From contig OY754987.1 of the NCBI GenBank assembly GCA_963576475.1, positions 5,182,036-5,246,035 of the forward strand: a DNA stretch of 64,000 nt, written 5' to 3'. This document shows, one piece after another, positions 1 through 64,000 of the stretch. The position numbers and the translations under genes are program-made. The notes under the pieces were generated by a model. That model did not search any database. It saw only the letters and a list, made by a program, of their open reading frames with translations, and had not been told where the DNA came from. Within the stretch, counting starts at the first letter, position 1; each line of letters begins with the position of its first letter. Source of the stretch: Molanna angustata. Taxonomy: Eukaryota > Arthropoda > Insecta > Trichoptera > Molannidae.

Positions 1-1
1 T

Positions 2-886
2 GCTCACTGTTACGCAGACGACTGGCAGCTATATTCATATTGCTCGTCAGAAGATATAGCGACTTTAAAAGACAAAACAATCAAGTGCATACAAGACATA
101 AATGACTGGATGTCAACAAACAAACTAAAACTAAATCCGACTAAGACCGAATTCCTTTGGACCGCCACGCGAATGCGCCAACACTTTCTGGATAAATCAG
201 AATTTAAAGTAGATCAATCAAACATTCTCCCTAATTCCAGTGTAAAACTTCTTGGAGTCCACATAGACTCTAGCCTGACTCTCAAAAAACAAATAAATTG
301 CACAACTAGAGCAGCATTTTATCATCTTCGTAGAATCAAGTCAATTCGTAGAAATCTTCCAATAGACGCTACTAAATCTCTCATCAACGCTTATGTTATT
401 TCAAGACTTGATTACTGCAATAGCATATATGCTCATCTCCCAAAACAAGAAATAAAAAAACTCCAATCTGTATTTAATACCGCTGCTAGAGTTATCACGG
501 GTGCTTCTAAATACTCTCACATCTCTCACCACTTAAAAAATCTTCACTGGCTCAAGTGCCCTGAAAGGATAGAGTACAAGATATGCCTAACAACATTCAA
601 GGCAATACACGGTCTGGCCCCGCAATACCTATCCGAAATGTGCACTCCGCTCACCTCAAACAACAGACAGAAATCCCTCCGTTCAGCTCAAAGCTCAGCA
701 ATCGGTAAACTAAACGAAGTTAACCGAGTGCACAAATCAAACTTTGGTGATCATGCGTTCGCTGTTGCTGGTCCATCCTCATGGAATAAACTTCCATACC
801 GACTCAGACAAATAGACAATATAAACACGTTTAAAAAACAACTTAAGACACACCTGTTTAATATTTCACACAATAACACCTCCTAA
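2..886 (+). CDS. CR1-like LINE reverse transcriptase, C-terminal part (5' end outside window)
   Basis: The frame is open from the left edge to the stop at 884-886. It starts just before the RT catalytic box (CYADDWQLY, near 8-34) and runs through the thumb and C-terminal region typical of CR1/jockey-group LINE ORF2, with no RNase H. The first ATG (110) is internal, so the true start lies outside the window. It aligns along its length with the 3' part of the ORF at 61164-64000: both share KLKLNPTKTE, SRLDYCN, LHWLK and PERIEYK. The residues differ often enough that the two are separate copies of one family. No stop or frameshift is visible. The exact clade name is an inference. Confidence 0.85.
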   Translation, partial: AHCYADDWQLYSYCSSEDIATLKDKTIKCIQDINDWMSTNKLKLNPTKTEFLWTATRMRQHFLDKSEFKVDQSNILPNSSVKLLGVHIDSSLTLKKQINCTTRAAFYHLRRIKSIRRNLPIDATKSLINAYVISRLDYCNSIYAHLPKQEIKKLQSVFNTAARVITGASKYSHISHHLKNLHWLKCPERIEYKICLTTFKAIHGLAPQYLSEMCTPLTSNNRQKSLRSAQSSAIGKLNEVNRVHKSNFGDHAFAVAGPSSWNKLPYRLRQIDNINTFKKQLKTHLFNISHNNTS

Positions 887-1150
887 ATTTGAATTTGAAT
901 ATAATGTAATGAAACCAACTTAATAACACTGTAATTAACTGCTCCGTGACACTTCTCAATGTTTCATGGCATTAGATTCAATTAATTAGAATTTACTAAG
1001 TATTGTATACATCGTTTCTATGTTTATTTTTAATTTAATTTAAGATCAATAACCTAGATTTTAAGCTTTTACTAACATGAAAAACTAATAGCTACAAAGC
1101 GCCCTTGAGGTGAGTTTTCACGAAAACGGCGCTATATAAATTATCCAACC
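887..1150 (+). mobile_element. 3' untranslated tail of the CR1-like LINE
   Basis: AT-rich sequence follows the stop codon and ends in a short GC-containing foot (about 1098-1145) with self-complementary words (GCGCC and GGCGC, then TATATAAAT). CR1-type 3' ends often finish in a short structured foot rather than a long poly(A). The precise element end is uncertain. Confidence 0.5.
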
Positions 1151-2253
1151 ATATATATAATGAAGGTATTAGTCATCATTGTTCAAACAAATTGTTATTT
1201 TCACTATTGCTATGTACCTATGTACTATTGTACTCACTAGTTGCTAACTGGGGGATTACCAAATGAATCTTGACACAAAACTGGAAATAATGCATTTTAT
1301 GACTTATAACTAATTTTTGTTTGCCTATTATTGTCAGGGATTTCCAAAATTAACGGTATTAGTTAAACGAGTCCTCATAATTGAAAAATCTAACGGTGAA
1401 AGTTTATTTTTTGTCAGTTTAAAATTACTTAAATATGCCTAAACGTCAAGTGTTGAATCCCCAGTGTCGCCAATTTGTGATTCGTCTTTGGGATTATTTT
1501 CGGTTAGGTTCAAGATTGTCTGCAATAATAAAAGCGACTCGAATGAATGGGTATTGAATGGTAATTGGTTTTAGACACATACATATGTAGGTATTATCTA
1601 AACCTTTGTCATTATTTCATGTTTGGGTTGGTATAGATATATTATTATTGTGTCTCATATTGTATATTATGTTATGTTATGTTAGGTGAGGTGAGGTGAA
1701 CAAGTAGGTACTTTATAAATACAAAAACAAATTATTATATTTATTCATTTTTAAATGAAACTGAATGTCTACAAAATACCTAAAATAAGATAAAATATGT
1801 AATTATCATAATATGCTTCTTTACGAATATAGGTAGGTACTGTTTTGCGTAGGTACCTACCAATTCAATTATTATTTACGATCATTCTTTTGTTTTACAA
1901 GAAAAAAATAATGGAAAACCAATTTCTATTACATTAATAAAGCAAATCGCAGACAAACTTGAACCTAACCTAGAAATTAAGGGAAATAAAGATTTACAAA
2001 TAGGTACTTACCAATCAGTTCATTTACGATCATCCTTTTGTATTACAAGAAAAAAATAGTTAAAAAATCTATGCATTCATGCATTTCCGATTACTTAATA
2101 GAATCTTTCGGAAGTACGGAAATAGCTAATTTGTTAATTCGATTATATACTTAATACCTGATCCAGTAATATAAGTAAGTAGTGTTTTCATATTGTTTTA
2201 CTCAAATTAAAATAATTCGTGATGTAATTAGTGTTTTTAATTTGCAGTTAAAA
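1151..2253. other. AT-rich interval without a recognisable gene
   Basis: No coding region is supportable. There are GTAGGTAC/GTACCTAC words, a run of GTTATG and GGTGA short repeats near 1670-1700, and an imperfect direct repeat of about 40 bp (near 1866-1910 and 2018-2058, both containing TTTTACAAG/ATTACAAG followed by A6). A pyrimidine-rich stretch ending in TTTGCAG at 2241-2247 could be a splice acceptor for the transposase that follows. Confidence 0.5.
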
Positions 2254-3105
2254 ATGACCACCACGTGTTCCGGTTGTATTGCTAAAGCTAAAGCCATCAG
2301 AATGGACTCCAATGACGTGTTCAATTTTTTAATTGCACACAATGTAATTAAAGAGACCACATTATGTGGAAATGTTGTGCCTCTGAATAGAGAAAAATTA
2401 GCGTTCTTCTGTAATAAAACAGTAGCGTACAAAAAACAGAAAAAAGCTCCTTGCCGTTGGCAAAAGTCAGCGAGGGTGTGCACGTTCTTCAATAATGTCC
2501 ACTTGAGTTTGATTGAAGTTTGGGAGTTGATGACTGTCTTTATACACATGAGACCCCCAAGGTCTAGCTACATTAAATCGAGTTTCAGACATTCCAGTGG
2601 GACCATCGTAGATTGGTACGGGTTTTGTCAAGAGGTGCTGATGGATCACATTGACAAGACTGCTGAGAAAATTGGAGGCCCTGGGAGAACAGTCGAAATT
2701 GATGAGGCCAAGTTCGGTCGCGAAAAATACCATCGCAGACGCTTGGTGAAAGGACAATGGGTATTCGGAGGCAACGAACGGAAATCCAAAAAGACCTTTT
2801 TGATTTCCGTTCCTGAAAGAAACTCCGCGACATTGATTCCTATCATCAAAGACTGGATCTTGCCAGGATCAACAATTATCAGCGACAAGTGGAAGGCCTA
2901 CACTTGCTTGTCTAATGAGAACTATACGCACCTCACGGTGAATCATAGCCTTAATTTTGTAGACCCTGTAACAGGTGCTCACACAAATACAGTAGAAAGG
3001 GGTTGGAGAGAAGTACGCGCCCACCTTCCGAAGAGCAGTGTTGGGCAATATCATTTTCACGGGTATTTAGCTGAAATTTCAAATTTTTACGATAACAAAA
3101 AATAA
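2254..3105 (+). CDS. Merlin/IS1016-type (ISXO2-like) DDE transposase, C-terminally truncated
   Basis: The protein is about 283 aa from the ATG at 2254; the frame is open further upstream but has no ATG there. The IS1595/ISXO2-like nuclease fold is recognisable: VEIDEAKFG with the first Asp (about 2698), then IISDKWKAY with the second Asp (about 2879), then NTVERGWREVR with the Glu (about 2990). The N-terminal half contains a short Cys/Trp-rich segment, as in Merlin elements. The family normally continues beyond the HFHGYLAE motif. Here the reading frame leaves the family at about 3075 and stops where the repeats of the next element begin, so the protein is probably cut by that insertion. Likely inactive, or active only if the tail is dispensable. 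Confidence 0.82.
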   Translation: MTTTCSGCIAKAKAIRMDSNDVFNFLIAHNVIKETTLCGNVVPLNREKLAFFCNKTVAYKKQKKAPCRWQKSARVCTFFNNVHLSLIEVWELMTVFIHMRPPRSSYIKSSFRHSSGTIVDWYGFCQEVLMDHIDKTAEKIGGPGRTVEIDEAKFGREKYHRRRLVKGQWVFGGNERKSKKTFLISVPERNSATLIPIIKDWILPGSTIISDKWKAYTCLSNENYTHLTVNHSLNFVDPVTGAHTNTVERGWREVRAHLPKSSVGQYHFHGYLAEISNFYDNKK

Positions 3106-3335
3106 CTGTTTTGTTGATGGCGAGACGCAAGGAAGTAAGTAGAGGTATAGCGGGGAGCCAGACGCACTCTTATACTGGCCGTACTGTAGTAAATAACTGG
3201 TTGACAATCTATCTGTGATAACTGTTTTGTTGATGGTGAGACGCAAGGAAGTAAGTAGAGGGACTCGAGGACAAGAAGTGGAAAACACAGCGGTCCTCCC
3301 GAACCATCCTGTCCGTCACGGGGGCGAAGGACAGT

Positions 3336-3593
3336 ATGGTTGAGAAACTGAGTCCTGTAGACTCTAGATCATCGCCTCTATCGATCACGGAGGCGATGGA
3401 CGGTATGGACGTGAGTGGGAAAAAACCCTCAAAGGGTAACACCTACCTGGAGAAGGATTTTGATTTAATCCAAGTCCAAGCCTCAATATCTGGCGCACTT
3501 AGAAAAGAGGGTGCAATAGATCTTGAGAGTCCAAATATCTCGAGCGATGAGGGGGAGGAGGGTAGACTGCTGTATGAGAGTGGTTCAGATTAA
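3336..3593 (+). CDS. Short ORF1-like frame of the LINE remnant
   Basis: This is an 85-codon frame from ATG 3336, acidic and serine-rich near its end (ISSDEGEEG). It overlaps the following ORF2 start by 14 nt in another frame, as ORF1/ORF2 pairs of LINEs often do. No domain is recognised. GC content is higher than in the surroundings, as in the 5' parts of the LINE at 5507. It may be an internally deleted ORF1. Confidence 0.4.
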   Translation: MVEKLSPVDSRSSPLSITEAMDGMDVSGKKPSKGNTYLEKDFDLIQVQASISGALRKEGAIDLESPNISSDEGEEGRLLYESGSD

Positions 3594-3630
3594 TCTGCAC
3601 CACTCGAAGGCGGCGTCTGACAATCTGTGA
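3580..3630 (+). pseudogene. 5' end of a LINE ORF2 (endonuclease start), truncated
   Basis: Seventeen codons read VVQINLHHSKAASDNL then TGA. The pattern QINLxxxKAAxxxL is the characteristic opening of the apurinic-like endonuclease domain of jockey/R1-group ORF2 proteins; compare ILQINLHQARAAS at 7383 in this window. The frame is cut by the third 5' repeat. Confidence 0.55.
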
Positions 3631-3756
3631 TAACTGTTTTGTTGATGGTGAGACGCAAGGAAGTAAGTAGAGACATAGCGGGGAAACAGACGCACTCTTA
3701 TACTGGCCGCACTGTAGGCATAAACCCACAATTACAATAACAAGTATACAAACTGT

Positions 3757-3942
3757 TTTTCTTTTCCTAAAACTGATGCAATAAGAAGGCAATGGATTCA
3801 TAGCATACCAAGAGCCAACCTAACTGTTTCTCCATATACAAGTGTGTGTACAAAGCATTTTCACAAAGAAGACATATTTAAGGAAGATACGTGGAATGAC
3901 CCTTTGCTTAAATTTACAACAAAAGTTAAATTTCATAACTAA
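3757..3942 (+). pseudogene. THAP-type zinc-finger remnant
   Basis: The 62 codons match the second half of a C2CH THAP domain: FSFPK, then RRQWI, then VCTKHFHKEDI, where the Cys and His are the last two zinc ligands. The first zinc ligands are not seen upstream, and a stop follows at 3940. THAP domains are the DNA-binding heads of P-element-like transposases and of host proteins. With the THAP-like exon at 15648 and the large insertions between them, it could be a split single gene, but that is not proven. Confidence 0.6.
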
Positions 3943-4803
3943 TCAACAGATACACTAAGCGACATGGAAAGAGGCCAAAGTTTTAAAATTGACATTGAAT
4001 GAAAAATACGCAAAAAACATGTAAATTTTATAATAAATTGGGATTATATTGATATCTATATGTAAATACAAACAGGGTTGCCAACTTAGGGATTTTGGCC
4101 CTAAATTTAGGGCTAAAATATCTGAAAAGGGCTTTTTAGGGCCTTAATTTCTTTAGGGCTATTTTTAGGGCTTTCATAAGATGGTGAGAATGGTTTGAAA
4201 ATAAGTTTGGAATGAAAATTAACGTTTACAAATCTTTTCAAATTTTCAAAAAATCAAATCACATACCAGCAGGGCTACTCATCAAGTGAGTGGAAATGTT
4301 TGAGGTTAAAACTTATTGATGAATTGTGTTAATTTATACCAAAATAATGACATTTTCATACTAAATTTTTATCTTAATTAAATATCTTTGACTTATGATA
4401 TTTACCGTCTCACTAAAATTAATTATATACTTACATTAATAAGTTGTAATCATACGTTTAATAAACACCCAGGTCATTGATTCTATGACAAATTAACAAA
4501 TTGAAAACGAAACACTGAGAGGGTGAAAATGGAACAGAATTCGGTTTAGAAGAATTAAAAGCTCTTAGTTATAAGCAGATTATAAAAATTCGGCCGGCCC
4601 GAGAAAAAGACTTTGATTTATGATATTTACCGTCTTCTATCTGATGTAAATGATATTTACGTCAGACAGAAAATGCAATTTAAAACTGTGAACCCATGAC
4701 CTAACTCAGTCAGATACCTAACCAACAAATAAGAATCATACTAACAAAAAATTATATATAAATAACTCACAATAAGTGCGTTCAACTTTAGACAATTATT
4801 ATA
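3943..4803. other. Non-coding interval with short repeats
   Basis: No gene seen. At 4080-4180 there is a run of irregular TTTAGGGC/GGGCTTTT repeats. The phrase TATGATATTTACCGTCT occurs twice (about 4396 and 4619). The remainder is AT-rich. Confidence 0.5.
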
Positions 4804-4824
4804 TTCCATCATACTAAGTTTAGT

Positions 4825-4914
4825 TTGATATGTTATAAAAATATAAAAATACTTGGTTAATGTTCTATTATATTTATTGGATTATTGACGCGTTTCGTGC
4901 AAAGCACATCGTCA
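4825..4914 (+). repeat. Left 90-bp inverted arm
   Basis: This is the reverse complement of 11096-11185, running from TTGATATGTTAT on the outside to GCACATCGTCA on the inside. The minus strand of the inner end plus seven more bases forms a complete hammerhead ribozyme. Confidence 0.85.
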
Positions 4915-4921
4915 GAATAAT
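4881..4921 (-). ncRNA. Minimal type I hammerhead ribozyme (Penelope-like terminal-repeat type)
   Basis: On the minus strand: ATTATT (stem I, 4921-4916), CTGACGA (core, matching CUGANGA), a U, GTGC-TTT-GCAC (stem II, 4 bp with a 3-nt loop), GAAA (core), CGCGTC, then AATAAT (4886-4881). AATAAT pairs perfectly with ATTATT to give a 6-bp stem I. Cleavage would fall after the C of GUC, at 4887. Stem III is tiny and contains the palindrome ACGCGT, which in Penelope-like elements is thought to work through dimers. All invariant core bases are present in this arm. Confidence 0.75.
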
Positions 4922-5059
4922 GCTCTACAAGACTGAGACTAGTGGTTATATACAAAATTTACATGACAGGTGTATGAAAATGTTGGTTTTTGAATGGTTG
5001 AAAAGAAGTTATATAATGCAAATGAATCTATACAAATGTACGTTTTAATACAATGAAAG

Positions 5060-5506
5060 TAATTGGGTCACTGGTTGTAGTCCCCTGTGTCCATTAGGTC
5101 TGTAACAAAAGAAAAAGGGGGGCAAAGGGGGTGCACGGTCGGCGGGTCTGTTGTCTGCTCACAAAACGGGGCGGGGAATGGTGGTCGTTGATCGTGCATC
5201 CTTATCCGATCCTCACCTCCTCGCGGTGCCCCCTGGTAATTTGACGGTCATATGGGACGTCACGTGTATCCTCATGCCTACGCGTGTGGACGCTTGGGGC
5301 GGCCCATGGGCCGTTAAAGCTAACGAGGACGGATGAAAAACCCAAGCTAAGGTCTGTCGTGCCGAGAGCTGAATGGCACTTGGGTTACATAGTGTCAGAA
5401 GCGACTCCTGGGGAAACCGGGCGAAATCCCCTTGTAATGTAGCCTTCTGCGTCTAAGAGGCTCTGGGCGCAGTGACGTATATTTCCTCAATACTCGTGGG
5501 AACTAC
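5060..5506 (+). other. 5' leader of the LINE
   Basis: GC-rich compared with its flanks, with G-runs (AAAAAGGGGGGCAAAGGGGG near 5110) and no ORF that fits the family. It probably holds the internal promoter. I looked for a 5' HDV-like ribozyme fold and could not convince myself of one. Confidence 0.4.
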
Positions 5507-7237
5507 ATGGATAATTTTAAAAAAATAAAATCTTATGATAGTGAAGGAGAGAGCGAAGAAGACAGTATCACTGTCTTGCTGCAGGGTTGTTCAGAGGCCC
5601 TCAGCAGAACAGTGATAGATCAGTCGGAGGGGTGTGACTCCCCAATGACTGTAAATTCCGATGTGGAAACAGGGACTGAATTGGCCCAATCTACTAGGAA
5701 TAATTCTCCATTATCTGATATAATGGAGTATGTGGATATCCCACAGATCCCATCAGTGGCGAGTACGTCTCAAACCCTGACAGAGGACTGTGAGGAATCC
5801 AATATTGGACAACACAGTGTAAAACGCTGTGGAGCATCCAGAAGAAGGCTGAAGAAGGCTCTGATTAGGGGTGGGATGTCTACAGACCCTGCTGACAAGC
5901 CCGCCACCGACATTCATCCTTCAGCTGTTAAAAGGCCAAGGCAGGATGACTCTATTGAGCATCCCAGTAAGAAGGACAAAGCTGAAGCAATGTCCTACCG
6001 AAAAGCCATCAGCCACAAAGTCGGAATCTGCTCTAAGACCGACTCAAAACTTACCGACAAGGAATTAACCACCCTTGAGGTAAGGCTAAACGAGGCCGTG
6101 TTTCAGGCAATGGATGCAAGGCAGTATATTCCAAGATTCGAATCTTGTGTTCCCAAGGTGGGCATACTAGCCATCACATGCATAGACCAAAGATCCAAGG
6201 AATGGATCGAGAAATTAGTTCCTATCTTACCCTGGAAGGGGGCGGAACTAAAGGTGATCCAAGGGCATGAACTGCCTAGGAATCACATAGCTGTGGCAAC
6301 CATCCCAGGTAAAGCCTACCTAAAACCTCATATGGTATTAAGATTACTAGAGAGCAATGAGGGAATCAACACCAGACACTGGAAGGTGTTAAACATCAAT
6401 AAACTTGACTGGTGTTACAAAATGGCATTCTCAATTGACGAGGCATCAGCCAAAGCAATTGAGAGGGCTGGATACAGGCCTTATATGGGCATGACCAGGA
6501 TATCCTTTATGATAAAGGAGCTGGGATTAAACAAGGAAAAGGGCCTTGCGACAAATGATGGATTAGCTGGGGCTGGACCTAGCTCAACTAATGCCGTCAT
6601 TAAGGAAATTGGGCTGAATGCTGGAGACGTAGGCCCTGGCGAGGGGCCACAGAATCCTCATGTGGCAGCCTCTGAGATCGTGGTTGAGGCTGAGTCAACA
6701 CCAGGCCTGGCCCGACCTGCTCTGGGTGGCTCTGGGGGTTTCGTGCCTGTCGCCGGGGCGTCAGTCGGAGTGAATCCTGCCAGTGGAAAGTCCATCGGTG
6801 TCACCAATGCTGGGACAACATCTGGCCCGACAAAGGTGATGCCGAGGACTGTGTCTGCCGGTGCTTCCAATGCTGGGACATCAACCGGCCCATCAAAGGT
6901 GGCACCGAGGGTAGTGTCCATTGATGGCGTCAATGCTGGGACATCGTCTGGCCCGGTAGGGACGGCATCGGGGACGGTTTCTGCCCTCGGTGGCGCCAAT
7001 GCTGGGACAACATCTGGCCCGGCAGGGGAGGCACCGGGGACGACCGCTGGAGGGATTTTGGGGCCGGCACACTCGGCTCAAGGAATAAGAGGTGCTAGAG
7101 GTGGCAAAAAGCTACCTAGAAAAACCTCATATCCCGCCGGAGGGTATACCTATGACGAAAGCGGTAACCCAAAAGCGGTAAATAAATATCCATTGAAGAG
7201 CAGGGGCTCCCAATGGAAAGGGCCTAGAAGGCATTGA
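5507..7237 (+). CDS. LINE ORF1 protein with DUF4780-like domain and Gly/Ala/Pro repeat tail
   Basis: The protein is 576 aa from ATG 5507. Residues 1-90 are acidic and serine-rich. About 110-160 are basic (RRRLKKALIRGG and PSKKDKAE), a possible nuclear-localising patch. About 200-330 (from VGILAITCIDQRSKEW to GMTRISFMI) resemble the DUF4780 domain common in insect LINE ORF1 proteins. About 345-550 are low-complexity with a repeated NAGTTSGP-like block (four or so units of about 23 residues, 6807-7040). The C-terminus is basic. No CCHC zinc knuckle is visible. It presumably binds the element RNA. The frame ends just before ORF2 opens in another frame. Confidence 0.75.
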   Translation: MDNFKKIKSYDSEGESEEDSITVLLQGCSEALSRTVIDQSEGCDSPMTVNSDVETGTELAQSTRNNSPLSDIMEYVDIPQIPSVASTSQTLTEDCEESNIGQHSVKRCGASRRRLKKALIRGGMSTDPADKPATDIHPSAVKRPRQDDSIEHPSKKDKAEAMSYRKAISHKVGICSKTDSKLTDKELTTLEVRLNEAVFQAMDARQYIPRFESCVPKVGILAITCIDQRSKEWIEKLVPILPWKGAELKVIQGHELPRNHIAVATIPGKAYLKPHMVLRLLESNEGINTRHWKVLNINKLDWCYKMAFSIDEASAKAIERAGYRPYMGMTRISFMIKELGLNKEKGLATNDGLAGAGPSSTNAVIKEIGLNAGDVGPGEGPQNPHVAASEIVVEAESTPGLARPALGGSGGFVPVAGASVGVNPASGKSIGVTNAGTTSGPTKVMPRTVSAGASNAGTSTGPSKVAPRVVSIDGVNAGTSSGPVGTASGTVSALGGANAGTTSGPAGEAPGTTAGGILGPAHSAQGIRGARGGKKLPRKTSYPAGGYTYDESGNPKAVNKYPLKSRGSQWKGPRRH

Positions 7238-7376
7238 GGACCATGTTGATGGACACTCAATACCCAATAAAAATATAATAAAGGCAAATATAGTTACTGA
7301 CAATACTAAAAAACGGAACTACAACAGTGGTGAAGGATACATAAACCCTAACACTGGAAAAAATATCAATGATAAG

Positions 7377-10300
7377 ATAGGTATACTTCAAATAAACCTT
7401 CACCAGGCTCGAGCTGCTTCGGCTATTGCCAATAGAAGGTTGCAGAAAGAAAACCTAACAGCACTACTGGTACAGGAACCATGGACCATTAATAACAGAG
7501 TATGTGGCTTGGGCTCCATGGGAACAGTTATATCCTGTGACCATGAATCTAGACCCAGAGCATGTATAGTGATAAACAATAATACCAAATATATTGGCAT
7601 TCCAGAATTTTGCAAAAGGGATCTCGTGGCTATAATGATCCCACAAAAAGCAGACAACAGAAAACTAATACTCTGTTCAGCATACTTTGCAGGTGATGAA
7701 GCATTACCGCTTACAATCCTTGAAGAAGTAATAAACTTCTCAAAGCAGAATGATGCGAGACTCATTGTTGGGTGTGATGCAAACGCTCATCATACAATAT
7801 GGGGCAGCACAGACTGTAATCAAAGAGGGGAAAATCTTTTAGATTTCATCATCACACATAATCTAAACATTGTGAACAAAGGTAATGAACCTACATTCAC
7901 TACCAAAGCAAGGTCTGAGGTTTTAGATCTCACCCTCTGCTCACAAAATATCAGTAATGAAGTTATGGACTGGCACGTATCGTCAGAAGAATCAGCTTCT
8001 GACCATAGACATTTAATGTTCCACATTAAAAGCCTGACAAAAACAACAATTCAATATAGAAATAAAAAATCTACTGATTGGATTGGGTTCAAAGACGACC
8101 TTAAGGGTGGTACTAGCCCAATAGAGTCGACAAGAAATCTAAGAAGAATAGATTTAATTACGGATGAACTTACGGAAAACCTAATTTTGGCCTATGAACA
8201 GAACTGCCCTATTAAAACAAAAACTGGAAAAAGGGAAGTTCCCTGGTGGAACTCAAACCTATCCACCCTTAGGGCAAAAACTAGGAAACTGTTCAATAGA
8301 GCTAAACACTATAGCCTGTGGGAAGAGTACAGAAAATCTCTAACAGAATATCATAAGGCTATAAGGAAAGCCAAAACGGAATCTTGGAAAAAGTTCTGCA
8401 GTACCATAAATGGTACTAAAGAAACAGCAAGGATTAATAAAATCCTTGCCAGGAGGAAGGAACCTGATATAGGTCTCCTAACAAAAGAAGATGGTTATTA
8501 TACTGCAACATGCAAGGAAACACTTGAGCTATTAGCTAAAACACATTTTCCTGGATGCGAAACGGTGAAGGAAACCATCACTAAGCCTCCAGGATGCGAT
8601 AAACCAAGTTTAAATGACTGGAGATTAGCATCAAAAATCTTCAGGCCTAATCAAATCAAATGGGCTATCAACTCTTTTGAGCCTTATAAAAGCAGTGGAA
8701 ATGATAACATATTCCCTGCTCTCCTACAGAACGGTATAGAAAAAATCATGCCGACACTGCTGAAAATATTCAGATCCAGTCTTGCATGGGGCTATGTTCC
8801 ACAAAGCTGGAGAACAGTCAAAGTAACCTATATACCAAAACCAGGTAAAGAAAGTTATAAGACTCCAAAAGCTTATAGACCAATTAGTCTATCTTCATTC
8901 ATGCTAAAAACTATGGAAAAGATTTTACATAGATACATAGTGAGCAATATAATAACATTGCATCCTATTCATCCAAAGCAACATGCTTACCAAGAGGGCA
9001 AATCTACTGAAACAGCTCTCATTGAAATCGTAGGAAATATAAGAAAATCTCTAGATAGCGGAGAAATTACTCTGTGTGCGTTCCTTGACATAGAAGGAGC
9101 ATTTGATGCAGTACCAATAAGCGTACTAATGAGTGGACTAAGACAGAAACATGTAGACAACACTATAATAAAATGGATTGACAACATGTTATCCAATAGA
9201 TACATCATAACTAATCTGGTGGATGAGACTACTAAGGCTAAAACAAACAGGGGGTGTCCGCAGGGTGGAGTCTTATCACCACTCCTGTGGACGCTGGCTG
9301 TGGATGGCCTAGTAAGCACACTGAACGAATGTGGATATAATACACAAAGCTATGCGGATGATATAGTCATTACAATCAGAGGGAAAGAATGTGAAACAAT
9401 CTCTGATCTGCTACAAAATGCACTAAAAATAGTTGAAAAATGGTGCAAAGATAATGGACTAACAGTTAATGCAAATAAAACAACTGTTGTACCTTTCACT
9501 AGGAAAAGAAAGTTGGATAAACTCTCACCTCCAATATTCTTTGGAAAAAAACTGGACTTTTCCAATGAAGTAAAATATCTAGGTATAACATTGGATAGTA
9601 AATTAACATGGACACAACATGTAGAAAAAGTTGCTCAAAAAGCAATCAAAGCATTATGGACATGCCATAGACTCATAGGGAATAATTGGGGACTAAAACC
9701 CCAACAAGCTCTGTGGTCATACACTACAATAATAAGACCCATAGTATCTTATGCTGTAACAGTTTGGAATGACAAACTACAACAAAGAGGCTGTGTAGAT
9801 AAACTTAAACGTTTACAAAGATTAGCCTGCTTGCTCATTACGGGAGCCTTACACACAACTCCCACCGCTTCTCTAGAGGCCATGATTAGTCTACCACCTC
9901 TCCATTTATACCTTGAAAAAATGGCAAAGGAAGGTATTATAAGACTAACAAGTGGAAATAAACTAAACACAAATTTAGAAATCCAAGCAAATCTAAACAA
10001 AATAGAATCTCAAGACAAATTACTTGCATTCCCAACAGATAAAATATTAACTGTTTACAACTTTGAAAAACCATACAAAGTAGAAATACAAACTAAAACT
10101 ACAATAGCAGATGTTTGGTATCAGGAATCCAATGGTGCACTTATATGGTACACTGACGGATCCAAGAAAAAGAATGGTATAGGATCGGGCATATATGGGC
10201 AAGTGCCCAGGGTGAAGATCCACAAGCACTTGGGACAGTATGCAACGATCTTCCAGGCAGAAATATGTGCCATAACACTCTGTGCCTATGAAATCCTAAG

Positions 10301-10985
10301 AAGGAATTATAAGAACCACAGAATATACATTTACTCTGATAGTCAAGCTGCTCTTAAAGCTCTTGATTCCTACACAGTAACTTCATCAACAGTACTAGAC
10401 TGCATTGAAGCGCTGAAGACTCTATCAGTAAACTATGGTAACAAAATCACATTAAGATGGGTACCTGGACACTCCAATTATAAAGGTAACGAGGAGGCTG
10501 ATGCTCTGGCAAATAGGGGAGCGGACATAGCTACCTATGGGCCGGAGCCTCACTGTCTCCTAGCTAATAGTATTGTCAAATCAACACTTTACCAAAGAAT
10601 GCTTAACAATGCCACTGAACTCTGGTTATCTACCCCAGGACAGAGACATTCAAAAGCACTCATTTCAGGATTCTCTTCAACACACTCTAAGCGGATCCTA
10701 ACAATGAGCAGGAATAACCTTAGGATTCTTACTAGAATCTTAACTGGTCACTGTAGACTCAACAAACACCTATGCACGATGAATCTATCGGAAATGTACC
10801 TATGCAGGTTCTGCATGGATGAACATGAAACACCGATGCATCTACTTACAGAATGTGGCCCACTAATGCAAACAAGAGTAAAGAAAATAGGTTTGCATAT
10901 TGCTGATCAAAAGCAAATCAGAGACACTGATCCACAAAGGATTTTACAGTTCTTCCAGGAGATAGGACTATGGAATGACATCTAG
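7377..10985 (+). CDS. LINE ORF2: endonuclease, reverse transcriptase, RNase H
   Basis: The frame is open from 7197 to 10985 but has no ATG before about 7518; homology starts near 7377 (GILQINLHQARAAS). Translation may use reinitiation after ORF1 or an altered start. APE-like endonuclease: VQEPW (about 7470), VGCDANAH (about 7770) and SDHRHL (about 8000). RT: GCPQGGVLSPLLW (about 9250) and YADD at 9351-9362. RNase H: YTDGSKKK (about 10150), the Glu in FQAEICAI, YSDSQAAL (about 10330) and NEEADALAN. Near the end, C-RFC then H then C (about 10804-10860) forms the zinc-knuckle-like motif usual at R1/LOA ORF2 ends. All catalytic residues are kept, so this is a possibly active copy. Confidence 0.85.
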   Translation: MGILQINLHQARAASAIANRRLQKENLTALLVQEPWTINNRVCGLGSMGTVISCDHESRPRACIVINNNTKYIGIPEFCKRDLVAIMIPQKADNRKLILCSAYFAGDEALPLTILEEVINFSKQNDARLIVGCDANAHHTIWGSTDCNQRGENLLDFIITHNLNIVNKGNEPTFTTKARSEVLDLTLCSQNISNEVMDWHVSSEESASDHRHLMFHIKSLTKTTIQYRNKKSTDWIGFKDDLKGGTSPIESTRNLRRIDLITDELTENLILAYEQNCPIKTKTGKREVPWWNSNLSTLRAKTRKLFNRAKHYSLWEEYRKSLTEYHKAIRKAKTESWKKFCSTINGTKETARINKILARRKEPDIGLLTKEDGYYTATCKETLELLAKTHFPGCETVKETITKPPGCDKPSLNDWRLASKIFRPNQIKWAINSFEPYKSSGNDNIFPALLQNGIEKIMPTLLKIFRSSLAWGYVPQSWRTVKVTYIPKPGKESYKTPKAYRPISLSSFMLKTMEKILHRYIVSNIITLHPIHPKQHAYQEGKSTETALIEIVGNIRKSLDSGEITLCAFLDIEGAFDAVPISVLMSGLRQKHVDNTIIKWIDNMLSNRYIITNLVDETTKAKTNRGCPQGGVLSPLLWTLAVDGLVSTLNECGYNTQSYADDIVITIRGKECETISDLLQNALKIVEKWCKDNGLTVNANKTTVVPFTRKRKLDKLSPPIFFGKKLDFSNEVKYLGITLDSKLTWTQHVEKVAQKAIKALWTCHRLIGNNWGLKPQQALWSYTTIIRPIVSYAVTVWNDKLQQRGCVDKLKRLQRLACLLITGALHTTPTASLEAMISLPPLHLYLEKMAKEGIIRLTSGNKLNTNLEIQANLNKIESQDKLLAFPTDKILTVYNFEKPYKVEIQTKTTIADVWYQESNGALIWYTDGSKKKNGIGSGIYGQVPRVKIHKHLGQYATIFQAEICAITLCAYEILRRNYKNHRIYIYSDSQAALKALDSYTVTSSTVLDCIEALKTLSVNYGNKITLRWVPGHSNYKGNEEADALANRGADIATYGPEPHCLLANSIVKSTLYQRMLNNATELWLSTPGQRHSKALISGFSSTHSKRILTMSRNNLRILTRILTGHCRLNKHLCTMNLSEMYLCRFCMDEHETPMHLLTECGPLMQTRVKKIGLHIADQKQIRDTDPQRILQFFQEIGLWNDI

Positions 10986-11064
10986 CAGGCAAAGTATCAC
11001 AATGGACTTCTATTGAGTCGACGTGAGAGGGTCTCTGGATGGGTTATAAAAAAAAAAAAAAAAA

Positions 11065-11215
11065 CAAAAGAAAACGACAGCAGTAAAAAAGTTTTTGACG
11101 ATGTGCTTTGCACGAAACGCGTCAATAATCCAATAAATATAATAGAACATTAACCAAGTATTTTTATATTTTTATAACATATCAACGTTCCATCATACTA
11201 TTCTATTATTTATCA
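11065..11215. repeat. Right inverted arm and flank
   Basis: The 90-bp arm is at 11096-11185 (reverse complement of 4825-4914), followed by CG and the 13-bp target duplication (11188-11200). The plus strand holds TGACGATGTGC..GCACGAAACGCGTC, the same hammerhead core, but the first core base is T instead of C and the stem I partner upstream is lost. This ribozyme copy is therefore broken. Confidence 0.75.
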
Positions 11216-12444
11216 CTAGCTTTTATGTCCCGCCGTTGGCCAAGAATGTAAATTAGTGAAGGAATAAGCATTCGTTTATATAATATTGTCATAAAAAATA
11301 TTTGCTAATTCGTAGTATGAAAAAGTTGTTTGAAATTTAATTGAGTTTAAGCGATGTAAAATGTTCAAGTGATGGCCACAACCCATTTGTTTTTATATAT
11401 AAGTAGGTACATACAATTTCTGCACGCATGGACTATGGTCAATGGTTTTAAATATGACTGATTATAAAGAGACAACGTTGTAAAGAGTTTGGATTTGGCC
11501 ACAACCCCTATTTTTATATATTGTCATCGAACGCAAATGTGTTTTAAATATTTAGTAATTTTGGATGATGAGAAATGGCTTAAAAATTAAATAAACAAAA
11601 GTACTGAAAAGATTCTAGTGTTGGTCACATCCCATTCGTTTTTATATTTTTCGTCAAGTGTGCATACCTATAGATTATTATATTTTTGCACAATAAAACT
11701 GATCTACATTACAGAAGAAGACTTAAATAGTTTTTAATTTGAATATAAACGTTGTGAAGAGTCCAGTAATGGCCACAACCCCGATTTTTTATTATATTGT
11801 CATCAAAATCAAATATGTAGTTATTGAAAATTAAGCAATATATGATGATATAATAAATGGTGTAAATTTCGATTGAAAAAAAGTATTGAGAAGATTCTAG
11901 TGATGGTCACATCCCATTCGTTTTATGTATTTTCGTCAAGTGTGCATGTTGTTTATAATATTTCTATACAATAGACTATAAGACTTAAAACTAACCCAAA
12001 AGACTAAATGAAAAAAAAAGAATAAGTATAAGACTATAACAAATAGTTTGTAATAAAAACTGACCCAATGGTCTACATAAAAGATCCAATAGAAGAATTA
12101 CACAATAGTAAATGTATTATATAAAAAACTGACCAAATGGTCTTCATAAAAGAAGAAGAAGATGAATTGAAATATTGGAAATATTTTATATAAAATTCAC
12201 CCAACGTCTACATTAAATAAGAAAACGAAGAATTAGACTAAAGGAAATAGTTTGTATAAAAACTAACCAAAAGATCTACAAAAAATAAGAAAAAGAAGAA
12301 TTAGACTATAGAAAGTAGTTAATATAAAAACTGACCCAAAGGTCTACATATTAGAAGAATAATTATACGTCAGGAAATAGATTGTATAAAAACTAACGCA
12401 GGAAATAGATTGTATAAAAACTAACGCAAAGGTAAAACATAAAA

Positions 12445-13030
12445 GAAGACGAAGAAGAATTAGACTTAAGGAAAAGTTTGCATGAAAACTCTCCCTTGGT
12501 CTACATAAAAGAGGAAAAATAAGACTATAGGAAGTTAGTTTATACAAAATTCAACAAAGGTCTACATAAAATTAGAAAAAGAAGAAATACGTTAAAAGAA
12601 ATAGTTGGTATCAAAACTGGCCCAGAGGTCTACATAAAATAAGACGAAGAAGAATTAGACTAAAGGAAAAGTTTGCATGAAAACTCTCCCTTGGTCTACA
12701 TAAAAGAGGAAAAATAAGACTATAGGAAGTTAGTTTATACAAAATTCAACAAAGGTCTACATAAAATTAGAAAAAGAAGAAATACGTTAAAAGAAATAGT
12801 TGGTATCAAAACTGGCCCAGAGGTCTACATAAAATAAGACGAAGAAGAATTAGACTAAAGGAAAAGTTTGCATGAAAACTCTCCCTTTGTCTACATAAAA
12901 GAGGAAAAATAAGACTATAGGAAGTTAGTTTATACAAAATTCAACAAAGGTCTACATAAAATTAGAAAAAGAAGAAATACGTTAAAAGAAATAGTTGGTA
13001 TCAAAACTGGCCCAGAGGTCTACATAAAAT
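12445..13030. repeat. Higher-order tandem repeat, 195 bp x 3, inside Helitron copy 1
   Basis: AAGACGAAGAAGAATTAGAC recurs at about 12446, 12641 and 12836, a 195-bp period. Each unit is made of three smaller related units (containing GGTCTACATAAAA), so there are two levels of repetition. The units are almost identical, indicating recent expansion; the other two Helitron copies lack it. Confidence 0.8.
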
Positions 13031-13417
13031 AAGAAGAAAAAGAATTAGATAATAGGAATAAGTTTGTATAAAAACTCACCCAAAGGGCTACATAAAAGAA
13101 GAGGAAGAAGATGAATTAGACTATAGGAAATAGTTTGTATAAAAACTCACCCAAGGTCTACATAAATTAAGAAAAAGAAAAATTAGACTATAGGAAATAG
13201 TTTATTTATGAACTGTCCCAAATGACTTCACAAAAGAAGAGGAAGAAGAATTAAACTCCAAGAAATAGTTTGTATAAAAAATCACCCAAAGGTCTACTTA
13301 AATAAAAGAAGAATTTCACTATAGGAAATAGTTTGTAGATTGAATGACATGTGTATTGTAGTTAACCTAAGATAGTTTAATAATTTTCCTATACGAAATT
13401 AGTATATTGTTGGTTTT

Positions 13418-15490
13418 CAAGTAGTATTAGGTATGTAGGTACCTACCTACAATGATGTTCTAAATTAATTCGAATTCGATTTATAACAAATTTTATTTGA
13501 ATATCAGAATGTGTCCGTTACCATAGTAACCATAGAACATGTAAAAAATATCAAATGGTTTGTAGACATTTTTTGAATAATATGTATGTAGGTACCTACA
13601 TTGGTTTGTTCGATGCCATAAAAATAAAAATTGTCCGGAATATCAAATATTATATACAAATTATGCAATTTTATTATGCCTATATCTTTACTAATAATTA
13701 ACAGACTTTTACAATATACGTCTTAAAACTTGCTGTAATGTCTTGTGTTTCATTTTATTATTTCATAATTTTATTTATTTCAAAGGTTTATTATTTTCAA
13801 GAACATATTCATTCGGTAGGAAAATGAAATATTGTATGAAAAGATATTAAAATGGCGGCATTTATGTACAAAACGCTTACTTTAAAAATAAGTTAAACAT
13901 TATAATTATACAAAATATTCACCATGTTTTTCACTTAAACGCTAAGTTATACTTGAAAGTAAAATTTTTTCGTGTAAATACGTACTTCTAACTTTTAAAC
14001 TAACAGATATTTGCGTGCAAAATGTACACTTCTTGACAGATACGACTTGGAAAATTTTGTATGAAAAAAATAATTATTGAAATATTTTTAAAATTCAGCA
14101 TTTTAATCGCATTATTTTTAGCCTGACACTGCATCAGGTATACAGGTACACGTTCCCTTAAGTACCTCCCGTCCCTTCAGGCCCTTCAGTACCTCCCGTC
14201 CCTTCAATTCCTCATTACGTCCCTTCCCTTCATTACATCCCGTCTCTTCAGTCGGTTAAGAAAAGTTTCATTCCAGAAACCATCCTGGAAGAACCGCGAA
14301 GAGATGAAAAGACATTCTTTTCCCAGGATACTCCACCTTCATAGGTAAAATGACTAAATACACGAAGAAGAAGAAGAAAATAGTTCAAATCCAGATACCT
14401 GCGAAGATATGGAAGGAAAATTGGACTTTCTTCTCCCAGGATAGTCCACCTTCATAGGTAAAATGACCAAATGCACGATGAAGAAAAAGAAGAAGAAAAA
14501 AGTTTATATCCAGAAACCGTCTTGGAAGACCTGCGAAGAGATGGAAGGACAGTTGGACCTTCTTCTCCCAGGATACTCCCCCTTCATAGGTTAAATGACC
14601 AAATACACGAAGAAAAAGAAGAATAAGAAAAAAGTTTAAATCCAGAAACCATCCCGGGCACACGCTCGACAATTCACCAAAGTTTCATTGTAATCGGACA
14701 AACGGTTTAGGAGCACATCGCATACAATTTTCCGATAGGAAATCAGTATATTGTTGATTTGTAAGTAAATAGTAATAGGTAGGTACCTACCTACAACAAT
14801 ATTCTAAAGAAATTCTATTCATAACAAATTTAATTTGAATATCAGAATCTTTCCGTTACCATAGTAACCATTCCAATACTTTAAAAATATCAAATGGTTT
14901 GAGACTTTTTTGAATATGTAGGTACCTACATTGGTTTGTTCGATGCCATAAAAATGAAAATTGTCAGAAAAATCAAATATTATTTACAAATTATGCAATT
15001 TTATTATGCCTACATCTTAACTAATAATAAACACATTTTTACAATATATGTCTTAAAACTTGCCGTAATGTCTTGTGTTTCATTTTATTATTTCATAATT
15101 ACATTTATTTCAAAGGTTTATTATTTTCAAGAACATATTCATTCCGTGGGAAAATGAAATATTGTATGAAAAGATATTAAAATGGCGGCGTTTATGTACA
15201 AAACGCTTACTTTAAAAATAAGTTTAACATTATAATTATACCAAATATTCACCATGTTTTTCACTTAAACGCTAAGTTATACTTCAAAATATATTTTTTT
15301 TGTGTAAATACCTACTTCTAACTTTTAAACTAACAGATATTTGCGTGCAAAATGTACACTTTTTTGACAGATATGACTTGGAAAATTTTGTATGAAAAAA
15401 ATAATTATTTAAATATTTTTAAAATTCAGCATTTTTATCGCATTCTTTTTAGCGTGACACTGCATCAGGTATACTGGTACATGTTCGCAC
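13418..15490. repeat. Duplicated block of about 750 bp within Helitron copy 1
   Basis: The block from GGTAGGTACCTACCTACAA through GTTTGTTCGATGCCATAAAA to GCATCAGGTATACNGGTACA is present at about 13430-14155 and again at about 14770-15480, with scattered differences. Between the two lie CCTCCCGTCCC repeats and units of about 105 bp containing CCAGAAACC and GCGAAGAGATGGAAGG. Confidence 0.75.
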
Positions 15491-15535
15491 TTAAATTAGA
15501 TTTTTAGATGCTCTTGGTTTTTCAGAAGGCGTGAG

Positions 15536-15575
15536 ACAAACACACACACACACACACACATACACACACACATAC
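15536..15575. repeat. (CA)n microsatellite
   Basis: CA dinucleotide run with TACA interruptions near the Helitron end. It is also present at 33335-33370 and 57093-57130 in the other copies. Confidence 0.9.
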
Positions 15576-15647
15576 ACTAACATTTTGATTGCTTTATTAC
15601 TTTAGATTTACCAACATTAAATAAATTGACTAATAATTATGTTTCAG

Positions 15648-15862
15648 GTCAAATCATTAATGTACCTCGCTAAAGATTGAGGTTGCAAAAAGATGCTGTA
15701 CCATCAGTGTTCTCCAATCTACCAGAATATTTATCAAAGAAATTGCCACCTTGTTGTAAAGAACCATCAAAAAGAAAAACAGATTTCGTAGTCCGAACCA
15801 ACGAACAAAATGAAGCTTGGGCTCAATCTATTCAACATTTTAAACCAACCTTTGAATTATAA
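15648..15862 (+). pseudogene. THAP-associated exon remnant
   Basis: A splice acceptor (TTATGTTTCAG, ending 15647) precedes a frame reading ...NVPR, stop, RLRLQKDAVPSVFSNLPEYL and onward to the stop at 15860. The L-x-x-x-AVPSVF motif is the standard segment right after a THAP domain. An in-frame TAA just before it makes the exon inactive. It could be the second exon of the THAP remnant at 3757, now separated by two large insertions. Confidence 0.5.
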
Positions 15863-16188
15863 TATTATTAACTAGAATTTAAAATCATTAAACTTAAAAT
15901 AATTTTATACAGTGTTCAATTTTGTTCTTTTGCTCTTGTAACATATTCAATTATTATTTATGAATCATTTGAAATTAAGATATATTATAAAGATACCAAA
16001 CTAAGTATAAAAAATTTGAATGCATACTGGGGAAAAATCATTAAATGTGACAGATATTAAAAAAAAGTTATCGGGATTCAAGGATTACGAATAGTCAAAA
16101 TATCACTTGACAAATACAATATGTTTGTAACAACCACACTGTTTGAAAAATTATAGTATATATCATAGAACGTCTAGAAGTATGCAGA
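15863..16188. other. AT-rich interval, no gene seen
   Basis: No supportable ORF. The last 60 bases may already belong to the decayed upstream part of the Helitron Rep/helicase gene. Confidence 0.5.
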
Positions 16189-16737
16189 TTGATCCGGAGA
16201 CGCGATAATTTTTCTGGTAATCATGTTGTTCGAGGAATATGTATTGATAATCGGTTTGTCGTTCCATATAATCCTTATCTTAGTCAAATATATAATGCTC
16301 ACATTAATGTAGAAATTTGTTCTTCGGTTCTTAGTATTAAGTATATTCATAAATATAAATATATATCAAAATTGAGTCGACGTTAGAAGGTCTCTAGATG
16401 GGTTTAAAAAAAAAATACATTAAAATGTTGAATGCAATGAGACTCTGGTATATGATGAAATATGTGAGTATATTAACTGTCGATATGTAAGCGCAGCAGA
16501 AGCTGCATGGAGAATCATGGAAGACGAGAAGAAGAATCTCTTAGAGCAGCATCCTCAAGAAACACAACTTTAACTGTGTGGTTCCAACTTAACCTAGAAG
16601 ATACCGATGCACGCACAATCAAGTATCAAGATATACCAATTTTTTATGTGTTTAAGAGACAACGTGGTGGTGATAAGATTATTGGGCGCCTTGCATCAGT
16701 TTCTCCCAGAAACATAGAATTATATCATCTAAGGCTT
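16189..16737 (+). pseudogene. Helitron Rep/helicase remnant, N-terminal and middle part
   Basis: 16189-16370 encodes the Helitron-like segment RRRDNFSG...IDNRFVVPYNPYLSQIYNAHINVE...SIKYIHKYKYI, well conserved in insect Helitron replicases. A small LINE tail interrupts it (16371-16413). Then follow ETLVYDEICEYINCRYVSAAEAAWRIM, a deletion with frame change, and RAASSRNTTLTVWFQLN... to RQRGGDKIIGRLASVSPRNIELYHLRL. The part between WRIM and the Arg/Ala-rich stretch (normally a few dozen residues) is missing. It is a broken gene from an autonomous Helitron, possibly related to the family that mobilised the elements at 11216, 30370 and 54601. Confidence 0.75.
16371..16413 (+). mobile_element. Tiny 5'-truncated LINE tail
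   Basis: AATTGAGTCGACGTTAGAAG...GGTCTCTAGATGGG followed by A10 matches the 3' end of the LINE at 11012-11064. Only about 43 bp were inserted, in the middle of the Helitron gene. Confidence 0.7.
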
Positions 16738-17570
16738 ACCCCCACTTTCACCAAGGTTCCTAAGCGCTAAAATCAATTTTTTGATGCACTAAGCGTAAAA
16801 TTACGTTTCACCAAACAATCTTACTACCGTTAAGTGACGCCGGCGACTCAATTCTTAAGTGACGGTCTTTTGTGGATCAAGTCATTCATCAACGTATTTT
16901 GTAACTAAAATTATTACATTTTAGCATTTGTTGTTATATTTTATATTATATTTGATTTCTATATTATCCAGTTATATTATTATCACGATTGACTGGGTTT
17001 GTGAAAAATTCATGGTGTCAAAACATTGCTTTTTGTATTTGTTAAATAAAATTAAATTTCATTTAAAACAGCATAATTGATGTCAACGAAAACAATAATG
17101 GCGGTATGCACAAAGACACAGGTATTAGCAAGGGTAGAATAGCAGGTATGCGATATGTTTGTAAACATGGTTTCAGGTATACAGCGCTCGCGGCCATTTA
17201 CGACACTAATGCGAATATACCTACTGATGAGATCAAAGTAATACTTTTTTTCAAACAAATTCAGAAACTTGTAAAAATTGTGAACTACACACTGTCATAA
17301 TATTTGATTGTTATTTTAATAAAGGAAACAAGATAAATTATGTGTTCTTGATTTTTAAATATTTCTATATAATTTAACTTGAGTTCGTATTCCTTTACTC
17401 CGGAAATTTAAGGAGAGTTGAGCCTAGGGCTCAATTAAGAATGTTGGTTTTTGGTTGGTGAAATACAAATTCACTGAGTGATGCACTCAAGGATTTGAGC
17501 TCCGAGCAGGTAGTTAGTTGATGATCCATTTGATGTACCTTGGTGAACACGGCCATTATTCTTTTACAGG
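16738..17570. mobile_element. MITE-like insertion in the Helitron gene (about 0.83 kb)
   Basis: The Helitron reading (AAGGCTTTACAGGTGACTGGC in the intact fragments at 27268 and 35552) is interrupted here. The insert starts CCCCACTTTCACCAAGGTT and ends ACCTTGGTGAACACGG, giving imperfect inverted termini around TTCACCAAGGT. No transposase is present. A short ORF at 17106-17300 has no recognisable match. The superfamily is uncertain. Confidence 0.6.
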
Positions 17571-19242
17571 TGACTGGCGCTACATCATATGAATTGGTGG
17601 TAATTTACTGCTCACATTTCGTGATGCAGCTCGAAAACTAGGACTAATCCACGACAACAGGGAATGGCATAATTGCATGGCAGAAGCGTCATCACATATG
17701 ATGCCTAGAGCTCTTCGAGATTTATTTGTATTATTAATGATTCATTGTCTCCCAACAGATCCATTGGAGCTGTGGAATGATTTCAAGAATTTAATATCAG
17801 AAGATTTTGTCCAGCGAGGAGCTACAGAAGAAGTTGCTGTTAATTGTTCACTTCTGTACATACAAAACGCACTAATGAAAGAAAATTCTTCTTGCAGTTA
17901 ACAAGGGTTGCCGGAACCAGATAGCAGCAGTGATTTTCATGAAATTGAAGATTTAAATGTTGTGTTAGAGTTTTCTTTGGGTGCTGAAATGGCAAATAAG
18001 CTTAATGATAACCAACGCAATGCATTTGAAGTTATTTCTTCCAAAGTATTTTCAGATGAACGTGATGGAAATAGATGTTTTTTCATCGATGGTCCTGGTG
18101 GAACAGGTAAAACTTTCCTTTACAAGACTCTTATACATACTTTAAGAGGAAGAGGAAAGAAAGTTTTATCCGTTGCTTGGACAGGAATTGCAGCTATTTT
18201 ACTTCCAGGTGGAGTGATGTGTCACACAGCTTTTAATTTACCTCTTGATTTACAGGATAATACTACTTGCAGAATTACCTCAAAGAACCGTAAAATTATA
18301 AAAAATGCTGACGTTATCAATGGGATGAAGCACCGATGGCTCCCGTAGTAGCCTTAGATATTATTGAACGTACTATTCGCGATATAATGGGTAATGATTA
18401 TATTTTTGGTAATAAAGTTATTGTTTTAGGCGGAGATTTTAGACAGATTCTTCCAGTTTGTCGTAGAGCCTCTCGCGGTCAATTAGTTGCAATGTCCATT
18501 AAAAATAGTAAACATTGGAGAAAATTTATTACCTTCCATTTAAAAACCAATATAAGAGCTTTAGAAGGGGAAAGCATATTTTCACAGTGGCTTTTAGATT
18601 TAGGTAATGGACAGCTTCCTTCTGTTGCAGGAAAGCAAGTCATCGGTGCTTATCCCAAATGATAGTGTTTGTCAAAATGTTATTCAAAGCATATACAATG
18701 AAAGTCATTCAGTTTCAGATGTACCAATAATGTGTAAACGAGCAATATTATGCCATAAAAATGATCATGCTAGAATGGTTAATGAAGATGTACTGGGAAG
18801 GCTACAAGGTACAATGCATACATACCATTTTTTAGATTATATTATTAATGACAGTGGTGAATTAGATGTAAATGAGCAAGTTAATTATCCAGTAGAATTT
18901 TTAAACAGTATAAATCCAAATGGTTTTCCGTTACACTCTTTAAATCTTAAAATTGGAGCAATCATAATCCTTCTCAGAAATTTATCTATCGGAGATGGCC
19001 TTTGTAATGGAACAAGAATGGTTGTAAAAAAATATGAGTACTAATATTACACAAGCAGAAATTGTAACAGGTGAAAAACAGGGAACGATACATTTCATTC
19101 CTCGCATTTGTTTAAATACATCATCTGATATAACAATACCTTTTAATATGTGGTGTAGAAAACAGTTTCCTAACAAATTAGCACTAGGGGCTCCTAGATG
19201 GGAATTCAGATGGGATGAGCCTTCATCCAGGAGTGGACGGGA
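17571..19242 (+). pseudogene. Helitron Rep/helicase remnant, PIF1-like helicase part
   Basis: It continues the gene above. 17571-17900 encodes KLGLIHDNREWHNCMAEASS... up to the helicase. 17908-18348 carries Walker A (FIDGPGGTGKTFLYK). 18336-18662 carries IVLGGDFRQILPV, a helicase motif. 18607-19044 carries the later helicase region (SVLIPNDSV...IGAIIILLRNLSIGDGLCNGTRM). The parts are in different frames; for example 18310-18345 lost the DEA box frame. The conserved KSQGQ motif after RKQFPNKLA is missing. It is a non-functional 5'-to-3' helicase. Confidence 0.8.
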
Positions 19243-19249
19243 TTAGGCT

Positions 19250-19419
19250 GAGAAGAAGAAGAATACTATAGCATCCACTGCACATGTTTTTATGATACAA
19301 AGTATAATATCAAAATATAAAGACATAGTCCATATATTACCTGTTAATAAAATGAATGCAGAAGAATTGCATGTAATAATTAGTACTACTATTATAAAAT
19401 TAGAAAATATAGGTTTTAA
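19250..19419 (+). pseudogene. P-element/THAP-transposase-like fragment
   Basis: The reading ASTAHVFMIQSIISKYKDIV then HILPVNKMNAEEL...LENIGFN resembles a segment of P-like (THAP9-group) transposases found in insects. The frame is cut at a TTAA (19416) by the piggyBac element. No continuation is found on the far side. Confidence 0.45.
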
Positions 19420-20125
19420 CCTTTTAAGGCGCATGGACGTCTATGGTCCGACAGCATTTTTTTTTCCTTAAAGGAGTATGGACGTACAGGGTACGTCAAT
19501 GCGTATAATATAATAATGTCAAACTTTTAGTCGAAAAAGTGCATTGTACTGCCATCTGTTGGTAATATCATACAAGTTTTTTTCATTTGAAGATGTTTAT
19601 TGTTTTTACCGACTGAGATATTGAGCGTTAAAAATATCACGTGATCTAAAATACTTACCAATGTCAGATATCAGGGATCGTAAACTGTCGTTTTGCAACG
19701 CACGCGTTCACGCAATAATTTCGTTCTATTAACCGAAATATCTTCGTTAATTTTATAAAATTAGTGTTTTAATTTCGAATTTGTGTTTTTATCTCATAAA
19801 CTTGTTTGTTTATGAGATAAAATTAAATAAAATTAATAATTGTGTGATTTATGTGCTGATTTTACCGTTTCGTATTATTTTAGTTCACATATGAACTCGT
19901 GTTTTCAAATCGTTACGTTATAATATTGTTTTTTTATGTGATTTATGTGCTGATTTTACCGTTTCGTATTATTTTAGTTCACATATGAATTCGTGTTTTC
20001 AAATCGTTTAACGTTACAATATTGTGTTTTTTACTTTCAGAGACCTATTTTACGTTTTCAATCCGTTTTTGTACAATTTTTATATACTTTTCATATATAT
20101 TTTTGAACATTTATATTATTTCAAA

Positions 20126-21160
20126 ATGAGTTCACTTCGAGAAGACGAGATTACTGCTTTGTTGATGAATAGTGATAATGAGGATGAAATCATTGATTCT
20201 ATTGATAACATAGACGTCATGTTCAGTGATGAATCTTCATCGTCATCTGACAAAGAAGAAGAACTGGATCCAGGTACATCACAACCTCCAAGAGCCAAAC
20301 GCATGCGAGAAGAGGTCAGGAAGTGGAGTAATTCTGAGTTTACGCCATCACTTCATGAGTTTGACAATTTTCAGTCTGGAATAAAAGTCAATATGGATCT
20401 CGAAGACGAAAATCTCCAATTGAAATTTTTCGAACCAATATTTAATAATAATATTATAAATACTATTGTCTCCGAGACAAATATATATGCATCATCCAAC
20501 TCTGTTAATTCCTCTTCATCCAAAATGAAAAATTGGGTCGACACTACAGTGGGGGAAATTTACACATTTCTGGCCACCATTATTTTGATGAGCTTGGTGG
20601 GAAAGAACTCGATAAAAAAATATTGGAGTAACAATCCATTGATTGAAACACCTTTTATCAAAGCTTTGTTTTCACAAAATAGATTTTTGCTGATCTTGAG
20701 GAACCTTCATTTCGCAAGCCAAAACACGAACAATGATAGACTATACAAAATTAGAAATATTCTTGATCCTCTTCGAAAAATTATGGCTGAGGTATTTTAT
20801 CCCTACCAAAATTTATGCATTGATGAAAGTTTGGTGTTGTGGAAGGGGCGTCTCTCTTTTAAAATCTATATACCGTCAAAGAGATACCGATTTGGAATAA
20901 AAATGTTCGTGTGTTGTGACGTCAAGACGGGATATGTTCTTGATTTAATTGTTTACACAGGCTCTGACTCTGATTACGAAATTCACTCAGACGTGGGTAT
21001 ATCGGGATCAATAGTTCTGACACTTTTGAAAAAATATCTTGGTTGTGGTCATGGATTATACGTGGATAATTGGTACACTTCTCCAGCTTTATTCGACAGT
21101 CTTTTTGAAAACAAGACAAACGCTTGTGGGACAGTAAGAGCGAACAGAAAGAATGCCTAA
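20126..21160 (+). pseudogene. piggyBac-type transposase, N-terminal two thirds
   Basis: The ATG is at 20126; the upstream open frame lacks an ATG. The N-terminus is acidic and serine-rich (SSSSSDKEEELDPGTSQPP), as is usual. The DDE_Tnp_1_7 fold is seen from about residue 60. The first catalytic Asp is in NLCIDESLVLWKGR (about 20820) and the second in GLYVDNWYTSPALF (about 21064). A 1-nt frameshift at about 21153 ends the frame. The continuation (MPKFEKLKKGQVSSF...) lies in the next frame to a stop at 21303. Confidence 0.8.
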
Positions 21161-21733
21161 GTTTGAGAAGCTGAAGAAAGGACAGGTTTCTTCATTTAAC
21201 TCCGATAATCTTTTGGCCATAAAATGGCAAGATAAGAGGGAGGTGTTGATGTTGTCCACTATGCATAAAGCTAATATAGTTGAGACCAACAAAATTGATT
21301 ATTAGGGATGGTTGGAAGAAAAACCATTAAATGGTATAAGAAAGTGTTTTTTCGATTGTTGGAAATTGGAATTATAAATGCGTTCTTTTTGTTTCGCTTG
21401 GCTAAGTCAAAAGTGACATTTGAAGAGTTCAAGGAGAAACTTGTGAGTCAAATGATGGAAAAGTACCATTCTCCTCGACCATCAACAAGCGGAGGCAGGC
21501 GTGGACCAGATAATCCCACAAGGCTCACAGATAGGCATTTTATTCACCCAATTCCACAAAAGGAAGGAAAAGGAAAAAAAAACAGCTAGAAGGTGTTTTG
21601 TTTGCGCTCACACTACGTTTTGTTTGCGCTCACACTACCTTGCGAACGCGCCAGCGCAATTAAACAAGATATATATGTACTAATTGTAATGTCGCCTTGT
21701 GTTTGTTTCCTTGCTTCGAAGATTATCACAGTA
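21161..21733 (+). pseudogene. piggyBac transposase, C-terminal part with cysteine-rich domain
   Basis: After the frameshift the reading reaches IDY-stop at 21303. It then resumes at MVGRKTIKWYKKVFFRLLE (21308) in another frame. The normal GGVDxxDQ segment with the third catalytic Asp is absent. It ends at 21589 before the cysteine-rich tail. The tail (RRCFVC, then [15 protein letters not shown] in the matching copy) is present out of frame at 21584-21733 with a small internal duplication. Inactive. Confidence 0.7.
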
Positions 21734-21880
21734 AAAAACATTATTAATTAGTTTTTCAATATTTTATTTTATTAAATTATTTAAGTATAAAATTAATTTT
21801 TAGTGATAGTGAAAATCAACTGTGATCCATGGACTGTGAAACTGGTTTTTATATAATATAAGTACATAATAGCGAGTATA

Positions 21881-22694
21881 TACACTAGTGGCATTAAGTG
21901 TGGACACTTTTTGACAAAATTTAATTTTCAATGGTAATTTCAGTTTATCTCGGGTTTTTTGAAAAACCATTATGAAATACCTTTAATTATTAATGACTGG
22001 ATGTTTATTGATGTGTTTTCTAATAAATTTAATGCTTTTTTGTTAACTTATATTGATTTATAGCCTTTTTGTATGCTTAAGTAATTTTGAGAGAAATGTA
22101 TTTTGTTAATCACCTACACTTGTGTCGACTTAGTATTCACTTTAAATGTGCATAGGTCATTAAAAACTCATTAATATGGGTATTTATTATTTCTTCGTGC
22201 AATCAACGCTTATTTTTAGCAAAAGTCATCCATTTTAAACATGAATAGCTAAGAACTTTCTTTGGTTTTCTCAATGATTACCAGACTTCAGTTTCATTTG
22301 AGATTTTACAGTGTGTAGTCACTTTTAAAATCGAGTTTTCGTGCTATATAATTAAAAATGGTTATTAAACGAGTGGACTGGTCTCCATCAAAGAGGAGCA
22401 GAGCAGTTACTCTTCGCCAAGAGGGCTATACATATCAGGAGATAGCCATTAAACTAGGCGGCGGTGCGACTAAGTCAGGTGTTCGCAAAGTTTGTGAGCG
22501 TTTTGAAGTGTCTAATAGCACCAAAAATGCCCATAAATTCGGAAGAAAGAAGAAGTTTAGTGTTCAAGATGAAAGACAACTCTGTAGACTGCTCTTAAAA
22601 ACCATAGATTGAGCTCAAAACGACTTCAGCAAGCTATGAAAGCATCTGGAGTTGATATCAGTGACAGGACAGTAAGACAAAAACTTTGCATTTA
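21881..22694 (+). mobile_element. Tc1/mariner-like element, 5' part
   Basis: It starts after a TA with CACTAGTGGCATTAAGTGTG, a Tc1-like terminus (the CACTxxTGGC pattern), followed by an AT-rich leader. The transposase start at 22358 is followed by decay. The element is cut at about 22695, where the repeated viral block begins. Confidence 0.65.
22358..22693 (+). pseudogene. Tc1-like transposase N-terminal DNA-binding part
   Basis: From ATG 22358, SPSKRSRAVTLRQEGYTYQE and the following IAIKLG form the first helix-turn-helix. The reading continues through GRKKKFSVQDERQLCRLLLK to a stop at 22610. A one-base shift restores RLSSKRLQQAMKASGVDISD up to RTVRQKL (to about 22690). The catalytic DDE part is missing. 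Confidence 0.75.
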
Positions 22695-24181
22695 ATATCA
22701 TTAATAGCGAATAAAATTTGATTAATTCAAATCTCAAGGGCCTTTAATTCAGGTTTTAAGGTGTGTTATGAATTGAAAATAGGTACCTCCAGATTTTGGA
22801 TAAGTAAACAAAGCCACCTGCATGATATTGCATCATTATATTAGTTTGTCAACAAGTAAACATTCTAGAATATGCATTGGTGTATAATAAAGTATAAATT
22901 AGTAATTTGTTAATTATTAAATATTATTTAGGGAATTGGTCTCCTACTTAAAGCAAATATATTTATAGGTACTATGATAATTATCACCTTACTTGGTTTA
23001 ATGAGATGATGAGTGTTTGTGGGTTCAATGTCTGTAATTAGTGACCAGAAAAAATATTATGATTTACAACCATAAAATTATGTCAATACCGATCAGCGTT
23101 TTTGTAGTATTGACACATTCATATTTGAAATAAATGGTCACATGGCATCCTCACTCACTAATGTGAGGATTGGTCACGTGACATCCAATAGCAGAGTTGA
23201 GCTTTTGTCATGTGGCAGGACAGCATTTATATATAATTTTCATTTAAAATCTGTTTCAATAAACGGTTACTCGGCTCCAGCATCTTGGATGTGATTGAGC
23301 GTGTGACAGATAACGTTTATATATTTCCATGTGTAGTACTTTAAAATGGTTTTCACATGATTTCAAACTAATTTATTACAGAATCATGATCTACAGACGT
23401 TGTTCTTATGAATGTTCATTGTCTCATCAGGATATAACTTAAATCCGAATGTATTTTGAAACATGTAAAAATTAATTAACAATAAAAATAATAATTTGTG
23501 TACGCCACTGCGTGGCGTTTTATTGTTGAATTTGTGTATAAAAGGGATTGTTTGCCCTTAAATGAGTTAGTCTTCGTCAGAGTAGTAGTAGTCTTCAGTC
23601 TTCAGTAAACAATCTTCCAGTATTGGCTGGAAGAACACGAAAATTGTCTTTCATTTATAACCGATACCTTAGATTTACCAGAATTACCTAGGTGGACGTT
23701 TGAAAGAGAATCGTGGGTTTTGGGTTTCGATATTTGAGATAAGCCCAATGTTATTTGAATTGAAGTTTCTATTCTTTATTTGTACTGGCAAAAATACCAG
23801 TCGTATAATTTAGCTCCCAGCCGTGCTGTGTTTGAACGAACGCTGACTCTCCCTTGAGGCAGGTTCGTAACCAGACGGTGGTGGTTGAGCCTATAGCAGT
23901 TGGAGAACCTGCAAGGGTTCATCTACGACCAACTCGCTTTGCACTTCACTGTAGCTTCAACGAAAGCCAGCAATTATTAGTCGGGAAAAGAAGCAACTAA
24001 CGTCTCTGTGTAGACGTTATATACTCAAATTTTCCTACGTCATTAGAGTGACAGAAAGCGATCGGTCTTTGTGTTAATCGGCTTATATTTCGGTCTATTG
24101 GGGACGTTATATAGCCGGTTTTCTACCGGACCGAGTCAGCTGGGTTACTCTGATTGCGGTGGATTAATTTGAGGGAAAGAG
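22695..24181 (+). promoter_or_regulatory. Upstream segment of block A with a promoter-like region
   Basis: No coding sequence. Notable sites: AATAAACGGTTACTCGG (about 23258); a perfect hairpin CGCCAC-TGC-GTGGCG (23503-23517) followed by TTTTATT; a TATA box TATAAAAG (23537-23544); and about 55-60 bp downstream CTTCAGTCTTCAGTAAAC, which contains TCAGT words like arthropod initiators. A leader of about 600 nt follows before the viral frame. The segment is repeated at 28422 and 36885. Promoter function is inferred from sequence only. Confidence 0.45.
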
Positions 24182-27094
<2,913 letters not shown>

Positions 27095-27380
27095 CTGCAT
27101 GGTTCCAGCTCATAAAAGACACTGATGAATGCACAATCAAGTTTATACAAAATTTTTATGTGCTTTCAGTTAATAAGAATTGGACTAAGAGACAAAGAGG
27201 TGGCAATAAGATTATTGGGCGTCTTGCATCAGTTTCTCCCAAAAATGTAGAATTATATCATCTAAGGCTTTACAGGTGACTGGCACTACATCATATGATT
27301 CATTGCGGACTGTAGGTGGTAATTTGCTGCCTATATATTGTGATGCAGGTCGAGAACTAGGACTAATCCACGATAATTGA

Positions 27381-27975
27381 CAAAGAGCTTACTGGACTTT
27401 TCAGAGACGCGGACAGCATAGATGAAACGGAAAATGGAGGAATTGCAAGATAACAAGAGCGTAGACCAGTGCCCCGTTCTACCATCATACTTTTCAACTT
27501 AAAGCTTTGCACTTCGCAATACGTCGGTAAAAAATGTAGTGATGGTTTTCATTCCATCACTACATTTTTTTGCAAAGTAAAAATTGCAAAGTGAAAAGTA
27601 GAAGCCTATTGCAAAGCAAATAAGCCGTTCTGTTCCACCATTACTACTTTTCATAAAAAAACTTTGGAAAATAATAATTTTGAAATGAGGAAATATTATG
27701 TCCTGTTACAAAAGATTAACATAATAGGTACAATCAGTGTTTACCTATTATGTGTTTTGAGTAAGTACACGATTTTCCAATATATTCGTATTTTTTAGGT
27801 AATTTAAACTATGTTTATGTGATTATTTTGTTCTCATTTTAAGTTTATCTGATTATTTTACTACTCATCTATATTTTAAGGTTATATTGGCACCACACTA
27901 CAAAACAGCACTAAGAGAAGCAAAGAATTGTCTACTCAACAGCAACTTCTATAAACATTGGCTTGGGAATGCGTA
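27381..27975 (+). mobile_element. Harbinger-derived fragment with a 17-bp perfect hairpin
   Basis: It contains AAAAAATGTAGTGATGG (27529-27545), the loop TTTTCATT, and CCATCACTACATTTTTT (27554-27570). Around the hairpin, GCAAAGTGAAAAGTAGAAG and the opposite-strand CTTTTCAACTTAAAGCTTTGC form a looser outer inverted repeat. Farther on it matches the start of the Harbinger transposase region at 43880-44265 and stops at GGCTTGGGAATG. Compared with the copies at 35945 and 43780, copy A lacks about 190 bp after AAAACTTTGGAAA. Confidence 0.65.
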
Positions 27976-28421
27976 TTTCTAAAATTCAATCTAATTTTCA
28001 ATTGTAAACACCCCTGGGGGCGTGTACTGTATTTCCGTAGGCGGTAACATTAAACTGGATATCACTCAAAATGTTAACAGGCGACAAAAATAGTAATATA
28101 ATAAAACCAAAAAATATTGTTTTCAAGGATTTTAATAGGGATTTATTTATATATAATTTTTATCGTAAAATGTACTTATACATAAATAAAATAATAATTT
28201 TGTATATTTCAATAATACTGAAAGTATTAATGTATACCCTATTATATTCATGCTGTCAATTTAATCAATTGATTTAAATATTTCCAGTAATATGTATAAT
28301 ATTTTTATCAACATTTAAACAACTTGATTTTAGATGTTTCTATTGTATCCAACCGTCGAGATGTTTAAAAGAATTTATTCTCTTAACATGCCAACAGCAT
28401 TAATGTAGTTTATAAATATAA
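27976..28421 (+). other. Segment between Harbinger fragment and next block
   Basis: AT-rich; the same sequence is at 36440-36884. It contains AACACCCCTGGGGGCGTG (near 28007) and a 68-codon ATG frame (28071-28277, Lys/Ile/Tyr-rich) without any recognisable domain. Because it precedes the upstream segment in copy B, it may be the true left end of the block. Confidence 0.4.
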
Positions 28422-29952
28422 TATCATTAATAGCGAATAAAATTTGATTAATTCAAATCTCAAGGGCCTTTAATTCAGGTTTTAAGGTGTGTTATGAATT
28501 GAAAATAGGTACCTCCAGATTTTGGATAAGTAAACAAAGCCACCTGCATGATATTGCATCATTATATTAGTTTGTCAACAAGTAAACATTCTAGAATATG
28601 CATTGGTGTATAATAAAGTATAAATTAGTAATTTGTTAATTATTAAATATTATTTAGGGAATTGGTCTCCTACTTAAAGCAAATATATTTATAGGTACTA
28701 TGATAATTATCACCTTACTTGGTTTAATGAGATGATGAGTGTTTGTGGGTTCAATGTCTGTAATTAGTGACCAGAAAAAATATTATGATTTACAACCATA
28801 AAATTATGTCAATACCGATCAGCGTTTTTGTAGTATTGACACATTCATATTTGAAATAAATGGTCACATGGCATCCTCACTCACTAATGTGAGGATTGGT
28901 CACGTGACATCCAATAGCAGAGTTGAGCTTTTGTCATGTGGCAGGACAGCATTTATATATAATTTTCATTTAAAATCTGTTTCAATAAACGGTTACTCGG
29001 CTCCAGCATCTTGGATGTGATTGAGCGTGTGACAGATAACGTTTATATATTTCCATGTGTAGTACTTTAAAATGGTTTTCACATGATTTCAAACTAATTT
29101 ATTACAGAATCATGATCTACAGACGTTGTTCTTATGAATGTTCATTGTCTCATCAGGATATAACTTAAATCCGAATGTATTTTGAAACATGTAAAAATTA
29201 ATTAACAATAAAAATAATAATTTGTGTACGCCACTGCGTGGCGTTTTATTGTTGAATTTGTGTATAAAAGGGATTGTTTGCCCTTAAATGAGTTAGTCTT
29301 CGTCAGAGTAGTAGTAGTCTTCAGTCTTCAGTAAACAATCTTCCAGTATTGGCTGGAAGAACACGAAAATTGTCTTTCATTTATAACCGATACCTTAGAT
29401 TTACCAGAAATACCTAGGTGGACGTTTGAAAGAGAATCGCGGGTTTTGGGTTTCGATAGTTGAGATAAGCCCAATGTTATTTGAATTGAACTGACCACAA
29501 AATCAGTCAACTGACCTGAATTGAACTGACCACAAGTTTCTATTCTATATTTGTACTGGCAAAAATACCAGTCGTATAATTTAGCTCCCAGCCGTGCTGT
29601 GTTTGAACGAACGCTGACTCTCCCTTGAGGCAGGTTCGTTACCAGACGGTGGTGGTTGAGCCTATAGCAGTTGGAGAACCTGCAAGGGTTCATCTACGAC
29701 CAACTCGCTTTGCACTTCACTGTAGCTTCAACGAAAGCCAGCAATTATTAGTCGGGAAAAGAAGCAACTAACGTCTCTGTGTAGACGTTATATACTCAAA
29801 TTTTCCTACGTCATTAGAGTGACAGAAAGCGATCGGTCTTTGTGTTAATCGGCTTATATTTCGGTCTATTGGGGACGTTATATAGCCGGTTTTCTACCGG
29901 ACCGAGTCAGCTGGGTTACTCTGATTGCGGTGGATTAATTTGAGCGAAAGAG
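28422..29952 (+). promoter_or_regulatory. Upstream segment of block B with TATA box
   Basis: Near-identical to 22695-24181. The hairpin CGCCAC-TGC-GTGGCG is at 29229-29243, TATAAAAG at 29263-29270, and the CTTCAGTCTTCAGTAAAC initiator-like words at about 29317-29334. No gene. Confidence 0.45.
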
Positions 29953-30369
29953 TTGCTTTCGCTGATTTTCCCAAAAGCGGACGTAACCTTAAAGAGAAGT
30001 CGTCGCGTTCGCTTCAAAGAAGGAGTATTAACAACAGGAAGCAAAAGTTTTAAACCCAAATATTGGTGGAATAGAATTTTAAATAATAAAGTTGCAGAAG
30101 CAACTATAGGAAATACATCATTTTATGCAACAGAAAATCTTATGCTAGTTAAATGTCCTTATGGTAATTATTTGGTATCCAGAGATCATTTATTAATTAT
30201 TTCAGACCTTGCCTCTCAACGATACTTATTAAAATTATACAGTATAATTTGTAATAATATGGAAGATCATGATTCATTTATAAATATTGATATTTTAGAT
30301 AAATTTTTGATCAATGGAGATTTAATATTAGAACATGCTGGAAATCTAGGGTATGAATATATATATATA
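29953..30369 (+). pseudogene. Viral L-polymerase copy B, N-terminal part
   Basis: Same sequence as 24182-24590, ending GGGTATGAATATATATATA where the Helitron-like element begins. The motifs LVSRDHLLIISDL and [12 protein letters not shown] correspond to the region before the RdRp in L proteins. The rest of this copy is at 33405-35378. Confidence 0.8.
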
Positions 30370-33300
30370 CTAGCTTTTATGTCCCGCCGTTGGCCAAGAA
30401 TGTAAAATTGTGAAAGAAAAAGCAATCGTTTTTATAATATTGTCACCCAATTATTTTGCAATATCAGACTATGAAAAGTGGTTTGAAATTTGATTGAGTT
30501 TAAGTATTGTTAAATGTTCAAGTGATGGCCACAACCCATTCTTTTTTATATATTGCTATAAAGTGTGAATGAAGTATAATATTTATACAATTTCTGCTCG
30601 CATAGACTATGCGTAATGGTTTTAAATATGACTGTTTATCAATGTTGTAAAGAGATTGGTTTGGCCACAACCCCCATTTTTAAATATTATCATCGAAAAT
30701 AAATTGTAATGTGTACCTATTGAAAATTTAGTAATTTTGGATGTTGTGATGTGGTTAAAATTTCATTAAACAAACGTAGGTACTGAATAGATCTAGTATT
30801 GGTCACATCCCATTCGTTTTTATATTTTTTCATCAAGTGTGCATTATATTTTTGCTCAATTTGACTGAAAGTCTTCATTAACGAAGAAGAAGAAGACTTG
30901 AACTATAGTAAATAGTTTTTAATTTGAATATAAATGTTGTGAAGAGTTCAGTAATGGCCACAACCCCCATTCTTTAAATATTAGGTGTTGAAAATTATTC
31001 AAAATAGGATGATATAAATGGTTTAAATTTAATTAAACAAAAGTATTGAAAAGATTCTAGTGCAGGTTATATCGTCACATCCCATATCCCATTCATTTCA
31101 TATGTATTTTCATCAAGTGTGCATATCGTTAATAATATTTCTGCACAATAGACTATTAGACTTAAAACTAACCCAAAAGACTAAATAAAAAAGAGAAAAA
31201 TAAGTATAAGACTATAAGAAATAGTTTGTATAAAAAACTATTCCAATGGTCTACATAAAATAAGTAAAAATACATATACCTAATAGAAGAATTAGACTAT
31301 TGGAAATAGATTGTATAAAAGCTCACCCAAAGGTCTACAAAAAAGAAGAAGAAGAATATTTAGACTATTGGAAATAGTTTGTATAAATACTGACCAAAAG
31401 GTCTACATAAAAGAAAATGAATAAGACTATTGGAAATAGTTTGTATTAAAACTCTCCCAAAAGTCTACGTACTTAAATGAAGAAGAATAATAATTAGACT
31501 AAAGGAAATAATTTTTATAAAAAAATGACCCAAATGTATACATAAAAGAAGAAGAAGATGAATTAGACAATAGGAAATAGTTTGTATAAAAACTGCCCTA
31601 AAGGTCTACATAAAATTAAGAAGAAAAAGAATTAGACTCCAGGACCCGCCGCTTCAGGCCCTTCAGTACCTCCCGTCCCTTTAATCCCTCATTACGTCCC
31701 TTCCCATCAGGCCCTTCAGTACCTTCCGTCCCTTCAGGCAGTTTTATACCTCCCGTCCCTTCAGGCCCTTTAGTGCCTCCCTTCCCTTCATTACATCCCG
31801 TCCCATCAGTCGGTTAAGAAAAGTTTAAATCCAGAAACCATCCTGGAAGAACCGCGAAGAGATGAAAGAACCTTCTTTTCCCAGGATGCTCTACTTAATA
31901 GGTAAAATGACTAAATACACGAAGAAGAAGAAAAAAGTTTAAACCCAGATACCTGCGAAGAGATGGAAGGACAGTTGGACCTTCTTCTCCCAGGATTCTC
32001 CAACTTCATAGGTAAAATGACCAAAAATACACGATGAAGAAGAAGAAGGAGAAATAAGTTTAAATCCAGATACCTGCGAAGAGATGGAAGGAAAATTGGA
32101 CGTTCTTCTCCCAGGTTAGTCCACCTTCAAAGGTAAAATGACCAAATAGACGATGAAGAAGAAGAAGAAAAAAGTTTAAATCCAGAAACCTGCGAAGAGA
32201 TGGAAGGAAAATTGGACCTTCATCTCCCAGGATAGTTCATCTTCATAGGTAAGATGACCAAGTACACGTTGAAGAAAAAGAAGAAAAAAGTTTATATGCA
32301 GAACCCGTCCTGGAAGACCTGTGAAGAGATGGAGGGACAGTCGGACCTTCTTTTCCCAGGATACTCCCCCTTCATAGGTAAAACGACCAAATACACGAAG
32401 AAGAAGAATAAGAAAAAAGTTTAAATCCAAAAACCATCCTGGGCATACGCTCGACAATTCACCAAAGTTTCATTATAATCGGACAAACGGTTGATAAATA
32501 AATAAATAAAATAATTTTCCTATAGGAAATCAGTATAGGTATACTATTGTTGATTTGTAAGTAAATAGTATTAGGTAGGTACCTACCTACAACAACCTTC
32601 TAAATAAATTCGATTCCTAACAAATTTTATTTGAATATCACATTCTTTCTGTAGCCATGGAAACGATTCGAACACGTAAGTAATATCGAATGGTTCGGAT
32701 ACATTTTTTGAATATGTAGGTACCTACATTGGTTTGTTCGATGCCATAAAAATGAAAATTGTCCGAAATATCAAATATTATATACAAATTATGCAATTTT
32801 ATTATGCCCATATCTTTACTAATAATTAACAGACTTTTACAATATACGTCTTAAAACTTGCTGTAATGTCTTGTGTTTCATTTTATTATTTCATATTTAT
32901 ATTTATTTCAAAGGTTTATTATTTTCAAGAACATATTCATTCGGTAGGAAAATGAAATATTGTATGAAAAGATATTAAAATGGCGGCATTTATGTACAAA
33001 ACGCTTACTTTAAAAATAAGTTAAACATTATAATTATACAAAATATTCACCATGTTTTTCACTTAAACGCTAAGTTATACTTGAAAGTAAATTTTTTTCG
33101 TGTAAATACGTACTTCTAACTTTTAAACTAACAGATATATGCGTGCAAAATGTACACTTTTTTGACAGATACGACTTGGAAAATTTTGTATGAAAAAAAT
33201 AATTATTGAAATATTTTTAAAATTCAGCATTTTTATCGCATTATTTTTAGCGTGACACTGCATCAGGTATACAGGTACACATTCGCACATAAATTAGATT

Positions 33301-33404
33301 TTTAGATGCTCTTGGTTTTTCAGAAGGCGTGAGACAAACACACACACACATACACACACACACACACACAAACACTAACATTTTGATTGCTTTATTACTT
33401 TAGA
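30370..33404 (-). mobile_element. Non-autonomous Helitron-like element, copy 2, inserted in viral copy B
   Basis: Same ends as 11216-15606 (CTAGCTTTTATGTCCCGCCG on the left, CTTTATTACTTTAGA on the right of the plus strand). The host on both sides is the viral TA tract: ...TATATA on the left and TATAAGATGG on the right. Comparison with the uninterrupted copies shows insertion between A and T without loss or duplication. The internal repeats are as in copy 1 but not expanded. Confidence 0.72.
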
Positions 33405-33410
33405 TATAAG

Positions 33411-35378
33411 ATGGAACCATCTGCATTAAGTAGACTAGTTGGAGACATAAAAATAGGTTCAATTCCAGAAGAAAGAAAAACCTTCAAAGAAATCATGAGA
33501 GAAGAAACCGACAAGATTGCAAACGAATTAAATATCGAAAATCTTCATTTAGAGCGCGAAGAACTGTTAGACTACATAGCAGAAAAACCCCATTTATTAT
33601 CTCAGCTATATGGATTATATAGAATATGGGGTCATCCTACTCTAGAACCATGTGATAGAGCAATAGCTTTAAAAAAGATTGCAACTTACGTGAGACTTTT
33701 ATGTCAAGAACTTATAGATCAAATAGAGTGTAAGTTTAAAGAAGAATTCATAATGAGATATATATCAAAATATAACAAATGGCCAATCATAAACATAGAT
33801 AGACTTATGCCAAATGATGTAATTAGGATTTGTTATGAAAAACAATTGCCATTCCCAAAAATAGATAGATTCTATAATAGAGGAAATTTGACTCTTATTT
33901 CCTTTGAGAAAACTTTTCCTGTTGACCCCAAATTTGACATAATTGAGATGTTATCAGACAAATCCATGTCTCTGTTCACAGATGAATTGATCAAAAGTAT
34001 AAATGAAGAGAGAGGAGTTGGCAATGCCATAGACAGATCTGTATTGATTAAATGGATTGAATCTGATCTTCAAGATCCTGAGATCTTTTTAAGAGACATT
34101 GATGTGAATGGTTTTAAATATAATGAGAGATCATTTGGGGTAAAAGAGAAAGAAAGGGAGGGTAAATCAAAACTTAGACTCTTTGGATTAATGACAATGT
34201 ACAAGAGAATGTATATTGTCTTAACAGAATCTCTAATAGCAGAATATTTTGTACCATTATTTCCAGAGATTACTATGGTAGATGACGAATTCTCTCTAGA
34301 TAAAAAGAGAATGAACTTCACCAAAACAGCCATGAATGATAAAAAACATGACTATCAACATGCAAATGACTACAACTCAGAAAAAAGAACACTGTTTACG
34401 AGTCTAGATTTCTCAAAGTGGAACTCCAACATGAGAGAACCTGACACTGAACCTGTCTTTAAGGCAATGGACGAGCTTTTTGGATTTAAAAGATGTTTCC
34501 AAAGGACTTATGAGTTATTTAACTCATCTACTGCTCATCTCCTAAATGGATCATATATCCCAAAAGTTCAGAACGGACAATTCATTCCAGATGCAGGTTC
34601 TTGGCAGGGTCATTTGGGAGGAATTGATGGTTTGAGACAGAAGGGTTGGACAATATGGACTATTACAATAATTTTACTATCTTCTGAAGAAATCCCAGTA
34701 AAATTAAGTATTATGGGGCAAGGAGATAATCAGATATTACGTGAAATTTACCCTATAGGCACAACTCCAGATCAAGCTCTGGAATATCACCATGATTTCA
34801 TCAAAAAATTAAAAGACATTCTTGAATTAACTGGTCCCTCTTTAAAAACAGAGGAGACATGGACATCCTATAATTTATTTATTTATGGTAAGTATATCAT
34901 CTATAATGGATGTGCATTACCTATGTCAGGTAAAAAAATATGCAGAATGTTCCGCTTATCTAATGAGGATTTTCCAACATTGGAGTCCACCATCTCATCA
35001 CTAACTGCTAATCTATCAGCTGCCATCTCAAGTGCTTTATCTCCGAATTATTTATATTATATATATTTAATAGAACTTGTAGGAGTATTTCAATTATTTT
35101 TAAACAATAGTTTTCTTCAAAAACATCCCCCTAGTTTGTCATTAAGTAATAGATTCTTATTAAAAATACCAACAAATGACATATATAAAACCATCAAATT
35201 AGAAAATCTATTACTAAATAGACAAACTCAGACTGATAATTGTATTATAAAGTTAATTCTATTACCCAGACCATTAGGTGGATACCCCATATCCAACTTG
35301 CACAAATTGTATGTATATATTTTTCAAAAGGACGAGAAGAATCTCTTAGAGCAGCATCCTCAAGAAACACAATTTTGA
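33411..35378 (+). CDS. Viral L-polymerase copy B, RdRp part
   Basis: 655 codons from the internal ATG at 33411 to the stop in Helitron sequence. Motif A Asp at residue 333 (34407), motif B about residues 395-415, GDNQ at residues 438-441 (34722-34733). No internal stop. It differs from copy A by only a few substitutions, such as Asp-Gly to Asp-Arg in the LEPCD region and Leu to Ile after TIWTIT. The N-terminal part is separated from it by the Helitron. Confidence 0.85.
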   Translation: MEPSALSRLVGDIKIGSIPEERKTFKEIMREETDKIANELNIENLHLEREELLDYIAEKPHLLSQLYGLYRIWGHPTLEPCDRAIALKKIATYVRLLCQELIDQIECKFKEEFIMRYISKYNKWPIINIDRLMPNDVIRICYEKQLPFPKIDRFYNRGNLTLISFEKTFPVDPKFDIIEMLSDKSMSLFTDELIKSINEERGVGNAIDRSVLIKWIESDLQDPEIFLRDIDVNGFKYNERSFGVKEKEREGKSKLRLFGLMTMYKRMYIVLTESLIAEYFVPLFPEITMVDDEFSLDKKRMNFTKTAMNDKKHDYQHANDYNSEKRTLFTSLDFSKWNSNMREPDTEPVFKAMDELFGFKRCFQRTYELFNSSTAHLLNGSYIPKVQNGQFIPDAGSWQGHLGGIDGLRQKGWTIWTITIILLSSEEIPVKLSIMGQGDNQILREIYPIGTTPDQALEYHHDFIKKLKDILELTGPSLKTEETWTSYNLFIYGKYIIYNGCALPMSGKKICRMFRLSNEDFPTLESTISSLTANLSAAISSALSPNYLYYIYLIELVGVFQLFLNNSFLQKHPPSLSLSNRFLLKIPTNDIYKTIKLENLLLNRQTQTDNCIIKLILLPRPLGGYPISNLHKLYVYIFQKDEKNLLEQHPQETQF

Positions 35379-35664
35379 CTGCATGGTTCCAGCTCATAAA
35401 AGACACTGATGAATGCACAATCAAGTTTATACAAAATTTTTATGTGCTTTCAGTTAATAAGAATTGGACTAAGAGACAAAGAGGTGGCAATAAGATTATT
35501 GGGCGTCTTGCATCAGTTTCTCCCAAAAATGTAGAATTATATCATCTAAGGCTTTACAGGTGACTGGCACTACATCATATGATTCATTGCGGACTGTAGG
35601 TGGTAATTTGCTGCCTATATATTGTGATGCAGGTCGAGAACTAGGACTAATCCACGATAATTGA
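35331..35664 (+). pseudogene. Helitron replicase fragment fused to viral copy B
   Basis: Same junction and sequence as 27047-27380. ELYHLRL is followed by a stop; the GRELGLIHDN end is present. Confidence 0.8.
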
Positions 35665-36884
35665 CAAAGAGCTTACTGGACTTTTCAGAGACGCGGACAG
35701 CATAGATGAAACGGAAAATGGAGGAATTGCAAGATAACAAGAGCGTAGACCAGTGCCCCGTTCTACCATCATACTTTTCAACTTAAAGCTTTGCACTTCG
35801 CAATACGTCGGCAAAAAATGTAGTGATGGTTTTCATTCCATCACTACATTTTTTTGCAAAGTAAAAATTGCAAAGTGAAAAGTAGAAGCCTATTGCAAAG
35901 CAAATAAGCCGTTCTGTTCCACCATTACTACTTTTCATAAAAAAACTTTGGAAACTTTGCGGATGCATCGAAAAGAATATTTAGACATTTTGTCGAGTTG
36001 TGAAAGTAGAAGTTGTTTGTATAGACTTTTTATGTAAATTTATAATACTATTGTAACGGACGACATTGGACCACCACAAGATACCACATTTTCAGAAGAG
36101 AAAAACTAGAAGAGCATCAATGTTTGGAAAAATTGAAAATAATTTTGAAATGAGGAAATATTATGTCCTGTTACAAAAGATTAACATAATAGGTACAATC
36201 AGTGTTTACCTATTATGTGTTTTGAGTAAGTACACGATTTTCCAATATATTCGTATTTTTTAGGTAATTTAAACTATGTTTATGTGATTATTTTGTTCTC
36301 ATTTTAAGTTTATCTGATTATTTTACTACTCATCTATATTTTAAGGTTATATTGGCACCACACTACAAAACAGCACTAAGAGAAGCAAAGAATTGTCTAC
36401 TCAACAGCAACTTCTATAAACATTGGCTTGGGAATGCGTATTTCTAAAATTCAATCTAATTTTCAATTGTAAACACCCCTGGGGGCGTGTACTGTATTTC
36501 CGTAGGCGGTAACATTAAACTGGATATCACTCAAAATGTTAACAGGCGACAAAAATAGTAATATAATAAAACCAAAAAATATTGTTTTCAAGGATTTTAA
36601 TAGGGATTTATTTATATATAATTTTTATCGTAAAATGTACTTATACATAAATAAAATAATAATTTTGTATATTTCAATAATACTGAAAGTATTAATGTAT
36701 ACCCTATTATATTCATGCTGTCAATTTAATCAATTGATTTAAATATTTCCAGTAATATGTATAATATTTTTATCAACATTTAAACAACTTGATTTTAGAT
36801 GTTTCTATTGTATCCAACCGTCGAGATGTTTAAAAGAATTTATTCTCTTAACATGCCAACAGCATTAATGTAGTTTATAAATAT
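35665..36884 (+). mobile_element. Harbinger-derived fragment and following spacer, copy B
   Basis: Hairpin AAATGTAGTGATGG/CCATCACTACATTT at about 35815-35852. The stretch from CTTTGCGGATGCATCG to GAAAAATTGAAAATAATTTT (about 35955-36145), missing in copy A, is present. The Harbinger match ends at GGCTTGGGAATG (36436). A spacer with the same 68-codon unrecognised frame (36536-36742) leads into the next block. Confidence 0.6.
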
Positions 36885-37783
36885 AATATCATTAATAGCG
36901 AATAAAATTTGATTAATTCAAATCTCAAGGGCCTTTAATTCAGGTTTTAAGGTGTGTTATGAATTGAAAATAGGTACCTCCAGATTTTGGATAAGTAAAC
37001 AAAGCCACCTGCATCATATTGCGTCATTATATTAGTTTGTCAACAAGTAAACATTCTAGAATATGCATTGGTGTATAATAAAGTATAAATTAGTAATTTG
37101 TTAATTATTAAATATTATTTAGGGAATTGGTCTCCTACTTAAAGCAAATATATTTATAGGTACTATGATAATTATCACCTTACTTGGTTTAATGAGATGA
37201 TGAGTGTTTGTGGGTTCAATGTCTGTAATTAGTGACCAGAAAAAATATTATGATTTACAACCATAAAATTATGTCAATACCGATCAGCGTTTTTGTAGTA
37301 TTGACACATTCATATTTGAAATAAATGGTCACATGGCATCCTCACTCACTAATGTGAGAATTGGTCACGTGACATTCCAATAACTGAGGTGAGGATTGGT
37401 CGCGTGACATCCAATAGCAGAGTTGAGCTTTTGTCATGTGGCAGGACAGCATTTATATATAATTTTCATTTAAAATCTGTTTCAATAAACGGTTACTCGG
37501 CATCTTGGATGTGATTGAGCGTGTGACAGATAACGTTTATATATTTCCATGTGTAGTACTTTAAAATGGTTATCACATGATTTCAAACTAATTTATTACA
37601 GAATCATGATCTACAGACGTTGTTCTTATGAATGTTCATTGTCTCATCAGGATATAACTTAAATCCGAATGTATTTTGAAACATGTAAAAATTAATTAAC
37701 AATAAAAATAATAATTTGTGTACGCCACTGCGTGGCGTTTTATTGTTGAATTTGTGTATAAAAGGGATTGTTTACCCTTAAAT
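36885..37783 (+). promoter_or_regulatory. Upstream segment of block C, truncated after the TATA box
   Basis: Matches 22695-23563, including TATAAAAG at 37757-37764. A short local duplication of the GTGAGGATTGGTC..GTGACAT unit occurs near 37355-37410. It ends at CCCTTAAAT and is joined to an inverted Helitron/viral copy, so this promoter-like region points into antisense sequence. Confidence 0.5.
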
Positions 37784-38157
37784 ATGCTGTCCGCGTCTCT
37801 GAAAAGTCCAGTAAGCTCTTTGTCAATTATCGTGGATTAGTCCTAGTTCTCGACCTGCATCACAATATATAGGCAGCAAATTACCACCTACAGTCCGCAA
37901 TGAATCATATGATGTAGTGCCAGTCACCTGTAAAGCCTTAGATGATATAATTCTACATTTTTGGGAGAAACTGATGCAAGACGCCCAATAATCTTATTGC
38001 CACCTCTTTGTCTCTTAGTCCAATTCTTATTAACTGAAAGCACATAAAAATTTTGTATAAACTTGATTGTGCATTCATCAGTGTCTTTTATGAGCTGGAA
38101 CCACGCAGTCAAAATTGTGTTTCTTGAGGATGCTGCTCTAAGAGATTCTTCTCGTCC
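37784..38157 (-). pseudogene. Helitron replicase fragment of viral copy C (inverted)
   Basis: Reverse complement of the fragment at 35331-35690, beginning with ATGCTGTCCGCGTCTCTG and ending at the GTCC/TTTTG junction with viral sequence. The antisense frame again reads RAASSRNTILTAWFQ and NKIIGRLASVSP. Confidence 0.8.
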
Positions 38158-38381
38158 TTTTGAAAAATATATACATACAATTTGTGCAAATTGGATATGG
38201 GGTATCCACCTAATGGTCTGGGTAATAGAATTAACTTTATAATACAATTATCAGTCTGAGTTTGTCTATTTAGTAATAGATTTTCTAATTTGATGGTTTT
38301 ATATATGTCATTTGTTGGTATTTTTAATAAGAATCTATTACTTAATGACAAACTAGGGGGATGCTTTTGAAGAAAACTATT
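38158..38381 (-). pseudogene. Viral L-polymerase copy C, 3' part
   Basis: The antisense reading SFLQKHPPSLSLSNRFLLKI continues to LLPRPLGGYP and the Helitron junction. It is separated from the main part of copy C by a 996-bp insertion. Confidence 0.8.
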
Positions 38382-39377
38382 CCAACTGTCGATTTGTTCA
38401 GGAGAACTTTGATCTCTTAACATATCGACAATGTATCAAGCCAGAATACGCGAGAATTGTATGGAGAGGTCTACTTTTTTCACGGCTTTTCCAACTTTGA
38501 AGTCAAAAAAAACCAACTTAGAGGCTTCGCAGCATATATGTTCCATACACGGATTTACTCAGAATTCGGAGTAGAACATTTCGTGTGTCTGTGTCTGTGT
38601 GTGTGTCCGTCCCCCCCTTATAACTTTTGATCCGCTCAATTTACAGAGCCTAAAATTTCAGAATATATAAACAGTTACAGGCCTACAAAACTTTTATACT
38701 CGGAATTTTGAATTTTTGTTTCAGTCAGGGGTTATCAACTTTTGAATTTTTATTTTATTTTTCCATATATCTCAGAAACCATAAACGTTAGAACGCTGAA
38801 AATTGGTACAAACATAGACAAATACGAAATCTCAAATTAGTTTTTTCAAAAAAATTCCAGGGTTTCTCAAACATTTTTTATTAAGAAAAATATTTTTTTT
38901 ATGATAAATTTATGAGTTTAACTGCCTATATTTCCAAAACTTTTACAATTATCGAAAAAAGCCGAAACACCCCAACTAGATAATTTAATTTTCTATAAAA
39001 AATATTAACATTGTAGTAGAAGATCTCAATTTTTTTTTAACAATTTTTTTAAAAATTGAATTTAGTGACGACATCGCTTCATACATTTTGTATGGCAGTC
39101 GCCTATACACAATATGTAAGAAGACTTAATAGTTTGATACTTCATCTCCAAACATACATACATACCATCATGCTATTTGCATATTCTGGGTAGGAAAAAG
39201 GATCTTCCTCCATACTATCCTATCTTGACATACATACCTACATATGTTGTATAAAAAACAAAATATCTGAAAATATTCAATAATTTGTATCTATGGGTTT
39301 ATAGTTTGGTACATATTCTTCAACTATACATACTATCGCTATCGACAGTTGGATCTCATGTGTTACATGCAACTAGT
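38382..39377. mobile_element. Unclassified 996-bp insertion in viral copy C
   Basis: The uninterrupted copies read straight from AAAACTATT to GTTTAAAAAT here. The insert has CCAACTGTCGAT at its left end (38382-38393) and the reverse complement ATCGACAGTTGG at 39341-39352, 25 bp before its right end. It contains a GTGTGTCTGTGTCTGTGTGT run, C-runs, and phrases seen in insect repeats (CCCTTATAACTTTTGATCC). No ORF worth calling. Confidence 0.6.
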
Positions 39378-41072
39378 GTTTAAAAATAATTGAAATACTC
39401 CTACAAGTTCTATTAAATATATATAATATAAATAATTCGGAGATAAAGCACTTGAGATGGCAGCTGATAGATTAGCAGTTAGTGATGAGATGGTGGACTC
39501 CAATGTTGGAAAATCCTCATTAGATAAGCGGAACATTCTGCATATTTTTTTACCTGACATAGATAATGCACATCCATTATAGATGATATACTTACCATAA
39601 ATGAATAAATTATAGGATGTCCATGTCTCCTCTGTTTTTAAAGAGGGACCAGTTAATTCAAGAATGTCTTTTAATTTTTTGATGAAATCATGGTGATATT
39701 CCAGAGCTTGATCTGGAGTTGTGCCTATAGGGTAAATTTCACGTAATATCTGATTATCTCCTTGCCCCATAATACTTAATTTTACTGGGATTTCTTCAGA
39801 AGATAGTAAAATTAGTGTAATAGTCCATATTGTCCAACCCTTCTGTCTCAAACCATCAATTCCTCCCAAATGACCCTGCCAAGAACCTGCATCTGGAATG
39901 AATTGTCCGTTCTGAACTTTTGGGATATATGATCCATTTAGGAGATGAGCAGTAGATGAGTTAAATAACTCATAAGTCCTTTGGAAACATCTTTTAAATC
40001 CAAAAAGCTCGTCCATTGCCTTAAAGACAGGTTCAGTGTCAGGTTCTCTCATGTTGGAGTTCCACTTTGAGAAATCTAGACTCGTAAACAGTGTTCTTTT
40101 TTCTGAGTTGTAGTCATTTGCATGTTGATAGTCATGTTTTTTATCATTCATGGCTGTTTTGGTGAAGTTCATTCTCTTTTTATCTAGAGAGAATTCGTCA
40201 TCTACCATAGTAATCTCTGGAAATAATGGTACAAAATATTCTGCTATTAGAGATTCTGTTAAGACAATATACATTCTCTTGTACATTGTCATTAATCCAA
40301 AGAGTCTAGGTTTTGATTTACCCTCCCTTTCTTTCTCTTTTACCCCAAATGATCTCTCATTATATTTAAAACCATTCTCATCAATGTCTCTTAAAAAGAT
40401 CTCAGGATCTTGAAGATCAGATTCAATCCATTTAATCAATACAGATCTGTCTACGGCATTGCCTACTCCTCTCTCTTCATTTATACTTTTGATCAATTCA
40501 TCTGTGAACAGAGACATGGATTTGTCTGATAACATCTCAATTATGTCAAATTTGGGGTCAACAGGAAAATTTTTCTCAAAGGAAATAAGAGTCAAATTTC
40601 CTCTATTATAGAATCTATCTATTTTTGGGAATGGCAATTGTTTTTCATAACAAATCCTAATTACATCATTTGGCATAAGTCTATCTATGTTTATGATTGG
40701 CCATTTGTTATATTTTGATATATATCTCATTATGAATTCTTCTTTAAACTTACACTCTATTTGATCTATAAGTTCTTGACATAAAAGTCTCACGTAAGTT
40801 GCAATCTTTTTTAAAGCTATTGCTCCATCACATGGTTCTAGAGTAGGATGACCCCATATTCTATATAATCCATATAGCTGAGATAATAAATGGGGTTTTT
40901 CTGCTATGTAGTCTAACAGTTCTTCGCGCTCTAAATGAAGATTTTCGATATTTAATTCGTTTGCAATCTTGTCGGTTTCTTCTCTCATGATTTCTTTGAA
41001 GGTTTTTCTTTCTTCTGGAATTGAACCTATTTTTATGTCTCCAACTAGTCTACTTAATGCAGATGGTTCCAT
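39363..41072 (-). CDS. Viral L-polymerase copy C, RdRp part (inverted)
   Basis: Antisense frame of 569 codons from ATG 41072, carrying the same motifs A, B and C (LDFSKWN, GSWQGHLGGIDGLRQKGW, GDNQ) with no stop until the insertion. It shares with copy D two changes in the middle of the gene, DIDEN instead of DIDVN and KPRLF instead of KLRLF. Its 5' part agrees with copy B instead. Confidence 0.85.
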   Translation of the reverse strand: MEPSALSRLVGDIKIGSIPEERKTFKEIMREETDKIANELNIENLHLEREELLDYIAEKPHLLSQLYGLYRIWGHPTLEPCDGAIALKKIATYVRLLCQELIDQIECKFKEEFIMRYISKYNKWPIINIDRLMPNDVIRICYEKQLPFPKIDRFYNRGNLTLISFEKNFPVDPKFDIIEMLSDKSMSLFTDELIKSINEERGVGNAVDRSVLIKWIESDLQDPEIFLRDIDENGFKYNERSFGVKEKEREGKSKPRLFGLMTMYKRMYIVLTESLIAEYFVPLFPEITMVDDEFSLDKKRMNFTKTAMNDKKHDYQHANDYNSEKRTLFTSLDFSKWNSNMREPDTEPVFKAMDELFGFKRCFQRTYELFNSSTAHLLNGSYIPKVQNGQFIPDAGSWQGHLGGIDGLRQKGWTIWTITLILLSSEEIPVKLSIMGQGDNQILREIYPIGTTPDQALEYHHDFIKKLKDILELTGPSLKTEETWTSYNLFIYGKYIIYNGCALSMSGKKICRMFRLSNEDFPTLESTISSLTANLSAAISSALSPNYLYYIYLIELVGVFQLFLNTSCM

Positions 41073-41267
41073 CTTATATATATATATTCATACCCTAGAT
41101 TTCCAGCATGTTCTAATATTAAATCTCCATTGATCAAAAATTTATCTAAAATATCAATATTTATAAATGAATCATGATCTTCCATATTATTACAAATTTT
41201 ACTGTATAATTTTAATAAGTATCGTTGAGAGGCAAGGTCTGAAATAATTAATAAATGATCTCTGGAT
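41073..41267 (-). pseudogene. Viral L-polymerase copy C, N-terminal part with short TA tract
   Basis: The antisense reading runs from SRDHLLIISDL to [12 protein letters not shown], then a TA tract of a few units, then the RdRp part. The TA count here puts the two parts in different frames. It is cut at 41267 at the centre of the inverted duplication. Confidence 0.8.
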
Positions 41268-41277
41268 ACCTGATCTC

Positions 41278-43202
41278 TGGGTTCAATTCCAGAAGGAAGA
41301 AAAACCTTCAAAGAAATCATGAGAGAAGAAACCGACAAGATTGCAAACAAATTAAATATCGAAAATCTTCATTTAGAGCGCGAAGAACTGTTAGACTACA
41401 TAGCAGAAAAACCCCATTTATTATCTCAGCTATATGGATTATATAGAATATGGGGTCATCCTACTCTAGAACCATGTGATGGAGCAATAGCTTTAAAAAA
41501 GATAGCAACTTACGTGAGACTTTCATGTCAGGAACTTATAGATCAAATAGAGTGTAAGTTTAAAGAAGAATTCATAATGAGATATATATCAAAATATAAC
41601 AAATGGCCAATCATAAACATAGATAGACTTATGCCAAATGATGTAATTAGGATTTGTTATGAAAAACAATTGCCATTCCCAAAAATAGATAGATTCTATA
41701 ATAGAGGAAATTTGACTCTTATTTCCTTTGAGAAAAATTTTCCTGTTGACCCCAAATTTGACATAATTGAGATGTTATCAGACAAATCCATGTCTCTGTT
41801 CACAGATGAATTGATCAAAAGTATAAATGAAGAGAGAGGAGTAGGCAATGCCATAGACAGATCTGTATTGATTAAATGGATTGAATCTGATCTTCAAGAT
41901 CCTGAGATCTTTTTAAGAGACATTGATGAGAATGGTTTTAAATATAATGAGAGATCATTTGGGGTAAAAGAGAAAGAAAGGGAGGGTAAATCAAAACCTA
42001 GACTCTTTGGATTAATGACAATGTACAAGAGAATGTATATTGTCTTAACAGAATCTCTAATAGCAGAATATTTTGTACCATTATTTCCAGAGATTACTAT
42101 GGTAGATGACGAATTCTCTCTAGATAAAAAGAGAATGAACTTCACCAAAACAGCCATGAATGATAAAAAACATGACTATCAACATGCAAATGACTACAAC
42201 TCAGAAAAAAGAACACTGTTTACGAGTCTAGATTTCTCAAAGTGGAACTCCAACATGAGAGAACCTGACACTGAACCTGTCTTTAAGGCAATGGACGAGC
42301 TTTTTGGATTTAAAAGATGTTTCCAAAGGACTTATGAGTTATTTAACTCATCTACTGCTCATCTCCTAAATGGATCATATATCCCAAAAGTTCAGAACGG
42401 ACAATTCATTCCAGATGCAGGTTCTTGGCAGGGTCATTTGGGAGGAATTGATGGTTTGAGACAGAAGGGTTGGACAATATGGACTATTACACTAATTTTA
42501 CTATCTTCTGAAGAAATCCCAGTAAAATTAAGTATTATGGGGCAAGGAGATAATCAGATATTACGTGAAATTTACCCTATAGGCACAACTCCAGATCAAG
42601 CTCTGGAATATCACCATGATTTCATCAAAAAATTAAAAGACATTCTTGAATTAACTGGTCCCTCTTTAAAAACAGAGGAGACATGGACATCCTATAATTT
42701 ATTTATTTATGGTAAGTATATCATCTATAATGGATGTGCATTACCTATGTCAGGTAAAAAAATATGCAGAATGTTCCGCTTATCTAATGAGGATTTTCCA
42801 ACATTGGAGTCCACCATCTCATCACTAACTGCTAATCTATCAGCTGCCATCTCAAGTGCTTTATCTCCGAATTATTTATATTATATATATTTAATAGAAC
42901 TTGTAGGAGTATTTCAATTATTTTTAAACAATAGTTTTCTTCAAAAACATCCCCCTAGTTTGTCATTAAGTAATAGATTCTTATTAAAAATACCAACAAA
43001 TGACATATATAAAACCATCAAATTAGAAAATCTATTACTAAATAGACAAACTCAGACTGATAATTGTATTATAAAGTTAATTCTATTACCCAGACCATTA
43101 GGTGGATACCCCATATCCAACTTGCACAAATTGTATGTATATATTTTTCAAAAGGACGAGAAGAATCTCTTAGAGCAGCATCCTCAAGAAACACAATTTT
43201 GA
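41278..43202 (+). CDS. Viral L-polymerase copy D, RdRp part
   Basis: Begins abruptly at GGTTCAATTCCAGAAG at the centre of the inverted repeat, without the N-terminal part. The frame from ATG 41319 is 627 codons and open to the Helitron junction; all RdRp motifs are present. It carries GSIPEGRKTF and DKIANK, small changes relative to the other copies. Confidence 0.85.
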
Positions 43203-43488
43203 CTGCATGGTTCCAGCTCATAAAAGACACTGATGAATGCACAATCAAGTTTATACAAAATTTTTATGTGCTTTCAGTTAATAAGAATTGGACTAAGAGA
43301 CAAAGAGGTGGCAATAAGATTATTGGGCGTCTTGCATCAGTTTCTCCCAAAAATGTAGAATTATATCATCTAAGGCTTTACAGGTGACTGGCACTACATC
43401 ATATGATTCATTGCGGACTGTAGGTGGTAATTTGCTGCCTATATATTGTGATGCAGGTCGAGAACTAGGACTAATCCACGATAATTGA
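43155..43488 (+). pseudogene. Helitron replicase fragment fused to viral copy D
   Basis: Same junction and sequence as the fragments at 27047 and 35331. Confidence 0.8.
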
Positions 43489-44649
43489 CAAAGAGCTTAC
43501 TGGACTTTTCAGAGACGCGGACAGCATAGATGAAACGGAAAATGGAGGAATTGCAAGATAACAAGAGCGTAGACCAGTGCCCCGTTCTACCATCATACTT
43601 TTCAACTTAAAGCTTTGCACTTCGCAATACGTCGGCAAAAAATGTAGTGATGGTTTTCATTCCATCACTACATTTTTTCGCAAAGTAAAAATTGCAAAGT
43701 GAAAAGTAGAAGCCTATTGCAAAGCAAATAAGCCGTTCTGTTCCACCATTACTACTTTTCATAAAAAAACTTTGGAAACTTTGCGGATGCATCGAAAAGA
43801 ATATTTAGACATTTTGTCGAGTTGTGAAAGTAGAAGTTGTTTGTATAGACTTTTTATGTAAATTTATAATACTATTGTAACGGACAACATTGGACCACCA
43901 CAAGATACCACATTTTCAGAAGAGAAAAACTAGAAGAGCATCAATGTTTGGAAAAATTGAAAATAATTTTGAAATGAGGAAATATTATGTCCTGTTACAA
44001 AAGATTAACATAATAGGTACAATCAGTGTTTACCTATTATGTGTCTTGAGTAAGTACACGATTTTCCAATATATTCTTATTTTTTTAGGTAATTTAAACT
44101 ATGTTTATGTGATTATTTTCTTCTCATTTTAAGTTTATCTGATTATTTTACTACTCATCTATATTTTAAGGTTATATTGGCACCACACTGCAGAACAGCA
44201 CTAAGAGAAGCAAAGGATTGTCTCTTCAACAGCAACTTCTTTTAACATTGCATTGGCTTGGGAATGGTGTGCAAATGCATGGTATTGGAGCAATACATGG
44301 TGTTTCCAAGTCCACAGTATGTAGAACTAAAGACTTCGTCATCAGCGCTATAATCGATAACATACTTAACCAGCATGTGAAATATGGTCATCATCTCAAA
44401 ATGTTGCATCTGAGTTTTTGGGAAAAGGAGGCTTTCCATCGGTGTGTGGGTGTGTTGATGGTACATTGATCAAAATTGATGCTCCATACTCACAAAAAGA
44501 GTTATATGTGAATCGTCATGGAAAACACTCCTTAAATGTGATGGTGATTTGTGGGCAAATGCATGGTATTGGAGCAATACATGGTGTTTCCAAGTCCACA
44601 GTATGTAGAACTAAAGACTTCGTCATCAGCGCTATAATCGATAACATAC
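43489..44649 (+). pseudogene. PIF/Harbinger transposase, 5' part, with internal duplication
   Basis: The hairpin region (about 43640-43675) and leader are as in the other blocks. Here the match continues past GGCTTGGGAATG into QLLLTLHWLGNGVQMHGIGA and IHGVSKSTVCRTKDFVISAI, the helix-turn-helix part of HARBI1-like nucleases. It then runs to FPSVCGCVDGTLIKIDAPYS (first catalytic Asp, DGT) in another frame. A 284-bp segment (44271-44554) is repeated from 44555, and a gypsy element sits in the second copy. The gene resumes at 48252. Confidence 0.75.
44271..44649. repeat. 284-bp tandem duplication in the Harbinger gene
   Basis: GCAAATGCATGGTATTGGAG starts at 44271 and 44555. The second unit is split by the gypsy element after ATAACATAC and continues at 48252. 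The second unit lacks 6 bp (GATGGT) relative to the first near its end. Confidence 0.85.
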
Positions 44650-44853
44650 TGTTATGAAATTAAGTACTATTTAAAATTTAAATAGAAATATTTTGAAAAT
44701 AAGAACCCAAGAAAAATGAAAACAAAAGATTTGAGTAGTGAGTTGGAAAAACTAGACAAACCTTGTAAAAATATAAATTGTAGAAATATAAATTGTAAAA
44801 AATAAATAAGACTTTGAACCATAATAAAATAAATAAATATAAATTTCGGTACA
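44650..44853 (+). repeat. Gypsy 5' LTR (204 bp)
   Basis: TG...CA ends; AT-rich; lacks 12 bp present near the start of the 3' LTR. The following Pol frame opens inside it. Confidence 0.9.
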
Positions 44854-47800
44854 TATGGTGTTCACCAGTAGTGTTAGTTAAAAAAAAAGATGGCTCAACT
44901 CGGTTCTGTGTGGACTTTCGCTTATTGAATAATGTAACTAAGAAGGATAGTTATCCACTGCCTCGAATCGATGACACCCTAGATACATTGGCTGGTTGTA
45001 AGATCTTCTCAACTTTGGATCTAAAGAGTGGTTATTGGCAGGTTGGATTGGAACCCAAGGATAGAGAAAAAACGGCGTTTTCTGTAGGAAGTGGATTGTG
45101 GCAATTCAAAGTGATGCCATTTGGACTTTGCAATGCACCGGCTACGTTTGAACGACTAATGGAAAGTGTGCTAAGAGGATTATCGTGGGAGACCTGTTTG
45201 GTATACTTAGATGACATCATCGTACTTGGGAAGCGTTTTGAAGAACATTTAGGAAATTTGGAACAGGTATTTTCACGATTGAGGTCGGCCAACCTTAAAC
45301 TCAATTGCAAGAAATGTATATTGTTCCGAAAGCAAGTCAACTATCTAGGTCATGTTGTCTCTGAGGAGGGAGTAGCAGTAGATCCTGAGAAGATTAAAGC
45401 TGTTCGAGATTGGCCAGTACTTAAAGACAAACATGAAGTAAGAAGCTTTTTGGGTCTGAGTACCTACTATCGACGATTTGTTCCAGGCTTTGCTGACATC
45501 GCAAAGCCACTGACAAAACTCACGGAGGAAAGCAGTGAATTCATATGGGATTTCAAGTGCCAACATGCATTTGAAGAATTAAAACAGGTTCTAATTAATT
45601 CTCCGGTTTTGAGTTATCCTCGAGCTGAAGGAATGTTTATTCTGGATACAGATGCAAGTAACGTTGGTATCGGAAGTGTGCTCTCCCAAGTACAAGATGG
45701 GGCAGAACGCGTGATTGCTTACTTCAGTAAAGTATTGTCGAAACCAGAACGCAATTACTGTGTAACACGAAGAGAATTGCTTGCTGTTATCAAGTCAGTT
45801 GAGCACTTTCGCAAGTATTTATATGGACGGAAATTTCTTTTAAGGACAGATCACTCGGCACTTGTGTGGCTTTTGCGATTCAAGAATCCTGAAGGTCAAG
45901 TGGCAAGATGGATAGAGAGATTGCAAGAATATGACTATGATTCTGAACATCGAGCCGGACTTCATCATAGAAATGCCGATGCACTGTCAAGGCGACCATG
46001 TCCAGAGGATTGCCAGCACTGTAATAAGGCTGAGGAAAAGTTTTTTATAGCTTGTAGAACCACGGTCGTTGACAATTTTTGGCAAGATGATGAAATACGA
46101 GCAGACCAATTGGAAGACCCAGATCTCAAGTTTGTAATGCAGTGGAAGGAAAATGATCAAAGACCTTTATGGGAAGAAATAGCTTCACTATCTCCAAATA
46201 TTAAGTCATACTGGGCTCAGTGGCAATCCATTGTCGTGGAAAATGGGTTGTTAAAGCGTGTATTGGAGAATGAAGATGGAACACAGCAGAGACAACAACT
46301 ATTGATTCCAAGGAAGAGAATTCCTGAAGTTCTTAAACTGCTTCACAATGATGTGTCTGGGGGACACTTGGGAGTTAAAAAAACCACAGAAAAAATTCGT
46401 CAACGTTTTTATTGGGTCAATTACAATGGAGATGTAAAAGATTGGTGTAGAAGATGTGTAACTTGTGCCACTTCAAACGGACCTCAGAAACGAAGGCGTG
46501 CGCCAATGAGGCAGTATAATGTTGGTAGCCCATTTGAAAGGATAGCCATTGACATAGCGGGGCCGTTTCCCACAACGGAAAGAGGGAATAAATATATTCT
46601 GGTAGCAATGGACTATTTTAGTAAATGGACAGAAGCCTATGCACTACCGAATCAAGAAGCTACCACTGTTGCTGAAGTCTTGGTAAGGGAACTGATAAGT
46701 CGTTTTGGAGTACCATTGGAGTTACACTCGGACCAGGGAAGAAACTTTGAATCAGCCGTATTCCAGGGAATTTGTGAAGCATTAGGAATTCGAAAGACGA
46801 GAACAACTGCTTTGCATCCACAGTCGGATGGAATGGTGGAGCGAATGAATCGAACAATTGGAAGATTTTTGTCAAAAGCAGTGTCCGATCACCAGAAGGA
46901 TTGGGACGAATACATCCACTTGTTCTTATTAGCTTATCGAGCAGCAATTCATGAGACAACAGGGCAAACACCGGCAAGTGTGATTTTTGGCCGTGAGTTA
47001 CGGTTACCTTGCGACCTGCAGTATGGATCTAAGCCTGGAGAAGATCTAGTTGGAGAAGATTATGTGTCAGATCTTCGGAGGAAAATGAATGCTATACATG
47101 ACCGTGTACGGTCCAATATTCAAGTAGCTAGTGACAAGATGAAGGAGCGATACGACATTAAAGCTGTGGAAGGTGGTTATCAGGCTGGAGACTTGGTTTG
47201 GTTATTTAATCCACAACGACGACGAGGCTACTCACCAAAGCTTCAGAAATCCTGGGAAGGACCGTATGAAGTGATCAAAAGGATTAATGATGTGGTTTAT
47301 CGTATACGAAGAAAACCAAATGGGAAGCCAAGAGTGGTACATTTCAATCGCCTGGCTCCCTTTTTAGGTGATAACAAGGATGAGGAAAAAAATCCAGTTG
47401 CTCAAGTTTGCAATGTCCAAAGTGAAGAAAAGACCTTCGAGGAATTCATGATGACTCCTTATCGACGCACTCGCCATGGTGTGACTGTGGAAATTGAGCA
47501 AGACCTCTTCGATATCCCAGAAGATAATGTTTTAGCTTACTGTGTGGCTCAAGACATGAAGATGACTAGTGGTATAGCCAAAGTTATCATGAGAAAGTAT
47601 GGGATGTTATATGAGCTAAAAGCCAAGAATCTGAAGATTGGAGAAGCGGTCCATTCACAGCATGGAAAACAGCATTTATTCTACATGACGAATAAGGAAA
47701 CGTCTGAGGAACGAGCAGAGTATGCTCAGATGTGGAACTGTCTACGAAGTATGCGGGATCAAATGTTACAGTTGAATCTTATGAAGCTCGGCATTCCAAA

Positions 47801-48020
47801 GATCAGTGATGGTATGGATTGGAAAGTGGTTCGGAATATGATAGAAGAGATTTTTCATAATACTGGAATTAATGTTCTAGTTTGCTGCTATAATCCAAGA
47901 TACAGTAAAAATATAAAAAAAAGTGTACCATGTTACTTTTTCAAAGCATCTCACTGTAGAGAAGGTTCAAAATGCCGATTTATTCATCTAGAGAATTCTG
48001 TTCGGGACGAACTGAACTAA
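44814..48020 (+). CDS. Gypsy Pol (RT, RNase H, integrase) with C-terminal macro domain and CCCH zinc finger
   Basis: 1,068 codons are open from inside the 5' LTR (no ATG start, because the 5' part is deleted). RT: from [28 protein letters not shown] (Asp 133-134, 45210). RNase [12 protein letters not shown] and the DALSRR end. Integrase: HHCC finger ([13 protein letters not shown]), catalytic Asp580, Asp640, Glu676 (spacing 59 and 35). GPY/F-like module: SWEGPYEVI (about 814). Then a macro domain at about 890-1025 ([38 protein letters not shown]). Last, a CCCH finger, C-x7-C-x5-C-x3-H at 1040-1058. The closest recognised relative of the macro domain is TARG1/OARD1, a (ADP-ribosyl)glutamate hydrolase; the Lys in TNKE and the Asp in GMDW sit where its catalytic residues are. 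Confidence 0.9.
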
Positions 48021-48031
48021 GAGGGAGGCAG

Positions 48032-48247
48032 TGTTATGAAATTAAGTACTATTTCTATTTAAATTGAAAATTTAAATAGAAATATTTTGAAAATAAGAAC
48101 CCAAGAAAAATGAAAACAAAAGATTTGAGTAGTGAGTTGGAAAAACTAGACAAACCTTGTAAAAATATAAATTGTAGAAATATAAATTGTAAAAAATAAA
48201 TAAGACTTTGAACCATAATAAAATAAATAAATATAAATTTCGGTACA
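48032..48247 (+). repeat. Gypsy 3' LTR (216 bp)
   Basis: Same as the 5' LTR apart from a 12-bp insertion (TTCTATTTAAATTG region). It is preceded by a purine tract. Confidence 0.9.
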
Positions 48248-49060
48248 ATACTTAACCAGCATGTGAAATATGGTCATCATCTCAAAATGTTGCATCTGAG
48301 TTTTTGGGAAAAGGAGGCTTTCCATCGGTGTGTGGGTGTGTTGATGGTACATTGATCAAAATTGATGCTCCATACTCACAAAAAGAGTTATATGTGAATC
48401 GTCATGGAAAACACTCCTTAAATGTGATTTGTGGGCCAAATTATCAGATTTTTGCTGTGAATGCAAACTGGTCTGGAAGCACCAATGATTCCAGAGTGAT
48501 ACGTAATTCACCACTACACCAAATTTTTGAAACTGGTTAACGACCGTTCCCAAGTAATTCATATTGGATATTTTTGTAAAAGGTCTAAAAATTATGATCA
48601 TAGGTATCTATGTAAAATGAATTTTGAGTGAAATACAAATAATTAAAAATGTGATTGTTACAGGCGCTGCCATACTGGGAGATTCAGCATACGCTCTAAG
48701 AGAGTGGTTGATTCCACCAATCAACCGCAATCCTGATGATCCATAAGAGCACGAGAAGGCTAGTTGAAAATACCATAGGTATAATGAAGGTAAAATTTCC
48801 ACATCTTAATCATCTTCGTCTGCAGCCTACGAAAGCTGCTAAAGTTGCACTAACATGTGTTATCTTGCACAATGTTGATAGAACAGTTTGCAGACAATGA
48901 GGATTATTTGGAAAACTCTCCAATGGGGAATATTTCTGCAGATGAAATAGATGTCGAAGAGGTTGATGAGTCATCACCGACCACTAGCGCTTTTCGTAGG
49001 CTAAATTCCTTATTGGCATATTTCAATACATGACATGTTCATTCAATTTTAAAAAGCGAC
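48248..49060 (+). pseudogene. PIF/Harbinger transposase, 3' part
   Basis: It continues the gene split at 44649. GCVDGTLIKIDAPYSQKELY, then VNRHGKHSLNV (the following Met-Val lost), then SGSTNDSRV with the second catalytic Asp. A GT-AG intron of 128 bp (48536-48663) separates IFETG from AAILGDSAYALREWLIPPIN. After a frame change, STRRLVENTIGIMK carries the catalytic Glu, followed by KAAKVALTCVILHNV. The order matches HARBI1-type nucleases. Frame changes near 48725 and after 48890 make it inactive. Confidence 0.8.
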
Positions 49061-49810
49061 AGAAAATGCACAATGCATGTGATTTTACAATGTGGGAGAT
49101 CCTACAATTTTGGAGGAAAGCGGAACACTTGCCCTGGGGCACAAAGCATTAGTGAAATCAATGCAGTTATACCTCACAGAGGCGGACGAAACAGCCCACA
49201 GCATGAACAGAGACAAATTAACATTAGAGAAGAACTGTCGACATCGAACCGTAATGGGTTGTTTGCCACCAGCTTGTGTGTCGTTGATTTGTGTTTTATA
49301 TGTGTAATGTATAAGATACCTACATGACATGGTAAGCAGAAAACAATACGAGCTGTCAAATGAATAAACATGTGCTAAATCGAAAGTTGGTTTTAATTCA
49401 ACATAATAATATGTATGTTTTGAGTGTTTTTGTTTTGTGATTTTATGCTTGTGTAATTTATAAATATGTGAATTTGCTTCTCCCGACACAGACACAGGAC
49501 ATTCCTAGTGGGAGAGGCAAACATTAATATGAAATATTGTTATCATTGTTATCTTTCTATTATCACTCTTTCTATACACTCGTGTGGCACCAGCGAGTAT
49601 ATAGATACCATTGAATATTGTTCTTTCTTAATTTTTTTGTAAGCTTACCAGTTTTCTTTGTCAGTTCTTTCTGGTAAGGTCGTTTGTCTTTTTTTAAACT
49701 GTTTTTTTGTTTTAATTATATAAAATTCTCACATTGTCAAATGGCACAAATCGACCTTAAATGGTCATACTGCCTATATTAAAATAATAATAACACATTT
49801 TGTATAAAAT
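49061..49810. other. Harbinger 3' flank and AT-rich interval
   Basis: 49073-49310 has short overlapping frames (such as RGGRNSPQHEQRQINIREEL) that may be a decayed tail of a neighbouring transposon ORF, not recognised with confidence. 49320-49810 is AT-rich with no gene. Confidence 0.35.
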
Positions 49811-49820
49811 TTTGTTTCAG

Positions 49821-49923
49821 GTTTCCGAAAGAATCAACATTGCGCGACTTGTGGAGGACATCTATTCATGGAGCAAAGTGGGAACCAGGACCCCAAAGTG
49901 TTTTATGCTCGAGACATTTTTAG
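49821..49923 (+). pseudogene. THAP zinc-finger exon remnant
   Basis: A strong acceptor (TTTTGTTTCAG) ends at 49820. The exon reads FPKESTLRDLWRTSIHGAKW...VLCSRHF then TAG. FPK, the Trp and C-xx-HF are THAP landmarks. The stop lies right after HF, where the family normally continues with an acidic residue and Asp-Cys; the next codons (EDCC) fit that, so a nonsense mutation broke an otherwise good THAP exon. The first two zinc ligands would be on an upstream exon that I cannot find. Confidence 0.65.
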
Positions 49924-50464
49924 GAAGACTGTTGTGTCCATAAAAATAAAATTCAACCCGTTAAAAATAGTATCCAACCTATGTATAATTATACAGCTAG
50001 GCAACAACACAACACCTAGGAAAAAAAAAATAATTGCACGTTTAACTAAGGGTTGATATTTCAATGGACAATCAAAAATGGAGTTAATCGTCAATCAACT
50101 GATCGTCGATTAGATTCGTAATTGCCAATTAAGTAATTTGGTTATTTCAATACACAATTAAGAAAAAATCAACTAGTCGTCGATCAATATTTTTAACACA
50201 GGTAACACTGTCTTATGCTCTATGGTATTCGTTGTTTACAGCATGGTTTGCAGTTTACAGCTGTTTGCATCTATTATTTTGTGTTGTGACTACTGCGGGA
50301 CGCTAACATAATAGTCTACATATTTGTGTTTTTTTTTTAAATGTCAGATGGTGGTGTGTGTAAGAAGTGGTTTTATCTTATTATATTATGATGTTTGAAA
50401 TAGTGTAGGTCCTCGCATTTAATAATTTTAGGATTTTCTGTATTGTCGCAGTTTTTATTTTTGT
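49924..50464. other. AT-rich interval
   Basis: No gene. 50070-50190 has repeated words GTCGATTA/CGTCGAT/AATCAACT in both orientations, suggesting a small decayed foldback. Confidence 0.4.
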
Positions 50465-50465
50465 A

Positions 50466-50838
50466 GGTTCAACCGAGATGCTAATTTTTCCAAATCAGAT
50501 GTATTATTGATAGTGGAATGTGTGCAAAGAGAAAAATTAGTGATTCTCAACAAAAGAACAGACCATTGCTCGTCGAAAGACAAAGAAGATGCCTGGAAGA
50601 GAGTTGCCAACATCTTCAATTCTCAAACTCTCGTCCCCAGGACAAGCCATGCCAAAATTTGAAAACGAAAAAAGGATGCATAGGAAGAAAATAGCCAATC
50701 ACAAATGTGAATTATATAAAACTGGTGGTGGTTCACAACCACCACCGCTTCCTCAAACACCATTGTCCACGGCACAGCACTTGATTCAATCTTGTCTTTG
50801 ACGACAATATGCTTGACAAACATGTTTGACTGTTCCAG
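50466..50838 (+). pseudogene. Myb/SANT-like DNA-binding domain remnant
   Basis: After an acceptor-like TTTTTGTAG, the frame reads FNRDANFSKSDVLLIVECVQ, then NKRTDHCSSKDKEDAWKRVA, NIFNS, and a stop. It continues in a shifted frame with KKIANHKCELYKTGGGSQPP. The pattern (Asn-Lys-x-Thr-Asp, a conserved Trp, a final TGGGP-like turn) is that of Myb/SANT-like (FSBP/MSANTD-type) proteins, which often accompany PIF/Harbinger nucleases. A donor GTAAGT follows at about 50839 and an acceptor TTTTACAG at about 50926, with a short further exon to about 50990. Confidence 0.6.
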
Positions 50839-51209
50839 GTAAGTTTGTTCAATTTATAATACTGTTCAATAATTTATTATTTTATCTGACTGGTCAAATT
50901 GTTATTATTTTTTTATGTTTTACAGATGTCTACGTAGACCCCTCTATGTCAGATGAAGATACTTATCTTTTGCAAGTAATTGATGAATGAAGGTATGTTA
51001 ACCTTGGCAATAATAGAATATAGTTAGTAAGTAGATACCTACTGTAAACAAACATGATTTGATGTACCTATGTACCTATGCAGATGATAATTGTTTTATT
51101 GCAGAATGTGCTGATGAATTCAAATATTTGTAAATAAAGTTTACGGTGATGCCTGTAGAATGAATTGGTAACCATTTTTTTTAAATTAAACAAGGCTCCT
51201 ATAACCATA
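50839..51209. other. Intron-like and AT-rich interval
   Basis: A putative 88-bp intron (50839-50926) is followed by an acidic stretch (SMSDEDTYLLQVIDE) ending in TGA near 50990. Otherwise AT-rich, no gene. Confidence 0.4.
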
Positions 51210-52032
51210 ATGACCAAAATCATTAATATTGTTCATGATGATCAATCCAATGAATACTCAAGTGAACTTCTAGCTCATTCAGTCTTTTTAAATAAACTTA
51301 TTAGTGAAGAAAGAACTGTTCTTCTAAATGAAATAATTTATACCATCAGGAACAAACCACATCCACACACTAATTCAAGGCATTGAAATAGGAATTTCAT
51401 CAGAAAAATCCAAGAAAATTGATAAAACAGTTCTTTCTCTAGAAGCTCTAATATCAAATCTCAAAGTAGAAGTTAGAAGTTTGGAGAAAAGAAGGCATAA
51501 TGACCTAACAAACATAAAAGATCTGGCAGCTCAAATGCAACTCAAAAGTGTAGCCTCTATGTATACATTAAAAGATGAATTGAGCATTTTGATCAAAAAA
51601 TTAGAATTGATAAAGCCTCATCAACCTGTTCCAAACAAGACACGAAGTTCATCAAAGCAATCACATACCACAGAATTTATAGATGATAGGTCTTCCTATA
51701 CAACCTCCAACCCTGCAAAAATAATTTATTCCTCTAATGTCTGCAAAATACATTTTAATAGAAAAATAGTCACATCAGTTAAATTCCCAAATACTATCAT
51801 GGAACAAAAGTTCAAGTATTTAGAGAATTTAATAGGTGTAACCGACACTGTTTTGCATGTATTTTTAGAGAAAGACTTAATTGAAATCACACAAATGAAC
51901 TATCGGACAAGATCAATAGAAGAACTATTGGCAAACTCTGACACCAAATGTGTTCAACTTTTAAAAGAACTCTCCTCATTCAAGTGCCGAAAACCATTGA
52001 GAAAATCGACAATCAAGCATTTAATTGTATAA
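51210..52032 (+). pseudogene. Unidentified coiled-coil ORF with one frameshift
   Basis: The ATG is at 51210. The first frame runs to about 51384; a one-base shift near 51360 joins it to a second frame that ends at 52032. The joined length would be about 270-275 codons. The middle (from VLSLEALISNLKVEVRSLEK) has heptad-like Leu/Ile spacing; a Ser/Thr-rich linker follows (NKTRSSSKQSHTT), then a more compact C-terminal part. I do not recognise the family. Size and layout resemble a viral phosphoprotein, and viral L copies lie nearby, but no diagnostic motif supports this. It may equally be a transposon accessory protein. Confidence 0.4.
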
Positions 52033-52065
52033 TATTGGCCTATTGGAAATATTGGTCCTAAATGT

Positions 52066-52676
52066 AACAATGTTTCTAAAAAAATACTTCGGAAAATAAA
52101 AACATTACAACAATATAAAAGACGTATTTTAAAAAAGTTGCAAATGTAGATACAATCATTCGCGAATTAAATAAAAGTAAATACATAAACGATGAAAATG
52201 CCTCTGAGTTGTCTAGTTTTAAATCAAAGGTAGACGATTTATTCAATTTTAGTAGTCAATCACAAAACAAATCATCAGTGTCTCAAAATACTCCTCACCT
52301 GACGTTCTTTTGCACCGACTCTTCATTTTTACTCTCCAAAGGCTTACGAATTCGTTAGACATACATTGAAAATGTGTTTACCCCACCCATGGACAATTAG
52401 TAGATGGTATCAAACATTAAACGGGAATCCAGGTTTTACAGCAGAAGCGTTCATAGCACTAGAATTAAAATGGCGATCGGTTAACCATAAGTTAATATGT
52501 AATTTAGTTATAGATGAGATGGCAATTCGGCAGCACGTTGAGTGGGATGGTAATAAATATCATGGTTACGTAAATATGGGAACAATGATTTATGTGTAGC
52601 TAAAGAAGCATTAGTTATTATGGTAGTTTGTTTAAATGAGAGTTGGAAATTACCAATAGGATACTTTTTGATTGAC
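52066..52676 (+). pseudogene. P-element/THAP9-like transposase remnant
   Basis: NVSKKILRKIKTLQQYKRRI is the coiled-coil region that follows the THAP domain in this family. After two frame changes, LHFYSPKAYEFVRHTLKMCL, then PHPWTISRWYQ, GFTAEAF, and CNLVIDEMAIRQHVEWDG with the first acidic catalytic residue (IDEM). Another shift at about 52590 continues AKEALVIMVVCLNESWKLPI then GYFLID. The remaining RNase H-like and GTP-binding parts are absent. With the THAP exon at 49821 it could be one broken gene. Confidence 0.75.
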
Positions 52677-52706
52677 TTCATAATATTAAACGTGATTTTC
52701 ATATAA

Positions 52707-52868
52707 ATTACGTAACAAGAAAACATGAAAATGATGCAATTAGCGTAAAGCTCTGGGTGAATTCAATGCATGCTCTAGGTCTAGAGGACAAGAATCCAAT
52801 GTTGGTCTATAAAGAACAGGAACAAAAGCATTGCATATTTGAACAAAATGATTTTATTCTAATAATCA
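52707..52868 (+). pseudogene. MULE-type transposase, N-terminal fragment
   Basis: Reads NYVTRKHENDAISVKLWVNS, then LGLEDKNPMLVYKEQEQ and DFILIII. The NDAxSVxxW and NPxLxYK pattern is the region just before the MULE catalytic domain in insect SWIM/MULE genes. It is interrupted at a TTAA (52869). The catalytic part resumes at 58246. Confidence 0.6.
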
Positions 52869-52872
52869 TTAA

Positions 52873-52958
52873 CCTCTCGTGTGCTCACGGTACGGATCCG
52901 TACCAAGGAAATTATACCCCGTCGTGTGCTTACGGTACGGATCCGTACCAAGAGGTAT
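52873..52958. repeat. Two copies of a 16-bp perfect palindrome at the element end
   Basis: GGTACGGATCCGTACC at 52889-52904 and 52934-52949, each preceded by TCGTGTGCTNAC and followed by AAG. The unit is about 45 bp and duplicated. It could be a transposase or host factor binding site. Confidence 0.85.
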
Positions 52959-53699
52959 TGTGTTTATTTTTTTCAATTTTAAATATTATGCAAGCAGTAA
53001 ATAAGTTTTAGATTCGCTTGAATCTAATCCTAATGAATTATTTTACCATAAACAAAAAACATCCGGTCAAAATATGCGACTAATTCGCCATTCAATACCG
53101 TTGAAGTTCGACCAAGTTTGAATGTTTTGTACTGCGAGTCGAAGTTTTGTTTTTGTGGAAAAGAAAGACGTAAATAACTAGAAAATATAAGTTATTGTTA
53201 TATTTCGTTACTATTTACTAAAATAAAGTGAGTGTGTAAATAAAAATTGTAATTTTGTGTCATAATTATCGAAAAAATCTTGTTAAAAATTTGAAACGGT
53301 AAAAACGAAGTGCGTAGTACAAATTTGTTCGAGTGTTTTCTACGTATAGAAGAGTACTTTGAGTGAACCACTTATTTCATTTTGAAGATAATTTTGTTGT
53401 GAACAAATATCCAACAGATTCCAATAAGTTTTTTACAATAAATTCAAATGGTGTGATAAAAATATTTTGCAATCGAGAAATTCATCATCAAACAACACAC
53501 ACACAAATGCAAACAAAGATGGCGGCTCCTTATCTGTATACAAAGACGGCCAGGGATATCACAATATTTGTTATATTTATTGTTTTTGATTTTGTATACA
53601 TTTATTTAGATTGTATACAAAATTTTAGTTACATGACAAATAAATATTCTTTGTTCTATTTTCACTTTTTACATAACAATTTTTATTATTTTTTTTGGC
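52959..53699. other. AT-rich interval, no convincing gene
   Basis: A frame at 53363-53716 is hydrophobic and lacks an ATG at its start and any domain; I do not call it. GATGGCGGC (53519) is a word seen at many insect repeat ends. Confidence 0.45.
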
Positions 53700-54050
53700 A
53701 CCATTTTTATTATTAATTTATTTATTTCAACTTTTTATACAAATAGTTTTACACTGACGGGTTTATTGCCAAGCGGCAATTTCTTCCAACCAACCAGTCA
53801 GAGTTTTTGGCACCGTGGCACCGTTTTTATTATTAATTAATTTATTTATTTCAACTTTTTATACAAATAGTTTTACACTGACGGGTTTATTGCCAAGCGG
53901 CAATTTCTTCCAACCAACCATTCAGAGTTTTTGGCACCGTGGCACCGTTTTTATTATTAATTTATTTATTTCAACTTTTCATACAAATAGTTTACACTGA
54001 CGGGTTTATTGCCAAGCGGCAATTTCTTCCAACCAACCAGTCAGAGTTTT
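53700..54050. repeat. Minisatellite, about 120 bp x 3
   Basis: Each unit contains ACAAATAGTTTTACACTGACG, GGTTTATTGCCAAGCGGCAA (with TTGCCAAGCGGCAA, an inverted repeat TTGCC/GGCAA), CTTCCAACCAACCA and TTTTTGGCACCG. Units at about 53700, 53820 and 53945, almost identical. Confidence 0.85.
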
Positions 54051-54600
54051 TTTGACATATAGTTGTCATCTACACATTTGACTATCCCGTAAACTCGGGT
54101 TATAAAAAAATATGTAAATTGTATTTTGTTGCTTTTGTATTTTATTTTGACTTCTAAATTCTGCCAAAATAAATATTTGAAAAAAAAAATTGCAACCATT
54201 TGTATTATACAATAAACTAAGTATAACTTTATGAGTTATAAAAATTATTTTTTTTTGTCAGTTTTTGACAGATAGTTGTCATCTACACATTATACTATCC
54301 CGTAAACTCGGGTTACAAAAAAATTATCTAAATTGTATTTTGTAGCTTTTGTATTTTATTTTGACAGTTCTAAAGTAATTCTGTCGAAATAAATATTTGC
54401 AAAAAAAAAAATTCAACCATTTGTATTTTACAATAAACTAAATATAACTTTATGGGTTATAATTTTTTTTTGACAGATAGTTGTCATCTACACATTTTAC
54501 TATCCCGTAAACTCGGGTTATAAAAAAAATATGTAAATTGTATTTTGGTTTGTAAAATTTTTTGGTCAATTTTTGTCTATCCCGTAAATTTTATTTATAA
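54051..54600. repeat. Minisatellite, about 210 bp x 2.6
   Basis: Each unit contains GACAGATAGTTGTCATCTAC and ATCCCGTAAACTCGGGTTAT (CCCG..CGGG inverted words). Units at about 54054, 54265 and 54470; the last is broken off. The Helitron is inserted in the next AT-rich stretch. Confidence 0.8.
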
Positions 54601-57161
54601 CTAGCTTTTATGTCCCGCCGTTGGCCAAGAATGTAAAATTGTGAAGGAAAAAGCAATCGTTTTTATAATATTGTCACCCAATTATTTTGCAAAATCGGAC
54701 TATGAAAAGTGGTTTGAAATATGATTGAATTTGATTGTAAAATGTTCAAGTGATGGCCACAACCCATTATTTTTTATATATTGCTATAAAGTGTGAATGA
54801 AGTATAATATACAATTTCTTCACTATTCGAAATGGTTTTATATATGACTGTTTATCAACATTGTAAAGAGATTGGTTTGGCCACAACCCCCATTTTTAAA
54901 TATTATCATCGAAAACAAATTGTAATATGTACTTACCTATTGAATATTTAGTAATTTTGGATGTTGGGATGTGGTTAAAATTTGATTAAACAAATGTACT
55001 GAAAAGATCCAGTGTTGGTCACATCCCATTCGTTTTATATTTTTTCATCAAGTGTGCATTATATTTTTGCACAATTAGACTGATGAACTTAAAATTGACA
55101 CAAAAGTCTACATTAACGAAGAAGAAGAAGACTTAAACTATGGCAAATAATTTGAATATAAACGTTGTGAAGAATTCAGTAATGGCCACAGCTCCCTTTC
55201 TTTAAATATTGTCAACGAAATCAAATATATTATGTAGGTGTTAAAAATTATTTAAAATAGGATGATATAAATGGTTTAAATTTGATTAAACAAAAGTATT
55301 GAAAAGATTCTAGTGCAGGTTACATCTTCACATCCCACATCCCATTCGTTTTTACATATGTATTTTCATCAAGTGTGCATATCGTTAATAATATTTCTGC
55401 TCAATAGACTATTAGACTTAAAACGAACCCAAAAGTCTAAATAAAAAAGAGAAGAATAAGTATAAGACTATAAGAAATAGTTTGTTTAAAAAATCCCAAT
55501 GGTCTACATAAAATAAGAAAAAATACATAAAAAAAAGAATTAGACTATTGGAAATAGATTGTATAAAAACTGAGCAAAAGGTCTTCATAAAAGAAGAAGA
55601 AGATTAATCTATAGGAAATAGTTTGTATTAAAACTGTCCTTAAAGGTCTACATAAAATTAAGAAGAAAAATAATTAGACTCCAGGAGCCGTCGCTTCAGA
55701 CCCTTCAGTACCTCCCGTCCCATCAGGCCCTTCAGTACATCCCGTCCCTTCAATCCCTCATCACGTCCCTTCCCATCAGGCCCTTCAGTACCTCCCGTCC
55801 CTTCAGGCCCTTTAATACCTCCCGTCCCTTCAGGCCCTTTAGTGCCTCCCTTCCCTTCAATTACATCCCGTCCCTTCATTCGGGTAAGAAAAGTTTAAAT
55901 CCAGAAACCATCCTGGAAGAACCGCGAAGAGATGTAAGCACCGTCTTCTTTTCCCAGGATACTCCACCTTTATAGGTAAAATGACCAAATACACGATGAA
56001 GAAGAAGAAGAAAAAAGTTTAAATCCAGAAACCGTCCTGGAAGACCTGCGAAGAGATGGAGGGACAGTCGGACCTTCTTTTCCCAGGATATTCCGCTTTC
56101 ATTGGTAAAATGACCAAATACACGAAGAAGAAGAAGAATAAGAAAAAAGTTTAAATCCAGAAACCACCTCGGGCACACGCTCGACAATTCGCCAAAGTTT
56201 CATTGTAATCGGACATACGGTTTAGGAGCACATCGCTTGCATACATTCATACATTCATAAATAAATAAATAAAATAATTTTCCGATAGGAAATCAGTATA
56301 TTGTTGATTTGTAAGTAAATAATAATAGGTAGGTACCTACCTACAACAATGTTCTAAATAAATTCGATTCATAACAAATTTTATTTGAATATCAGAATAT
56401 TTCCGTTACCATAGTAACCATTCCAATACGTAAAAAATATCAAATGGTTTGAGACATTTTTTGAATATGTAGGTACCTACATACATTGGTTTGTTCAATG
56501 CCATAAAAATGAAAATTGTCAGAAAAATCAAATATTATTTACAAATTATGCAATTTTATTATGCCTATATCTTTACTAATAATAAACACATTTTTACAAT
56601 ATATGTCTTAAAACTTGCTGTAATGTCTTGTGTTTCATTTTATTATTTCATAATTACATTTAATTCAAAGGTTTATTATTTTCAAGAACATATTCATTCG
56701 GTAGGAAAATGAAATATTGTATGAAAAGATATTAAAATGGCGGCGTTCATGTACAAAACGCTTACATTAAAAATAAGTTAAACATTATAATTATACAAAA
56801 TATTCACCATGTTTTTCACTCAAACGCTAAGTTATACTTGAAAATATATTTTTTTCGTGTAAATACGTACTTCTAACTTTTAAACTAACAGATATTTGCG
56901 TGCAAAATGTACACTTTTTTGACAGATACGACTTGGAAAATTTTGTATGAAAAAAATAATTATTGAAATATTTTTAAAATTCAGCATTTTTATCGCATTA
57001 TTTTTAGCGTGACACTGCATCAGGTATACAGGTACACGTTCGCACATAAATTAGATTTTTAGATGCTCTTGGTTTTTCAGAAGGCGTGAGACAAACACAC
57101 ACACACACACACACATACACACACACATACACTAACATTTTGATTGCTTTATTACTTTAGA
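54601..57161 (-). mobile_element. Non-autonomous Helitron-like element, copy 3 (2.6 kb)
   Basis: Same termini and internal order as 11216-15606 and 30370-33404. Host A before CTAGCTTTTATG and host T after ...CTTTAGA. It has the shortest set of internal repeats of the three copies. No coding capacity. Confidence 0.7.
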
Positions 57162-58241
57162 TTTTTTTTAATGTCAACTGTATTTTGTTCTTTTTGTGCT
57201 ATTGAATTTTATTTTTGACAAATTTTACGTATTGACAAAATAAACAAAAGTATTTTTTCGAGTTGTTTGTTTCATTTCTATTATTTATCAAAATAATTAA
57301 ATATGTTTGTGAACCCCTGCCGCTATTGTTTGTGAGTCCCTTCTGTAAGGCCTGTCCAATAGCGAACGAGCATTGTGCCAGCGCCATCTTGAAATATTGC
57401 TGTCCAATACGAAACGTGCGCCAATTTCAAATTTTACCAATACATACGCAAGTAGTAGACCAAAGACAACCGAAACAAATGTTTTTTTGTTCACTTTTTT
57501 ATTATTGACTGGTTAGAAATTTATTACGTCATATGATAGATATTTTTTTCTTCTTTCCAATGATATACAATATGTTGGGAATTTACGTCAAGGTCATTTA
57601 CAAGAGGCAATATCAAATTGTACTACTAAAATGGGGTTATGTTCAGTTTATTTGCCCTAAAATCAATTTTTCACTTTAGATTGTGAATTTTTATGTGGTA
57701 TTTACGAAATACGATAACTAACTTGTGTAAAAAAGTGATTGCTAACATCCAAGACCAAATAATTACGTCTTGCGAGTATCTGAAAGTCAAGTTTGACGAA
57801 GTATAAAATGGCGTAAAATGCGTATTTTTTTTGCAGTTTCAAATCGGAAATAATAACTCATTTTCCTCTAAAGTATTTATTTTCTTTGCATCATATGATT
57901 GCTTTATTATCGCTCCAAGTAGAAAACATGAAAAATCGGGAATTGAAATAAAACATATATTGAAAATTCCTCGTTTATCGAGATGGGAACTGTTACAAGT
58001 TGAATTCTGTATTCAATGGCCTATATAAAATAAATAAAACATGTGTTCACAATAAAAAATATTGTAAAAGGTTGGTTAGTTATCTAGCTTTAGATAATAA
58101 TCGCAAATTTATTTCGTCCCGAAGCATAATTAATTAATTTTCATATAAATGTAAACACCTCCATACGGGCTGTCGAGATAACGATATACCCAAGCAGACG
58201 ACCATTAAGCAATTTGCGCACAAGGTCAAACACACCAAGGG
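57162..58241. other. Right part of the TTAA-flanked insertion
   Basis: AT-rich. An acceptor-like TTTTTTTTGCAG ends near 57836, followed by a 65-codon frame (57831-58028, containing SRKHEKSGIEIKHILKIPRL) that I do not recognise. Otherwise no gene. Confidence 0.4.
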
Positions 58242-58245
58242 TTAA

Positions 58246-58640
58246 GTAAGTTTGGAGGCAACAAAATATGTATAGATGGTACTCATGGGTTAACAAATTA
58301 TGGGTTTCAATTATACTCGCTTTAAGTGGTTGACAACTATGGTTCTGGAGTTCCAGTTGCGTTTTGTTTTTTCAAACAGAGAAGACACAACACAGTTTAA
58401 GGATTTTTTTATGTCTGTTAAGGAGAGAATTGGAACTGTGAGCATGAACACAATTGTCTGATGATTTTCCAGCTTTTATTTTTTTATTTGGGGCCCGTTC
58501 CAAACCGCTTGCTTTGTTCATGGAACATTCAAAAGAACTGGTTCCAGAACCTAAATAAAATTTCTGTGAAGTCTAAAAAATCGTTGGTTTTTAAAACTTT
58601 GAAATTTTTGCAAAGAGAAACAAATATACAAGTTTTTACT
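58246..58640 (+). pseudogene. MULE-type transposase, catalytic-domain fragment
   Basis: Reads NKICIDGTHGLTNYGFQLYS, where IDGTHG carries the first catalytic Asp. After an in-frame stop, VVDNYGSGVPVAFCFSNRED, then FFMSVKERIG, then after a shift MSDDFPAFY with the second Asp. These are the standard MULE signature blocks. It continues the fragment at 52707. Stops and shifts make it inactive. Confidence 0.75.
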
Positions 58641-59309
58641 TAGTGAATATAAATACACCACCATGTAGGGTAATCAGCGACAGGTTTGCGGAAATGCATA
58701 ACCTAATAAAATAATGCACTTCACATGTGTGTATGCCCACACACATTTTTTTATAATCTATGTACCTACTTAGTGAATATAAATACACCACCATGTAGGG
58801 TAACCAGCGACAGGTTTGCGGAAACGCATAAGCTAATAAAATAAAGCACTACACATGCGTGTATGCCCACGCACATTTTATTATAATTTACGTACTTACT
58901 GAATATAAATACAACACGATGTAGGGGAACCAGCGACAGGTTTGCGGAAACGCATAACCTAATAAAATAAAGCACTATACATGCGTGTATGCCCACGCAA
59001 TTTTTTTTATAATTTACGTACTTAGTGAATATAAATACACCACCATGTAGGGTAACCAGCGACTAATTAAATAAAGCATTACACATGCGGGTATGCCCAC
59101 ACACATTTTTATAATTTACGTACTAACTGAATATAAATAAAGTAAACCTCGTTATACCTCACCATGTAGGGTAACCAGCGACAGGTTTGCGGATACGCAT
59201 AACCTAAGAAAATAAAGCATTACACATGCGTGTATGCCCACACACATTTTTTTATAATTTACGTACTGACTGAATATAAATAAATATCCCACCATGTAGG
59301 CTAAACAGC
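58640..59309. repeat. Minisatellite, about 125-130 bp x 6
   Basis: Each unit contains GAATATAAATA, CACCATGTAGGGTAACCAGC, GACAGGTTTGCGGAAACGCA and ACATGCGTGTATGCCCAC. Starts at about 58640, 58771, 58896, 59022, 59122 and 59265. One unit (59022) lacks about 25 bp. Confidence 0.85.
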
Positions 59310-59564
59310 GACAAAATAAACCGCAACATTGTGTTCAAGCCCATTAACGGCAAATTTGGAGGAAATATATAATATTAAAAAAAAATCTAGCACTTTTATT
59401 TGGCCAAAGATACCCTCAATTTTTCTGAGGTGTATGAAGCACTACAATGTGCATCTGACGCAAAAATAAAATTTAAACAAAATAAACCGCAACATTGTGT
59501 TTAAGCCGATTAACGGAATATTTTGTAGAATAATATAATATTAAAAAAAATCTAGCACTTTTAT

Positions 59565-61163
<1,599 letters not shown>

Positions 61164-64000
61164 ATGCTTCAATACGAAAAAACTATACTTTTATCACTCA
61201 ATAATTACAGACTACAGCGACCCCTAAAATGCGTTACAGATAAAGTTTCTCTCTTACGAATTGAAAGACGTGCAAAAAAATATAGGTTTAGAGGATGTCG
61301 AGGCGGGCGAAAAATAAAAACACACAAACATAACCATGATAAAGATATTACTGAAACATCGACACACAAAATCTCATCACCATCCGAACGTCACAAATCA
61401 CCTCTACCCAGGAAAATAGTTGTTGGGCTTTGGAATGCCCGTTCATTAAATAATAAAGTTGATGATGTCATCGAAATAATTCGAGAGCATAAATTAAATA
61501 TTTTCTGCATCACAGAAACATGGCACGATGATTACAATACCATATCCCTCAAGAATCTCCACTCTCAAGGATTTACAGTCGTCGAAGAAGCAAGGGAAAG
61601 AAAACCAAAAGAATCCGCTACATCAGCAATAAAAACTAACCATGGAGGTATTGCTGTAATCGCCAATCAAGGAATACGCATAACCAAAACACCAATAGGA
61701 AAATTTAACAGTTTTGAATGTCTTTCTTGTGAAATATCCACAAAAAACTATAAATTCAGTATTTTAACCGTTTATAGACCAGGATCTATTCAAGTAACTG
61801 GAACATTTTTTGATGATTTTGTAACACTTTTAGAAAAGACTACCTCAATAACTAATTTATATATCACTGGTGATTTTAACATCCACTTGGAACAGCATGA
61901 CAATCCAATTAGTAAAAGATTTACAGACATCATAAATTCATTTGGACTCGTCCAATCAGTACAAACATCAACTCATGACGTTGGAGGAATACTGGATATC
62001 CTTTTATCCAGAAAGGACTGCGACGAAATCTCTCCTAGTGTAATCGATATCGGGCTATCAGATCACAGACTAATTTTGACCACTCTAAATTTCGATCAAC
62101 CCCCGCCAAAATATTTTACCACCACTTCAAGATCATGGAGATACTTTAATATTGAAAACTTTCTGTCCGATTTACATCTATCCCCTCTCTGTAACACTCA
62201 AGATAATTTATCTCTTACTGAATTAGTCGACACCTACAATACAACGCTACAAAATCTTATTGAAAAACATGCACCGGAAAAAAACAAACGACGTCAAAAC
62301 CGAATATCCGATATCTGGTTCGACGAAGAATGCAGGGAGAAGAAGAAAAAAATGCGCAAAATAGAGAGAGCGTATAAACACCAGGTCTCAACTCTACAAC
62401 GATCAGATTGGATTGCAGCGCAAACCGACTATAAGAACACACTTGCAGCCAAGAAGAACTTTTACTGGACAGATAAAATCCAACAAGAACGAGATAACCC
62501 TAGACAAATGTGGAAATCCATAAACACAGTTTTAGGAAATAAAAATAATGGAACTTCAACTACTACGGATATCTCTCCAGACGCCATCTTTGACTTTCTG
62601 CAAAACAAAATTTCGAAAATTCACTCTACAACTATTTCGCCATCTCCGACCTCTTATTCAACCAACATAAGCAATAGTTTTCTAAATTATTTCATTGAAA
62701 CAAGTGAACAAGAAATCATCAAATTCATCAATTACTCACCCAACAAACATTGTTCCTTAGATCCGATACCAACATGGCTCTTGAAAAAATGCTCTGTTAT
62801 AATAGCACCCTATCTCTGCAAACTGTTCAATTTATCATTGAGCTCTGGTGTAGTACCAACAAGTCTTAAAGAAGCAATAGTAACCCCGATTCTAAAGAAG
62901 CCAAACCTCGACCCTGATGACATTAATAACTACAGACCCATATCCAACTTACCTTTTATCGCTAAATTACTAGAAAAAATTGTATGTACAAGACTAAATG
63001 ACTTCATTGAGACAAACGGAATGTTTACCAAACTTCAATCTGCGTATAGAAAATATCATTCAACTGAGACTGGACTTCTTCGAATATTATCTGATACGAT
63101 TCTAGCTACTGAAACCGGAAATCATGTTCTATTAGCATTTCTGGACATGAGTGCAGCTTTTGATACGATTGATCACACTATTCTCACTGAAAGACTCAAA
63201 ACAACTTACGGTATGCGAGAAAACACAAATAAATGGTTTCAATCTTATCTCACAGGACGACACCAAACTATCAAATTCAATAACCTAAAATCATCTCCCG
63301 CTTTTGTAAAATTCGGAGTTCCCCAGGGTTCCGTGCTAGGTCCGTTACTATTTATCTTATACACAAAAGACATATTTTCAATCATTGACTCCCACGGACT
63401 ACTCGCACACTGTTATGCGGACGATTGGCAGCTTTACTTTTATTGCACACCAGAAAATGCTCACCATCTAAAAACCACAATCTGTAAATGTATCGAAGAT
63501 ATCGGTGTTTGGATGTCAGCAAACAAACTTAAGCTAAACCCAACAAAGACAGAACTACTCTGGACAGCAACACGCAAACGAAGCCATTTAATAGACACTT
63601 CCCCACTAACTTTCGAAAATTCAGATATTCTTCCTGAATCCTGTGTTAAACTTCTTGGAGTCAAAATAGATTCAAATCTAAGCTTTTCAAACCAAATTAA
63701 CACAGTTAATTCTTCTGCTTTCTTTCAACTAAGACGTTTAAAGTCAATCCGAAGGAGTATCCCAATTGAAGCCATGAAATCTTTGGTAAGCGCCTTTGTT
63801 GTCTCCCGTTTGGATTATTGTAACGGTATATATGCGAATTTACCAAAGAAAGAAATTAATAAAATTCAGTCAGTTTTCAATGCTGCAGCCAGACTCATCA
63901 CTGGAGCCTCCAAATTTTCTCACATCTCTCACCATCTTCGCAATCTACATTGGCTTAAAGTCCCCGAAAGAATTGAATATAAGCTCTGTCTCATAATATT
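61164..64000 (+). CDS. CR1-like LINE ORF2 (endonuclease and reverse transcriptase), runs off the right edge
   Basis: The ATG at 61164 follows a stop at 61149 in the same frame. The frame is open to the window end (at least 945 codons). A basic N-terminus is followed by the APE-like endonuclease: VVGLWNARSLNNKVDD (about 61410), CITETWHDD (about 61509), ITGDFNIH (about 61868) and LSDHRLILT (about 62058). RT follows: PISNLPFIAKLLEK (about 62940), AFLDMSAAFDTIDH (about 63137), GVPQGSVLGPLLF (about 63318) and CYADDWQLY (about 63411). After that it parallels the ORF at 2-886. There is no RNase H in the part seen. All motifs are intact, so the copy may be full length. Confidence 0.88.
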   Translation, partial: MLQYEKTILLSLNNYRLQRPLKCVTDKVSLLRIERRAKKYRFRGCRGGRKIKTHKHNHDKDITETSTHKISSPSERHKSPLPRKIVVGLWNARSLNNKVDDVIEIIREHKLNIFCITETWHDDYNTISLKNLHSQGFTVVEEARERKPKESATSAIKTNHGGIAVIANQGIRITKTPIGKFNSFECLSCEISTKNYKFSILTVYRPGSIQVTGTFFDDFVTLLEKTTSITNLYITGDFNIHLEQHDNPISKRFTDIINSFGLVQSVQTSTHDVGGILDILLSRKDCDEISPSVIDIGLSDHRLILTTLNFDQPPPKYFTTTSRSWRYFNIENFLSDLHLSPLCNTQDNLSLTELVDTYNTTLQNLIEKHAPEKNKRRQNRISDIWFDEECREKKKKMRKIERAYKHQVSTLQRSDWIAAQTDYKNTLAAKKNFYWTDKIQQERDNPRQMWKSINTVLGNKNNGTSTTTDISPDAIFDFLQNKISKIHSTTISPSPTSYSTNISNSFLNYFIETSEQEIIKFINYSPNKHCSLDPIPTWLLKKCSVIIAPYLCKLFNLSLSSGVVPTSLKEAIVTPILKKPNLDPDDINNYRPISNLPFIAKLLEKIVCTRLNDFIETNGMFTKLQSAYRKYHSTETGLLRILSDTILATETGNHVLLAFLDMSAAFDTIDHTILTERLKTTYGMRENTNKWFQSYLTGRHQTIKFNNLKSSPAFVKFGVPQGSVLGPLLFILYTKDIFSIIDSHGLLAHCYADDWQLYFYCTPENAHHLKTTICKCIEDIGVWMSANKLKLNPTKTELLWTATRKRSHLIDTSPLTFENSDILPESCVKLLGVKIDSNLSFSNQINTVNSSAFFQLRRLKSIRRSIPIEAMKSLVSAFVVSRLDYCNGIYANLPKKEINKIQSVFNAAARLITGASKFSHISHHLRNLHWLKVPERIEYKLCLII

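Follow-up and report, generated by a model that had tools for sequence, protein, structure and literature searches.

A Ty3/Gypsy retrotransposon of Molanna angustata whose Pol frame ends in a TARG1-type macro domain and a CCCH zinc finger

Introduction

TARG1/OARD1 (C6orf130) is a terminal ADP-ribose glycohydrolase that hydrolyses mono-ADP-ribose and, when overexpressed, moves to damage sites, according to PMC4695847. Macro domains are also carried by viruses and reverse-transcribing elements. Open reading frames with a macro domain occur in the endogenous retroviruses of teleost fish (Basta et al. 2009, as cited in PMC4977317), a macro-domain protein is described for an endogenous shrimp nimavirus in PMC7016691, and the Macro of PMC11642819 belongs to an aphid RNA virus. 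The word "macro" is absent from the main text of a study of fish retroid agents from 2007 (PMC2684134), and we found no description of a Gypsy integrase with a fused macro domain in the literature searched, most subscription journals lying outside it.

Among Ty3/Gypsy elements, chromoviruses carry a chromodomain, which sits after the GPY/F module of the integrase according to PMC3605345. A connection between ADP-ribosylation and mobile elements comes from parp-1 mutant Drosophila. According to PMC7712786, eight mobile elements changed significantly there; five of these increased, and three of the eight belong to the gypsy superfamily. Another ten rose below the cut-offs, nine of them gypsy, and the authors leave room for an indirect effect.

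Here we describe an element in a 64,000-nucleotide stretch of Molanna angustata DNA (the window) that is, with near certainty, a copy, deleted at its 5' end, of a Ty3/Gypsy LTR retrotransposon that is present in high copy number, has transposed recently and has a Pol ending in integrase, GPY/F, a TARG1-type macro domain and a CCCH finger. It resembles the fish retroviruses in combining reverse transcription with a macro domain; whereas PMC4977317 describes an additional reading frame there, the macro domain here lies in frame at the end of a Gypsy Pol, with a polypurine tract at the stop codon. The element shares with chromoviruses a Ty3/Gypsy Pol that bears an extra module after GPY/F, but carries macro and CCCH domains instead of a chromodomain. 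In contrast to TARG1 itself, the element's version is fused to the integrase and followed by a CCCH finger, and it has a deletion in the catalytic loop and changes in 17 of 37 widely conserved columns. A Gypsy element carrying a TARG1-type domain is added beside the macro reading frames known from fish retroviruses. The reading that we favour, at a probability of roughly 0.5, is that an ADP-ribose module tethered to the integrase acts on PARP marks in the vicinity of the integration complex, as an eraser or as a reader.

Structure of the element

The element and the domains of its Pol are laid out as follows, all on the forward strand.

44646–44649, +, target-site duplication ATAC, left copy (sequence)
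44650–44853, +, 5' LTR (TG...CA), 204 bases (aligned to the 3' LTR)
44799–48017, +, Pol frame from stop to stop, 1073 codons (open reading frame)
44877–45356, +, reverse transcriptase with YLDD at 45204, lacking its N-terminal part (RVT_1, E 2.8e-36)
45546–45932, +, RNase H (Pfam RT_RNaseH_2 and RT_RNaseH)
46305–46811, +, integrase zinc-binding and core domains (Pfam Integrase_H2C2, rve)
47259–47360, +, GPY/F-like integrase C-terminal domain (Integrase_p58_C, E 2.3e-13)
48019–48031, +, polypurine tract AAGAGGGAGGCAG, sharing bases with the stop codon (sequence)
48032–48247, +, 3' LTR, 216 bases (LTR alignment)
48248–48251, +, target-site duplication ATAC, right copy (sequence)

LTRs, a polypurine tract and a short target-site duplication on both sides are all present, as in Ty3/Gypsy elements. 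The two LTRs show no substitution in their alignment and differ only by 12 bases of length, consistent with the young LTRs noticed previously. The Pol stop codon at 48018 lies inside the element, as the polypurine tract overlaps it and only at 48032 does the 3' LTR begin; the macro and CCCH tail is therefore part of the element.

An earlier note on this DNA, made from its letters alone, had proposed an uninterrupted Gypsy Pol frame that runs through a macro domain into a CCCH finger. The fused frame is indeed open throughout, and the Gypsy assignment holds: RVT_1, RT_RNaseH, Integrase_H2C2, rve and Integrase_p58_C all score above their Pfam cut-offs, the order RT, RNase H, integrase, GPY/F is that of Ty3/Gypsy, and among proteins of solved structure Ty3 Gag-Pol comes closest (E 1.6e-124). 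By motif positions the integrase triad is D580, D640 and E676, with the usual D-35-E spacing. A Pfam scan of the window Pol, taken up to an E value of 1, listed no chromodomain. The first in-frame ATG occurs only at 45114, and the frame extends about 200 residues past the GPY/F-like domain. None of 20000 base shuffles of the tail retained its open frame. Taken with the same fusion in a separate contig and with the tail kept in 150 of 150 scored copies (both below), this means that chance is not a fair reading of the tail.

The 5' part of the window copy is missing: gag, protease, the primer-site region and the N-terminus of RT are absent, so this copy cannot itself be autonomous. The 5' LTR almost directly abuts RT, whose match to the Ty3 RT chain 4ol8 starts at that chain's residue 100 and at query residue 16. 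About 358 codons, covering protease and the RT N-terminus, are lacking in comparison with the 1412-codon frames of relatives, which match the window Pol from its residue 15 on. In two relatives TTTGGTGTCAGAAGTGGGG stands directly after the LTR, and the RT of one of them contains CCATGGTGTTC; TGGTGT is common to both sites, and the LTR–RT junction of the window copy falls there. The deletion would fit a slip during reverse transcription at this shared TGGTGT. A TGG... stretch following the LTR in both copies examined upstream, a candidate primer-binding site, was recognised by its sequence rather than by a tRNA match, and no tRNA gene was found within the 64-kb window.

The macro domain and the CCCH finger

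The tail of the frame contains the following features.

47493–47882, +, TARG1/OARD1-type macro domain, residues 894–1023 (match to human TARG1)
47694–47696, +, Lys codon (Lys961) at the place of TARG1 Lys84 (alignments)
47817–47819, +, Asp codon (Asp1002), candidate for TARG1 Asp125 (some alignments only)
47919–47990, +, CCCH zinc finger C-x7-C-x5-C-x3-H, residues 1036–1059 (zf-CCCH; sequence)

Residues 894–1023 match human TARG1 with E 6e-18 and 68 bits (phmmer), and the tail aligns to a profile of 17 OARD1 proteins with an hhalign probability of 99.3. A profile search without any macro match, which had been named beforehand as evidence against the domain, is therefore not what was obtained, and the TARG1-type assignment stands. 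The tail also matched PHROG 335, "phosphatase", at 3.2e-14. The Pfam Macro model gave the window Pol 14.3 bits against a cut-off of 22; the same model gave a named OARD1 protein (P0003) only 27.2 bits. In structure comparison the predicted fold of the domain is nearest to TARG1, with OARD1 rows present in the alignment from which it was modelled; a prediction made from no alignment reached a pLDDT of 40 and is uninformative as a control.

The CCCH finger likewise proved to be as proposed, scoring 21.2 bits on the tail alone (Pfam zf-CCCH cut-off 20.5) and 18.5 bits, below that cut-off, on the whole window protein. This part of the fold model has a pLDDT below 50, from tail residue 180 on.

The predicted macro fold ranks nearer to TARG1 and to DarG, a bacterial DNA ADP-ribosyl glycohydrolase and antitoxin, than to viral macro domains; identity to the three best DarG entries is 16–19%. 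This ranking bears on the possibility that a free or Pol-borne macro domain counters host antiviral ADP-ribosylation in the cytoplasm, as in RNA viruses, with no link to integration. We consider that very unlikely, as the domain is, moreover, fused to the integrase and not encoded in a separate reading frame.

Active-site residues

Lys84 and Asp125 of TARG1 are what we take to be the catalytic pair, and the earlier note had reported residues at both positions. The lysine is borne out: Lys961 is aligned to Lys84 in every alignment made, and this column holds a lysine in 34 of 34 OARD1 rows and in 81 of 81 TARG1-like rows from viral contigs and bacteria. The aspartate is not secured to the same degree. 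Asp1002, which lies in a GMDW sequence, is aligned to Asp125 by phmmer and MAFFT, whereas hhalign displaces it by a three-residue gap set before Asp1002, and the Asp125-bearing loop is three residues shorter in the element than in TARG1.

The element's macro domain is about 30% identical to TARG1. In the 34 OARD1 rows (30 named vertebrate proteins and four unnamed, with no invertebrate OARD1 knowingly included), 68 columns show a likeness of 90% or more, and 29 of these are unchanged in the element. Conservation extends across the OARD1 rows and the viral-contig/bacterial rows alike in 37 columns, of which the element keeps 20 and changes 17, the latter including Gly41, Thr83, Pro91, Gly121 and Cys122. 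Since the viral-contig rows were chosen by the motifs P[RK]IGCGLD or [DE][AS]LAHCIS, the invariance of those columns is overstated; one of the 82 viral-contig/bacterial rows, six residues long, was dropped before the count, and near-identical rows were kept. In the viral-contig collection itself, 85 of 99 pattern matches encode TARG1-like proteins, and the 80 that were kept (L003–L082) share 31–49% identity with OARD1.

With the position of the Asp uncertain and 17 of the 37 columns changed, the domain may both bind and hydrolyse ADP-ribose, or bind it without hydrolysis, as far as alignments tell. A domain that has lost catalysis could act purely as a reader, holding the integration complex at break sites or on ADP-ribosylated chromatin. 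The shortened loop of the presumed catalytic Asp and the altered conserved residues, in a predicted fold that is kept, agree with this, as does the place in Pol, the same as that of the chromodomain (PMC3605345). A chromodomain tethers chromoviruses to histones. The retention of Lys84 and of a nearby Asp speaks against a loss of catalysis, and the DNA preference at the 3' flank of insertions (ATAT in 23 of 38 loci, below) needs no chromatin reader, though it is compatible with one. We regard a reader-only role as doubtful.

Relatives and origin of the tail

A further copy of the fusion is P0001, from a separate 990-base contig, in which the integrase end, the macro domain and the CCCH finger share one frame, with four differences from the window element in 241 residues. 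A tail-region search of 5.8 billion proteins, limited to those of Pol-like length sharing short words with Pol, yielded 147 candidates, of which none reached E 1e-3; the tail alone as query found nothing but P0001 among 69 candidates. Neither viral contigs (Pol as query) nor phage records yielded a match. A query built from the alignment of the tail with TARG1 gathered 818 proteins, and the named ones among the best 120 were, apart from P0001, mostly OARD1-like. In a tree the macro domain sits on a branch of 3.43 and groups, weakly supported (83/84), with the OARD1 rows and a small number of rows from viral contigs.

When OARD1 (P0003) was compared with the genome, the best 150 of 483 candidates all had 30–31% identity and the extent of the element tail, and the 12 of these loci that were checked were all tail copies. 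The degenerate pattern P-R/K-I-G-C-G-L-D had no match in the genome, and the Pfam Macro model found three stretches there, the best of MACROD type. A spliced or diverged OARD1 gene may exist in the host genome.

Copies in the genome

The genome comprises 995 Mb in 131 contigs. Among 5594 candidate Pol copies, the best 43 are all 100% identical over residues 15–1068 and free of stops (the window copy itself matches over residues 1–1068), and 34 of the 43 lie in 1412-codon frames. The best 150 of 547 candidate tail copies are all open at 100% identity, several of them in short frames. Copies were scored best-ranked first, so that decayed ones are under-represented in these counts. All 150 scored copies keep the tail, and the earlier note's suggestion that the domain is kept by active relatives is matched by near-identical, hence recently spread, copies.

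Full-length relatives with gag, which that note had called for, are also present. Both copies examined upstream have an LTR, a gag-length frame and an overlapping pol frame, and one of them, L091, was scanned for domains.

1947–3143 of the L091 upstream part, gag frame of 399 codons (SAP, CCHC)

The L091 gag begins with a SAP domain above cut-off (E 1e-7) and ends in a CCHC knuckle recognised by sequence; Ty3_capsid reached 16.3 bits, under its cut-off of 29.1. An aspartic protease scores above cut-off in the L091 pol, so that the gag and protease of a Ty3/Gypsy element, absent from the window copy, are found in its relatives (domains in L091). SAP is a DNA-binding module and is unexpected at the start of a Gag.

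Across eight loci including the window copy, 0–4 bases of 3162 differ from the window, and all eight changes are synonymous; seven variant tail positions across 38 loci are likewise all synonymous, both sets being ranked by likeness to the window protein. Twelve further loci, ranked by likeness to OARD1, contain two synonymous and 15 non-synonymous codon changes, gapped codons excluded. As all these samples are biased by their ranking, we claim no dN/dS, and the scored copies are too alike to reveal selection.

This likeness is what a passenger would predict: a functionless captured fragment could have spread through its position beside essential 3' sequences, the family being very young. That youth alone explains the persistence of the frame, and many family-conserved residues of the domain are changed. 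Yet the frame, Lys84 and 29 of the 68 OARD1 columns are kept despite some 30% identity to TARG1, which is unexpected after so much neutral divergence unless the bulk of it preceded capture. We rate a passenger as unlikely.

Directly after the 3' LTR, ATAT was found in 23 of 38 loci and ATA plus any base in 30 of 38, indicating a sequence preference at the target.

Several copies share frames of 217 or 248 codons. A tail-only derivative was considered for these and rejected, because the RT end, the integrase and the linker lie upstream in seven loci of these short-frame classes (L116–L122, among 12 of 30 loci); such frames come from small indels. Their sharing suggests inherited indels near the integrase–macro linker, and sub-lineages with a separated macro–CCCH frame.

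A possible link to PARP signalling

A TARG1-type fold on an integrase suggests that the element can read or erase a host signal of chromatin and DNA damage. In the integrase-tethered mechanism that we favour, the macro domain would have been captured from a TARG1/OARD1-like gene and would be carried on the integrase where chromoviruses have their chromodomain. In the nucleus it would bind, and probably remove, ADP-ribose on proteins or on DNA ends in the vicinity of the integration complex, so that PARP-driven marks at breaks or in silenced chromatin would no longer stand in the way of integration or expression. The proposed ligand of the CCCH finger is RNA, which could be that of the element or RNA associated with chromatin.

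The stricter proposal that the domain strips PARP-added ADP-ribose from the ends of element cDNA or from insertion-site chromatin is possible, and we put it forward tentatively. If true, reversal of ADP-ribosylation would be a step of retrotransposon integration; more generally, an ADP-ribose module in the place of the chromodomain would tie integration or silencing of a retrotransposon directly to PARP signalling.

Several observations count against the integrase-tethered mechanism. In the alignments these are the 17 of 37 columns that are changed, the shortened Asp125 loop and the uncertain Asp; in the modelling, they are the OARD1 rows in the alignment behind the predicted fold and the pLDDT below 50 of the predicted CCCH part. 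The short DNA preference of the insertions needs no macro domain. The youth of the family, its 150 identical scored tails and the 34 of 43 scored Pol frames that are full-length and open make the PARP link testable by biochemistry and insertion mapping.

Surroundings of the insertion

The element is inserted in a transposase-like gene (HTH_Tnp_4, E 6.4e-6, 26.1 bits, under the cut-off of 27), presumably of the PIF/Harbinger type. Part of this gene is present a second time upstream of the element.

44262–44545, +, duplicated stretch of the interrupted transposase-like gene, 284 bases, with the same target site empty (repeat families D1, D3)

This tandem duplicate with its empty site could be real or could represent a merged empty allele.

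Elsewhere in the window, a pair of frames resembling a non-LTR retrotransposon occupies 5438–10982, the first with DUF4780 and the second with endonuclease, RT and RNase H. Further matches are IS1595-like (DDE_Tnp_IS1595, 2179–3102), DDE_Tnp_1_7 (20012–21157) and PIF1-helicase-like (17902–18345). Five stretches match the polymerase (L) of Mononegavirales, at 24173–27091, 29944–30402 (under cut-off), 33387–35375, 39366–41087 (minus strand) and 41274–43199. They constitute an endogenous viral element multiplied within the window. An inverted repeat, at least 1 kb long and with 99% complementarity, contains two of the five.
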